From contig NC_134034.1 of NCBI RefSeq assembly GCF_964204645.1, positions 2,512,072-2,576,071 of the forward strand: DNA of 64,000 nucleotides, read 5' to 3'. The position numbers and the translations under genes were made by a program. Below are positions 1 through 64,000 of this stretch, one piece after another (the stretch's first letter is position 1; the number at the start of each line of letters is the position of its first letter). The stretch comes from Tubulanus polymorphus. Lineage: Eukaryota > Nemertea > Palaeonemertea > Tubulaniformes > Tubulanidae. The notes below the pieces were generated by a model. That model searched no databases and was not told the origin of the DNA. It saw nothing but the letters and a program-made list of their open reading frames with translations.

Positions 1-539
1 ACGCAATTCAATGACCCCTACCCTCCCCTAATGCGTATGTTATAAATGAATGACCCCTAAAAGAAGAAAGCCATATTACCAAAAGCCAAAAACTAAGAGA
101 GTAGGACGGTTAGACTGAATTCTATGAGCCATCTTCAAAACTGAGAGAGTGCGTTTAGACTCAATTCTGTGAGCCATTTTCAAAACTAAGAGAGTAGCGA
201 CGTTTAGACTCAATTCTATGAGACATTTTCAAAAACTAAGAGAGTAGTGACGTTTAGACTCAATTCTGTGAGCCATTTTCAAAAACTGTTTTGAAAATGA
301 CTCATTATTGGGTTGTTACGTATCCATAGGCATTCTATTGATATTTCTTCGTGATAGTGGATTTTACTTCGATAGTTTCCAGGGGTGCGCCGATTCGATG
401 GTCAAAATTCACAAGACATGTTTAAAATAGATAGTCTTCTATATCATGATAGAAAGTCGGGCACCGAGTCCAGAAATTTTTCCTCGAGCGAAAATTCTTC
501 GTTCAAGGTTTCGACTATGCCCGGATGTTAATATTTCAG
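1..539. repeat. Intron/flank with dispersed tandem repeat upstream of astacin exon
   Basis: No coding exon seen. Positions ~85-290 hold about four copies of a ~50 bp unit with the core gagccattttcaaaactaag followed by agagtag-gacgttt. Diverged copies recur at ~33475-33510 and ~34565-34640, so this is a dispersed family. Positions ~1-56 resemble 47218-47256. A pyrimidine-poor acceptor ends at 539 (atatttcag). Earlier exons of the protease are presumably to the left of the window. Confidence 0.5.
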
Positions 540-3500
540 ATGCTCGTCGGCGGTCGGTATGACGCGGTCCGTTAGTCACAGGCGATACCGCGGCCAAAGC
601 GTCATACTGGGTACCGGGTGCTACGTGGTCGGTAAGATTATGCACGAATTAATGCACGCACTGGGATTCTACCACGAACAGATGAGATGGGACCGAGATC
701 AGTATATTAACATCAAAGAAGAAAATATCGCTCAAGGTAGGCGGCCTTTGGGAGAGTTTTCGATGTTCAGCTGGAATTTGCGCAATAAAGAGTGTTTTGA
801 GTTCACTTTTTATACACGAGACATATTTTTGTAATCTCGGGTTTGTTTCTAGTAGGGCTGATGTGGCTAGTTAGAATCCACCAGGTGTCGCTCGTAGTTC
901 CTCGGTTTTGCCCGCTTCGATTTCAATTCTTCTTCTACATTTGAAGTCGAATCGACAACGTTTCACTTCATACAAATTATCAATGCAAAAACTGAGGACA
1001 GAAAAAGTGTATATTGGCAATGATCATAATGATAATTGCTTAATTCAGCCCAAAATCCATATGAAATGAAAGTAAAACAATTTAAATAAAAATCTTTACC
1101 GAGCTTTTATGATCAACAAATGGGTTTTGAGATATATCTTTTTAAGACTCTAATGAAAATATAATCATCGTTATAATTTAACACCTAATTCTATGGTCGC
1201 TGTTCCTTTGCTTCAGCAACCTCAGCTTTAAAACTGAGTTAAAAACTCTTTAGGCGATATCTTAATCAATTTTAATGATCTTTTTAAAACTGAGTTAAAA
1301 ACTCTTTAGGCGATATCTTAATCAATTTTAATGATCTTTTTAAAACCGAGTTAAAAACTCTTTAGGCGATATCTTAATCAATTTTAATGATCTTTTTAAA
1401 ACTGAGTTTAAAACTCTTTAGGCGATATCTTAATCAATTTTAATGATCTTTTTTTAAAACTGAGTTTAAAACTCTTTAGGCAATATCTTAATCAATTTTA
1501 ATGATCTTTTTAAAACTGAGTTAAAAACTCTTTAGGCAATATCTTATCAATTTTTAATGATCTTTAAATCTCATACCCCTATAGATTTTTAAACCGCGAT
1601 GAAATGTATACGCAGCGTGGTATATAAGAAATAAAAAATGATAATACCATTACTATTATGTACTATCAGTATTGTGCTGCAATGAAGTGTGAGTGTCAAC
1701 TAGGTGTCGCTAGCAGTCATCCGGTCTCTCACACTTCAATTCCTTCTACATTTATTTTTGAGAAAACTAACTTGTGAAAAATACTATTTTCTTGCATTTT
1801 ACAGGGAAAATGGGCAACTTCAGATTGTATACTGCCGATCGTTCTAGGACCGATTTGAACGCCCCCTACGACTACGGCTCCATAATGCACTATCCTCGGG
1901 TGTCGTTTCCGGCGGATAACGGCCTGGAAACTCTGATCCCGAAAGTTCCGGGGGTCGAAATCGGTCAGCGAGTCGCCCTGTCCCCGGTGGACATATACAA
2001 GATCAACAAACTTTACCAGTGTGCTGACAAACAAGGTAAATGAACAATCCTCGTTTACCGGGGAAAACTGCGGTTTACGCGGTGAGTCGACTTCACAAGT
2101 GTCGGCCATCTTGGAATTAACTCAGAACTACATTGAAAATGTTCATTTCTATAGTTTGGACTAACTGGCGTCATTCGGTTTCGCTTACGTAGTTCGCAAA
2201 TAGTCGACAAACTACGAAAACCCTAATCCGTCTCCAGGTTTCTATCCTGGCCTCGAAAACTAGGTCAGAATCCCCTCACTTGCCAGTGCTTGCACCGATC
2301 TCGGGCCGATGAAACAAACCCTCCATCGAGGCGCATCTTGACCTTTATTTCGATATTGTTCTGTTTTTCTCTTTCCAGATGAACTTCCGAATACGTATTT
2401 CACGACCCCGGCGCCATCCGAACCAGAAAAATCAAGTAAGTCGGTGATGATGAGAATTTATGGTCATGTAATTATGGTTATGAGAATTGCTAGAGCTTTA
2501 CGGAAATGGGGAATCTCGGACGTTATACTCTGGCAATCGAGGGTTCCACTTATGGCATGCAAGGATCCGCCCTTATGTGTCCCTTACAGATACTGGGTCT
2601 TCCGCGTTCAATTTTTAGAATTTCAAAACATATCAAAGTAACATATTAACAATAGTAGTAAGAAAATACTAATCTAGTTCATGAATGTCTTAACAGAGGG
2701 GGAACCTCCAAACCGCCAATGGCGAAGTTCACTAAGTTGCGGGCAGACATCTTCCAAATGGTAGCAATATGGCTGATGCTTTAATTTCGATTTGCTATGA
2801 TTTTCTTTTACTAAATCTCATGCCTCCTTTTAAACATTCGCTTTAAAACCTATGCTAAAAACCTACCCACGGTTATCTGGGACCAGAGAATCGTCACATC
2901 AACATCAGAAACCCCCCCCCCCAATAACCGTGATGTATTCTCCAAAAAACCTCAAACCAACGTATATAGTTATCTGCATGTAGATTATATTTTTTCCAGT
3001 CGATGCTACTGAACGCGTAGTCGAAGACGGTTTGTTTTACTGCTCGTTCGATTTGGGATACGCCTGCGGTTTCAGGGACGATTTGCGGTCGAATTTCGAC
3101 TGGAAATTGACAACCAAAAATACCCTCACCAACAACACCGGACCTACCGATGACGTCAAAGGATACGGTACGTACGTGACCTCCTGGACCACGTTGCGGC
3201 GTTAAAACTTTACGCCGAGTTAACTCATTGAGAATGGACTAATTATCACTCAGGGTCAACTGTCTTAGTCACAACCTAGACACTAGAATATGGAAAATTG
3301 AAATTTAAAATTAGGCCATTTTAATAGCTTGATTTATGGGAACCCGCCTCCCGAAATTTGAAAAAAAGTCAATTAAAAAAATGTTTTTAAATTTTCATTC
3401 CCGTATGTGGAAAAACGAACAAAAAAATAGTTTTCACCTACGCCGTATGAGAATCCTGCCTGAATGATGAAAAAAATTGAAAAACGCAAGGTTCTTTTTT

Positions 3501-4493
3501 TATCACAGTATGCAGAATTCCAACTTTCCAAGAATCATTTGTTTAGACATATTGCCCTATCGACTGTTCCCTCTTCCTTCAAAAAGCGATTTTATCTTGC
3601 TGAGGGAATTTCTTTTTTTTTCATTTCCTCCACCGAAGTGATATTTTAATAGGTCTCTACCCCGTAAACCAAACTATCAAAAAGGCTTTATGTATACATT
3701 AAAACAACAGGTGGGTACATGTACACGGAAGCGACTCTGCGAAAAGATGGTGACGTGGCTAAACTGGTGTCACCCATGTTCCAGTCGGCACCAGAGGGCG
3801 CCTGCGTACGGTTTTATTACCACATGTTCGGCAGAGACATCGGCACGTTGAGAGTTTACATAAAACAGCGCGACGGCTCCGCTAAGGATATCATGGTTAA
3901 AACTGGCGAACAGGGAAATAAGTGGGTTAAATTCAACGAGATGGTTTACACCGATGAACCATTCGAGGTAGGTTTCGATGAAGTAGCGCGATACCGTTAC
4001 TGCAGCAAGCGAGGGGTCTCCGGGACATCAAAATCGGATATTTTCCTGTTTAATTCAAAATTCGATCCACCGCCATCCTGGGCAACTCATTTACGAAAAT
4101 CAAAATCGTAGATGAGTTATGATATAACATGACATGAATTGAATTTTTTTTTCAAATTTCTAAAGCGATGTCCCCAGGACACCCCCATACTTTGTTCAAT
4201 AACTAACTGACTTTGGTTAACGTAAATTGGATTGAATTCAAAGCTGATTTTTAGTTACACCAGCTAGTATTTTTGTTTTCGTTCATTAGCCCCCCCCCCC
4301 CCCCATTACTCTTTATACAAACTCGATATACAATAACCTGCATTTATTTTAATGGTTTGTGTATTGTGTATTCCAGTTGATTTTCGAAGGTAAAATGCAC
4401 GACCCGAACTACTCTATGATCGGTTTAGGCGACATGGCTATAGATGAAGTCACTCTTATACCAAAGAAAGAAATGGGTCAAATTCGATGCTGA
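540..4493 (+). CDS. Astacin family zinc metalloprotease with MAM domain (meprin-like), 5' partial
   Basis: Six exons join in frame: 540-736, 1805-2035, 2379-2435, 3000-3167, 3711-3967 and 4377-4493 (342 codons including stop TGA). Exon 1 encodes the zinc site [13 protein letters not shown], matching HExxHxxGxxHE, preceded by a CSSAVG...LGTGCY segment. Exon 2 carries the Met-turn SIMHY and closes the catalytic domain at the final Cys. Exon 3 is a Pro/Thr/Glu linker. Exons 4-6 form a MAM domain ([22 protein letters not shown], ending in DEVTLIP). Introns are phase 1 except the last (phase 0). AATAAA overlaps the stop at 4493-4498. Astacins cleave extracellular or secreted peptides; MAM domains mediate oligomerisation or adhesion. 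The signal peptide, prodomain and N-terminal catalytic part are missing to the left. Family assignment is firm; physiological substrate unknown. Confidence 0.9.
1225..1570 (+). repeat. ~61 bp tandem repeat in astacin intron
   Basis: About six copies of an AT-rich unit, core aaaactctttaggcgatatc followed by ttaatcaattttaatgatct, differing by single bases and small indels. It lies in the first visible intron (737-1804). No coding potential seen. Confidence 0.85.
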
Positions 4494-4599
4494 ATAAACA
4501 AAGATTTATTTACCTCAAGTTTCACATCGAGTTTTAATTTTTTTTTTCGACGTAGAGATAACGCAGGTTTCAATCTGCGGTCTTGAGCCACCCCTTCAG

Positions 4600-5580
4600 G
4601 CGTTGATCAATCTAGTGAATTTCGTGAAACTTTTTGAAAGTGTGCTGAATAAGTGTCTAATAACTGGTGTTTCAAGTTCATTTTCAAATACAAATGTCTC
4701 AGGTGAAGCACTGAACACATGTGAAGTGTGGACGATCAGTTTTTGAAAGCCTGCTGATAAAATGTCTAATATCTGGTGTTTGTAGTTCATTTTCAATTAA
4801 AAATGTCTCAGGTGAAGTTCTGAACGCATGTGAAGTGTGGATGATCGGTTTTTTAAGAGTGCCGATGAAATGTCCAATGTCTGGTGTTTGTAGTTCATTT
4901 TCAAATAAAAAGGTCTCCGCTGACGTACTGAACATATCTGTGGTGTGAAAGGTCAGTTTTTGAAAATGTTCTCGTTCAATGTTTACTGCCTGGTTTTTCA
5001 AGTTCATTTTCAATTAGAAATGTCTCAGGTGAAGTACTGAAATCGTGTGAAGTGTGGACGATCAGTGATGAAAATCTGCCGATGAAATGTCTGGTGTTGG
5101 AAGTATATTTGCAATTGAATATGTCTCAGGTGAAGCACTGAACACATGTGAAGTGTGGATGATCAGTTTTTGAAAGTGTACTGAATAAATGTCTAATATC
5201 TGGTGTTTGTAGTTCATTTTCAATTAGAAATGTCTCAGGTGAAGCACTGAACACATATGAAGTTTGGACGATCAGTGATTAAAATCTGCCGATAAAATGT
5301 CTAATGTCTGGCGTTTGAAGTACATTTGCAATTGAAAATGTCTCAGGTGAAGTACTGAACACATATGAAGTGTGGATGATCATTTTTCTGAAAGTTGCCG
5401 ATACAATGTCTTATGTATGGTGTTTGTGGTTTAATTCTTGGATGAACAATGTCACAGATGAAGTCCTTAACAACTGAGGTGTGGAAGATCAAGTTTTTGA
5501 AAATGTGCTGATAAAATTTCTAATGCCTGGTCTTTCTAAGTTCTTTTTCAATTCGAAATGTCTTAGTTGAGCATTAACTG
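4600..5580 (+). repeat. ~120 bp satellite array between the protease and the receptor locus
   Basis: About eight diverged monomers with cores atgtctcaggtgaag, gtgtggatgatcag and taatgtctggtgttt. Small open frames here on either strand are repeat shadows. The last monomer (from 5499) marks the left breakpoint of the 3303 bp duplication, so each downstream copy carries ~80 bp of this satellite. Confidence 0.85.
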
Positions 5581-5581
5581 T

Positions 5582-6145
5582 AGTCTACAATCCTATTTCA
5601 CAAATCCTTCGAATGCATCGAGACAAAAATTCTAGACTAAAACTTAAAACTAGCAACAACGAGTCATATATAACAATGCTCAGGAAGAAAAATTCAATAC
5701 ACATTTTACGCACTAAAATATATTAAATATATATGAATATATTTCAAAGCTAAAGTTTCTATAGTGATGTCTATAACATCCCGCATCACAAAAAGCCAAT
5801 TTGCGTTTGGGTGAATAAAACTAAATTAACTTAGCGAGCAAAGCGCGTTTGCGACGTTCACGAATGCCTCCGGTATCACGGGCAAAGTCGTTTGAAGAAA
5901 AGTTCACGGCAAGTTTAGAAACTTCGATACGTCGCTGCTATTTCCGTGCGGATGACAATGCTCGGCAATTACGAGTAACAATAAAAGCTTTTTCGACAAA
6001 AGACATTCTATGCAGCTACAGAATAACGATAAATTAAATTAGCAAGTCGCGACTAGGATCAGGCTAAAAGACAAATAGGAAGGAAACACGTATTTCTATA
6101 GAATAGTCGCAGTTGACGTTTGTTGTTTGATGCGAGTTGTTCGAC
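5582..6145 (+). promoter_or_regulatory. 5' flank of receptor 5' module, copy 1 (repeated at 8885-9448 and 12188-12751)
   Basis: A ~560 bp stretch precedes the ATG in each copy. It includes an AT-rich block with tatattaaatatatatgaat at ~5720-5740 and cgagtcatatataac at ~5660. Promoter role is inferred only from position and TATA-like sequence; no transcription start can be read. A 62-codon frame at 5849-6037 has no recognisable features. Confidence 0.35.
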
Positions 6146-8774
6146 ATGACACGCCTTGAGGATCTCTTCGTTTTCGTGGTTGCTGTAAGCCACGTTCGCA
6201 TCGCACGCGCTGATCGCGCAGGCTCTACCGATGAGGAATCGTCCGTGATGGTCCGTTCGTCTTGTAACAACACTTGGTACCCCGTCGATTCTACGTCCGG
6301 TTACATCGCTTCACCGAAATATCCTTCGTTAGTGCGCGGTGTTGAATGTCGTTGGTTCGTCAATAGCTCTTTACCGGGGACCTTTCACATCAGAGTTTAC
6401 CACGACATCGAGCCGTCAATATTCTGCAGTGATAACTACCTTCTCGTCGGTGAATCTGATCACATATTCTGCGGTGAAGGAGATCATGAAATCCGTCGTA
6501 ACGATTCGATCTCGTTAATGTTCAGTAGTAACGTCAATGGTGCGCGAGGTAGTCGGGTTTATATCGTTTATCGTTACGAACGAAGCCGTTTGAATTTAAG
6601 TCACAACTGTAAAAAAATATATCAGTTTAAAATCAAAAAGTTACAAGCATCGAAAGGGTACAAATTTGATATAACGCAACTTCAATGCCAGCTCTTTTTA
6701 GAATGGATCGGTCTTACGGATAATTCTGCTCTGAATCTGACATTCATAGCTGTTAGCTTTAAGTTATTACGTGCTCCTGAAATAGCTTCAGTTAAAATTC
6801 ATGACGGCTGGAACACGAGTAGTGAACCTATCGGCAATATACATGAACAAACTGGACTACCTCCGGTAACTATTTATACAAAAAGCAACAAGGCCACAAT
6901 CACAGGTTTTCCGTATCATTTCCATTTTCATGTGCGATTGCTAGTTCAAATTTACAAAATATCCGATTGGAACGTCACTAATCCGTTGATTCAGATTTCT
7001 AATAACGAATCGGGAGTGCTCATTTCCGATGACAACAGTTTACACGTAATAACTCGATCAAAACACTTACACTGCTGGTCTATCACAGTGCAGATGTTGC
7101 AGTACGTCGTCTTCAACTGGACACGTGATCTCGTTACTTCCGGTGGCGTCATCGGTGTCTATAAACTAGAAGGGTTACGCGTTGTAGGAACTGATATACT
7201 ACTCGGTTATAACTACCTCGAATCGCTAAGTGTCAAATCTGACGGCTTTCTCGTCGTACTGTGCATATTACTATCGGATCAACTTACGAGGTCTGAAATT
7301 GAAATATTCTATGGAATGGAATCGCTTTCAGCTGCGGATATCAAGTTTTTAACGTGGCGAGTAAGTACACAAATAAACAAACTGTGATATAAATATGTAC
7401 CGCCGATTAAACGCTTCAAACGAAAAAATCATAATTTCTAACGACTTTTGTTATCTTTTTCTGCAGCCTGTGGATCTTTTTCCACCTTTTCGAATGTTTC
7501 CGACGAAAAACAAACCGACGATGACGTATCGAGTGGTTAGAATAGAGTTCACATCGAAAGTCGATATTTCTGACTACGATTTTCGCATGTTGGTTTTATC
7601 TGAGAATTGCGAACGAGCCGGATTTTACATATACGACGGAGGTAATTTGACGGCTAGACGCTACGGACCGTATTGTCCTAGTTCAAATAGATACGACCGT
7701 AACGTCGTCAGTCTGATTACATCAGGTGGCGCGGTTACTATAGTAGCGTTCGCTTATAACTGGGACGGACGGTTGACGGAAAATAGCTTCCATGACAATC
7801 TAAAATTCCAACCGACGGACTGTACGGGGTACGTTCTACAGGAAGGAGAGAGTCGGATAAATATGACGTCACACTGTCTCGTCATCACACCTAAAAACCG
7901 ACGCCTGCCGTTAAAGTACATTAACATATTGTCAAAACACGAATATCAAATCGATCGATGTTTTCCTGGAAATCTGGAATCGCCATGCAGCAGATACCTA
8001 GCTTTAACTCGTCAGTTTCTCAATAACAGTCTCGTATTGAACACTGTGACTTTGCGCACTGTCAACAAGTTGTGGCAGTTTCCACTAATAATTAAACTAC
8101 GTCGTAAATGCCAACGTTTGAAGATGGCTGATGCAAATAATATCGGAACGATGTTTCGGGATAAATATGAATGTGGAATCATACAGTCACCGAACTACCC
8201 GGGATCTGCGGGCTTTTTTACACAATCGCGTATCTATCACTTTCGTACCACAACACTTGGATTTCGCGTCGAATACAAATATTACAGATTCGTTATCAAG
8301 TACATGGAAAATACGCCGTGCTCAAAGGCATCTCCACTAGACAAAGATCCGATCATTTTTACTCAAATGGTGAATAGTAGACAACTTAACCAGGCGATCT
8401 GTAGAAACAAATATCCATTACCTGGTAGCATATTTCACAGTTTGAGCTATAATGCTGTCTCCTTCGTGGTAAACGCTAAGGTCCCAACATTTCAAATACA
8501 ATTCACTTTAGAAGAAGAACCACAGATCGACGCGAAAGCCTGTAGTCCGGGATTCTTGGACTCCGGTTATTTTTCTTGCGTGAAATACATCAAACACGAA
8601 CGTCTGAATTGGGAGAATGCTGAATTGTACTGTAGACAGAAGTACGCGGGACATCTTCTCAGCATCAACTCAGAACAGGAGATGATCGCCATCAAAAGAT
8701 TATTCGCTACGAAACTTCTACGACAGGCGTATTCGCAGGAAGCGCTCATAATAATGATCGGATTAAAACTGCAG
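6146..8774 (+). CDS. CUB/C-type-lectin 5' module of GRL101-like receptor, copy 1 (truncated)
   Basis: Exons 6146-7360 and 7467-8774, both phase 0, separated by a 106 bp GT-AG intron. An in-frame TTG lies three codons upstream at 6137, but the ATG at 6146 starts a good signal peptide (LFVFVVAV). It encodes a secreted N-terminal region: CUB domain from ~residue 38 (GYIASPKYPS), weak CUB-like segments, another CUB near residue 641 (GIIQSPNYPG), then the first half of a C-type lectin domain (NWENAELYC). The lectin domain is cut at the donor 8775; without splicing the frame stops at 8873. It could be a dead duplicate, an alternative 5' end spliced to 15674, or an assembly duplicate. Confidence 0.6.
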
Positions 8775-8801
8775 GTAAATTTTATCTTCGAAGCTTGTAA
8801 C

Positions 8802-11800
8802 GAAAATGTGCTGATAAAATTTCTAATGCCTGGTCTTTCTAAGTTCTTTTTCAATTCGAAATGTCTTAGTTGAGCATTAACTGTAGTCTACAATCCTATT
8901 TCACAAATCCTTCGAATGCATCGAGACAAAAATTCTAGACTAAAACTTAAAACTAGCAACAACGAGTCATATATAACAATGCTCAGGAAGAAAAATTCAA
9001 TACACATTTTACGCACTAAAATATATTAAATATATATGAATATATTTCAAAGCTAAAGTTTCTATAGTGATGTCTATAACATCCCGCATCACAAAAAGCC
9101 AATTTGCGTTTGGGTGAATAAAACTAAATTAACTTAGCGAGCAAAGCGCGTTTGCGACGTTCACGAATGCCTCCGGTATCACGGGCAAAGTCGTTTGAAG
9201 AAAAGTTCACGGCAAGTTTAGAAACTTCGATACGTCGCTGCTATTTCCGTGCGGATGACAATGCTCGGCAATTACGAGTAACAATAAAAGCTTTTTCGAC
9301 AAAAGACATTCTATGCAGCTACAGAATAACGATAAATTAAATTAGCAAGTCGCGACTAGGATCAGGCTAAAAGACAAATAGGAAGGAAACACGTATTTCT
9401 ATAGAATAGTCGCAGTTGACGTTTGTTGTTTGATGCGAGTTGTTCGACATGACACGCCTTGAGGATCTCTTCGTTTTCGTGGTTGCTGTAAGCCACGTTC
9501 GCATCGCACGCGCTGATCGCGCAGGCTCTACCGATGAGGAATCGTCCGTGATGGTCCGTTCGTCTTGTAACAACACTTGGTACCCCGTCGATTCTACGTC
9601 CGGTTACATCGCTTCACCGAAATATCCTTCGTTAGTGCGCGGTGTTGAATGTCGTTGGTTCGTCAATAGCTCTTTACCGGGGACCTTTCACATCAGAGTT
9701 TACCACGACATCGAGCCGTCAATATTCTGCAGTGATAACTACCTTCTCGTCGGTGAATCTGATCACATATTCTGCGGTGAAGGAGATCATGAAATCCGTC
9801 GTAACGATTCGATCTCGTTAATGTTCAGTAGTAACGTCAATGGTGCGCGAGGTAGTCGGGTTTATATCGTTTATCGTTACGAACGAAGCCGTTTGAATTT
9901 AAGTCACAACTGTAAAAAAATATATCAGTTTAAAATCAAAAAGTTACAAGCATCGAAAGGGTACAAATTTGATATAACGCAACTTCAATGCCAGCTCTTT
10001 TTAGAATGGATCGGTCTTACGGATAATTCTGCTCTGAATCTGACATTCATAGCTGTTAGCTTTAAGTTATTACGTGCTCCTGAAATAGCTTCAGTTAAAA
10101 TTCATGACGGCTGGAACACGAGTAGTGAACCTATCGGCAATATACATGAACAAACTGGACTACCTCCGGTAACTATTTATACAAAAAGCAACAAGGCCAC
10201 AATCACAGGTTTTCCGTATCATTTCCATTTTCATGTGCGATTGCTAGTTCAAATTTACAAAATATCCGATTGGAACGTCACTAATCCGTTGATTCAGATT
10301 TCTAATAACGAATCGGGAGTGCTCATTTCCGATGACAACAGTTTACACGTAATAACTCGATCAAAACACTTACACTGCTGGTCTATCACAGTGCAGATGT
10401 TGCAGTACGTCGTCTTCAACTGGACACGTGATCTCGTTACTTCCGGTGGCGTCATCGGTGTCTATAAACTAGAAGGGTTACGCGTTGTAGGAACTGATAT
10501 ACTACTCGGTTATAACTACCTCGAATCGCTAAGTGTCAAATCTGACGGCTTTCTCGTCGTACTGTGCATATTACTATCGGATCAACTTACGAGGTCTGAA
10601 ATTGAAATATTCTATGGAATGGAATCGCTTTCAGCTGCGGATATCAAGTTTTTAACGTGGCGAGTAAGTACACAAATAAACAAACTGTGATATAAATATG
10701 TACCGCCGATTAAACGCTTCAAACGAAAAAATCATAATTTCTAACGACTTTTGTTATCTTTTTCTGCAGCCTGTGGATCTTTTTCCACCTTTTCGAATGT
10801 TTCCGACGAAAAACAAACCGACGATGACGTATCGAGTGGTTAGAATAGAGTTCACATCGAAAGTCGATATTTCTGACTACGATTTTCGCATGTTGGTTTT
10901 ATCTGAGAATTGCGAACGAGCCGGATTTTACATATACGACGGAGGTAATTTGACGGCTAGACGCTACGGACCGTATTGTCCTAGTTCAAATAGATACGAC
11001 CGTAACGTCGTCAGTCTGATTACATCAGGTGGCGCGGTTACTATAGTAGCGTTCGCTTATAACTGGGACGGACGGTTGACGGAAAATAGCTTCCATGACA
11101 ATCTAAAATTCCAACCGACGGACTGTACGGGGTACGTTCTACAGGAAGGAGAGAGTCGGATAAATATGACGTCACACTGTCTCGTCATCACACCTAAAAA
11201 CCGACGCCTGCCGTTAAAGTACATTAACATATTGTCAAAACACGAATATCAAATCGATCGATGTTTTCCTGGAAATCTGGAATCGCCATGCAGCAGATAC
11301 CTAGCTTTAACTCGTCAGTTTCTCAATAACAGTCTCGTATTGAACACTGTGACTTTGCGCACTGTCAACAAGTTGTGGCAGTTTCCACTAATAATTAAAC
11401 TACGTCGTAAATGCCAACGTTTGAAGATGGCTGATGCAAATAATATCGGAACGATGTTTCGGGATAAATATGAATGTGGAATCATACAGTCACCGAACTA
11501 CCCGGGATCTGCGGGCTTTTTTACACAATCGCGTATCTATCACTTTCGTACCACAACACTTGGATTTCGCGTCGAATACAAATATTACAGATTCGTTATC
11601 AAGTACATGGAAAATACGCCGTGCTCAAAGGCATCTCCACTAGACAAAGATCCGATCATTTTTACTCAAATGGTGAATAGTAGACAACTTAACCAGGCGA
11701 TCTGTAGAAACAAATATCCATTACCTGGTAGCATATTTCACAGTTTGAGCTATAATGCTGTCTCCTTCGTGGTAAACGCTAAGGTCCCAACATTTCAAAT

Positions 11801-12104
11801 ACAATTCACTTTAGAAGAAGAACCACAGATCGACGCGAAAGCCTGTAGTCCGGGATTCTTGGACTCCGGTTATTTTTCTTGCGTGAAATACATCAAACAC
11901 GAACGTCTGAATTGGGAGAATGCTGAATTGTACTGTAGACAGAAGTACGCGGGACATCTTCTCAGCATCAACTCAGAACAGGAGATGATCGCCATCAAAA
12001 GATTATTCGCTACGAAACTTCTACGACAGGCGTATTCGCAGGAAGCGCTCATAATAATGATCGGATTAAAACTGCAGGTAAATTTTATCTTCGAAGCTTG
12101 TAAC
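8802..12104 (+). repeat. 3303 bp tandem duplication, copy 2
   Basis: Offset exactly 3303 bp from copy 1; all landmarks (start codon, splice sites, donor at the 3' edge, gtaac junction at 12100-12104) recur at that offset. Confidence 0.95.
9449..12077 (+). CDS. CUB/C-type-lectin 5' module of GRL101-like receptor, copy 2 (truncated)
   Basis: Exons 9449-10663 and 10770-12077, identical in translation to copy 1. The donor at 12078 is intact; without it the frame runs to a stop at 12176. The next splice acceptor in order is at copy 3 exon 2 (14073), which is in the same phase (0). A transcript could therefore in principle chain exon 2 copies in frame. No evidence in the sequence tells whether it is expressed separately. 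Confidence 0.6.
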
Positions 12105-15100
12105 GAAAATGTGCTGATAAAATTTCTAATGCCTGGTCTTTCTAAGTTCTTTTTCAATTCGAAATGTCTTAGTTGAGCATTAACTGTAGTCTACAATCCT
12201 ATTTCACAAATCCTTCGAATGCATCGAGACAAAAATTCTAGACTAAAACTTAAAACTAGCAACAACGAGTCATATATAACAATGCTCAGGAAGAAAAATT
12301 CAATACACATTTTACGCACTAAAATATATTAAATATATATGAATATATTTCAAAGCTAAAGTTTCTATAGTGATGTCTATAACATCCCGCATCACAAAAA
12401 GCCAATTTGCGTTTGGGTGAATAAAACTAAATTAACTTAGCGAGCAAAGCGCGTTTGCGACGTTCACGAATGCCTCCGGTATCACGGGCAAAGTCGTTTG
12501 AAGAAAAGTTCACGGCAAGTTTAGAAACTTCGATACGTCGCTGCTATTTCCGTGCGGATGACAATGCTCGGCAATTACGAGTAACAATAAAAGCTTTTTC
12601 GACAAAAGACATTCTATGCAGCTACAGAATAACGATAAATTAAATTAGCAAGTCGCGACTAGGATCAGGCTAAAAGACAAATAGGAAGGAAACACGTATT
12701 TCTATAGAATAGTCGCAGTTGACGTTTGTTGTTTGATGCGAGTTGTTCGACATGACACGCCTTGAGGATCTCTTCGTTTTCGTGGTTGCTGTAAGCCACG
12801 TTCGCATCGCACGCGCTGATCGCGCAGGCTCTACCGATGAGGAATCGTCCGTGATGGTCCGTTCGTCTTGTAACAACACTTGGTACCCCGTCGATTCTAC
12901 GTCCGGTTACATCGCTTCACCGAAATATCCTTCGTTAGTGCGCGGTGTTGAATGTCGTTGGTTCGTCAATAGCTCTTTACCGGGGACCTTTCACATCAGA
13001 GTTTACCACGACATCGAGCCGTCAATATTCTGCAGTGATAACTACCTTCTCGTCGGTGAATCTGATCACATATTCTGCGGTGAAGGAGATCATGAAATCC
13101 GTCGTAACGATTCGATCTCGTTAATGTTCAGTAGTAACGTCAATGGTGCGCGAGGTAGTCGGGTTTATATCGTTTATCGTTACGAACGAAGCCGTTTGAA
13201 TTTAAGTCACAACTGTAAAAAAATATATCAGTTTAAAATCAAAAAGTTACAAGCATCGAAAGGGTACAAATTTGATATAACGCAACTTCAATGCCAGCTC
13301 TTTTTAGAATGGATCGGTCTTACGGATAATTCTGCTCTGAATCTGACATTCATAGCTGTTAGCTTTAAGTTATTACGTGCTCCTGAAATAGCTTCAGTTA
13401 AAATTCATGACGGCTGGAACACGAGTAGTGAACCTATCGGCAATATACATGAACAAACTGGACTACCTCCGGTAACTATTTATACAAAAAGCAACAAGGC
13501 CACAATCACAGGTTTTCCGTATCATTTCCATTTTCATGTGCGATTGCTAGTTCAAATTTACAAAATATCCGATTGGAACGTCACTAATCCGTTGATTCAG
13601 ATTTCTAATAACGAATCGGGAGTGCTCATTTCCGATGACAACAGTTTACACGTAATAACTCGATCAAAACACTTACACTGCTGGTCTATCACAGTGCAGA
13701 TGTTGCAGTACGTCGTCTTCAACTGGACACGTGATCTCGTTACTTCCGGTGGCGTCATCGGTGTCTATAAACTAGAAGGGTTACGCGTTGTAGGAACTGA
13801 TATACTACTCGGTTATAACTACCTCGAATCGCTAAGTGTCAAATCTGACGGCTTTCTCGTCGTACTGTGCATATTACTATCGGATCAACTTACGAGGTCT
13901 GAAATTGAAATATTCTATGGAATGGAATCGCTTTCAGCTGCGGATATCAAGTTTTTAACGTGGCGAGTAAGTACACAAATAAACAAACTGTGATATAAAT
14001 ATGTACCGCCGATTAAACGCTTCAAACGAAAAAATCATAATTTCTAACGACTTTTGTTATCTTTTTCTGCAGCCTGTGGATCTTTTTCCACCTTTTCGAA
14101 TGTTTCCGACGAAAAACAAACCGACGATGACGTATCGAGTGGTTAGAATAGAGTTCACATCGAAAGTCGATATTTCTGACTACGATTTTCGCATGTTGGT
14201 TTTATCTGAGAATTGCGAACGAGCCGGATTTTACATATACGACGGAGGTAATTTGACGGCTAGACGCTACGGACCGTATTGTCCTAGTTCAAATAGATAC
14301 GACCGTAACGTCGTCAGTCTGATTACATCAGGTGGCGCGGTTACTATAGTAGCGTTCGCTTATAACTGGGACGGACGGTTGACGGAAAATAGCTTCCATG
14401 ACAATCTAAAATTCCAACCGACGGACTGTACGGGGTACGTTCTACAGGAAGGAGAGAGTCGGATAAATATGACGTCACACTGTCTCGTCATCACACCTAA
14501 AAACCGACGCCTGCCGTTAAAGTACATTAACATATTGTCAAAACACGAATATCAAATCGATCGATGTTTTCCTGGAAATCTGGAATCGCCATGCAGCAGA
14601 TACCTAGCTTTAACTCGTCAGTTTCTCAATAACAGTCTCGTATTGAACACTGTGACTTTGCGCACTGTCAACAAGTTGTGGCAGTTTCCACTAATAATTA
14701 AACTACGTCGTAAATGCCAACGTTTGAAGATGGCTGATGCAAATAATATCGGAACGATGTTTCGGGATAAATATGAATGTGGAATCATACAGTCACCGAA
14801 CTACCCGGGATCTGCGGGCTTTTTTACACAATCGCGTATCTATCACTTTCGTACCACAACACTTGGATTTCGCGTCGAATACAAATATTACAGATTCGTT
14901 ATCAAGTACATGGAAAATACGCCGTGCTCAAAGGCATCTCCACTAGACAAAGATCCGATCATTTTTACTCAAATGGTGAATAGTAGACAACTTAACCAGG
15001 CGATCTGTAGAAACAAATATCCATTACCTGGTAGCATATTTCACAGTTTGAGCTATAATGCTGTCTCCTTCGTGGTAAACGCTAAGGTCCCAACATTTCA

Positions 15101-15402
15101 AATACAATTCACTTTAGAAGAAGAACCACAGATCGACGCGAAAGCCTGTAGTCCGGGATTCTTGGACTCCGGTTATTTTTCTTGCGTGAAATACATCAAA
15201 CACGAACGTCTGAATTGGGAGAATGCTGAATTGTACTGTAGACAGAAGTACGCGGGACATCTTCTCAGCATCAACTCAGAACAGGAGATGATCGCCATCA
15301 AAAGATTATTCGCTACGAAACTTCTACGACAGGCGTATTCGCAGGAAGCGCTCATAATAATGATCGGATTAAAACTGCAGGTAAATTTTATCTTCGAAGC
15401 TT
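12105..15402 (+). repeat. 3303 bp tandem duplication, copy 3 (joined to the rest of the receptor gene)
   Basis: Same content as copies 1-2, but after gaagctt at 15402 the sequence becomes unique (ctttaatttgaag) and leads to the large downstream exon. It lacks the 5 bp gtaac junction, so it is probably the ancestral right edge. Confidence 0.95.
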
Positions 15403-18400
15403 CTTTAATTTGAAGCTGAAGTAAATGACATTAAGTAATGGAATGTAAACCCACGATATTTGACGAATTTAGAAACGATAAATGAAAATTGGAAAAATGA
15501 GCACGGTTCAACCTGCTAATTGCAACTTTTGTGCAATGCCGTACATATAAAAGTATGCATGCAAAATTTTGCTGATATTTTTATCCAGCCATTCGTTTAT
15601 CGCCATGTACGCCTTCCACCATGGATGCATCCGTATCGAAGATCCCTTATTGCTTTTTCATTCTTTATTACAGCCAGATACCGCTGGTCACTACACATGG
15701 ACTGATGGCAAACCATTGAGCTACACGGAGTGGTACAGACCTACAAATAACGAAACAATACCCGAAGTTATTCAGGGATTGATATCTCCTCTACGAAAAC
15801 AGCCGAATAATGACGTCAATATGCCGTGTACGGCGATGATACTGAATAATCCTCGGGGATCGGCGAACTGGGTTCGATTCCCGTGTTTAATCGAAGAGGT
15901 GCACACGACGTTTGTTTGCGAATCGGATCGCTTTGATGATAAGCAGGATGAAAATCTAACAACGATCGCAAATGATATAGAAACCAATATAATGCGAGAC
16001 GCCATTACGTTCAACTCAACTTGTACTCGAGGCTGGTTAGGTTTAGCTGGACGATGTTATCAAATACTGACTGACTGGAACAAACTCGGTGGTTTAGACG
16101 TAAAAACTGCGACAAAAATGTGTGAGAACATCCGTGGTGAAATAGCTGCGATCACATCTTTTACGGAAAGTGAAATAGAGAATTTGATCACTACGTTCAA
16201 CTATCAACACCAATATGGCGCAGTGCTAGTAAGGGATCGGATGAACGGATTTAGAGCGATACAGCCTTCATTAACCAGGGATGAAATCACATATATTCAT
16301 ACATTAGTTTGGTCCGTTCCAATCATTGATAACACGACAGAAATCGGTGATGTGCATTCTGTGTTGTGTTCGCGCAATGAAACTGGTGAAGAGTTATCTT
16401 CTTTAAGCGGTTGTAAATCGTGGCAGTTTAAATGTAACGATGGACGATGTATCAGCGACCATCGCGTATGTGATACCAGAAACGACTGTCAACACGGTGA
16501 AGATGAACTTAATTGTACGGATATCAATTTGAGCAGTCAGTTCCGTTGCATGGATGGACGAGTTATATCAACGAGTGGTTTATGTGACTTCATACCGGAT
16601 TGTCCTGATGGTTCTGATGAGAACTCGTGTTTTCATCCACCGTGTTTGCCCGATCAATATCGATGTAAAAATGGTCAATGTATACATAGTCCTTACAGAT
16701 GTGACGGTGTCGGGGACTGTTATGACCGCTCGGATGAAATGGGATGCACCGCTCATCCGTGTCAGGGGTTTCTGTGTAACAGTGGAGACTGTATCAGTTC
16801 TCAACTGTATCAGGACGGTGTCGTGGATTGCAGTGGAAGCCTTGAAGAAGACGAATTAGTAACATCAACTAATATAACAGTGGATCCTACGATTCAGTGC
16901 AATAATGATAATCACTGTACGACAAATTTTACAAACCTCTGTGCGGAATTTGATGAACAAAGATGTTCATTCAATTCCCCGCATTGCTATTCTAGACGTC
17001 ACAGATGTGTTTTGGAAAGGATGTCATTTGGCCACCCAGTTTGTAGAAATCTTGAGCACGTTTCGAGATGTCAAGAATTTCAATGTCCAGCTGGCACTGT
17101 TAAATGTCCCTCGTCGTACTGTATACCAATCAGACAGGTGTGCGATGGTCAGCCGGACTGTCCCAATGCAGACGATGAGAAAAACTGCATGGCATTTTCA
17201 TGTCCAGGAATGTTTAAATGTGGCGACGAAAATCGATGTATTCCACAATTAGAAGTGTGTGATGGTGTTGTGCATTGTAAAAATACCACTGACGACGAGG
17301 CTTTCTGTAATGTCACTTGTCCTAACCGTTGCAAATGTCAAGGTCATTCTGTTGATTGTAGAAATGTTGGTCTCACTGATATAACTGACCTCATCGCAGC
17401 ATCAACTCGGATTCTAATCTTGTCGAATAACAGAATTCTTTTCAATGTGTCGACGTTTTCTTCCTTCGTTTACCTTCGCGTGCTCAACATATCCTTCAAT
17501 GAATTGTCGTATGCTTTGCCGAACTCATTCTCCAACCTACATAATCTACATACCTTAGACCTTAGATATAATTTCATAACATCTTTACTTGCAAATGCAT
17601 TTATCGGCTTGTATCGTTTGAAGAAACTGTTTCTAACTGGTAATCCAATTCGATATCTAGAAGAAGGAAGCTTTCATGGTCTAATTTCGCTTCAAATTGT
17701 CGATCTTTTCGGACTGCAGGTGTCAGAACTAGGTGCTAATGTGTTTAAAGGTCTATCCTCAATAACTTCATTGAATATCAGCAGCAATCGAATCAAATAT
17801 ATATCGAAATATGCTTTCTCTGGGTTAAGTGAACTCTTGCATCTCGATTTAGCCAATAATTCAAATTACATTTCCACGGAAAGTCGGATTTTCGACAATC
17901 TGACATCATTAGTCTCCCTAACGTCTGATGCTTACAAATTTTGCTGCATGGCTCCGAATGTTGACCAGTGCCTTCCCGAAGCTGATCAATTTTCCTCCTG
18001 TTCTGACCTGATGAGTAACACAGTCCTCAGAGCGATCATCTGGGTCATCGCTGCATTCAGTTTCTTCGCGAACAGTATTGTCATTCTACTTCGAATTCAA
18101 GTATCATCAGCAGAAACGCGAAACAGATCGTCTGACATCCTCATCATGAATCTCGCTGCTTGTGATTTCATGATGTCCATTTATCTATTCTTGATTGCAG
18201 GAGCCGATTATGTTTACAAAGGAGTTTATTACCTGAATTCTGAAATTTGGACGGAAAGTTCGTTGTGTCGTTTTGCCGGAATTTTTGTTACCATCTCATG
18301 TGAAGGCTCTTTGACATTTCTGCTCGTCCTAACACGTCATCGATACTCGAACATTGTCAATCCATTCTCTGATAGCGCGTTCACAACTCCAAAGCATGTC

Positions 18401-18910
18401 ACCAGTTTTTGCTGTATTTGCTGGCTCATTCTGAGTATAATCTCTTTGCTACCGCTGTCACAATCGCCGTACTTCGGTACAAAGTTCTATGGCACTACCG
18501 GAGTTTGTTTACCTATGAACTTGCTGACCACTGACGTCAAAGCCTGGCAGTACTCATTGGCCATTTTCGCCGCGTCAAACTCGGTCATACTTGCTACGAT
18601 AATGGCGACATATGCGCAGATGTACAGACTCGTATCTGGAAGCAGGTCCGGCTCGGGTAGAATTGACCCTACTGAACTAGTTTTGGCACGCAGGAGTTTG
18701 GTGATTAATTTGTGTAATCTATTTTGCTGGCTGCCGATAATCACTGTTCAGTTTTGCGCGGTGTTTCGGGTAAAAATACCGAATCAGGTGGCGGCTTGGC
18801 TGGCGGTTCTTTTCTTACCGATCAACTCGTCTCTCAATCCCATTCTTTACACCATCCTGACTATCGATTTGAAATCCATACAAGCAAAATACAAACGACG
18901 TCGTCACTAA
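12752..18910 (+). CDS. GRL101-like multidomain G-protein-coupled receptor (CUB, C-type lectin, LDLR-A, LRR, 7TM)
   Basis: Exons 12752-13966, 14073-15380 and 15674-18910 (all phase 0) give 1919 residues. Order: signal peptide; CUB at ~38-145; weak CUB-like regions; CUB ~641-760; C-type lectin 1 ~764-923 (continuing GHYTWTDGKPLSYTEW); C-type lectin 2 ~957-1073 (GWLGLAGRCYQI); six LDLR-A repeats ~1088-1387, the second and fourth lacking cysteines; LRR N-cap CPNRCKC and about six LRRs to ~1600; a CCM...CSDLM hinge; seven TMs from ~1626 with LTRHRY at TM3 and NPILY in TM7. The LDLR-A/LRR/7TM part is the layout of snail GRL101 and type-C LGRs (relaxin-receptor relatives). Plasma-membrane receptor; ligand unknown. 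AATAAA at 19208-19213. The CUB and lectin additions are unusual; the downstream half is the firmest part. Confidence 0.88.
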
Positions 18911-19552
18911 ACAAACTTACGAAAGATTCACGCGCATTCACGAAGGCGTCACCAAATGGGATCAGGGTCCAAACATTTCTTTCGTCAAATTATAATTCCT
19001 GTGCGTTTGCAAAGAGAAAAAATCGCAAGACGGATTTTTTGCCTCTGCTTCAGTTGCACTCGGAATGCATCTGAATGTGTTGTCTGTGCGTCCATCACCT
19101 TCGGCGATATCATCTGGCAAAGCTCAGCAATCGGCATTAATCTCCGTTCGAAATGCGGCTTCAAATGCAATTTTGATTTCAGAATTCGAAACGTAACATT
19201 GATAACGAATAAAGAGAGATAATTAGATATATTCTACTTATAGCACTGTACACGATAAACCGGTTGTAGTCACGTACTATTAAAAGTAAACACATTTTGG
19301 TCACAAATCTATTTTGTTCTCTCGTGGTTTCTATGGGTCTTGAAATATTTCGTCAATCTCAGAATGTCAGGATACAAACAAACGGAAAAATTCTTTTTTT
19401 CACAATGGCTTGGCTCAATTGAAGAGGTTCATCAATGGACTGGTTAGGTAAAAATTTGCCGTTGGCTAAAAATTTTATACTAACCTCGTTAAGAGAGAGC
19501 GAGGGAGCTGTTGCAGAAGTATTAACCTTCATGGGATGCAAATATGATCTAC
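18911..19552 (+). other. 3' UTR and spacer after the receptor gene
   Basis: Contains the poly(A) signal AATAAA at 19208-19213, about 300 bp past the stop. Short open frames on both strands show no domain. The rest is AT-rich unique spacer up to the receptor repeat cluster beginning at 19553. Confidence 0.5.
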
Positions 19553-19689
19553 CGAAAGTGGGAATTTGACGATTTCTTTACAGGTGAAATAAAGGCAGAA
19601 CCAATGTGCTTGTATATGTATAGGCCTATTTTTACTGAAGGAAACCGCAAAAGTGTTGACCAGAAGTTATTGTTATGTAGAATTCCGAG

Positions 19690-19870
19690 ATAATAAGTCT
19701 ATACATGAAAATAACACAAAATTCGTCATATTTAAGTCGAAATTCAACATGAAAATTAAACTCAAAATTCGACATAATAAGTCGAACTTTGACATAATAA
19801 TTCGAATTTCGACTTAATAATTCAAATTTCGAGTTAATAAGTCGAAATTCGACGTAATAAGTCGAAATTG
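19690..19870. repeat. AT-rich palindromic array (gtcgaaattcgac), also at ~22670-22810 and ~25690-25830
   Basis: Roughly eight ~20 bp units built on ttcgacttaataattcgaat and the 12-13 bp palindrome gtcgaaattcgac. One array lies ~0.9-1 kb upstream of the start codon of each of the three receptor genes. It could be a minisatellite or a regulatory cluster; sequence alone does not decide. Confidence 0.6.
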
Positions 19871-20756
19871 TGAAAAAATTATCTTGTATGTCACCTATAG
19901 GCTTCCGTACGTAATGGACCCATTGCGTAGAAATTTTCATATCTTTCTTTTTAAGTGCTTTACTGCGGATTCGACGACGACTATTGTGGACCAATGAAAT
20001 ATTCCTAAGATGGTAATGATAAGGACGTTTCCAGTTACCAGGCGCCATTTTGAGGCGGTCCCACAGGTCCCGCATTGTTGGACTGATTCTGACATTTTTT
20101 AAACTAAAACCTTTAGCGCGATCAATTATAATCCATCCCTCTTTTGGCACAAAATTTAAACTTATGAATTTTTAGAAAGGTGACAATTTCTATTTTCTGA
20201 TTGTGTTTATTCCATTTTCTCGGCTGAAACAATCGAACACAGTTACGGTTTAAAAAAGATACGCCACTTATAACGAGGCGCCTCAAAAAATTGGTAATTC
20301 TGTGTCATTGCCTGTAACTTTTTCAATTTTTTGAGATATAATTTAGAATTTTTCACTGAAGATTTAGTTTTATCTGGGAATTCTGTTGATACTGCATTCG
20401 TAAAAATATTTTTTGGAAATTTTCAAAATCTCAAAGATTCCCTATTGAGTAAACGTTGGTCACTTGGATAATTAAGAGCCAAACATAACGCCTAGATTTC
20501 TAACAGGTTGCTGGGAGACTGGAACCTCGATACAATCGACAACTAATGATTCAATGCCAATTAACCATAGGCGTTGAAGTTTCCCGAACATCAGTTTTCT
20601 TTGGATTAGCTTTCAGGAAATCTTAGGAGTACGATGCGTTGACGGTTCTACTGTTTCAATCTTGTTACGCAAAGTCACAACATCGTCACAGGAGACAGAC
20701 GTTCCCGTGCAGCCGTCTGACGACAGACTCAGTGACGTCTGCGCTGTGATAATAAC

Positions 20757-21968
20757 ATGAATCAGTTGACTGTAGTTACCTCGCTGGAACCCGAGAACAA
20801 TTTCACCACAACCGTCACTTATACAACCACAACTCGCCGTCGATATTCGCTCGGAGATGCGTTCTATGGATTCCTTCGCTATACTAACAATGGAAACCAA
20901 TCCATCAGACTCTTGCTGTTGCATCCTATAGGAAATGTGTTCAATATTCTGACTGTAGTTTTATTGATACAATGTCGGAGATGTCAGTCGGTTCGTTACA
21001 CGTTCCCCTATCTGATTGCTCTCGCATGTTCTGATCAAACTGTTATCGTGTATCATTTGATTCGTGATTACGCCCGAATTATGATCGGATTCCTCTACAG
21101 AATTGGATTGAACAAATGTTATATATTTTACATGTCTTTCGCTGACGTCAGAAAACGATGTCCGTATATTTACTATTATTATTACTATTTTAAGTATATG
21201 CCTGAAAGGTTGGTTCCGTGGTGTTTCGTCAAGACTCTGCTCTACCGTCCAGCCGTTGCTGTATCAAACTACATAGTTTTAGTGATCGCTATCGAAAGAC
21301 TAGTTTCGATTTGTTTTCCTTTCTTTCACATGAAACACGTCACGGTTCAACGGCGTAAACTGGCGGTAGTTGCCGTGTCGTTATGGGCTTATCATGCAGT
21401 ACTTTGGCGCATTATTGTAAATAGTGATATTCGTCTTGAAGAACGTAAAAGATACAGACGCAATGAAACCATTCACGAATGGCGTTGTAAAAGTCGTAGA
21501 TTTGTCGCATATTCAGCTTATATATCTCACGCATTGGAATCTTTCGTTCCATTCTCTATTGAAATCATACCAGCTTTTGTCATAGTTGTATTATCAGTTA
21601 TTACTGATGTAACGCGTAGAAGATCTGACCGGAGAGAGATAAGGAAAACAGATCGCCATCGAACTTCAGCCAGTAAAACTCTTCTTGTCGTTGTTACGAT
21701 GTACACGGTGTTTGTTTTACCGACTACAATTTCTAGTTTCGTGTTTTGGTTAAACTCGTTGCTAATCATGATTTTCGTGAAGGTTGGCAAAACGTCCGCG
21801 TACCGGAACACGTTCTACGAATTAAATAAGGTGGGCGCTATAGAAGAAGCGTTTAAGATATTCCGGCAATCGGTTTACTGCACAAATTTTTTCATATACA
21901 TAGGAACCATTCCGATTTTCCGAAAGCGATTCATCAACTTAATTACCGCTTTGAAACGAGCAAAATGA
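20757..21968 (+). CDS. Rhodopsin-family GPCR, tandem paralogue 1 (peptide-receptor-like)
   Basis: A single-exon gene of 403 residues starting at ATG 20757. The N-terminus is short, Thr-rich and has NFT and NQS glycosylation sites. TM1 has PIGNVFNILTVVLLI (GN of TM1), TM2 ALACSDQ, TM3 ends in AIERLVSI (ERL in place of DRY), a basic loop 3 (RRRSDRREIRKTDRHR), TM6 VTMYTVFVLPTTI and TM7 TNFFIYIGTIPIFRKRF, where NFFIY replaces NPxxY. These features fit the FMRFamide/TRH-receptor-like branch of invertebrate rhodopsin receptors. Ligand is not predictable. The Lys-Arg-rich C-tail is very short. Confidence 0.85.
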   Translation: MNQLTVVTSLEPENNFTTTVTYTTTTRRRYSLGDAFYGFLRYTNNGNQSIRLLLLHPIGNVFNILTVVLLIQCRRCQSVRYTFPYLIALACSDQTVIVYHLIRDYARIMIGFLYRIGLNKCYIFYMSFADVRKRCPYIYYYYYYFKYMPERLVPWCFVKTLLYRPAVAVSNYIVLVIAIERLVSICFPFFHMKHVTVQRRKLAVVAVSLWAYHAVLWRIIVNSDIRLEERKRYRRNETIHEWRCKSRRFVAYSAYISHALESFVPFSIEIIPAFVIVVLSVITDVTRRRSDRREIRKTDRHRTSASKTLLVVVTMYTVFVLPTTISSFVFWLNSLLIMIFVKVGKTSAYRNTFYELNKVGAIEEAFKIFRQSVYCTNFFIYIGTIPIFRKRFINLITALKRAK

Positions 21969-23779
21969 AACCATAAAGAGCATTCAACAAAATTAGAATG
22001 CGATGAAAAGAGAAAATATCATTATAGCTGCAAAGCAGCGATAACGGGTCTTCTGCCTAGCAGCATCATTAATATGCAAACCGTTGGAAATTATAGATAT
22101 TAAGTATTGTTAATTGTAGGGGTTTCGAAGCCCATATAACCGGCACGTATAATATTAGGGGGGATCCAAAAATAGCGTCAAAAGATTTTACGGCAAAATG
22201 GAATATATTGAATTAAACTGACACCTAAACAAGTTTTAGTTGATAGTTTTCTCTTCATAAGCTTTCCAAAAAAATGGGTTTATTTCCGCCCTATGCATAT
22301 TATATGATACGCTTTATTTGGGGTACACCTCTGCCTGAATCGGACCCTAGATCCGCACCCGTATATCGCAATGAGACCCTATTATATAAGTTGACTGGAA
22401 TTGCAAAAATGAAAGTTCGTTTTCGCTAGGGCACAAAAACGAATCTTAAGGCGCAAAAACGAAAAATCATAGAGAAAAAACCAATATTTTCGAAAGTGGG
22501 AATTTGACGATTTCTTTACAGGAGAAATAAAGGCAGAACCAATGTGCTTGTATATGTATAAGACTATGTTTACTGAAGAAAACCGCAAAAGTGTTGACCC
22601 GAGTTATTTTTATGTCGAATTTCGAGATAATAAGTCTATACATGAAAATAACACAAAATTCGTCATATTTAAGTCGAAATTCAACATGAAAAGAAAACTC
22701 AAATTTCGACATTATAAGTCGAACTTTGACTTAATAAATCGAATTTCGACTTAATAATTCAAATTTCGAGTTAATAAGTCGAAATTCGACATAGTATGTC
22801 GAAATTGTGAAAAAAAATTTCTTGTTTGTCACCTATAGGATTCCGTACGTAATGGACCCATTGCGTAGAAATGTTCGTATCTTTCTTTTTAAGTGTTTTA
22901 CTGCGGATTCGACGACGACTATTGTGGACCAACGAAATATTCCTAAGATGGTAATGATAAGGAAGTTTCCAGTTACCAGGCGCCGTTTTGAGGCGGTCCC
23001 ACAGGTCCCGCATTGTTGGACTGATTCTGACATTTTTTTAAACTAAAACCTCTAGCGCGATCAATTATAATCCATCCCTCTTTTGGCACAAAATTTAAAC
23101 TTATGAATTTTTAGAAAGGTGACAATTTCTATTTTCTGATTGTGTTTATTCCATTTTCTCGGCTGAAACAATCGAACACAGTTACGGTTTAAAAAAGATA
23201 CGCCACTTTTAACAAGGCGCCTCAAAAAATTGGTAATTCTGTGTCATTGCCTGTAACTTTTTCAATTTTTTGAGATATAATTTAGAATTTTTCACTGAAG
23301 ATTTAGTTTTATCTGGGAATTCTGTTGATACTGCATTCGTAAAAATATTTTCTTAGAAACGCGCGTGGCCACCGGTTGAGTCAATCGCAAAGCGCACGCG
23401 AGGGGTTGACCGTCGATTTTCTACATGCGCCATTTTCATGGACATTTTCAAAATCTTAAAGATTCCCTATTGAGTTAACGTTGGTCACTTGGATAATTAA
23501 GAGCCAAACATAACGCCTAGATTTCTAACAGGTTGCTGGGAGACTGGAACCTCGATACAATCGACAACTATTGATTCAATGCCAATTACCCATAGGCGTT
23601 GAAGTTTCCCGAACATCAGTTTTCTTTGGATTAGCTTTCAGGAAATCTTAGGAGTACGATGCGTTGACGGTTCTACTGTTTCAATCTTGTTACGCACAGC
23701 CACACCATCGTCACAGGAGACAGACGTTCCCGTGCAGCCGTCTGACGACAGACTCAGTGACGTCCGCGCTGATAATAAC
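21969..23779. other. Spacer between GPCR paralogues 1 and 2
   Basis: Holds the 3' flank of gene 1, the unit boundary at 22491, the palindromic array and the 5' flank of gene 2. Open frames of 60-80 codons on either strand recur between units as repeat sequence and lack domain features. The same description applies to 24992-26801 and, at the unit 3 end, 28017-28532. Confidence 0.6.
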
Positions 23780-25510
23780 ATGAATCAGTTGACTGTAGTT
23801 ACCTCGCTGGAACCCGAGAACAATTTCACCACAACCGTCACTTATACAACCACAACTCGCCGTCGATATTCGCTCGGAGATGCGTTCTATGGATTCCTTC
23901 GCTATACTAACAATGGAAACCAATCCATCAGACTCTTGCTGCTGTTTCCAATCGGAAATATTCTCAATATTCTGACTGTAGTTTTATTGATACAATGTCG
24001 GAGATGTCAGTCGGTTCGTTACACGTTCCCCTATCTGATTGCTCTCGCATGTTCTGATCAAACTGTTGTCGTGTATCATTTGATTCGTGATTACGCCCGA
24101 ATTATGATCGGATTCCTCTACAGAATTGGATTGAACAAGTGTTTTATGGATCGTATGTCTTTCGCTGACGTCAGAAAACGATGTCCGTATATTTACTATT
24201 ATTATTACTATTTTGAGTATATGCCTAAAAGGTTGCTCCCGTGGTGTTTCCTCATGAATCTGATCTACCGTCCAGCCGTTGCTGTATCAAACTACATAGT
24301 TTTAGTGATCGCTATCGAAAGACTAGTTTCGATTCGTTTTCCTTTCTTTCACATGAAACACGTCACGGTTCAACGGCGTAAACTGGCGGTAGTTGCCGTG
24401 TCGTTATGGGCTTATCATGCAGTACTTTTTCGCTTTATTCTATCCAGTGATATTCGTCTTGAAGAACGTAAAAGATACAGACACAATGAAACCATTCACG
24501 AATGGAAATGTAAAAGTCGAAGTATTCGCGACAGTACAGGCTATATGACTAACGCACTTAACTCTCTCATTCCTCTCGCTAATGAAATCTTTCCATCTTT
24601 TGTCATAGTTATATTATCAGTTTTAACTGATTTAACGCGTAGAAGATCTGACCGGACAGCGATGAGGAAAACAGATCGCCATCGATCTTCAGCCAGTAAA
24701 ACTCTTTTTGTCGTTGTTACGATATACGCGGTGTTTGTTTTACCGAGTACAATTTGTAGTTTCGTGTATACTAGTATTTCGTTGCTACTCATGATTTTCA
24801 CGAAGGTTGGCAAATTGTCCGCGTACCGGAACACGATCTACGAGTTATTTAGGGTGGGCAATATAGAAGAAGCGTTAAAGATATTCCGGCAATCGGTTTA
24901 CTACACAAATTTTTTCATATACATCGGAACCATTCCGATTTTCCGAAAACGATTCATCAACTTAATTACCGCTTTAAAACGAGCGAAATGAAACCATAAA
25001 GAGCATTCAACAAAATTAGAATGCGATGAAAAGAGAAAATATCATTATAGCTGCAAAGCAGCGATAACGGGTCTTCTGCCTAGCAGCATCATTAACATGC
25101 AAACCGTTGGAAATTATAGATATTAAGTATTGTTAATTGTAGGGGTTTCGAACCCGATATAACCGGCACGTATAATATTAGGGCGGATCCAAAAATAGCG
25201 TCAAAAGATTTTACGGCAAAATGGAATATATTGAACTGACACCTAAACAAGTTTTAGTTAAAAGGCTTTTTCTCTTCATAAGCTTTCTAAAAAATGGGTT
25301 TATTTCCGCCCTATGCATATTATATGATACGCTATATTTGGGGTGCACCTCTGCCTGAATCGGACCCTAGATCCGCACCCGTATATCGCAATGAGACCCT
25401 ATTATATAAGTTGACTGGAATTGCAAAAATGAAAGTTCGTTTTCGCTAGGGCACAAAAACGAATCTTATGGTGCAAAAACGAAAAATCATAGAGAAAAAA
25501 CCAATATTTT
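22491..25510 (+). repeat. ~3 kb tandem unit 2 with GPCR gene
   Basis: Same organisation as unit 1. Carries a ~90 bp GC-richer block (cttagaaacgcgcgtggcca onward, ~23352-23441) shared with unit 3 but absent from unit 1. Confidence 0.9.
23780..24991 (+). CDS. Rhodopsin-family GPCR, tandem paralogue 2
   Basis: 403 residues from ATG 23780. The open frame extends upstream to a TTG at 23687, but the aligned ATG shared by all three paralogues is the better start. N-terminal ~55 residues and the last ~20 are the same as in paralogue 1. Differences cluster after TM2 (FMDRMSF versus YIFYMSF), at ECL2 (FRFILSS, EWKCKSRSIRDSTG), and in TM6-TM7 (VYTSISLLLMIFTK, YYTNFFIY). Conserved ERL at TM3 and FRKRF at the C-terminus. 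Function as in paralogue 1: membrane receptor of unknown ligand. Confidence 0.85.
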   Translation: MNQLTVVTSLEPENNFTTTVTYTTTTRRRYSLGDAFYGFLRYTNNGNQSIRLLLLFPIGNILNILTVVLLIQCRRCQSVRYTFPYLIALACSDQTVVVYHLIRDYARIMIGFLYRIGLNKCFMDRMSFADVRKRCPYIYYYYYYFEYMPKRLLPWCFLMNLIYRPAVAVSNYIVLVIAIERLVSIRFPFFHMKHVTVQRRKLAVVAVSLWAYHAVLFRFILSSDIRLEERKRYRHNETIHEWKCKSRSIRDSTGYMTNALNSLIPLANEIFPSFVIVILSVLTDLTRRRSDRTAMRKTDRHRSSASKTLFVVVTIYAVFVLPSTICSFVYTSISLLLMIFTKVGKLSAYRNTIYELFRVGNIEEALKIFRQSVYYTNFFIYIGTIPIFRKRFINLITALKRAK

Positions 25511-28500
25511 CGAAAGTGGGAATTTGACGATTTCTTTACAGGAGAAATAAAGGCAGAACCAATGTGCTTGTATATGTATAAGACTATGTTTACCGAAGAA
25601 AACCGCAAAAGTGTTGACCCGAGTTATTTTTATGTCGAATTTCGAGATAATAAGTCTATACATGAAAATAACACAAAATTCGTCATATTTAAGTCGAAAT
25701 TCAACATGAAAAGAAAACTCAAATTTCGACATTATAAGTCGAACTTTGACATAATAAATCGAATTTCGACTTAATAATTCAAATTTCGAGTTAATAAGTC
25801 GAAATTCGACATAGTATGTCGAAATTGTGAAAAAAATTTTCTTGTTTGTCACCTATAGGATTCCGTACGTAATGGACCCATTGCGTAGAAATGTTCGTAT
25901 CTTTCTTTTTAAGTGTTTTACTGCGGATTCGACGACGACTATTGTGGACCAACGAAATATTCCTAAGATGGTAATGATAAGGAAGTTTCCAGTTACCAGG
26001 CGCCATTTTGAGGCGGTCCCACAGGTCCCGCATTGTTGGACTGATTCTGACATTTTTTTAAACTAAAACCTTTAGCGCGATCAATTATAATCCATCCCTC
26101 TTTTGGCACAAAATTTAAACTTATGAATTTTTAGAAAGGTGACAATTTCTATTTTCTGATTGTGTTTATTCCATTTTCTCGGCTGAAACAATCGAACACA
26201 GTTACGGTTTAAAAAAGATACGCCACTTATAACAAGGCGCCTCAAAAAATTGGTAATTCTGTGTCATTGCCTGTAACTTTTTCAATTTTTTGAGATATAA
26301 TTTAGAATTTTTCACTGAAGATTTAGTTTTATCTGGGAATTCTGTTGATACTGCATTCGTAAAAATATTTTCTTAGAAACGCGCGTGGCCACCGGTTGAG
26401 TCAATCGCAAAGCGCACGCGAGGGGTTGACCGTCGATTTTCTACATGCGCCATTTTCATGGACATTTTCAAAATCTCAAAGATTCCCTATTGAGTAAACG
26501 TTGGTCATTTGGATAATTAAGAACCAAACGTAACGCCTAGATTTCTAACAGGTTGCTGGGAGACTGGAACCTCGATACAATCGACAACTATTGATTCAAT
26601 GCCAATTAACCATAGGCGTTGAAGTTTCCCGAACATCAGTTTTCTTTGGATTAGCTTTCAGGAAATCTTAGGAGTACGATGCGTTGACGGTTCTACTGTT
26701 TCAATCTTGTTACGCACAGCCACAACATCGTCACAGGAGACAGACGTTCCCGTGCAGCCGTCTGACGACAGACTCAGTGACGTCCGCGCTGTGATAATAA
26801 CATGAATCAGTTGACTGTAGTTACCTCGCTGGAACCCGAGAACAATTTCACCACAACCGTCACTTATACAACCACAACTCGCCGTCGATATTCGCTCGGA
26901 GATGCGTTCTATGGATTCCTTCGCTATACTAACAATGGAAACCAATCCATCAGACTCTTGCTGCTGTTTCCAATCGGAAATATTCTCAATATTCTGACTG
27001 TAGTTTTATTGATACAATGTCGGAGATGTCAGTCGGTTCGTTACACGTTCCCCTATCTGATAACTATCGCGATCACTGATCAAACCGTTCTTATGTATCT
27101 TTTGATTCGTGATTACGCCCGAATTATGATCGGATTCCTCTACAGAATTGGATTGAACAAATGTTTTATATTTTACATGGCTTTCGCTGAAGTCAGAATA
27201 CGATGTCCGTATATTTACTTTTTTTATTACTATTTTGAGTATATGCCTGAAAGGTTGCTCCCGTGGTGTTTCGTCAAGACTTTGCTCTACCATCCAGCCG
27301 TTGCTGTATCAAACTACATAGTTTTAGTGATCGCTATCGAAAGACTAGTTTCGATTCGTTGTCCTTTCTTTCACATGAAACACGTCACGGTTCAACGGCG
27401 TAAACTGGCGGTAGTCACCGCGTCGTTGTGGGCTTATCATGCATTACTTAATCGCATTATTGTAAACAGTGATATTCGTCTTGAAGAACGTAAAAGATAC
27501 AGACGCAATGAAACCATTTACGAATGGAGTTGTAAAAGTCGTAGGTTTAGCGCATATTCGCCTTATATAACTAACGCATTTAATACTCTCATTCCTCTCG
27601 CTAATGAAATCATACCATCTTTTGTCATAGTTGTATTATCAGTTATTACTGATTTAACGCGTAAAAGAAGATCTGACCGGAGAGAGATGAGGAAAACAGA
27701 TCGCCATCGAACTTCAGCCAGTAAAACTCTTCTTGTCGTTGTTACGATGTACACGGTGTTTGTTTTACCGAGTACAATTTGTAGTTTCGTGTTTTGGTTA
27801 AACCCGTTGCTAATCATGATTTTCATGAGGGTTGGCAAACTATCCGCGTACCGGAACACGTTCTACGAAGTACATAAGGTGGGCATTATAGAAGAAGCGT
27901 TGAAGATATTCCGGCAATCGGTTTACTGCACAAATTTTTTCATATACATCGGAACCATTCCGATTTTCCGAAAACGATTCATCAACTTAATTACCGCTTT
28001 GAAACGAGCAAAATGAAACCATAAAGAGCATTCAACAAAATTAGAATGCGATGAAAAGAGAAAATATCATTATAGCTGCAAAGCAGCGATAACGGGCCTT
28101 CTGCCTAGCAGCATCATTAATATGCAAACCGTTGGAAATTATAGATATTAAGTATTGTTAATTGTAGGGGTTTCGAAGCCCATATAACCGGCACGTATAA
28201 TATTAGGGCGGATCCAAAAATAGCGTCAAAAGATTTTACGGCAAAATGGAATATATTGAACTGACACCTAAACAAGTTTTAGTTAAAAGGCTTTTTCTCT
28301 TCATAAGCTTTCCAAAAAATGGGTTTATTTCCGCCCTATGCATATTATATGATACGCTTTATTTGGGGTGCACCTCTGCCTGAATCGGACCCTAGATCCG
28401 CACCCGTATATCGCAATGAGACCCTATTATATAAGTTGACTGGAACTTTTTAGGCTAGGGCGCGAAAACGAATTTTATGGCGCAAAAACGAAAAATCACA

Positions 28501-28520
28501 GAGCAAAAACGAATATTTTC
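25511..28520 (+). repeat. ~3 kb tandem unit 3 with GPCR gene, truncated at its 3' end
   Basis: Matches unit 2 closely, including the ~90 bp block at ~26372-26461. Its tail (cgcaaaaacgaaaaatcac) follows the unit until ~28520, then diverges just before the inverted-repeat mobile element at 28533, which may have interrupted a further unit. Confidence 0.85.
26802..28016 (+). CDS. Rhodopsin-family GPCR, tandem paralogue 3
   Basis: 404 residues from ATG 26802, intronless. It has one extra residue in loop 3 (TRKRRSDRREM) relative to paralogue 1. TM2 differs markedly (TIAITDQTVLMYLL versus ALACSDQTVIVYHL), and loop/TM residues near FIFYMAFAEVRIRC, NRIIVNS and YEVHKVGIIEE vary, while N- and C-termini are unchanged. 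ERL replaces DRY at the end of TM3. Intact frame with no disabling change, so probably functional. Confidence 0.85.
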   Translation: MNQLTVVTSLEPENNFTTTVTYTTTTRRRYSLGDAFYGFLRYTNNGNQSIRLLLLFPIGNILNILTVVLLIQCRRCQSVRYTFPYLITIAITDQTVLMYLLIRDYARIMIGFLYRIGLNKCFIFYMAFAEVRIRCPYIYFFYYYFEYMPERLLPWCFVKTLLYHPAVAVSNYIVLVIAIERLVSIRCPFFHMKHVTVQRRKLAVVTASLWAYHALLNRIIVNSDIRLEERKRYRRNETIYEWSCKSRRFSAYSPYITNAFNTLIPLANEIIPSFVIVVLSVITDLTRKRRSDRREMRKTDRHRTSASKTLLVVVTMYTVFVLPSTICSFVFWLNPLLIMIFMRVGKLSAYRNTFYEVHKVGIIEEALKIFRQSVYCTNFFIYIGTIPIFRKRFINLITALKRAK

Positions 28521-28700
28521 GTTTTTGCGCCCTTTTCTGGAGACAGCGGGGCTTCACCACACAAAAGTTGGTTTGAGTTGAGTTTCGTTCAGTGGAATTT
28601 CCCAAAGGCTGTATACCCAAACGATCCTGCAACGAAGGCTAGTCGATTGACAATGCCCTGTATTATTACAATTATACGCCGAAAATATGACTAATGAGAT

Positions 28701-31634
28701 TTAATGATGTGGGTTAATCCGATATAATGCAGTTGAAATGTGGCATATATACATATATATTTTGAGCAGTTTGATAAGGTAATTCGACTGGTTCGATATG
28801 GTTATTCGACTTGTAAATGTGATATATTTCAAACGGAATTTTTTAAATCGGATGATAAGCGGTGACAAATCGATTGCTGGGTTCACCATCATTTTCGTTT
28901 TTTGCGCGCGCCATTTTTTGAAACAATTTTTTGCTTGACGAGTACTCAGATTACGAGGAATACTTGCCCTTCCAGTTACAGAAGGAGGGGCATCTTCGTC
29001 ATTTTCAGTTGTCTGTAATTCTAAAGGATAAAGTTTTGACAAAGGGCGGTTTGTTACTCCGCTAGCAGTCCTCAACGAGCAGGACCGGACACGACCATCC
29101 TGTCCCCTGAACAATTCAACAATTACACCTAAACGCCAGCTGGTACGAGGACCCTCATCGTGTATCAAAACTACCGATCCCGTTTTAACTATTTCTCTGT
29201 TATCACCGACATTCCTATGAAATTCCCTAAGACCAGTTAGATATTCTGTACGCCAACGTTCCCAAAACTGACGTACTAACGACACAATAAAATTGTATCT
29301 GTTACTTAGTGAACGGCTATTGACAACAAATTCCGGGTCATTAATATCAGCATCACCTATCGGTAGAGAGGTGATGCGCCTCCCGCACATTAAATGAGAT
29401 GGAGTCAAAGGACCCAAATCGTTTATATCGCTCGATATATACATCAGTGGACGATCATTCAAGATCGCCTCTATTTCTGTAACCACAGTTACGAATTCAA
29501 CATAGGTCAAAAAAGAACGCCCTAGGATCTTTTTAATGCAACCCTTTGTAATACCTACGAGTCGCTCCCAGAACCCTCCCTGCCAAGGAGCTCTCTTAGA
29601 AATGAATTTCCAGTCCACATTGTGCGAGGACAGATAACGCCGAACTATCTCATTTTTGAAAATCTGCCGTAAATGTGTATTGGCACCAACGAACGTAGTG
29701 GCATTGTCGCTCAACATCAACTTTGGCAGGGAGCGTCTGGAAACAAACCTCCTGAAAGCAGAAAGAAAAGTTTCACTTTTGTTATCCGAAACAACTTCAA
29801 GGTGAATTGCGCGACTAACCGCGCACGTAAATAGGGCTATACACACTTTCCCGCCACCTTTCAAAATCATAGGCCCTAAATAATCGACCCCAGTATAATA
29901 AAAGGATGGCACTTCCTCCACTCGGCAATGAGGTAAATGAGGGGGGTCGGGTAGACGGTATGGTTTACCCTGATATTTCCTACAGACGATACAACGACGC
30001 ATAGCAGATTTAACATATTGTCTACACTGAGGTATCCAATAAGTCTCTCAAATTTTGGCAATAGTGGCATCTGTACCCAAATGAGCCACGTTGAAGTGAG
30101 CGTCTCGTGTTACCAAATATGCGAATCTGCTTAACTTCGGAATTAACATAGGATATTTACAATCGTAACTAAGAGGTGCGTTTTTCAAACGCCCTCTACA
30201 CCTGATTATTCCTTCCTTGTCCAAATATAATTGTAGTTGATTCACTACCGAAAATCGTTTCTTAGACGTACCAGATAACACCCGAATTATATCTTTACAA
30301 TATAAATTCTGACAGCTCTTAACCCACAGGATCTTTGCGCGGTCTATCTCGCATGATGATAATTCATCAAAATGCCGTGAACTCGATTTTGTTTTGAGGT
30401 TATGTACAAACCGTAATACGTATGCTGTAACCCGCAGAAGTCCTGTGAGGGAAGAATATGTCTCTATATCTACTACCTTCCCAACATCATAGTCAGAAAT
30501 AACTTCTGAAACATCAAAGGATACAGCATTAGATTCGACATGGTTGGTGTTTACGTGCATGATATTTCCGTCACACTTACTTACTACAGGACGATTGTTT
30601 TCATCGACCAGCCATGGCGGTCCCTTAAACCAGAAGGTGCTACATTGATTAAGTGTTTCACAAGTCACACCACGTGTAATAAGATCTGCAGGGTTTTCTT
30701 CAGATGGACAAAAACCCCAACAACCAATATCAATTAAACGATTTATTTCTGACCTTCGATTTTCTACGAATTGGGATACCTTTTTACCCGACCGTCCTGC
30801 TAACCACCCTAAAACAATCTGACTATCGGACCAGGCGAAAATATTCAATGGCCGACATAACGCAGGTTCAAGTGACTTTGCAACGTGAGATACAAGACGT
30901 GCTCCTATCACTGCAGCGCACAATTCTAATTGAGGAATTGATAATTTCTTAATAGGTGCCACACGAGATTTGGACATCAAAAAGGCGGATTGATCAACGC
31001 AACGGATATATGTTACTGCCCCGAAAGCCCGTGAACTACTGTCACAAAATACGTGAAGTTCTGGTTGGCCGGAAACCAACATGGCAGAATCAATTAGTTG
31101 ACGCGGAAATTCAAATGTAGACGCTTCTCGCATATCTTTTACTACAGAACTCCATCTACTACAAAGTTCGCTGGACAGACTATCGTCCCAATCCACAGAA
31201 AGTTTCCAAATGTCTTGCATTAGAATTTTCGATTGAACTGTAATTGGTGTAAGAAAACCGAACGGATCATAGACACTGGAAATATTACTGAGAATCAAAC
31301 GTTTAGTAATAGGTACTACACTGGAAAGGTTGTCATAAAGCAGTGTAAGACTGTCATGGTTGACATCCCACTTTATACCCAAAACTTTGACACTGTTTGA
31401 CCGTTCCAAAACAGCCTCCCTCCCAGCAGCTTCACGCAGATCTGAGCAAGTCGACGACCAACACCGTAGATTAAAGTTCGCACCCGCAAAAAGAGTGCGA
31501 GAAGCTGAATACAAATCAACACAACCAGAAATGCTGTCGACGCTAGTGACGATATTATCTACATAAAGATCGCGTAGAAGCTGCTGTGAAATACAACCAT
31601 ATACGCCGAATGATATATTCGCGACACATGCCAC
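28701..31634 (-). pseudogene. BEL/Pao LTR-retrotransposon pol fragment (RT end, RNase H, integrase)
   Basis: Minus-strand frame beginning within the reverse transcriptase near the catalytic motif (LYVDN, altered from YVDD). It continues through the BEL-type connection and RNase H (VFCDSSSRAFGA, AWSDSQIVLGWL), the integrase zinc-binding region (HFNVAH ... CIVC) and the integrase core (GVDYLGP, LSDNATTFVG, GGFWERLVG). A single in-frame TGA at 30048-30050 breaks the frame. Gag, protease and most of the RT are missing. Identification is firm at family level; the copy is dead. Confidence 0.9.
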
Positions 31635-31745
31635 ATTTCATTTTCCGATGTGATAAAATTCTAACTAACTGCTTTCAGATTAACCCACATCATTAAACCT
31701 CATTTGTCATATTGTCGGCGTATAATTGTAATACAGGGCATCGTC

Positions 31746-32457
31746 GCAAACGTTCTAGTTAGGTTTTGCAATTTCAAAGCCCCCACGTGTTCAATTCAAT
31801 ATTTCAATTCCATTCAATTCAATATCTATTACACGGAAAAGCAGAACAATCGAATCATAAGAAAGCTAAACTAATTTAAAAAAGAACGAGAAAATTTAAA
31901 AAAATTTACAAATGTTATAGCGCGCTTTTCCATGTGGGCCTTGCAAAGCCTTAAAGGCCGCTAACGCAGGCACCCAATGAAAGAGAGAGAATAAAGAAGA
32001 AGACAGAGAGAAAAAAGGAACAGATGAGCTCGTGCTTGAGAGAATTTATAAGTACAGCAGAATGGTTTAGGGAATACTTGTATTGTTATAATAATGAGAC
32101 GCTAAGTTGATGTAATGGCAAATTTGGATCAATTGTAACAGGTTGGGTTGTTGCAGATTATGTTCGTATTGTATTTGATGGTGAGATGTGATTTTAGATG
32201 GCGTTTAAGAGTATGTTTATTCATGTGCAGAATTTGCATTGAGAAGGGAAGGTTTTTCCAAATTGAGAAAATTTTTGAGAAAGATTTAGTGCTTGTATTC
32301 GGTTGATTTAGAGGTAGACAATATGTGTGATCATGTCGAATGCTTTTGTAGGTGTTGATAGTGGGAGAAAGGTTTTCAATGGTAAAGATGTTACATACTG
32401 CCACATGTTACATAATGCCTGAGAAAGAGAAGCGAATGCAGCTTTTAGTGCGCGCCC
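31746..32457 (-). mobile_element. Non-LTR retrotransposon (LINE) 3' fragment inserted in the right inverted arm
   Basis: This ~710 bp splits sequence that is contiguous in the left arm. Its minus-strand frame at 32129-32404 resembles the end of a LINE reverse transcriptase (FSIWKNLPFSMQ ... LKRHLKSHL). The remainder is non-coding purine-rich sequence (~31980-32020). 5'-truncated; no poly(A) tail or clear target duplication seen. LINE clade not assignable. Confidence 0.55.
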
Positions 32458-32572
32458 AATCAACTAGCTTTCGTTGCAGGATCGTTTGGGTATACAGTCT
32501 TGGGAAATTCTACTGAGCGAAACTCCACTCAAACCAACTTTTTTGGTGAAGTCCCCGCTGTCTCCAGAAAAA

Positions 32573-33111
32573 AAACACAGTTTAATACTTTCCCACGCTT
32601 GCTGAAATATTCCGAATTTTCTACGTCGCGGGTCATCGTTTGAAAAAGAAACCTCAATATAGGATAAGAATATGTACACATATGATTCCGAAATATCTCC
32701 TTATCATCGAAAGATGACCGTTGTAAACTTCCGCACAAAAATTATAAATACTCAATCCACTTTCATTATTTAAACAGATTTTATGTAAATAGCCAGACGT
32801 GTGCCGTTTAATAATTCATATGAAGCGGTATGGCGCGTACGGTAAAACGTAGGTTACGTAGACGTACTTATACTAGCAGCAAGTATTGATCAAGTTCTGT
32901 GAGGAATAAAATGCGTACGCTTTATCACCAGTGTGCGCGTATATAGACACCGACAACCTAGTTGTACTATCAGTACTAGATAGACGGCCTTTCGAACCCA
33001 TTCGAGGAAGAGTTAAAAGGTCTTGATCGATTGTTCATTCATTGCAATCGTATATTTAAAAAAAAATATACGCCTCAGGCGAATAAGAGTGGAGGAATCT
33101 CACTGTGAATC
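32573..33111 (+). promoter_or_regulatory. 5' flank of methyltransferase gene
   Basis: About 540 bp without coding features. A TATA-like gcgtatatagacac lies at ~32937-32950, ~165 bp before the start codon at 33112. Promoter assignment rests on position only. Confidence 0.3.
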
Positions 33112-36100
33112 ATGGCTAACTCTACGGGTCATCATCGACAAAATGAAAGCCAGGAAATTAAGACGATGCAGCTCTGTGAGTATAACGATACAAACAGTTA
33201 CGCAGACGTGAGTTTTTTGGATATCTCGGGGTCGTTTTCAATCTAACTAACCTTGTGGAAACGTTTTCTTGCGCGAGGCTCGCACGCGGGTGACTCCGAG
33301 CAAAATGTAGCTATCGGTTGCCCGGCCGCGACGTTATGACGTCATGCGGTCATTTAATCTCATTTAAAAAACTTTGCTTGTTATGAATATAGATTTGTTC
33401 CAGAAACAGAACGTATATGTCATGATCTGTTTGAAGAAAACCCACAATATGGAGAAAAGAGTAGTTGACCTTTTTCAAAAACTAAGATAGAGTGACGTTT
33501 AAACTCTATTGTGTTTAATGACGATGATCTTCTTGTAAAGCCAGATCCCGAGCCAGGTCGTCACGGGTGGGCCCTACTTAACAGCTAGAGTTACCCTCCT
33601 CACCCCTGTGTCGCCACAACAGGAGTACGTTTTTTTTTCAATATTCTTATCATAACCATTCAAAACGATAATATCATTCAAATTCATCGATTTTTCGGTC
33701 GTGATTCTATTTTTCAGATTCCGAAGTTGACCGAATTTACAACGATCTGGAAGAGGTAGAATCTTAATTCGGTCGTTAGTCGGGGCGAGGCCCGAAGTAT
33801 ATATATACCTATGCTATTTCGTAATTTTCGGTATTTTTTCATGTGTAGATGGGTTACGCTCGAGCTGACCAACTGAACGTTGAAGACGTGTCAAAATTCG
33901 ATCATTACCACTACTACGGCACGGACGCGATCGACGAGGCCATCGCTAAGTTGAACATAACGTAAGTCCGGCTGTTTTCAGGCCCGTACCGAGGTGGTTC
34001 GGGGGTAGCGATCGACCTAAAATTTTCAAAATAATTTCTAGAAAGTCAATGCTTAAAGATCTAGGTCAAAATCTTTCGAAATTTGGTGACAATGTCCTTT
34101 TATGGAGCGGGGTAAATTCATTTCATTCTAAAATGATTTACGTATTCATTTTATATATATAACGCGGTTTTTTGAAATCGAAGGACATTATTGGCAGTTT
34201 GATGTTCCATTTCATTTAGACGTCGTAGGCCTATTCTTCGCGGATGGAGAGACTATAAATTGGGAGTGTAATTAAACTTTCGATCTCCAGAGGCACTGTA
34301 CGAACAGCCCTGGCTCAACGATATTCGCGCTTAAAAAACAACCATATCTAACTTCTAAGCGAAACTCATTATTCATGGAAAAACCGTGTCAAAGCAAAAT
34401 TCAGGCTACAACTGGTATGAAAACTATGCGTGCGAATGATAAAGAGTGGACCGTTTGTCATGGGCTGGAAACCGGTTTTTAAAAGGCTGCGCAAAGGCGA
34501 TTTATGGGTATATTTGAATCATGACGGATCTCTTTAGATTCTACTACTTCGTTTAGGCACGATTCTTTATGAGCCATTTTCAAAACTAAGAAAGTTATGA
34601 CGCGTCGAGTCAATACTGATAAGCCATTTTCAAAACTGATTTAACCATACGTCCATAAGAACAGTTGCAGTGTGACAGTGGCCCAGTTTAGTGGAGCACA
34701 TGACTAGCACTTAGATCAGAAGTGCGAGTGCCTTGTCGTTAGACAGTTCCCGGTCTCCACGCATGATATCTGAATGGTACGACTAAATGTATCCATGGCC
34801 AATGAATCGAAAAGTCCGCAGTTCTGGGTTTAAAAAAAACACCATCGGTTTCGACGGGTTTTACTCGGGTCTACATTGTTTTTTTGACGATATTCGTCAA
34901 TTCTGATTGGCGATCCATCGTCGTTTCAACGTTGTGTTCAACCAACTGTACTAAAATAGATTGCTACTGATCTAATCACTCTAAGAAACGTCAACGTAGA
35001 AAACCAATGTGCGTCGCAGACACACGATGGCATGCAACCAAGGCTGCTTTTTCACTGATTATCACTAGCGTTTTCTAGCTCAACTACATTTACGTTGAAA
35101 TATATTTCCTAGGTCTGAAAGCTCCGTTTTGGACATCGGCTCCGGACTGGGCGGCACCAGTCGCTATTTGGCGCACAAAACCGGATGTCACGTGACGGCT
35201 GTAGAACTGCAATCGGATTTGAACGACGTGGCACGTGACCTGACGATTCGGTGCGGACTGGCTCCGCGTGTTCGGCACATCTGCGCCAACATCCTCGACG
35301 ACCAACATTTGAATTTAGGTTCGTTGCAAAAGTTTATATTGTCATATATCAAATCGAAGTCGAATCGATTTTACTTAATTCAAGAAAAAACTTTTAAATC
35401 CAACCCAAACGATTTGAATAGCCATTATTTTTCATTTCGATATCATAATTGAGTTTCAATTAATTAATTCTAAATTCTTGTTTTAATATTCTAACTGATT
35501 AGGCATATTTTTCTGTGGCCTCTTACGTTCCTTAAAAGTGTACTGGGCCCATGACGAGATGTAAGTCCAAAATAGACTTAAATCTTAATACTTGTCTTAA
35601 GTTGTTAGATTGGCTATAAGATGCTGTTTGGCTGGTTTTGAATCGAAAGCATGACTGCGCAAATACAGGCCCTGATTTTCGAGTCCACTCTCGATAGAAT
35701 ATACCGACCTGTCTAAGCAGCTACTTTTTGATTATCACGCATTGTATTGACCGTCAAAAAATGTCATTGAATTTCTTTCTGAAGGACAATTCGACTTCGT
35801 GGTGAGCTGGTTGGTATATCTGCACATAGACGACAAGGATAAACTATTCGCTACGTGTTACAAACATTTAAAACCAGCGGGAAAAATGTACGTATAAAAA
35901 TGAAATTTTTTATGAAATCTTTATATTTCTTATTTATTGGTCACTTACCACGGACTTAGAAACGACGGGGCTTGAAACGCGGCGTTAGATCGAAGAATCC
36001 GCCTGTCGACGCGTAGCTACGCTGAGAAACTTCCGATTAGAGTCCGTGGTCTGACATGTCGTACCTGTTGGGCTCTTCCCTGATTGAGGCCTACAATCAT

Positions 36101-39093
36101 CTAGTACTCACAATCACGTGTATTTTACCCATATATAATGATATGTCTCAGGTACATCGAAGATTTTTTCTCACTCGGTCAAATGTCACCGGACGAACTG
36201 AGCGTTTTGGAAACGGCTGTCAGTTGTCACGGTCTACCGTCAATGACCGGGTACCTTACCCATTTGAAAAACAGCGGGTTTTCCGTAGAAGAGGTGAGAG
36301 AGAGAGAGCGTCCGTGCATCGTCTTATCGTATCGTAGTGCGTGTCGACATTTATTTCAGAGGCACGGCTTAGCAGTAGTTTAGTTTCTGATGCCAGGGGT
36401 GAATCCCAAGATTGCTATTGAAGGTCTTGTGACGTAAGCGGATTTTGATGGTTGTAATAAAGGCGCGCAGTGCAACCTCGTTACAACGAACGTTGCGGAG
36501 ACCTCTCGGCATGGAGAGAGGAGTTGTTAAGTTGGGGGAAACTGTTGAAAGAGTAAGTCTGAGTTTTCAGGGCAGCCATCGGAGCAGTATGAAATTAATT
36601 CAATCATTACTTGGGACAAAATTCTATACGTTATATATCAGATGAATCGTTCTATGCGAGTTCGTTGTAACGAGAACCCACTGCATTTTGATTTTAAAGG
36701 GAAAAATTGATACCTTGTTTCTCCGCCTGCTGAGCTTAAGTTGACCCGGCCGCCTATCTACCCTGTAAATTACTTTTATTGCGATCAAGCTAACAATAAC
36801 AGGCACGGTAGCTATATAGAAATGAACTGATTACAGACTTTATTGCATTTGACAAAATGACCCTGCCAACTAGGAGAAACAAGGTATCAGTCTTGTTTAG
36901 CCTAACTAAGGCTTCGCCTTTGAAAATCGTGTGGATTGGTTTAATGCAGAGAATTCCATAAGATTTCGTATGATAAGGCAGAAAGAAGTTAAGAGTCCAT
37001 TCAGAAATAGGCGACTCAAAACAATTCGTGTCCAAGGCTCTCAAGACCCTCTGGATGCCATAACTCGTAAAAGCTTTATCTAACTATGTAGTACTGGTAA
37101 ATGTTAGTGGTTTTTAGTGGCTTTTTTCGACAGAGTTGAAGAGGGTCTAGTTCCACTGTTGAATCAAATTGAACCCACACAACAGTGGGAACCGGATCCT
37201 GGGTCAAATTAAGCCCACACAACTGTTGAACTGGATCCAGAGATGAATTAAACCCACACAACTGAGGAACTAGGTCCAAAGTCAAATCAAACCCACATAA
37301 CAGTGGAGATGGGTCCAGTGTCAAATTAAACCCACACAACTGTGAATCTAAACCCAGATTCAAACCCTTGTCTGGGTCGTCACCCATTCCTTATAGAACT
37401 GAATCCGGAGCCAGACCCAGCACTACGGTAAAGTAGCACGTATAATGAACATATATCGGTTAGTCTTCTAACGCTTGTCATGCTTCTAACAATTTCCATC
37501 AGGTATATAGAAGATTTGTTCTCGCTGGCAGAACTCTCGCCTAACGAAATGGAATTACTAAGAAACGCTATAAGCTGTCGTATGCTGCCTTCTGGCGATG
37601 TTTATCGAGAAACTTTAAAAAAGGCTGGCCTCGAAGTTGTTGAGGTATGATGAAGATTTGGAAACCATCGATGAAATCACACTCTACCCGTGTCGTGTAA
37701 AGTATATAGAAACCCCAACGCTTAGAATGTTCAAATAAAGTCCGAAATGGTTCCTTTGAACTAGGAATTTCTTGGGTATTACTCCGATGTAGTTGATTCA
37801 ACGCTTCGACAATATCCATAGTCATCTTCGCTGTATTCCTTGAGCAAGTAGTTTATTCAACGTTTCGACTTAATCCTGATAGTCATCTTCAGGAATACTG
37901 TATTCCTTGAGCAAGTAGTTCATTCAACGTTTCAACTATATCCTAATAGTCATCATCTGGAATGCTGTATTCTTTGAGTTACTAGTTTATCCAACGTTTC
38001 GACTATTTCAGGAGTACTGTATTCCTTGAGCTCGTAGCTCATTCAACGTTTCAACTATATCCTAATAGTCATCTTCAGGAATACTGTATTCTTTGAGTTA
38101 CTAGTTTATTCAACGTTTCGACTATATCATAATGGTTATCTCCAGGAATACTGTATTCTGACTTTATTTTATCTGGGCGTTGGATTTTCTATAATGCCCT
38201 AGTGAGAAACTACGATGTCGAAGATTTTTTCGAAAACGATTTTCACGTTCGAAAATCAGTTTAACCGACACTCATGGAATCGTACAATATCCTACCAAAA
38301 CTCAATACATCATGATGTTAATCGGGTCGATTGTTATGAACCGCAAATGTTGTCTATGACCTGGCCTTCGAAACAATAGGGTCAGAAAGTATTTCATCAG
38401 AATAGGGTCAGAAAGCATTTCACCAAAATAGAGAAGGAAAGTATGTTATCTCTCTAAAGGTGAAAAAGTATCTCCAAGTTAAACGAGTTTAATAGGTTAT
38501 CATTGGAGTCGAGAACGTTTATCTCCTGTATTGGACTGGCTCGTTAGGAATAGAAAATAAACCAGAATTTCTGTTGCAAAATCAAGCACGTTTCGACTGT
38601 GGTCGGTCTCCTGTACCGATTCCGGATTCTCTTCTGCCGCGTTCGTTCCAACCTGAATGTTCATAAGCTCTACCTATTTCGGAATAGCGTAGATCCTGAT
38701 AGATTTAACCTGATAGAAGCGGCCGCCAGAGTGAGAATTTGATCCGGAATTACCTTCCCTAAAACCTGCCTAACGACTACCTATAATCCCGGCTTTCCAT
38801 TTTATCTGCTACATTCGAATTTCCGCGCTTAAATTACGTCAGAATTTCGCTTTATTGTAAACTTGAACGAAAGTTAATTCGGCGATTCTTTTTTGCAGTG
38901 GTCTGACGTCACCGCAAGTTGGACACATCATTGCCACGAACGCGTCGGTCTGCACAAGGCGAACAAAGAGAAATACGTGCGCACGCACACCCTGACGTCA
39001 TACGCGGCGTTGGATCATTTTTACAACGCCGTCGATAAGTTATTCAGCGGAGGTAACGTTGGTGGCTGTAAAATCGTGGCTACGAAAGTGTAA
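33112..39093 (+). CDS. SAM-dependent methyltransferase, sarcosine/dimethylglycine N-methyltransferase-like
   Basis: Exons 33112-33175, 33718-33755, 33849-33961, 35113-35318, 35785-35887, one of 36152-36293 or 37503-37644, and 38899-39093 join in frame to 286 residues and stop TAA. The class I Rossmann motif VLDIGSGLGGTSRYL binds S-adenosylmethionine, followed by VTAVELQ (motif with the acidic ribose-binding residue) and FDFVVSWLVYLHI (post-III region). N-terminal SEVDRIYNDLEEMGY...FDHYHYYGTDAID and C-terminal LFSGGNVGG are typical of small-molecule N-methyltransferases related to sarcosine/dimethylglycine and phosphoethanolamine enzymes. Likely cytosolic; possibly betaine synthesis. Substrate uncertain. 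All donors are GT and acceptors AG; the exon 1 donor gtgagt at 33176 was chosen because it restores phase. Contains an alternative exon pair. Confidence 0.82.
36152..36293 (+). CDS. Methyltransferase alternative exon 6a
   Basis: 142 bp exon entering with one base (phase 2) and leaving in phase 0. Encodes YIEDFFSLGQMSPDELSVL... ending GFSVEE, between the LKPAGKM strand and the C-terminal WSDVT exon. Acceptor tgtctcag, donor gtgaga. Same length, phase and sequence family as 37503-37644. Confidence 0.8.
37130..37390 (-). repeat. ~50 bp tandem repeat in methyltransferase intron
   Basis: Five or so diverged copies around cccacacaactgt and gaactggatcc, located between exons 6a and 6b. The motif resembles the opening of the foldback family at 46280 and the HECW intron array. 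Confidence 0.65.
37503..37644 (+). CDS. Methyltransferase alternative exon 6b
   Basis: 142 bp, same phases as 6a. Encodes YIEDLFSLAELSPNEMELL... ending GLEVVE. Acceptor ccatcag, donor gtatga. About half the residues match exon 6a, including the opening YIED-FSL and the ISC/VSC centre. Including both would shift the frame (142 is not a multiple of 3), so they are probably used one at a time. Confidence 0.8.
37838..38165 (+). repeat. ~66 bp tandem repeat in the last methyltransferase intron
   Basis: About five copies with cores caacgtttcgactatatcct and aggaatactgtattc. Non-coding. Confidence 0.75.
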
Positions 39094-39156
39094 ACATTTG
39101 AAACGTATCGACGAAAAATTGTAAATATTGTGTCGCTTCTTATTCATATTACGCTC

Positions 39157-40016
39157 CATCCTCGCTTGCCAGGGATTGATTGCCGCCCGCCGAGGTTCAC
39201 GCCAGAAAACCCTGGCCGCTGCTGTCAATTACATCGTCCACGATTTCTCGCGCGGACAGGTTCCCGCTCAGCTGCTCAATACATTGACTGGTAGCCGCTG
39301 GAGCGGCAACCTGTTCGCCCAAGCATGAGCGGTGTAAAAGACCAATGAAGGGTTTGCAGTCAGGATTGGTGTTGACGTCTGCTTCGGCGGGAGACGATCA
39401 AAGCAAGCGAGGATGATTTTGGTCGAGAACTATTCTCAAAGTTGTTTTTTTCAAAGACGGTGCAATCAGGTCGGTTAATTGGATATAAACTATATACTAT
39501 AATGAAATTATTTTTTGAAATTAATCACATTATCTCAGGACTCGGGAACCACAATCATGGCTTAAATCTAGTGGTTAAAACAGTCAAAAATTAATTACTC
39601 TCAACTCATGGAGAACCCAGGTGTCGTGATTGTCAACTCGCTGAATTATTTGCTGTACCAATGCAACCGAATAGAAACGAGGTGATGGCTATAGAGACTT
39701 TGCCCCGATATAATGACTACGCAATATTGGGGTCAAAAACAATGATCCACAGAACAGACTCTCGAAGTTTGTAAATCTCCCATTTTCTTTTGTTGTTACG
39801 TGTCCAACACTGGTGGGCAAACAAACTATACGAGGCTGCGTACAAAACAACAACTACGTCACCAGACTTGACTGGTCACCGCCACACCTGACTGCTTGGA
39901 CCTCACTGGCCGCAAATCGATATACGACGTAGTTATGAAATCACGCGTCGCTAGGCCAAGGGGCTGGAGGACGCGAGTTTGTGGAGCGATACCTGACCCC
40001 TGGCAAGCGAGGATGA
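39157..40016. mobile_element. Putative non-autonomous TIR element downstream of the methyltransferase
   Basis: The 18 bp catcctcgcttgccaggg at the left end appears inverted at the right end (ccctggcaagcgaggatg, ~39999-40016). A third, internal inverted copy of the core lies at ~39403-39416. The 860 bp between has no transposase. A 66-codon frame at 39128-39328 crosses the left end and is not convincing as a gene. No target duplication could be defined. Confidence 0.5.
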
Positions 40017-40618
40017 TTCAGAAAATCAGCAAGTGAACTGCCACAACACTGACCAGACAGATTAAACGCGCTGAGTAGCGACTGGTTCGGAAGACGCCTC
40101 TCGTCCAAAGAAATCCCAATGAAACAAACTTGAAAAATAATTTAGCATCCCATGTATTTCATAAACAATCATAATATCACAATTGACAATAGCGTTTAAG
40201 TAAATTTATAATATTATCATTTTAAAAAAAGTGAACAATTTTTATTATTTCTCAAAGATTCAGCAGTATCTACAATTTTTCTATTGAACATCGGAAAAAT
40301 GGACGGATTAACTTCAAATCTAATATTTTTTGAGTTATAGAACGTAAAAACCTCTCTTTAACAAAAGTTTCACGGTCGTTTAACCTAAAGGTCTATTTAC
40401 AAAACTCCTCTTTCACTAAATATTAACAAACTGAAAGGTTTTTCGTTTTTTTAACTAAGATACTCGGCATTAGCAACACGAAAATCGTTACAGCCGCGGC
40501 GAAAAATTCATATTTAGTAATTTTCATAAATTTCGATAATCTCCCGACGAAATGGCTGCAAAGTTAGGTAAAACTGAAAAGACAGCCAAATTTTTTTCAA
40601 AAAGTTTTAAGGATAGAT
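40017..40618. other. AT-rich spacer and CFAP69 3' UTR
   Basis: No coding feature. A minus-strand AATAAA (tttatt at 40241-40246) lies ~375 bp past the CFAP69 stop and may be its poly(A) signal. Confidence 0.35.
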
Positions 40619-43600
40619 TCAAGCTGTATCTTTGAGAGGAATTTTTCTCGGTTTGAGGGTGCCTAGTTTCTCGTCGTAGTTAACCAGATGACCACCCGTC
40701 AACTCGGCTGGGGTACTTTCTACTGCTACGTACGGCCCGCTGAAAGTCTGAAACGAAAAAATTCAGAGGAAACATCGTGAGACAAATCAATTCTACACAA
40801 ACATGATGGTCGAGATTTCCAAATAATATTAATACTCTCTATTGAGTTATAAAGTATTATAGTAGGATGAAATTGAAGCGTCTACCATGAAATTATGATT
40901 CAAGATTCGAAAACCAAAAAATTTTAAATTTCAAATTCTAGCTATGTATTTATGTGGTGAAAAATTTGTTCCTAAAATTTTGATGTCTCAAAATCCAAAA
41001 TTTTAAAAGCTTATCCCGAGATGTTTTCAAATGATATTTTTCCTAGTATGGATTTTTTTTCTCATTAAATCATCAAATTCTGCAATCACATTGTCTAGAT
41101 TACTTTTAAATATTCGAAGAGTTTCAAAAAATCTAAATCTTGTCAGAAAATTAATTTGACATAAATTCGCCTAATTCGGTTTAAAGAACGACAACATTGC
41201 TGCCGGCAGATGTGCTAGGTTCGAATCCGCGCGCTCAATACACAGTATTTCCTACCGTCGTCGCTAGGTGACAGCACTGTCCAGGGCGAACAGGAGGTGA
41301 GGGAGGCGTGGAGTATGATACAGGGTTCGCTGTTACGCTACAACACACCACATACCGGTACATATTAGCATATGCATCAAGGGGTCAAAATCTTCAAGAA
41401 ACTTAAGAAGCACTAACAATACTTCTTATTCACGAAATCATTCATTAAACAACCTTAAATTTTCTCAAATAGACAAGAAATTTTTTAGCAGCAATCCTGC
41501 CCATTTTCGAGTTGCCCATTGTAAGTAACTGTTTTACTTCGACCCATACTCAACTGCCAGGGCGTTGAAGTGATAATTATGACGGCAAAAGAACATACCG
41601 TTGTTTTGATGTTTGATAAATCCGTCGCGTGAAACGTATGCCTGAAAAAAAAATTTCAGAATAAATCAGATATCCCGTGTATATTGAAAACTTGAGATAG
41701 ATAAATAAACTATAGATAGATAGATAACTATTGCGCTTTAGCCCAAAAATGGGCGAGTCAATTTTTACAGCTTACTACCATAGTATATTTGGCGACAATG
41801 AATTGATACATGACTATCAACTATTTTTGCATTGCTTATCATTCAATAAAGGTTTGTCACCCAAAAACTGGGTTGCCCAATTTACCCAAAGTATTCACTA
41901 ACAATAAAGTTTGTTGACAAAAATGGGTTTCCCAATTTTTACCACTTCCCAATTATTGAATAGGTAAAAGACTTACTTTTCTTTATGTTTTGTTTCGATT
42001 CTCGAAGCTTCGATCGAGTGCTGCTGTCGTTGTTTGGCTATTTTCAACAATCCGTAGTTCGACGTGCGAGCGACGTAATCAGCGAAATCGGTCAACGCTT
42101 TCTCCGTCTGCCGGTAATTCTCTCGAATCTAAACGTGAGAAAAAAATAAGTAGAGGAAAAATTTGAAATTTAGAATAGAACATCCCCTCCCATCAGAGTA
42201 CTACTGTGGCAAGTGAGGATCGATCAGTTTTTGCTAATGAGTAGTAGGACATCAAATACTGCAGCAATAGAGGATTCCACTTGTGGCAAGTGAGGATCCA
42301 CCAGGTGTTGCTAGTGTGCAGTAGGACATCAACTTCTGCAGCAATGGGGGATTCCACTTGTGGCAAGTGAGGATCCACCAGGTGCCGATGCTGAAGGACA
42401 TCAACTACTACAGTACAATAGAGGATTCCACTTGTGGCAAGTGAAAATCCCCCAGGTGTCGCTAGTGTGCAGTAGGACATCAACTACTGTAGCTATAGAG
42501 GAATCCACTCGTGGCAGGTGAGGATTCACCAGGTGTCACTAGTGTGTAATAAAGACATCAACTACTGCTACAATAGGAGATTCAACTTGTGGCATTTTAT
42601 ATTCAAGGCAAGTTTGATAGATATTCCAATACAGGAGTTTAAAGATCCAGTTCAAAATTGAAAATAAACTTAATTTCGACTGTAGTTAAACCGACCGTTA
42701 GTCACGCCATCTGGTGGCGTCATACGTAGCTAGTGTTTACCTCGGCGTAGTGTTCCTGTTCGTCGAGTAGATCTTGTTGTTTTTGCGCCTCCAGTAATTC
42801 CCCTTGCGTTAACGCGCAGCCCTGAGCGCGTTCTTCGATCGCTCGTGTGATCGTTTCCAAACACTCCTGATCGGGGGTCACCGGTCGAACGCCTTCCATT
42901 TCTAACTCTTTGACGACCTCCGTCCAAACTTCTCCCAACTGAAATTTTTTTCAAAATACTACATGATGCAGTGTTTTCAATAAGAGCCAGGTCCCAGGTC
43001 CCAGACCTGTCTGTCATTTGTAAAGGACCTGCCTGTTTTTTCAAACGAGCTTTCGTTTCAGGGACTGTGACATATTATGGGACCCTCCTGTTTTTCAAAG
43101 GGACCTGGCTTGTTAATTTCTTATTGAAAACACTGCTACATGAAATATTACTTGTTTATGCTGCTTGTTATTAATGCTTTTGATGTTATCTATATTATGT
43201 TAATTTAATGCTTTTAATGTTATTAAAACTTTTATTCACTTTTCATGAATCACATATTGATAAAGAAATGCATGGGGGCCTGAGTTTCCAATGTTTTTTG
43301 CTAAATTTGTCGAATTCCTAGAATTTTCCCTTATTTTTTCCTTGATTTTTCTGATTCACTGAGAAGTAGTTTAGGTCAGTGGCCAGCCTGATTTTGTATC
43401 ATTTTAGCTACTACAATCCTTTTAAGAGATTTACTCAAAAATGAGTTAATATTTGACTCGCAGCCTTTGAACTGGGATCACTTACCTTGAAATCATAGTA
43501 ACGTTCAACAATTGATAACGTTATGTGATCATCCGTAGTCAGTCCAGGCAATTCAACAAAGCCTTAAATATGAAAAGTTTTTGATGAAAAGTATAAATAT

Positions 43601-46600
43601 GAAAAGTAAATTTTGTCCAAAAAAAAAACTTCCAAGAATGGCTTACTGGTAGTATAACAAGATTTGACCAAATATTTCACTTTACTAAAGATTACTATCT
43701 GTCGGGCGGAAATCGGTTTTCCAACTTCAGAGTCCAACCCACCAGGGATTTGCCATTTCCAAAAATGGGTTGGCAATGTCTTACTTACTTCATTAAGTTT
43801 GAAAACCCGAAAAAGACTCAAATAAAGACTATATATTAACGAAAGTCTGTCACCCAAAATTATTTACCAACTATAATATTTGTAACCCAAAAAGGCTGCC
43901 TGAATTTTACGTTTAACTCAGTACAAGAATTCACACCTACCTAGTTTCGTAAATAGTGAATATATTTTCGCGCGAAGATTCTCCGACACGTCGACTATGG
44001 AATGACTCGGACAGGTCGAGGGCAGCGGTATGATACCCATCTCGGCTTGTAGAGCACCGACGAGCGGGTTGCTGAAATCTGTGAGACGAAAATAATGTAA
44101 CAATGCAAGCTACAACAGATTTCAGGCATAGATTCAATAGGGAAGATAGCATTTAGAAAGTCAACATCGGAAAAGGTTTGGTATTGATCTAGTTCGTTGC
44201 AATGATCAAAATTCTGGCTCAGCGTATGACTTAGTTTCATAATGGCCCTTTTTAAGTGAGACCCACTTCTTGACCCACTTCTTCACAAACAGTTCTGACA
44301 AAATGTTTGACTAACATTTAAACTACCCCGTGTTAAAAATGAAATACCATCGAAGAAAAAGGTAAAAAGTTTATCAAACAATAGACTTACAATCAAATGA
44401 CAGAAATTTATAATTTGTTTCTCCTATCTAATATAGTTGTTTTGTGAATTTGCCTTGATAAACTTTTCTTCCTATTTCATTGAATAATTAATTTCATAGA
44501 AAATAGAAATCAAATGATGAAACATGATAAACGTATAATCATTTAACCATCTACAAGCATTAGAATTCGATTGCAATCAAATTTGGTGTACAGTAGAGTA
44601 CGCATAAGTGGTGGATTTCAGTACTAAGGGTATTGGTGAATTACAGTTCTAAGGGTATTCAAGGATTTGTGTTTTTATCTACGGTATCTTATAATCTATT
44701 CACATTATTTTCGCGGTAATTTTGTGCGATGATTTCTAACTCGTTTCTTCGATCTTGTGTAGACCTAACATTTACAGAATGAACGTAAGCCAGGATAAAA
44801 TTCAGTTCGGCGTGCTATAATACTAAACGACTGCAAAATCGTGTGCGCTTCGATAGGATAGAAAAATGCGAAATTGTATTCTACCATCTCCTTGATGGGC
44901 GAAGTATCCAGATTCTTTGATGAACACTTGAAAAAAATCATTTCGTCGTTTTCAATTTGACATAGATTATTTTCATGCTCATGAACGAGTAGTTCTTTTT
45001 GAACGACGCAAAATTTCTTTTTTACGATCAGTACCTGCTATGGCGCCGGACTCCTCACGAGGGACTCCCATTTCGCGTTCTTCCTCGCGCCACAATTCGC
45101 ACATCAAATGCGCGGCAGACTTGTCACCTTGACCTCTCCACGTGTTTATATGCGGCAGACATTTCGGGTTCTCCGTCAAATCCAGTAAACATCCCAGAAT
45201 CAAGTTATGCATACTTTTCGGACAAGTCTGCGAAAAAGGAGATAAGAATGTAAATTTTTCAAACCGTTAAAAACAGGACCGAGTTCTACAGTTATTAGAT
45301 TAACACATTCACTCCTGGCTACAAGGACACTTGTAGTTCCAGTTCCATCATCATTGCCACAACGAGCTTTCTCATAGTTCCAGTTCCATCATCATTGCCG
45401 CTATGAGATATCTCATAGTTCCAGTTCCATCATCATTGCCGCTATGAGATATCTCATAGTTCCAGTTCAGCCATCATTGCCACTATGAAATATCTCATAG
45501 TTCCGGTTCAGTGATCATTGCCACTATGAGATATCTCGTAGTTCCAGTTCAGCCATCATTGCCACTATGAGATATCTCATAGTTCCGGTTCAGTGATCAT
45601 TGCCACTATGAGATATCTCGTAGTTCCAGTTCAGCCATCATTGCCACTATGAGATATCTCATAGTTCCGGTTCAGCGATCATTGCCGCTATGAGATATCT
45701 CGTAGTTCCAGTTCAGCCATCATTGCCACTATGAGATATCTCATAGTTCCGGTTCAGCGATCATTGCCGCTATGAGATATCTCATAGTTCCAGTTCAGCC
45801 ATCATTGCCACTATGAGATATCTCATAGTTCCGGTTCAGCGATCATTGCCGCTATGAGATATCTCATAGTTCCAGTTCAGCCATCATTGCCACTATGAGA
45901 TATCTCATAGTTCCGGTTCAGCGATCATTGCCGCTATGAGATATCTCATAGTTCCAGTTCAGCCATCATTGCCACTATGAGATATCTCATAGTTCCGGTT
46001 CAGCCATCATTTCCACTACGAGTTATCTCATAGTTCTGGTTCTGCCATCATTGCCACTACGAGTTATCTCATAGTTCTGGTTCTGCCACTATGAGATATC
46101 TTGCAGTTCCTTCACCATTATAATTAAAAGTTTCTATCTCGTAGTTCTGATTCTTCTTATTCACGGTTCGATATTTGCCAGTTGCTCAAAAGTTGGTTAG
46201 AGTTAACCAGTGTCAGTTCATTGTTACTACAGTATTTATCAACAGGTCATCTTTAACCAACTTTTGAGCAACTGGCCCCTGGACCCAGTTCCACAGTCGT
46301 GAGTTAACTCTGAGTTAAAGTTTGTTCATTTTCAATGAGTTAACTCTTGAGTTAAATCTTAACTCAGAACTGTGGAACTGGACCCAGAACTGTAGAACCT
46401 GATCATAGGCGTCCCCAAGGGGGGTGCGGGGGTAGCGGACGGACCCCCTTTTCGAGATTACTTCTCAAGTTACTATGTAATGTTCAAGATTTTTCTTGCC
46501 AATTTGACTAGTCTTTTACCTCTAAATGATTCATTGAGAGCCTGGGAAACGTCTTTAAAGCCTCCAATTTTTAAAAAGTTTTTTGGGGGAGGCCCACCAA

Positions 46601-49600
46601 ACACCAGACATTGTGCTTGGATGCTGGATTGATGCTAATTCGAACCCCCCTAAGAAAATTCCTGGGGACGCCTATGCTGATCGGATCAGAGTTTGCATTT
46701 TATCTTCGATTCACGTGTTAGTTTTCAATTTTCGATTTACCTCGAGCAGATCGAGCAGCAGAAATACGCCTTCCGTCTCGAGAAAGATATCCTCGGTCGA
46801 GTAACAGCCGACGACGGCGCACCAGATGGCGTCGACGGTCGACAGCATCAGTCGGTGGTGACCAAGTCCGCTGCTGATCTTGCGCGGGTTCATTTTCATG
46901 TAACCGGTCAAAACTTCCACGCCCTCGCGACCGAATAGTTCCTAAACGAGAATGTAAAATAAAAAGATCATAATCACAAAAATCATAATTAATTACTAAT
47001 TCTCAAGGACTTCATCGATTTAGAACCATGACTACAATTACTCGCTGATAATATATGCAATGAGGTTAAGGATTCAGTAGAATAATTATCGTATACAACT
47101 TAGGGATCGCTCATTTATTATGTTCGCATAAAATTTGACTTTTCAACCCCCTCTGTACGCAAATTGTCGGCCATTTTTTTCATATACATTAAGCATTACA
47201 GTACGCATATGAACTTACCCCTCCCCATACCCTAAAGCGTACGTAATAAATCAATGATCCCTTACCCGTCTGTGCATGTCGCCTTCGCATAGATTCGACA
47301 ATATGAATAGCATATCGCACTGCATTTCAACATCGATAGCGTCGTCATCTTCGTCCGATTTACAAACATTACTCAATATTCCTACAATCGATTCAAACAG
47401 CAGAAATAAACACTTTTAATTCCACAAAAGAATTCAACGCGTTCGCTACCTACTACAAGATATCTCATAGTTCCAGTTGAGTCACCATTGCCACTATGAG
47501 ATATCTCATAGTTCCAGTTCAGCCATCATTGCCACTATGAGATATCTCATAGTTCCAGTTCAGCCATCATTGCCACTATAAGATATCTCATAGTTCCAGT
47601 TGAGTCACCATTGCCACTATGAGATATCTCGTAGTTCCAGTTCACTCATCATTGCCACTATGAGATATCTCATAGTTCCAGTTCAGCCATCATTGTCACT
47701 ATGAGATAACTCATAGTTCCAGTTCAGCCATCATTGTCACTATGAGATATCTCATAGTTCCAGTTCAGCCATCATTGCCACTCTCTGAGATATCTCATAG
47801 TTCCAGTTCAGCCATCATTGCCACTATGAGATATCTCATAGTTCCAGTTCAGCCATCATTGCCACTATGAGATATCTCATAGTTCTGGTTCTGCCCTCAT
47901 TGCTAATACAAGATATCTCACTATTTCAGTTCAGCCATCATTGCCACTATGAGATATCTCATAGTTCCAGTTCAGCCATCATTGCCACTATGAGATATCT
48001 CATAGTTCTGGTTCTGCCCTCATTGCTAATACAAGATATCTCACTATTTCAGTTCAGCCGTCATTGCCACTAGTTGAAATTTTATCGTAAAACTCGAACC
48101 AGGGCCCACCTACGCGAACGTATAGATTCTCATTGTATTCCTACCTGTGATCTGATTGATGGCGCCTTGATCGACGAGATCCTGAATAATCACTTCCTCC
48201 CCGGTCGAAATTATACTGCGTAGCAACCGTAAACAATGCCTCATCTGCGCTCGTTTGTTGCCGCGGCCACCGACTGCGTGGAAACTGTTACCATGACCGC
48301 CGTAATCCTCTGAAAATCAGACGAAAAATATCGTATAACGATTTTTAACTTTACGTCAGTTTTATTTTATGTCAATTATGATTTCATTTCATGGAAAAGT
48401 TCATTTGATTCAATTGAAATGTAGATGAAACTGAAGCCTGGGAAACTGAGTAACTACTAGCAACACCAGGTGGATTTTCACTTGTTACAAGTGGAATCCT
48501 CTATTGCCGCAGTAGTGTCCTAGTGCGCACTAGTGACACCTGGTGGATCCTCACTTGCCACAACTGGAATCCTCTATTGACGCAGTAGTCAATGTCCTAG
48601 TGCACACTAGTGACGCCTGGTGGATCCCCACTTGCCACAAGTGGAATCCTCTATTGCCGCAGCAGTCGATGTCCTACTGTACACTAGCGACACCTGGTGG
48701 ATCCTCACTTGCCACAAGTGGAATCCTCTATTGACGCAGTAGTCAATGTCCTAGTGCACACTAGCGACATCTGGTAGATCCTCACTTGCCACAAGTGGAA
48801 TCCTCTATTGCCGCAGTAGTGTCCTAGTGCGCACTAGTGACACCTGGTGGATCCTCACTTGCCACAAGTGGAATCCTCTATTGACGCAGTAGTCAATGTC
48901 CTAGTGCACACTAGCGACATCTGGTAGATCCTCACTTGCCACAAGTGGAATCCTCTATTGACGCAGTAGTCGATGTCCTAGTGCACACTAGTGACACCTG
49001 GTGGATCCTCACTTGCCACAAGTGGAATCCTCTATTGACGCAGTAGTCAATGTCCTAGTGCACACTAGCGACATCTGGTAGATCCTCACTTGCCACAAGT
49101 GGAATCCTCTATTGACGCAGTAGTGTCCTAGTGCACACTAGTGACACCTGGTGGATCCTCACTTGCCACAAGTGGAATCCTCTATTGACGCAGTAGTCGA
49201 TGTCCTAGTGCACACTAGTGACACCTGGTGGATCCTCACTTGCCACAAGTGGAATCCTCTATTGACGCAGTAGTCGATGTCCTAGTGCACACTAGTGACG
49301 CCTGGTGGATCCCCACTTGCCACGAGTGAAATCCTCTATTGCCACAGTAGTCGATGTCCTAGTGCACACTAGTGACACCTCACTTGCCACAAGTGGAATC
49401 CTCTATTGCCGCAGTAGTTTATGTCCTACTGCACACTAGTGACACCTGGTTGATCCCCACTCAGTAAATCAAATAAATCTCTACATACCCGTTCCGACGC
49501 ACCATTCGAGCAGCAACAGCAGCCGAGTGCTGCCTTGACAAGTCATATAATCATCGATCATCAGCGGACACAGCGTGCACAGAGCGGCCATAGCGTGAAG

Positions 49601-52068
49601 CTGTATCTCCTCGAATTGAGCGGCCGTGTAATCGGACGGCGACGTCGTGTTCTCGTTCTCGCGCACGTATCCGAACAACGCCAACAATACCCGGCCTTCC
49701 GATAGAATCTACGCACAGACGGAGAGAGAAAATAAATCAATACTCATTTTAATAGTTCTATACACAAAAATGCTCTATGATCGCTACTGGCGGTAATTCT
49801 ACGATGGCCGCCCCCATAAAACCACCTACGACATCATCAAATCACCCCTACAGACACTAGAAAGATGGCTGCCTCCATAAATCCCCCTATTACATCATCA
49901 AATTACTCCAATAGACACTAGAAACATGTCTACCCCCATAAATCCCCCTATGACATCATCAAATTACTCCTACAGACACTAGAAAGATGGCTGCCTCCAT
50001 AAATCCCCCTTTGACATCATCAAATTACTCCTATAGACACTAGAAACATGTTTACCCCCATAAATCCCCCTATGACATCATCAAATTATTCCTATAGACA
50101 CTAGTGACATGTGTGCCTCCTATTACATCATCAAATGATCCATTAGTGATTTGATCTATCATAGATCCAATCAGAAAAGGTGACTGCCTCCATAAATCCC
50201 CTAATGACATCATCGAATTAAGTGAAAACTTACCGGAACTGCGGCCGTGTTTCTACTCAGTAAAACTAGAATATTGATGAGCAACTTTTTAAATTCGAAA
50301 TCTTCGTGACCGGTTCCGAGACGTAAATGGCGCACCAGCGCGTGATGACTCTTTACTGCAATCAAAAACAAACGCACGATAAAGTTTTTTATCAATCGAA
50401 GCTGCTGGTTTAGAGAAAGGATCACGAAATCTAAAGCACAACCGTCGAAATGGCGCCGCAGAAATCGCTTCTATAAATTTGCACTCAAAACGAACCTTCT
50501 TGAAACGTGGCCAATAAAACGAACATTTTAACGAATCCCGTCTCGACGAACGGAGCGTCCGGTTGATCGGCGATCAATAACGACGTGATCACTAATAGAT
50601 CGTTGCGTAATTGTCGATCGTAATGACTGTATCCCTGCGTAACTTGCTGCACGAACGCTTCCTGTAGCTGTCTGTAATCAATCAATTTATCAATTATCAG
50701 GGATGAAAACGGCCAATATTGAAAAATTTATCAGTTATTGTCTTATTTTCATCAAGCAGTTATTTGCATGTCAATCAGTAAATTGCATGTGTCTAATTGG
50801 TTGTGACATCCATACATTATTGCATATTGCATGTTGCCAGCGCATGTGACATCCAAACATTGCATGTAACATGTGCATGTCACATGCACTAATGTGTCAC
50901 ATGTTAAAAAGTATTCCATGCATTACATTTTACCCATACATTGCGTGAGACATGCACATGTAATATTTCATGTGACATGCAGTTTAACAAGTCACATGTA
51001 ATATTATTGCTTGACTACTGACTGCATTACATGTTACCCATACATTGCATGAGACATGTACATGTTACATGTAGTATTACATGTTACATGTAGTATTACA
51101 TGTTACATGTAGTATCATATGTCACATGAAGTATACATGTCACATGTAATATTATTGCTTGACTACTCACTGCATTACATGTTACCCATACATTGCACGA
51201 GACATGTACATGTTACATGTAGTATTACATGTTATATGTAGTAACATATGTCACATGTAGTACATGTCACATGCACTTTAACAAGTCACATTACGGCTCG
51301 ACTACTCACTTGATACAGACGATATTGCCGAGTTGTCCGGATACTTGTGATTTGTCGCCGTTCTCGAGAAGATTCCACAAAATATCGACAGATCTGAACA
51401 AACATTGTCCGCTGGGATCATTCTCATTCAACGCCGTACACAACCGTTCGGCAGCCTGAGCCAATAACATCTGATTACACGTGAACTCTACACATACAGA
51501 AATACGATCATCTCAGAAACTTCCCTTTCAATTCCATGAAATTGTTTAATAATGTGGCCTCAAAATTGTCTGAATATCTGTAGAGGAGGCAAGCCCAGGG
51601 TCCAGTCTCATGAAAAGGGTTAAAGCTTAACCCCACAGTGCGGTGTATAAATCAGTGATAGATTTTGCTAGTACACCGCACTGCGGTGTATTGATGTAAT
51701 CAGTAATTAGTTTTTGTCTTTATTCAAAAACGGCAGCACCCGTCAGACAAATACTAATAACTAGCGATACACCGCGCGGCGGTGTAGACACACTATAGTG
51801 GTATTCCCGTTATTAAACACACTAGGGTGATTTTTTAGAAATGTTTAAATTATCTCTAGCACTATAGGGTATAAACTAGTCAGCACTGAAAGGGTTAAAA
51901 TGGTTCAGTTTAAATTGTTGTCCTCCTCATTGAAAACATGAAGTATCCAACAGCCTGAAACTTCTGGTATAAAATTTTCACAAAAGTGGGCCCCGATTCG
52001 AAATAGAAACTCCACTTGCTGCTTAGATTAAAAACCACCTTGTCATATTAATAATAATAATAATAATC

Positions 52069-52105
<37 letters not shown>

Positions 52106-55100
52106 GGATTAAGGAAAACCAAAGGATAAACGATCTGAAATGATTATTTAGGGTTCATACTTCTTTTGTTTTGTCGAAAAAACTCACCGGAATCTTTCGA
52201 GAAATGTTGTAGCACGTTTAAAACTGCTCGACGAACTTCCAGGTCGGATTCCAATAGCGATAACGACTGAAAATTTGTTGAAACAAAAATAAGATCGGAA
52301 ACCATCATCTGGGTCATGAATTTCTGCACCGTTGTCAGGCGCGGATCCAGGACGAAATTTTAGGGGTAGCACAAAATCAAAAGGGCAGGCAATATTTTAA
52401 AAGGGCACTATCCCCTTCAGATGCAATTTCCAAGCACTTGGAATTCTTTCCTCCAAATAAAAACATAGTAATAATTTACGGGGGCACTTAGAAAAGCTAG
52501 AGGGTAGCACGTGCCCCGTGGGCTACCCCCCCTAGATCCGCGCCTGGTTGTTAAACTCTAGATTCTAGGTCAACTCGGTAATGAACTCACTTTAACGAGC
52601 GTTTCCGACACGTTGCTTTTCTCGACAATTTTTTGGTTGTACGATTTCCCTGTCGCTTGATGCTCTAAAAACCCAGATAAAAACAGTATCCATCTTAAAC
52701 CTTTCACCGATTCTACACTGTGGTGCGGTGTATAAATCACTGGATGGACTTTGCTAGTACACCGCACATCGCTAGTGTATCCATGTTATTAGTAATTAGT
52801 TCGTATCTTTTATGAAGGATGGCAGCTATGTCAAAAATGGCAAAATAGTTAAATATTATTAGTAACTTACTAACAATACACTGCACCGCGGTGTACAAAT
52901 TTTCAAATTATCTCCAGCACCGACGGGTATCAATTAGTCAGCACAGAATGGGTTTAAATTCTGGCATATTTTATTTTCATTATGATAACATGCACGTGTA
53001 ATACGTATAGTATAGGGCGGAATTAGAACTTACTTTGAATATTCTGTCCCGTCGGTTCCTCGCAATAAAAACTGACGAGCGTTGAACATATTTGCAGACG
53101 GACTTCTTTACTCGGTACTCGCATCAGATAACCTTCAAAACGCAATCAGAAAGTCGACATTTGTTATCTATCGAGGGAGGACATTTTTCGATCGAAAACT
53201 CTTGTGAAAACCTTTTAAGTTTCTGACTAAATTCTGTCATTTGGAATAACGCCTTTTAGTGATGCAATTTACATCTTAGAAATGTCTCTCTAAGAAATCA
53301 ATTCAACTCAGAAACCTAACTCCAACTTTTTTTTTTAGAGAGATCAATGCCATTTCTGAAAGCATCTAGGAGTTTCCACTTAAGGAACTTAAGATTATGC
53401 CGAAATAAACTAGTGCAAGTTGTAACTGAAATTGGTTGGGCAGCTAATTTTTGCTCATCTTATTATTATTAGCACACTTTCAAAAAACTGATCTCAGAGG
53501 GGATGTAGATTGATACCGCATTCATTCGGAACCACAGATATCTTGACATTTGCATTGATACAATTATACACGCACCTAATTGCGAAATCGACTCTATCGC
53601 AATTTGCTCGTACGACAGTTCGTCCGACGTTTTCTCTTTCAGAAGCGGCAGACCGCAGATTTTCAATAGATCGCACATCGACTCGATGTAGAGGGGTTGA
53701 TCTTCGGCGCGGTCGGCGCAGATATTCAGAATACGGAAAATCTGTACGAGATCTTTCATCAGCTGAACGAACGACACGCGGTTAAGGAATGTTTCGAATA
53801 CGAAGGCGCCGCATATAAACAAATGGGCTCGAGAATTACAAGGATTTCGAAGAGTAAAAAGGCAGGGTTCCTACGGATCAGTCGTTCCTAGATATAAGGA
53901 GTAGGATTTCCAAGAGTAAAAAGACAGGGTTCCTACAGATCAGTCGTTCCTAGATATAAGGAGTAGGATTTCGAAGAGTAAAAAGGCAGGGTTCCTACAG
54001 ATCAGTCATTCCTAGATATAAGGAGTTTTCTAAACTTAAATTCAGTAACGCCTCATACGGTAAAAAATAAAAACTCCAGGTCCAAATTTTATCGATTTTA
54101 AGGGGTAGCCTACTGGGCCCAGTTCCGCAGTTGCTAGTTAGAGTTAAAATTAGTTCATCTTCAATGAATGAACAGTTCAATCATTGAAAATGAACTAATT
54201 TAAATCTTTTAATCTAAATCTTATTTGAATTGAAAATTTAATTCAATCAATTCGATTTGACTCCTGAACTGACAATAACTGTAGAACTGGGGCCCGTACA
54301 ACTGCAAACTAGGCAAACATTTTTTATTGCCTATTTCACAAAATTGAAGGACTTTAATAGGAGTCCAGGACTCAGTTCCACAGTTCTGAGTTAAGATTTG
54401 ACTCGGAGTTAATTCATTGAAAATCAACTAATTTTAACTCAGAGTTAACTCAAACTCACAACTGTGGAACTGGATCCTGGGGATTTTGTTCAAATGAAAG
54501 GAGTTTCAAGCACCATTTTTAAAGCATTTTCCGTTTCAAAAGAGTTTTAACCAGTCAGTGAGTCATAGGGTTCCTGAAAGAGTTCAATCGAAGGAACAAA
54601 GCATTCTTTTTTTTTGTTGAAAAAGATACAAATCCAGTGTTGTAATGTTTGCCGAGTTTCTTCATGGCGCAAACATGTCGATCGTACATCATTGACTGAA
54701 ATAGAAAAAATTCAGATGAAAAGATCAGACAAGATTCCCGACCCAAGCCATAAACGCCGCTTCAATTCCCTGATCTTCAAATTTACGAAATTGAAATTAC
54801 AAATAGGTTTGCTGATAAAAAGTCTGAAATAAAGTAGAAAATTGTGTAAGGATTAAGGCGAGATTAAGCTAGATAGCAGCTATCTATGACTATAGTATGT
54901 AGTGTTAAAACGGTGAGAAATAAACAAGAATCCTAGGCCTAGGCCTCGCATGTCATCTTGGTAAATTGTCTCATCTCAGTAGGCTAAAGCCGAGCGTAGG
55001 CCGACCTTGCGATGCGATCGTCGCATTGCGTCACAAGTGGGGGCGTAAGTTGGTTGCGACGCGATTTCCAGCGACTGTGTGCGACTAGTTGCTCCCAGTC

Positions 55101-55662
55101 GCAAGAGCGCGTAGGTCGGTCGGGACGGTCGCGTCGCAGAAAGTAGAACATGTACGACTCACTGCGTCTGGCATCGCTGGCAGTCGCAACCCGTCGCAAG
55201 GAAGCGTAGCTTGGCGAGTCGTTGCGACGCGATCGACATTGGCGGTCGCAGTGAATCGCGCCGCAGTGAGTCGCAAGGCCGACCCACGCCCGGCTTAAAG
55301 AACGACTCCTTTTAAGTTACTTTTCTTCAGAATTGTTCACACATTTCTATGACCTTTCACATTTCATCGTACCTTTAAATGAACATCAAAGTTTCACATT
55401 CAATCCGATATCGAAAATATCGGCGATCAAACTTCTGAAAACCTACCGAGTGAGGGTCGACGAGTAATTTCACGATCTTCGCCAGATTCACCGGTTGCAG
55501 CTTGACGCCTCGTAGAATGCCCATATCATCGTCGGTGATCATGTGACCGACGACGGGAATCCTCAACTTATCGGGGACGACCGCTTGAATCATCGTCTTA
55601 CGATTCGCCGGCGACGACGACATTCCCGTTCGCGGATTCGTTTGTGTCTGCATAGCAGCCAT
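40619..55662 (-). CDS. CFAP69: Cilia- and flagella-associated protein 69 (CFAP69)
   Basis: Twenty minus-strand exons, in order: 55447-55662, 54630-54695, 53576-53762, 53034-53132, 52591-52664, 52188-52266, 51310-51487, 50496-50671, 50234-50355, 49489-49708, 48145-48309, 47266-47381, 46741-46941, 45035-45227, 43941-44078, 43486-43562, 42741-42938, 41977-42128, 41599-41641, 40619-40747. They sum to 2829 bp (942 residues plus stop), essentially the vertebrate length (~941), and every junction keeps frame with GT-AG sites. Diagnostic segments: IPVVGHMITDDD near the start, SHYDRQLRND, DFEFKKLL, GNSFHAVGGRGNK, DAIWCAVVGCYSTEDIFLE, WREEEREMGV, PLPSTCP and VESTPAELTGGHL near the end. It is an armadillo-like repeat protein of the ciliary axoneme (central apparatus), needed in vertebrates for sperm flagella and olfactory cilia. 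The introns hold large satellite arrays. Start ATG at 55662; a 5' UTR exon upstream is likely. Confidence 0.95.
42185..42600 (-). repeat. ~77 bp satellite, CFAP69 intron (inverted orientation)
   Basis: About five monomers reading gtggcaagtgaggatccacc, aggtgtcgctagtgtgcagt, aggacatcaactactgcagc. These are the reverse complement of the arrays at 48470-49460 and 59540-59960. Confidence 0.85.
45340..46110 (+). repeat. 41 bp satellite with higher-order structure, CFAP69 intron
   Basis: Roughly 18 monomers of 41 bp. Each contains the perfect 18 bp palindrome ctatgagatatctcatag (some copies with one mismatch). Two monomer types alternate over much of the array (ccagttcagccatcattgcc and ccggttcagcgatcattgcc), giving an 82 bp higher-order unit. 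Confidence 0.9.
46177..46386. repeat. Two adjacent foldback elements
   Basis: 46177-46276 is a hairpin: gccagttgctcaaaagttgg at the left and its complement ccaacttttgagcaactggc at the right. 46280-46386 is a second: ggacccagttccacag inverted against ctgtggaactggaccca, with internal gagttaactc repeats. Neither codes for protein. Confidence 0.75.
47455..48075 (+). repeat. 41 bp satellite, second array in a neighbouring CFAP69 intron
   Basis: About 15 monomers of the same palindrome-bearing 41 bp family. A variant pair near 47880-48060 (ttctggttctgccctcattg) is itself duplicated. The apparent 68-codon frame at 47867-48073 is repeat sequence. Confidence 0.9.
48470..49462 (+). repeat. 73-77 bp satellite, CFAP69 intron
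   Basis: About 13 monomers (gatcctcacttgccacaagt, ggaatcctctattgacgcag, tagtcaatgtcctagtgcac, actagcgacatctggta). Some lack 4 bp (tagtgtcc instead of tagtcaatgtcc). Contains imperfect palindromes ctagtgcacactag and acttgccacaagt. Confidence 0.9.
49800..50220 (+). repeat. ~61 bp tandem repeat, CFAP69 intron
   Basis: About six copies of atgacatcatcaaattactc followed by ctacagacactagaaagatg and gctgcctccataaatccccct. The same family appears, partly inverted, in a HECW intron at ~60180-60630. Confidence 0.85.
50800..51300. repeat. acatgt-rich low-complexity array, CFAP69 intron
   Basis: Dozens of acatgt/catgtg palindromic hexamers within larger repeats (gcttgactactcactgcatt, acatgtagtattacatgtta). 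Non-coding. Confidence 0.8.
51620..51900. repeat. acaccgc-gcggtgt palindromic repeat, CFAP69 intron
   Basis: Contains tacaccgcactgcggtgta and relatives. Diverged relatives occur at 52700-52920 and as a 61 bp tandem array at 61990-62412. Confidence 0.7.
52047..52107 (+). repeat. (AAT)n microsatellite
   Basis: About 20 ataat/aat units with one c interruption, in a CFAP69 intron. Confidence 0.95.
54115..54478. repeat. Two foldback elements in a CFAP69 intron
   Basis: 54115-54295 (gggcccagttccgcag inverted against ctgtagaactggggccc) and 54367-54478 (ggactcagttccacag against ctgtggaactggatcct). Both share termini and gagttaa-rich interiors with 46280-46386. Confidence 0.7.
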
Positions 55663-57205
55663 CTCTAATTCCCGGTTATTAATTCCGTTCTAAAATCGGG
55701 GGATGACTTAATAACAATAGATAGTCAGGCTAAACTCTAATCACAAATTTCGACTTGATTATTTGTTGACTTCTTCCTTTGAATTTGATGGTTTGTTTTG
55801 ATCCCAATTATCATCGCTTTAAAACAATTGAAACCTATATTTCGTGCTTTATTTGGCCCTGTTTCCCGTCTCTTAACTCGGGGCCACACGGGCCAGGTGA
55901 AATATAGCCGCAAATAATCCTTCAATCGCGGGAAAATCGACCGATTCTTCCTCGGTTTCTAACAGTTCAACGAGTCCATGTCCGCCATATTGCTTACGTT
56001 GTTGTTATTGGTTACCGGGGATATTCAAAGCGCTGCCGCGGTATGGACGCCCTGATGTGGATATTCTCGGAGCTATCCATTTCTCTCACCACGCGTGCCG
56101 CAGTACACTAAGTAAGTAAAACGCGGAAAAGGTATATAAAAATGTGACTGATTCCGAATACGGCGCCGCCCGCGGCCACAGCGGTAATGGCTTAGATTTT
56201 AGTAATCAATCTAAGTCTAAGGCCAGTCTTAAGACCACCTTCGTTCCATAGCCAATGTAAAAAGTTAGACCAATTGTTGCCTTTGAGCAAACAGGTCCTG
56301 GCTGTGATTTCGGGCCCGAAAAGGTCCGGCCTAGCCGCTGGCCAGTGGACGTCGTGTTTTTTACATTTTAGAAATAAAATTTCGATTTTAAATTCTTTTA
56401 ATGGTAGATAGCGGGTTTTTATCCCATTGTCCCTGGTTCATTCGGCATCCCGGCACTGACTCGAGAGTTGATCACATTAACTAAGGGGCCTGATGTCCGC
56501 AGAGCCAATACCCGATCCTCGATGAGGAGAACATTTAAAAACATTTTTCGATGTTAATTCGTTAGCCGTTTTTGCATCAGTTTCGTTTAACGTTTTTGTA
56601 TAATCGAGGTCATGTTAACTAATTAGATGCTTGTGGCCCTTATCAGCCCAGAGCGCGAGACGGGGTCAGTCGCTAGAATGCCTCCACTCATTGTAAGAAA
56701 AACAGATGAAGTTAAATAAAACATCAGTCACTCGGGGAGCGAAAACGATCACAAATACACTGCCCGCTCTTTATTTTCTTTAGTGTGCCCTCTTAGTAAT
56801 TTTAGTTGGCGAAAAGATGTCGTACGAACGAAAACCTTTACATTCCCAACACAAAGATACCATCCGAACGAAAAGATTATTTCGTTTCCGCGAATAATTT
56901 AATTCTTTCCCACGTCATTCAAGTCTCCGGGGCCCTAACCTGACCGTTACGGCGACCCTTCTTCCGTGTTTTAATCTTCACCACATTCGGCTCATTCTAC
57001 CTTGCATCGAACTGAAACCGACAACAGCAAATTCAATTCGGCTTTATTCAAAGTATTTAAAAAACATCTTTTGAATTTCTTTTCGTCAACTATGGGTACA
57101 AAATGCTAAATCTATAGCTTAAAGAGATTTGTTAAATATTATGAAATGATCCTATAAACGATATACATCACAAGATTCAAATAAATCTATAGGATAGCAA
57201 AAAGT
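55663..57205. other. Divergent intergenic region between CFAP69 and HECW (left part)
   Basis: Holds the CFAP69 5' flank. On the minus strand a possible acceptor (gattttag) lies ~30 bp upstream of the ATG, suggesting a 5' UTR exon further up (perhaps ~55930-56010, where a short ATGGCGGACATGG reading frame ends at once). A minus-strand AATAAA at 57043-57048 suits the orphan exon at 57206. Otherwise I see nothing recognisable. Confidence 0.35.
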
Positions 57206-57301
57206 TCAGCCCGGATGTAGATATTCCTGGTCGGAAATATCGGTGAAGCCCGGCCCCGGAGCGGACGCTAATTCGCATCCCATAATTCTGTAAAATTGCA
57301 C
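57206..57301 (-). CDS. Orphan terminal exon of an unidentified minus-strand gene
   Basis: A minus-strand acceptor with a long pyrimidine tract (tttttttctattttttcag) is followed by 31 codons and TGA, with AATAAA ~160 bp beyond. The peptide starts VQFYRIMGCELASAPGPG and ends EYLHPG. I do not recognise the protein. No partner exon is evident between here and HECW exon 1 (58066), so it is either the end of a gene lying antisense to HECW, or a relic. Confidence 0.4.
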   Translation of the reverse strand: MQFYRIMGCELASAPGPGFTDISDQEYLHPG

Positions 57302-58065
57302 CTGAAAAAATAGAAAAAAACAACGATAAATCATGAATCGTGTCTAGATTTCAACCTCTGATGACGTTCTGAGGTAAGTTCTCGAACCGTTCGAGTCGAA
57401 TGCTATCGAAATTCGTGAATAAATCCGTTACGAATCGTAGAAAAACCGAATTGAAATCGAATTTCGCCGTGAAAACGTCGTTTTTTGGGAGCGACTGCAT
57501 GCAGTGTGTGCAGTTCGTTCGATGACCCTAAATCTAATAACGCTTATACGTAATCTAACCATTAGACTAAAGGTGCGCCAGGGCCAAGGAGAGTTGGAGA
57601 ACAGTTTGAGAAAAAATAGTGGATAAGAGTAGTATTCATACCCAGGCTCGCAACAACAACATTGCTTAGCGTGCGTCCACTGACAGTACCTCTCTACCTC
57701 TGGAGGCTTGTGGAATGTTTTAACTTAATAAAGCGCTCAACCCTGATCATCTGGACCCTCTACTCCCTAACCCTATCAAAACCCTCACCTTAAACCTTAC
57801 AAGATGAATTTTTTTGTTATTTTTATATCTTATCAGGCCTAGGCCTGGGCGAAAAAGCGTTTACTAAAATAATGCTGCCTCGGCCAAATATCCACTGTTA
57901 AATATTTGAAATATTCATTTCAAATTGTCATCGATTTCCCTTTTTAGTAATTTCTAATTTCGAAAATGATTTTCTCTCAAAATTCCAGCAATTAAACGCA
58001 TAGCTCACGATTTCTTGAAAATAGTTTCCAAAACGACCACAGCTAGACGAGATGGCGTAGTAACC

Positions 58066-61000
58066 ATGGCGACGGCAGCCGTCGGTCGAACATGCGGCGA
58101 TTATTGCGCGGTGGACGACTCGGACGCTCCGGCGGCGTCGCGCCGAGTCCACCTGCAGGACCGCTCGAACAGCGACACGAACCTGTCGAGCCTCGGTCTC
58201 GAGCATTCGAGCCTCGTCGTCGATTGCAGCCGTTACGACCTCGGCGGAGGAGGCGACCAATCACGCGACGGCATTCACGTGAAATGGGACATAACGGAGG
58301 AGGTCGGAGCGTCTGATTGGATCGGGCTTTACTACATCGGTGAGTAGTTACATTTTATGCATTCTCTAAACTCGGGGCCCAATTCCACAGTTGTGTGAGT
58401 TAGAGTTATCTCTGAACTCAGGACCCAATTCCACAGCTCTGAACTCAGGACCCAATTTCACAGTTGTTTGAGTTAAGAGTTATCTCTGAACTCGGGACCC
58501 AATTCCACAGCTCTGAACTCAGCACCCAATTTCACAGTTGTGTGAGTTAGAGTTATCTCTGAACTCAGGACCCAGTTCCACAGCTCTGAACTCAGGACCC
58601 AATTTCACAGCTCTGAACTCAGGACCCAATTTCACAGTTGTTTGAGTTAAGAGTTATCTCTGAACTCAGGACCCAGTTCCACAGCTCTGAACTCAGGACC
58701 CAATTTCACAGCTCTGAACTCAGGACCCAATTTCACAGTTGTGTGAGTTATAGTTATCTCTGAACTCAGGACCCAGTTCCACAGCTCTGAACTCAGGACC
58801 CAATTTCACAGTTGTGTGAGTTAGAGTCATCTCTGAACTCAGGACCCAATTTCACAGCTCTGAACTCAGGACCCAATTTCACAGTTGTGTGAGTTATAGT
58901 TATCTCTGAACTCAGGACCCAGTTCCACAGCTCTGAACTCAGGACCCAATTTCACAGTTGTGTGAGTTAGAGTCATCTCTGAACTCAGGACCCAATTTCA
59001 CAGCTCTGAACTCAGGACCCAATTTCACAGTTGTGTGAGTTATAGTTATCTCTGAACTCAGGACCCAATTCCACAGCTCTGAACTCAGGACCCAATTTCA
59101 CAGTTGTGTGAGTTATAGTTATCTCTGAACTCGGGACCCAATTCCACAGCTCTGAACTCAGGACCCTATTTCACAGTTGTTTGAGTTAAGAGTTATCTCT
59201 GAACTCGGGACCCAATTCCACAGCTCTGAACTCAGGACCCAATTTCACAGTTCTGTTATTAGAGTTATCTCTGAACTCAGGACCCAGTTCCACAGCTCTG
59301 AACTCAGGACCCTATTTCACAGTTCTGTTATTAGAGTTATCTCTGAACTCAGGACCCAGTTCCCAGGGGACGGATTAAACTAAGTTGACTGTTGTAAGTT
59401 GTCAATTGTTCGTATATTTCAGATGAGAACGATCCGAAAAGTTGTATAGAACATTTGAAGCGTGGTATCAGCGGCGCGGCGACCGGTGAAATCGTCTGGA
59501 AAATCGATTCTTACGAAGCTTTCCCCGAAGGTTGGTTCATACAGTGACACCTGGTGGATCCTCACTTGCCACAAATAGAATCCTCTATTGCCATAGAAGT
59601 TTGTCTTACTACACACTAGCGACACCTGGTGGATCCTCACTTGCCACAAGTGGAATCCTCTATTGCTGCAGAAGTTTATGTCCTACTACACACTAGCGAC
59701 ACCTGGTGGATCCTCACTTGCCACAAATAGAATCCTCTATTGCCATAGAAGTTTGTCTTACTACACACTAGTGACACCTGGGGGATCCTCACTTACCACA
59801 AGTAGAATCCTCTATTGCTGTAGAAGTTTATGTCCTACTACACACTAGCGACACCTGGTGGATCGTCACTTACCACAAGTAGAATCCTCTATTGCTGTAG
59901 AAGTTTATGTCCTACTGCACACTAGCGACACCTTGTAGATCGTCACTTGCCGCAGAAGCGTTGTAGTCAATTGCCCGAGTAGTGTATATTGAAATTCTCT
60001 GCTGTGTTATTTCTAGGTGAAACAGTTGTTGTGTTTAAGTATTATCACGGCAGCACCGGCGCGTTGAGAGCCGTCTCATCGCAGATAGTCATCATCAACA
60101 GTCGACGTCTGCCGGCAGATGCCGGTTTCCTCGATTCCAGACAGGACTCTATCGAACTCGTTAAATTCACCATCACGGGTACGTTACTCCATATCAAACA
60201 TGGCTGCCTCCTAAATCTCCTTATGACATCATCAAATTACTAGTATACGTTTCAATGATGTCATAGGGGGAATCATGAAGTCAGCTTTGTTTTATAGAGC
60301 TGTCTATTAGTCAAAAACGAGTAGGCAATTGATGATGTCATTGGGGGATTTGTAGAGGCAGACATCTTTTCTCTAAGGCTGTAGAGGCAGACATCTTTTC
60401 TCTAAGGCTACAGATCAAATCACTAGTACTTAAATTTGGTGATGTCATAGGGGGATTAGAAGAGGCAGACATCTTTTCTCTAAGGCTATAGATCAAATCA
60501 CTAGTACTTAAATTTGGTGATGTCATAGGGGGATTTGTAGAGGCAGTCATCTTCTATTTAGTTATCGTCGCCAAATCATAATTTGTATATCAAAGACTAA
60601 GAGCTAATTTGATGATGTCATAGGGTGATTTATGATAGCAGCCATTATTTTTGTAATTAATTCTCTCTGGAATAAATCGTTTTTTGATTCTATAGACCTG
60701 CAAGCCGGATATTTGAAGAAGGGAATGTTCTTCAACCCGGATCCGTACATCAAAATGTCGATACAGCCGGGCAGACGCACGAGTCTGCCGATGTTGCAAC
60801 ACCACGGCCAGGCGACGCGCACGAGCATCCAGCAGAACACAACGAACCCCGTCTGGCAGGACGAGGACTTCCACTTCGAGGCGTTGCCGACCGATATACT
60901 CGCGATGGAGGTCAAGGACAAGTTCGCGAAAAGTCGCCCGACGATCAGCCGGTTCCTCGGGCGGGTGATGATACCCGTACAGAAATTGTTGGAGAAAGTA

Positions 61001-64000
61001 GGCGACGGGTAAGCGCCATTTAAATGATGACGTTTCTTTTGAAATCACGGGTCGGATTTATGTGAAAGAATGCGATAAGAAAATTATGAAAGCGGGGGGA
61101 GGGGGGGATTCAAGTCCATTGTGAAAAATCTTGTGAAAAATTGTAAAATGTGTGAAAAGGGATAGGACCCTGCCCTTTACTATAGTTGCCCAATCAATTG
61201 CTCCCGGTGGTCAATAGTTTACTCACAGTTGCCAATAGTTTACTAACAGTTGCCAATAATTGCTCACAGTTGCCAACAATCGCTCATCGTTGCCATTCAG
61301 GGGCCGGTTCCATAGTCATGACTTAGACTTAAGACTGTTCTAAGACTCTTTTAGTTATATAGCTAATCTAACAGCTTAAGACCAGTCTTAAGATTTAAGA
61401 CCACTTTTGGACTTAAGTCTCGACTATGGAACCGGCCCCAGTTGATTAAATTGTCAGCAGATCAAGTCAGGGAAAACAACGTGCTTGTCAGGGAAAAGTC
61501 GGGGGAAAGCTAGTCAAAATAAAAGTGGCCACCCGGCTCATTTTGTGCCAAAAACTGCTGTCAAAAAGTTGTCGATGAATCTAGCACGATGCGTAATCTT
61601 GAGGATCGTTTTCATTTGGTAGGCCGTCGTCGATGTCAGTGAATCTAATGCGTAGAAACCCGTCCGACAACGTCACCGGAGTTCTATCGTTTTGTATCAA
61701 CGTACAGTGTCCTGAAGGTGCGTGAAAACATCCCCCCCCCCCCGCCCCAAATTCACTCGTCCCGCACTGTTTATTAATTAACCCTTTCAACACTGGCTAA
61801 TTTATAACGAAAAGTGCTGGAGATAATTTGGAAATGTTTATGAATTCCACCGCAATACGTCATATAATATAGTTACAGAGTGTTCTATAGCGGGCATACA
61901 TCTCTACACCCCGGTGCAGTGTATCCTTAGGTTCTGATATTTTACCATATTTGACAGGTGCTGCCATCTTTCAATATAGATGATAACTAATTACCTATGC
62001 GTGGTCCGCTACCTAAGTGCATCACTGATTTATACACCGTATTGCTGTGTAGACGCACTGAAAGGGTCATGTGAAATCGAATCTGATTTATACACCGCAC
62101 TGAGGTGTAGACACTGTAAGGGTTAAATCTTATGAAATTGAACCTGATTTCTACACCGAACTGTGGTGTAGACACTGTAAGGGTTAAATCTTATGAAATT
62201 GAACCTGATTTCTACACCGGATTGTAGTGTAGACACTGAAAGGGTTAAATCTTGTGAAATTGAATCTGATTTCTACACCGCACTGTGGTGTAGACACTCA
62301 AAGGGTTAAATCTTGTGAAATTGAATCTGATTTATACACCGCACTGTGGTGTAGACACTGAAAGGGTTAAATCTTGTGAAATTGAACCTGATTTATACAC
62401 CGCACTGTGGTGAAATCGATAAATCTTATATCTTACTGAAACCCAATCTATTTCAGTTATTCCGGTCGAATACGAAACTCGCGTCGTGCGCAAGAAAAAA
62501 ACACGTTTGACGACAACGAATCCGTCGTCCCCGCCCAACGACGATGACATAACCGCTAACGACTATAACCACGGCGACGATGACGCGGTTCACGAGTTAC
62601 ACAACGGACACCAGACGGCACAGTGCGGCGGCGGCGGCCACGCAGTCTCGACCGCGGACGCGAACGATCAGAGCTTGACGGCGACGTTGAGCGACGAGAG
62701 TTTACGGCAGACGTCTCCCGGCAATCTGGCGGACGTGCCAAACATCGAATGCGGCCCGTTCCTACACCAGCTCAAACACAGCGACCACGACGACGACTCT
62801 ATACGCGAAACCGATATTTTAGATTGTTGCGCAGCGGTTACCGCGACGACGGATTTAGGCAGCGTCGACGCATCAGTTACCACAGCAACGGATATAGACG
62901 GCGTGAATACTACCATTACAATGCCAATGGATATCCGGGATATCGACGCAGTCGTAACCACGGCGACGGATATACATGGTACCGATGATATGGTACCCAT
63001 GGCAACGGATACCACCGACGGTGCCGAAGCTTCGGTTAGCGCGGATATTACCGGTGCTGATAATTCGGTTTTATTGGCAGACGATATAGACAGTGCCGGG
63101 GCGGGTATAACCGGCGACATTGTTGTCGCGAATGACGATGAAAATAAGGAGAACGAGGAGGTTTCCGATCAACAGAAGAGGGATGATAATGATGATGATG
63201 ATGTATCGCGCGGGACTCCGCCGGAAGATGAAACTCCGGCGGTCTCTATCGACACGGCGGTTGAACGGACTATAACTCGCGACGCGGCCAGTTTCAACAG
63301 CATGGAAGCGTTCGCCAGCGGGTCGCGCGAGTCTCTTCCGTTACGCAACCACCACCACCAGGGGGCGCTGATGATGCCGAACGGTAAAACGCGATCAAAT
63401 ATCGAAACTGAATGTGATAACAATCAGCGACAGGATTCTAGCCGAAAAGCGGGTCAGGATGATAGTGGCGCCCCCTCTTGGTTGACTGACAATGGCGCCC
63501 CCTCAGTGTCAAATGATAGCAGTGCCCCCTGTGGGTCTACGGGTAGTGGCGCCGCCTCTAGGTCGGATGAAAGGAATTCGTCTTACCGGTCGGATTATAA
63601 CGGTACTCCGGCCGTGTTACACATGGCGCCATCTGTGAACGATTTAATGGGTAAACCCGCGGCGGCGATGACTAATCGCAAGGCGTCGTTGGACTATCCA
63701 CCAGGCGGCGTTACCGGTGAACGTTTCCGTTCGGTTCCATCTCCGCGGCGCAAAGTATCGTTAGAGTTGCCACGGCGACCGATGAATCGTCCGTCTGCCA
63801 GCGCTTCGTCGCCGCGGCAACAACAACAATCTAGTCAAATGTTGTCGACGTCGTCTGCCGGCAGCAGCGGTCAAGGTCACGCATCGTGTTCGAGGTCGTT
63901 ATCCGATCAGTTAGCTCATTTACAGTCGATCGAATCGTTCGTTTCGTCGAGGAATCGGAATAAAAGTTTCTGTGATAGCTCGTCGGGGCCGGCGCCCGGG
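58066..64000 (+). CDS. HECW: HECW-type E3 ubiquitin-protein ligase, N-terminal part (3' partial)
   Basis: Exons 58066-58339, 59423-59530, 60017-60178, 60696-61008, 61623-61717 and 62457 to the window end join in frame to 832 codons. ATG 58066 is in ACCATGG context; the open frame extends upstream to a TTG. The N-terminal region ([34 protein letters not shown]) matches the HECW N-terminal domain. The C2 domain ([44 protein letters not shown]) is very close to HECW1/2. Then comes a long acidic, Ser/Thr/Asp-rich exon, still open at 64000; WW and HECT catalytic domains must lie to the right. HECW proteins are NEDD4-family ligases transferring ubiquitin via a HECT cysteine. Coding DNA is clearly more GC-rich than its introns. 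One HECW gene is expected in invertebrates, so HECW1 versus HECW2 is not meaningful. Confidence 0.93.
58372..59363 (+). repeat. ~46/27 bp mixed tandem array, HECW intron 1
   Basis: More than 20 copies of ctctgaactcaggacccaat plus ttccacag, alternating with a longer form adding ttgtgtgagttagagttat. The motif is the terminus of the ggacccagttccacag foldback family. A 68-codon frame at 59177-59383 is repeat sequence. Confidence 0.9.
59540..59965 (+). repeat. ~77 bp satellite, HECW intron 2
   Basis: About five monomers of the same family as the CFAP69 intron arrays (cacctggtggatcctcactt, gccacaagtggaatcctcta), starting only ~10 bp past the exon 2 donor. Confidence 0.9.
60180..60640. repeat. ~61 bp family and ~95 bp tandem copies, HECW intron 3
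   Basis: Opens with atgacatcatcaaattacta, then inverted copies of ggtgatgtcatagggggatt, gtagaggcagacatcttttc and tctaaggctatagatcaaat. Same family as 49800-50220. Confidence 0.8.
61300..61440. repeat. Foldback element, HECW intron 4
   Basis: Starts ggggccggttccatagtcat and ends with the complement ctatggaaccggcccc; the interior has several cttaagac units in both orientations. Probably a MITE-like hairpin. Confidence 0.75.
61990..62415 (+). repeat. 61 bp tandem array with acaccgc hairpins, HECW intron 5
   Basis: About six copies: gaaattgaacctgatttcta, caccgcactgtggtgtagac, actgaaagggttaaatctt. Ends ~40 bp before the acceptor of the long exon. Confidence 0.9.

Follow-up and report, generated by a model that had tools for sequence, protein, structure and literature searches.

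A candidate pair of mutually exclusive exons, probably duplicated in tandem, in a gene for a small-molecule methyltransferase of Tubulanus polymorphus

In a 64,000-nucleotide stretch of the Tubulanus polymorphus genome (the window), two homologous exons, here called A and B, very probably are tandem-duplicated, mutually exclusive exons of a small-molecule methyltransferase gene that was found once in the genome. Protein matches in the genome and translation place this six-slot gene at 33112-39093 of the forward strand, with GT-AG borders at all introns (Table 1). It had been claimed in the earlier note that A and B have the same length, the same entry and exit phase, and intact AG and GT sites. 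We indeed found that both exons are 142 nt long, that both fit between the phase 2 end of exon 4 at 35887 and the phase 0 start of exon 6 at 38899, and that both have GT-AG borders. The borders read tctcag/GTACATC...GTAGAAGAG/gtgaga for A and catcag/GTATATA...GTTGTTGAG/gtatga for B, and the two are alike in encoding YIED from the second base, in ending with GAG, and in being preceded by cag and followed by gt.

Table 1 Features of the methyltransferase gene in the window (a slash in the table and text marks a splice border).
Feature	Position	Strand	Length	Content and phase	Donor	Basis
Exon 1	33112..33207	+		ATG start, MANSTGHH...NSYAD	gtgagt	translation and genome match
Exon 2	33849..33961	+		MGYARADQLNVEDVSKFDHYHYYGTDAIDEAIAKLNI	gtaagt	genome match and translation
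Exon 3	35113..35318	+		SAM-binding core VLDIGSGLGG...	gttcgt	genome match, Pfam, translation
Exon 4	35785..35887	+		QFDFVVSWLVYLHIDDKDKLFATCYKHLKPAGK; end phase 2 (AT/G)	gtacgt	genome match and translation
Exon 5A (A)	36152..36293	+	142 nt	YIEDFFSLGQMSPDELSVLETAVSCHGLPSMTGYLTHLKNSGFSVEE	gtgaga	
A-B intron	36294..37502	+	1209 nt			
Exon 5B (B)	37503..37644	+	142 nt	YIEDLFSLAELSPNEMELLRNAISCRMLPSGDVYRETLKKAGLEVVE; homologous alternative to 5A	gtatga	
Exon 6	38899..39093	+		shared C-terminal exon and stop, WSDVTASWTHH...CKIVATKV*; starts in phase 0		

Because 142 equals 3 × 47 + 1, joint inclusion or joint skipping of A and B shifts the reading frame, and translation of the four possible messages agrees with the earlier proposal that using both exons or neither breaks the frame. 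A message with A only or B only has an 855-nt CDS encoding 284 residues plus the stop. Joining A to B brings a stop at codon 234, within exon B and 100 nt upstream of the last junction, and skipping of both brings one at codon 205, in the last exon. It is thus certain that the full enzyme is encoded only by messages that carry one of the two exons.

A and B had also been described as related yet diverged, which the alignment upheld. Aligned without gaps, they reach a BLOSUM62 score of 114, which none of 20,000 shuffles of B approached (best 27); 23 of 47 residues are identical and 24 different. Nucleotide identity is 76/142 (53.5%), and a search for DNA repeats, with the minimum length set to 40, did not pick up the pair. 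By codon position, 30/47 first and 32/47 second positions are identical but only 13/47 third positions, which is near the random level. With such low nucleotide identity, A and B are unlikely to be an assembly duplicate, and an assembly artefact or a recent duplication was rejected. No third copy appeared in the six frames of the 64-kb window at the sensitivity of an ungapped comparison, the next best 47-residue stretch scoring 20.

Genome-wide, the DNA of exon A has one match, and a protein search found A and B once each. The whole protein gave eight matches at E <= 1, namely the seven exons of the gene and one match of 29% identity on another contig. These searches bear on the reading that B is what is left of a second gene copy that arose in tandem. 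Isolated exons can remain when one of two tandem gene copies loses its other exons. However, a search of the assembly at E <= 1, which can miss weak matches and stretches of N, showed the other five exons only once, and the phases of B are right for splicing into the surviving gene. We regard such an origin as extremely improbable.

For A against B, pairwise codon maximum likelihood gave an omega of 0.093 (2dlnL of 26.1 against omega 1), and the silent sites look saturated while the protein stays conserved; the codon-model distance is itself saturated and unusable as a date. We simulated the drift of B from A under neutrality, all simulations starting from A and including no indels. With 1, 1.5, 2, and 3 substitutions per site (3000 runs each), no copy free of stops still had 23 residues identical to A. 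With 0.5 per site this happened in 1.5% of the runs, none of them with third positions as diverged as observed. In a constrained simulation (omega 0.09, 3 substitutions per site, no neutral tail), the copies averaged 27.2 identical residues and 17.5 identical third positions, a slightly smaller divergence than that between A and B. When a neutral tail was allowed, 76% of the simulated copies were free of stops at 0.05 substitutions per site and 36% at 0.2. The sequence comparison thus points clearly to long coding constraint on both A and B, and a very recent loss of B would be compatible with the short tail of 0.05 per site.

Both isoforms resemble the wider family to a similar degree. Against an HMM of 15 bacterial relatives, isoform A scored 315.5 bits and isoform B 318.4 bits, compared with 251.6 bits for the protein with the segment removed and 267.9 bits for the best of 400 shuffled segments. 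A profile of the segment only gave 46.4 for A and 45.0 for B, both within the leave-one-out range of the 15 bacterial segments (21.5 to 84.6) but below its middle. Among 21 aligned bacterial rows, 7 are closer to segment A and 13 to segment B, with 1 tie. Arg or Lys stands at position 208 in 13/15 relatives and is kept in B, with Leu in A. The isoforms carry E193, H199, G200, and L208 in A and R193, R199, M200, and R208 in B, and the charge changes from A to B include E193R, H199R, and L208R. By the profile scores, A and B fit the methyltransferase family similarly.

One of the two exons, most readily B, could instead be a relic that is no longer spliced or is being lost. Position 216 is Phe throughout the 15 close bacterial relatives but Leu in B, and the donor of B (gtatga) scores below that of A (gtgaga). 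Nevertheless, B matches the family about as closely as A does, and the pair combines equal length, intact splice sites, and the lack of any stop with an omega of 0.09 at silent-site saturation. In the simulations, 0.2 substitutions per site of neutral tail already brought a stop in 64% of the copies. We therefore consider a relic unlikely and favor two exons that were both kept under coding constraint.

Isoform A is a class I SAM-dependent methyltransferase, as indicated by its matches to Pfam Methyltransf_25 (55.5 bits, cut-off 27) and Methyltransf_11 (53.7 bits, cut-off 21.2). The best NCBIfam model, over residues 66-274, is NF041675, sarcosine/dimethylglycine N-methyltransferase, at 69.3 bits with A and 83.7 bits with B; its curated cut-off is 550, so that by this test our protein is not a member of that family (PDB 2o57) but a relative with the same fold. 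No Rfam model matched the 64-kb window at the gathering threshold.

Close relatives were found in bacteria. A contig scan returned 12 relatives, all bacterial by title. Five of them are near full-length with 42-44% best-segment identity, four on Omnitrophota contigs and one in a Hyphomicrobiales MAG. L001-L004 share 41-45% identity with the animal protein, together with N- and C-terminal motifs: the N-terminus encoded by exon 1 aligns with IKxMKL of the bacterial relatives, and the stretch encoded by exon 6 aligns with their C-terminus. Identity to the Omnitrophota proteins reaches 45%. Profile searches at E <= 1e-40 matched 6/285 genomes in the phylum of L001, one of them at half length, and 15/385 in the class of L004, six of them weakly (E 1e-40 to 6e-46). 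Searches of IMG/VR gave no relative or one weak one, depending on the search.

For the family alignment we used 21 bacterial rows from 38 loci, among them L001-L004 from the Omnitrophota and Hyphomicrobiales MAGs (L001-L005), and L020-L022 and L025-L032 from the same phylum and class. Left out were L005, L014-L019, and L024, whose position or score marked them as duplicates or near-duplicates, the fragment L023, and L006-L013, which are distant or partial; the more distant L033-L038 were also dropped for the 15-row HMM profile. All 21 rows have one copy of the exon 5 segment in a single open frame with no second segment, unlike the animal gene, which suggests that a single copy is probably ancestral. 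In addition, A and B share more residues with each other (23/47) than either does with the closest of the 21 rows (at most 19/47). The segment duplication therefore probably arose on the eukaryote side, as far as the sequences compared here can tell.

The earlier note had placed the swapped residues next to the substrate pocket, and homology to enzymes of known structure supports this. In phmmer searches, the best PDB sequence matches of the protein are phosphoethanolamine methyltransferases (PMT). An AlphaFold model of the bacterial relative L001 (267 residues, mean pLDDT 85.6, five-row alignment) likewise finds its best structural matches in PMT, PDB 4iv0, 3uj6, and 5wp4 (Foldseek; VIA-align Z 26.7-28.4). 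In this model, the segment is predicted to start inside the strand 150-163, to span the helices 169-179 and 187-196, and to end inside the strand 199-206. Because its ends would fall inside strands, omission of the segment should be hard to tolerate, following an argument made in PMC5740500.

By phmmer, the segment aligns with the stretch of PfPMT that bears Tyr160, Tyr175, Arg179, and Tyr181 (numbered as the printed chain +8, with agreeing residue types), which PMC6705855 reports as phosphobase-binding residues. The phosphate ligands of PvPMT are given as Y24, Y157, Y178, and R176 (PMC4357015), and three of the four (Y157, R176, and Y178) lie inside the aligned swapped stretch. Phmmer and MAFFT pair the residues of the lid helix differently, so that we assign no single equivalents to Tyr175, Arg179, and Tyr181; both programs set PfPMT Tyr160 opposite Phe in A and Leu in B. 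The Asp of PvPMT at the position of PfPMT Asp128, which we take to be a phosphobase residue, stands opposite Leu in our protein. PMT are thus the nearest structures, yet Asp128 and Tyr160 of the phosphobase site are absent here, so that by these two residues the protein does not qualify as a PMT. On the basis of this homology, the segment is likely to adjoin the substrate pocket.

How the two exons might be kept apart during splicing was considered next to their site strengths. With a general splice-site scoring matrix, the B donor falls in the top 1.5% of GT sites in the window and above the donors of exons 3 and 4. The A and B acceptors are middling for the window (percentiles 0.79 and 0.80), and both lie above the exon 3 acceptor. 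Branch-like motifs for B occur at -17 and -35. None of the six donors in Table 1 is U12-like by the U12 consensus, and U2/U12 incompatibility was rejected as a cause of exclusion. Crowding of donor and branch point, for which PMC5740500 uses a distance below 50 bp as the steric criterion, was ruled out by the length of the A-B intron.

The flanking introns of A and B showed no similarity, and pairing between introns above the shuffle level was not found in the crude tests that we applied to this single genome. In a docking/selector scan by ungapped runs, the scores observed for the three intron pairs were equalled or exceeded in 9, 15, and 27 of 40 shuffles; RNAduplex was of little use for this question, as it joined the strands over almost their whole length. 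Within single introns, a short inverted repeat in the A-B intron has a run that was reached by 0/40 shuffles, and a run inside intron 4 was reached by 1/40; neither links two introns.

A break in the reading frame was the commonest of three safeguards in a human set (377/629 clusters), and exon-joining reads were seen in 83 of those 377 frame-protected clusters (PMC5740500). It is conceivable that A and B are often joined as well, and that the message with both exons or with neither serves as a regulated off switch, through nonsense-mediated decay or truncation; that no steric, U12, or clear docking-site barrier to joining was found would be in line with this. However, an off switch leaves unexplained why both exons hold family-like protein sequence at such divergence, and one intact copy would suffice for it. 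We judge this reading to be very unlikely and return to A and B as alternatives, both of which, we infer, are spliced and are rarely joined. They also have the features by which PMC5740500 recognizes tandem duplication (neighboring internal exons, similar sequence and length, same frame): A and B are neighboring internal exons of similar sequence, equal length, and the same frame. Moreover, they show the frame break, which is frequent in mutually exclusive exons without being required of them, and coding constraint on both copies.

Taken together, we propose that one internal exon of the methyltransferase gene was duplicated in tandem long ago, and that purifying selection would have retained both A and B as alternatives for one 47-residue slot. 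The spliceosome would join exon 4 to A or to B and then to exon 6, and in the protein the frame, at the least, would keep the two apart. Nonsense-mediated decay acts on messages whose stop lies well upstream of the last junction, and the double-inclusion message, with its stop at codon 234, is a candidate for it; double skipping would yield a truncated protein of 204 residues. The swap may alter the active-site lid on its substrate side and hence substrate preference or kinetics, as with coq-2 in C. elegans. By this analogy, substrate switching by exon swap is plausible, and an altered substrate or altered kinetics would be a natural reason for keeping both exons. More tentatively, the A and B isoforms might methylate different small molecules, with the choice perhaps set by tissue or oxygen state as for coq-2, a possibility to which we give less than even weight. 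If both exons are used, one enzyme would naturally come with two alternative active-site lids, both still intact and with silent sites diverged to saturation, and an animal would have diversified a bacterial-type methyltransferase through splicing instead of gene duplication.

The design of the exon pair is of a known kind, here in a gene of no known function. To our knowledge, there are few metabolic enzymes whose active site is retuned by swapping an exon; coq-2 and ketohexokinase are the examples. Ketohexokinase A and C arise from exons 3A and 3C. They are splice isozymes with different substrate affinity (PMC11332825) and resemble the present case in being two isozymes made by alternative splicing, although the enzyme is unrelated and experimentally characterized. 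For human genes, substitutions of tandem duplicated exons have been characterized as rare events, for the most part of ancient origin and important for function (PMC9741552). Among the titles surveyed in the open-licence literature, we recognized no exon-swapped methyltransferase of such a kind.

The prenyltransferase gene coq-2 offers the closest comparison. In C. elegans, its mutually exclusive 134-nt exons 6a and 6e switch substrates, with both exon usage and the switch shown by RNA and deletion mutants; similar pairs are reported in other helminths, annelids, and molluscs, the e-form changes are Phe to Leu and Ala to Ser, and in helminths splicing is reported to follow tissue or oxygen state (PMC7434440). 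A UbiA-family search of the T. polymorphus genome found five places on C4, C5, and C7, of which those on C4 and C5 were inspected. On C5, a stretch between two UbiA matches (L040) holds a homologous pair at 2474-2604 (131 nt) and 3557-3690 (134 nt), the first exon with TLNWG and GWSAV and the second with TFNWG and GWAAV, a difference that fits the published changes of the e-form. A PDB search with the first of these exons alone gave no match. The UbiA stretch on C4 (L039) consists mostly of low-complexity repeats in the portion viewed. Judged from the UbiA matches and the exon residues, the L040 gene appears to be coq-2-like. Its two exons share 28/43 residues and 17/43 third positions, and reading through both leads to stops. 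Judged by the published distribution, such a pair would suit a worm- or mollusc-like animal; among phylum markers, COX1 had no match in the genome, and mollusc haemocyanin and annelid linker families had none either, with equally silent controls.

The same genome thus seems to hold an exon pair of accepted type whose signature resembles that of A and B, in less diverged form. The methyltransferase pair resembles coq-2 in its tandem homologous exons, in lengths not divisible by three, and in encoding a stretch near the substrate site of a small-molecule enzyme. In contrast, coq-2 encodes a prenyltransferase whose exon usage has been demonstrated by experiment in C. elegans. Compared with the coq-2-like pair of T. 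polymorphus, A and B are more diverged at both residues (23/47 versus 28/43) and third positions (13/47 versus 17/43), and their lengths are equal at 142 and 142 nt rather than 131 and 134 nt.

Relatives of the methyltransferase occur in bacteria, where proteins among L001-L005, L020-L022 and L025-L032 (loci from Omnitrophota and Hyphomicrobiales metagenome-assembled genomes and from genomes of the same phylum or class) share up to 45% identity with the animal protein. Their distribution is patchy: at E <= 1e-40, matches were found in 6 of the 285 genomes searched in the phylum of L001 and in 15/385 genomes of the class of L004.

Repeats lie between and around the probable alternative exons of the gene (exons A and B), and just past its 3' end. 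The arms of the perfect inverted repeat in the A-B intron are spaced 148 nt apart, and its run score exceeded that of all shuffled sequences (40/40); it is possibly a small foldback element. The arms of a second perfect repeat, ~825 nt apart, suggest a small insertion bearing terminal inverted repeats.

Upstream in the window, the triplicated overlapping frames are 418 and 498 codons long, with 476 in the last copy, and a Pfam search with both frames of the first copy gave no match. The domains of the long receptor-like frame form a relaxin-receptor-like architecture.

Features of the window and of L040, a stretch of contig C5 of the same assembly (G000)
Feature	Position	Strand	Remarks
Two overlapping long open frames, three copies	6131-15413		copy spacing 3303 nt
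Long open frame	15551-18910		LDL-receptor class A, leucine-rich repeat and rhodopsin-type 7TM domains
Three further 7TM frames	20736, 23603, 26781		scores barely above 7TM cut-off
BEL/Pao-type retrotransposon stretch	28701-31637	-	Peptidase_A17, DUF5641; integrase match, under cut-off
16-nt perfect inverted repeat	36709-36724 + 36873-36888		GATACCTTGTTTCTCC / GGAGAAACAAGGTATC; within A-B intron
Minisatellite	37164-37364		39-nt units; upstream of exon B
Minisatellite	37764-38226		67-nt units; downstream of exon B
16-nt perfect inverted repeat	39158-39173 + 39999-40014		ATCCTCGCTTGCCAGG / CCTGGCAAGCGAGGAT; just 3' of methyltransferase gene
coq-2-like (UbiA family) tandem exon pair	L040 2474-2604 + 3557-3690		G000:C5:20099000-20106000

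An exon swap of an accepted kind, that of the prenyltransferase gene coq-2 with its mutually exclusive exons 6a and 6e, has a likely counterpart in the window's own genome. The residue changes in this coq-2-like pair match the published differences between 6e and 6a, which suggests that the animal possesses the rhodoquinone-type exon. The coq-2 study describes such an exon for helminths, annelids and molluscs (PMC7434440).
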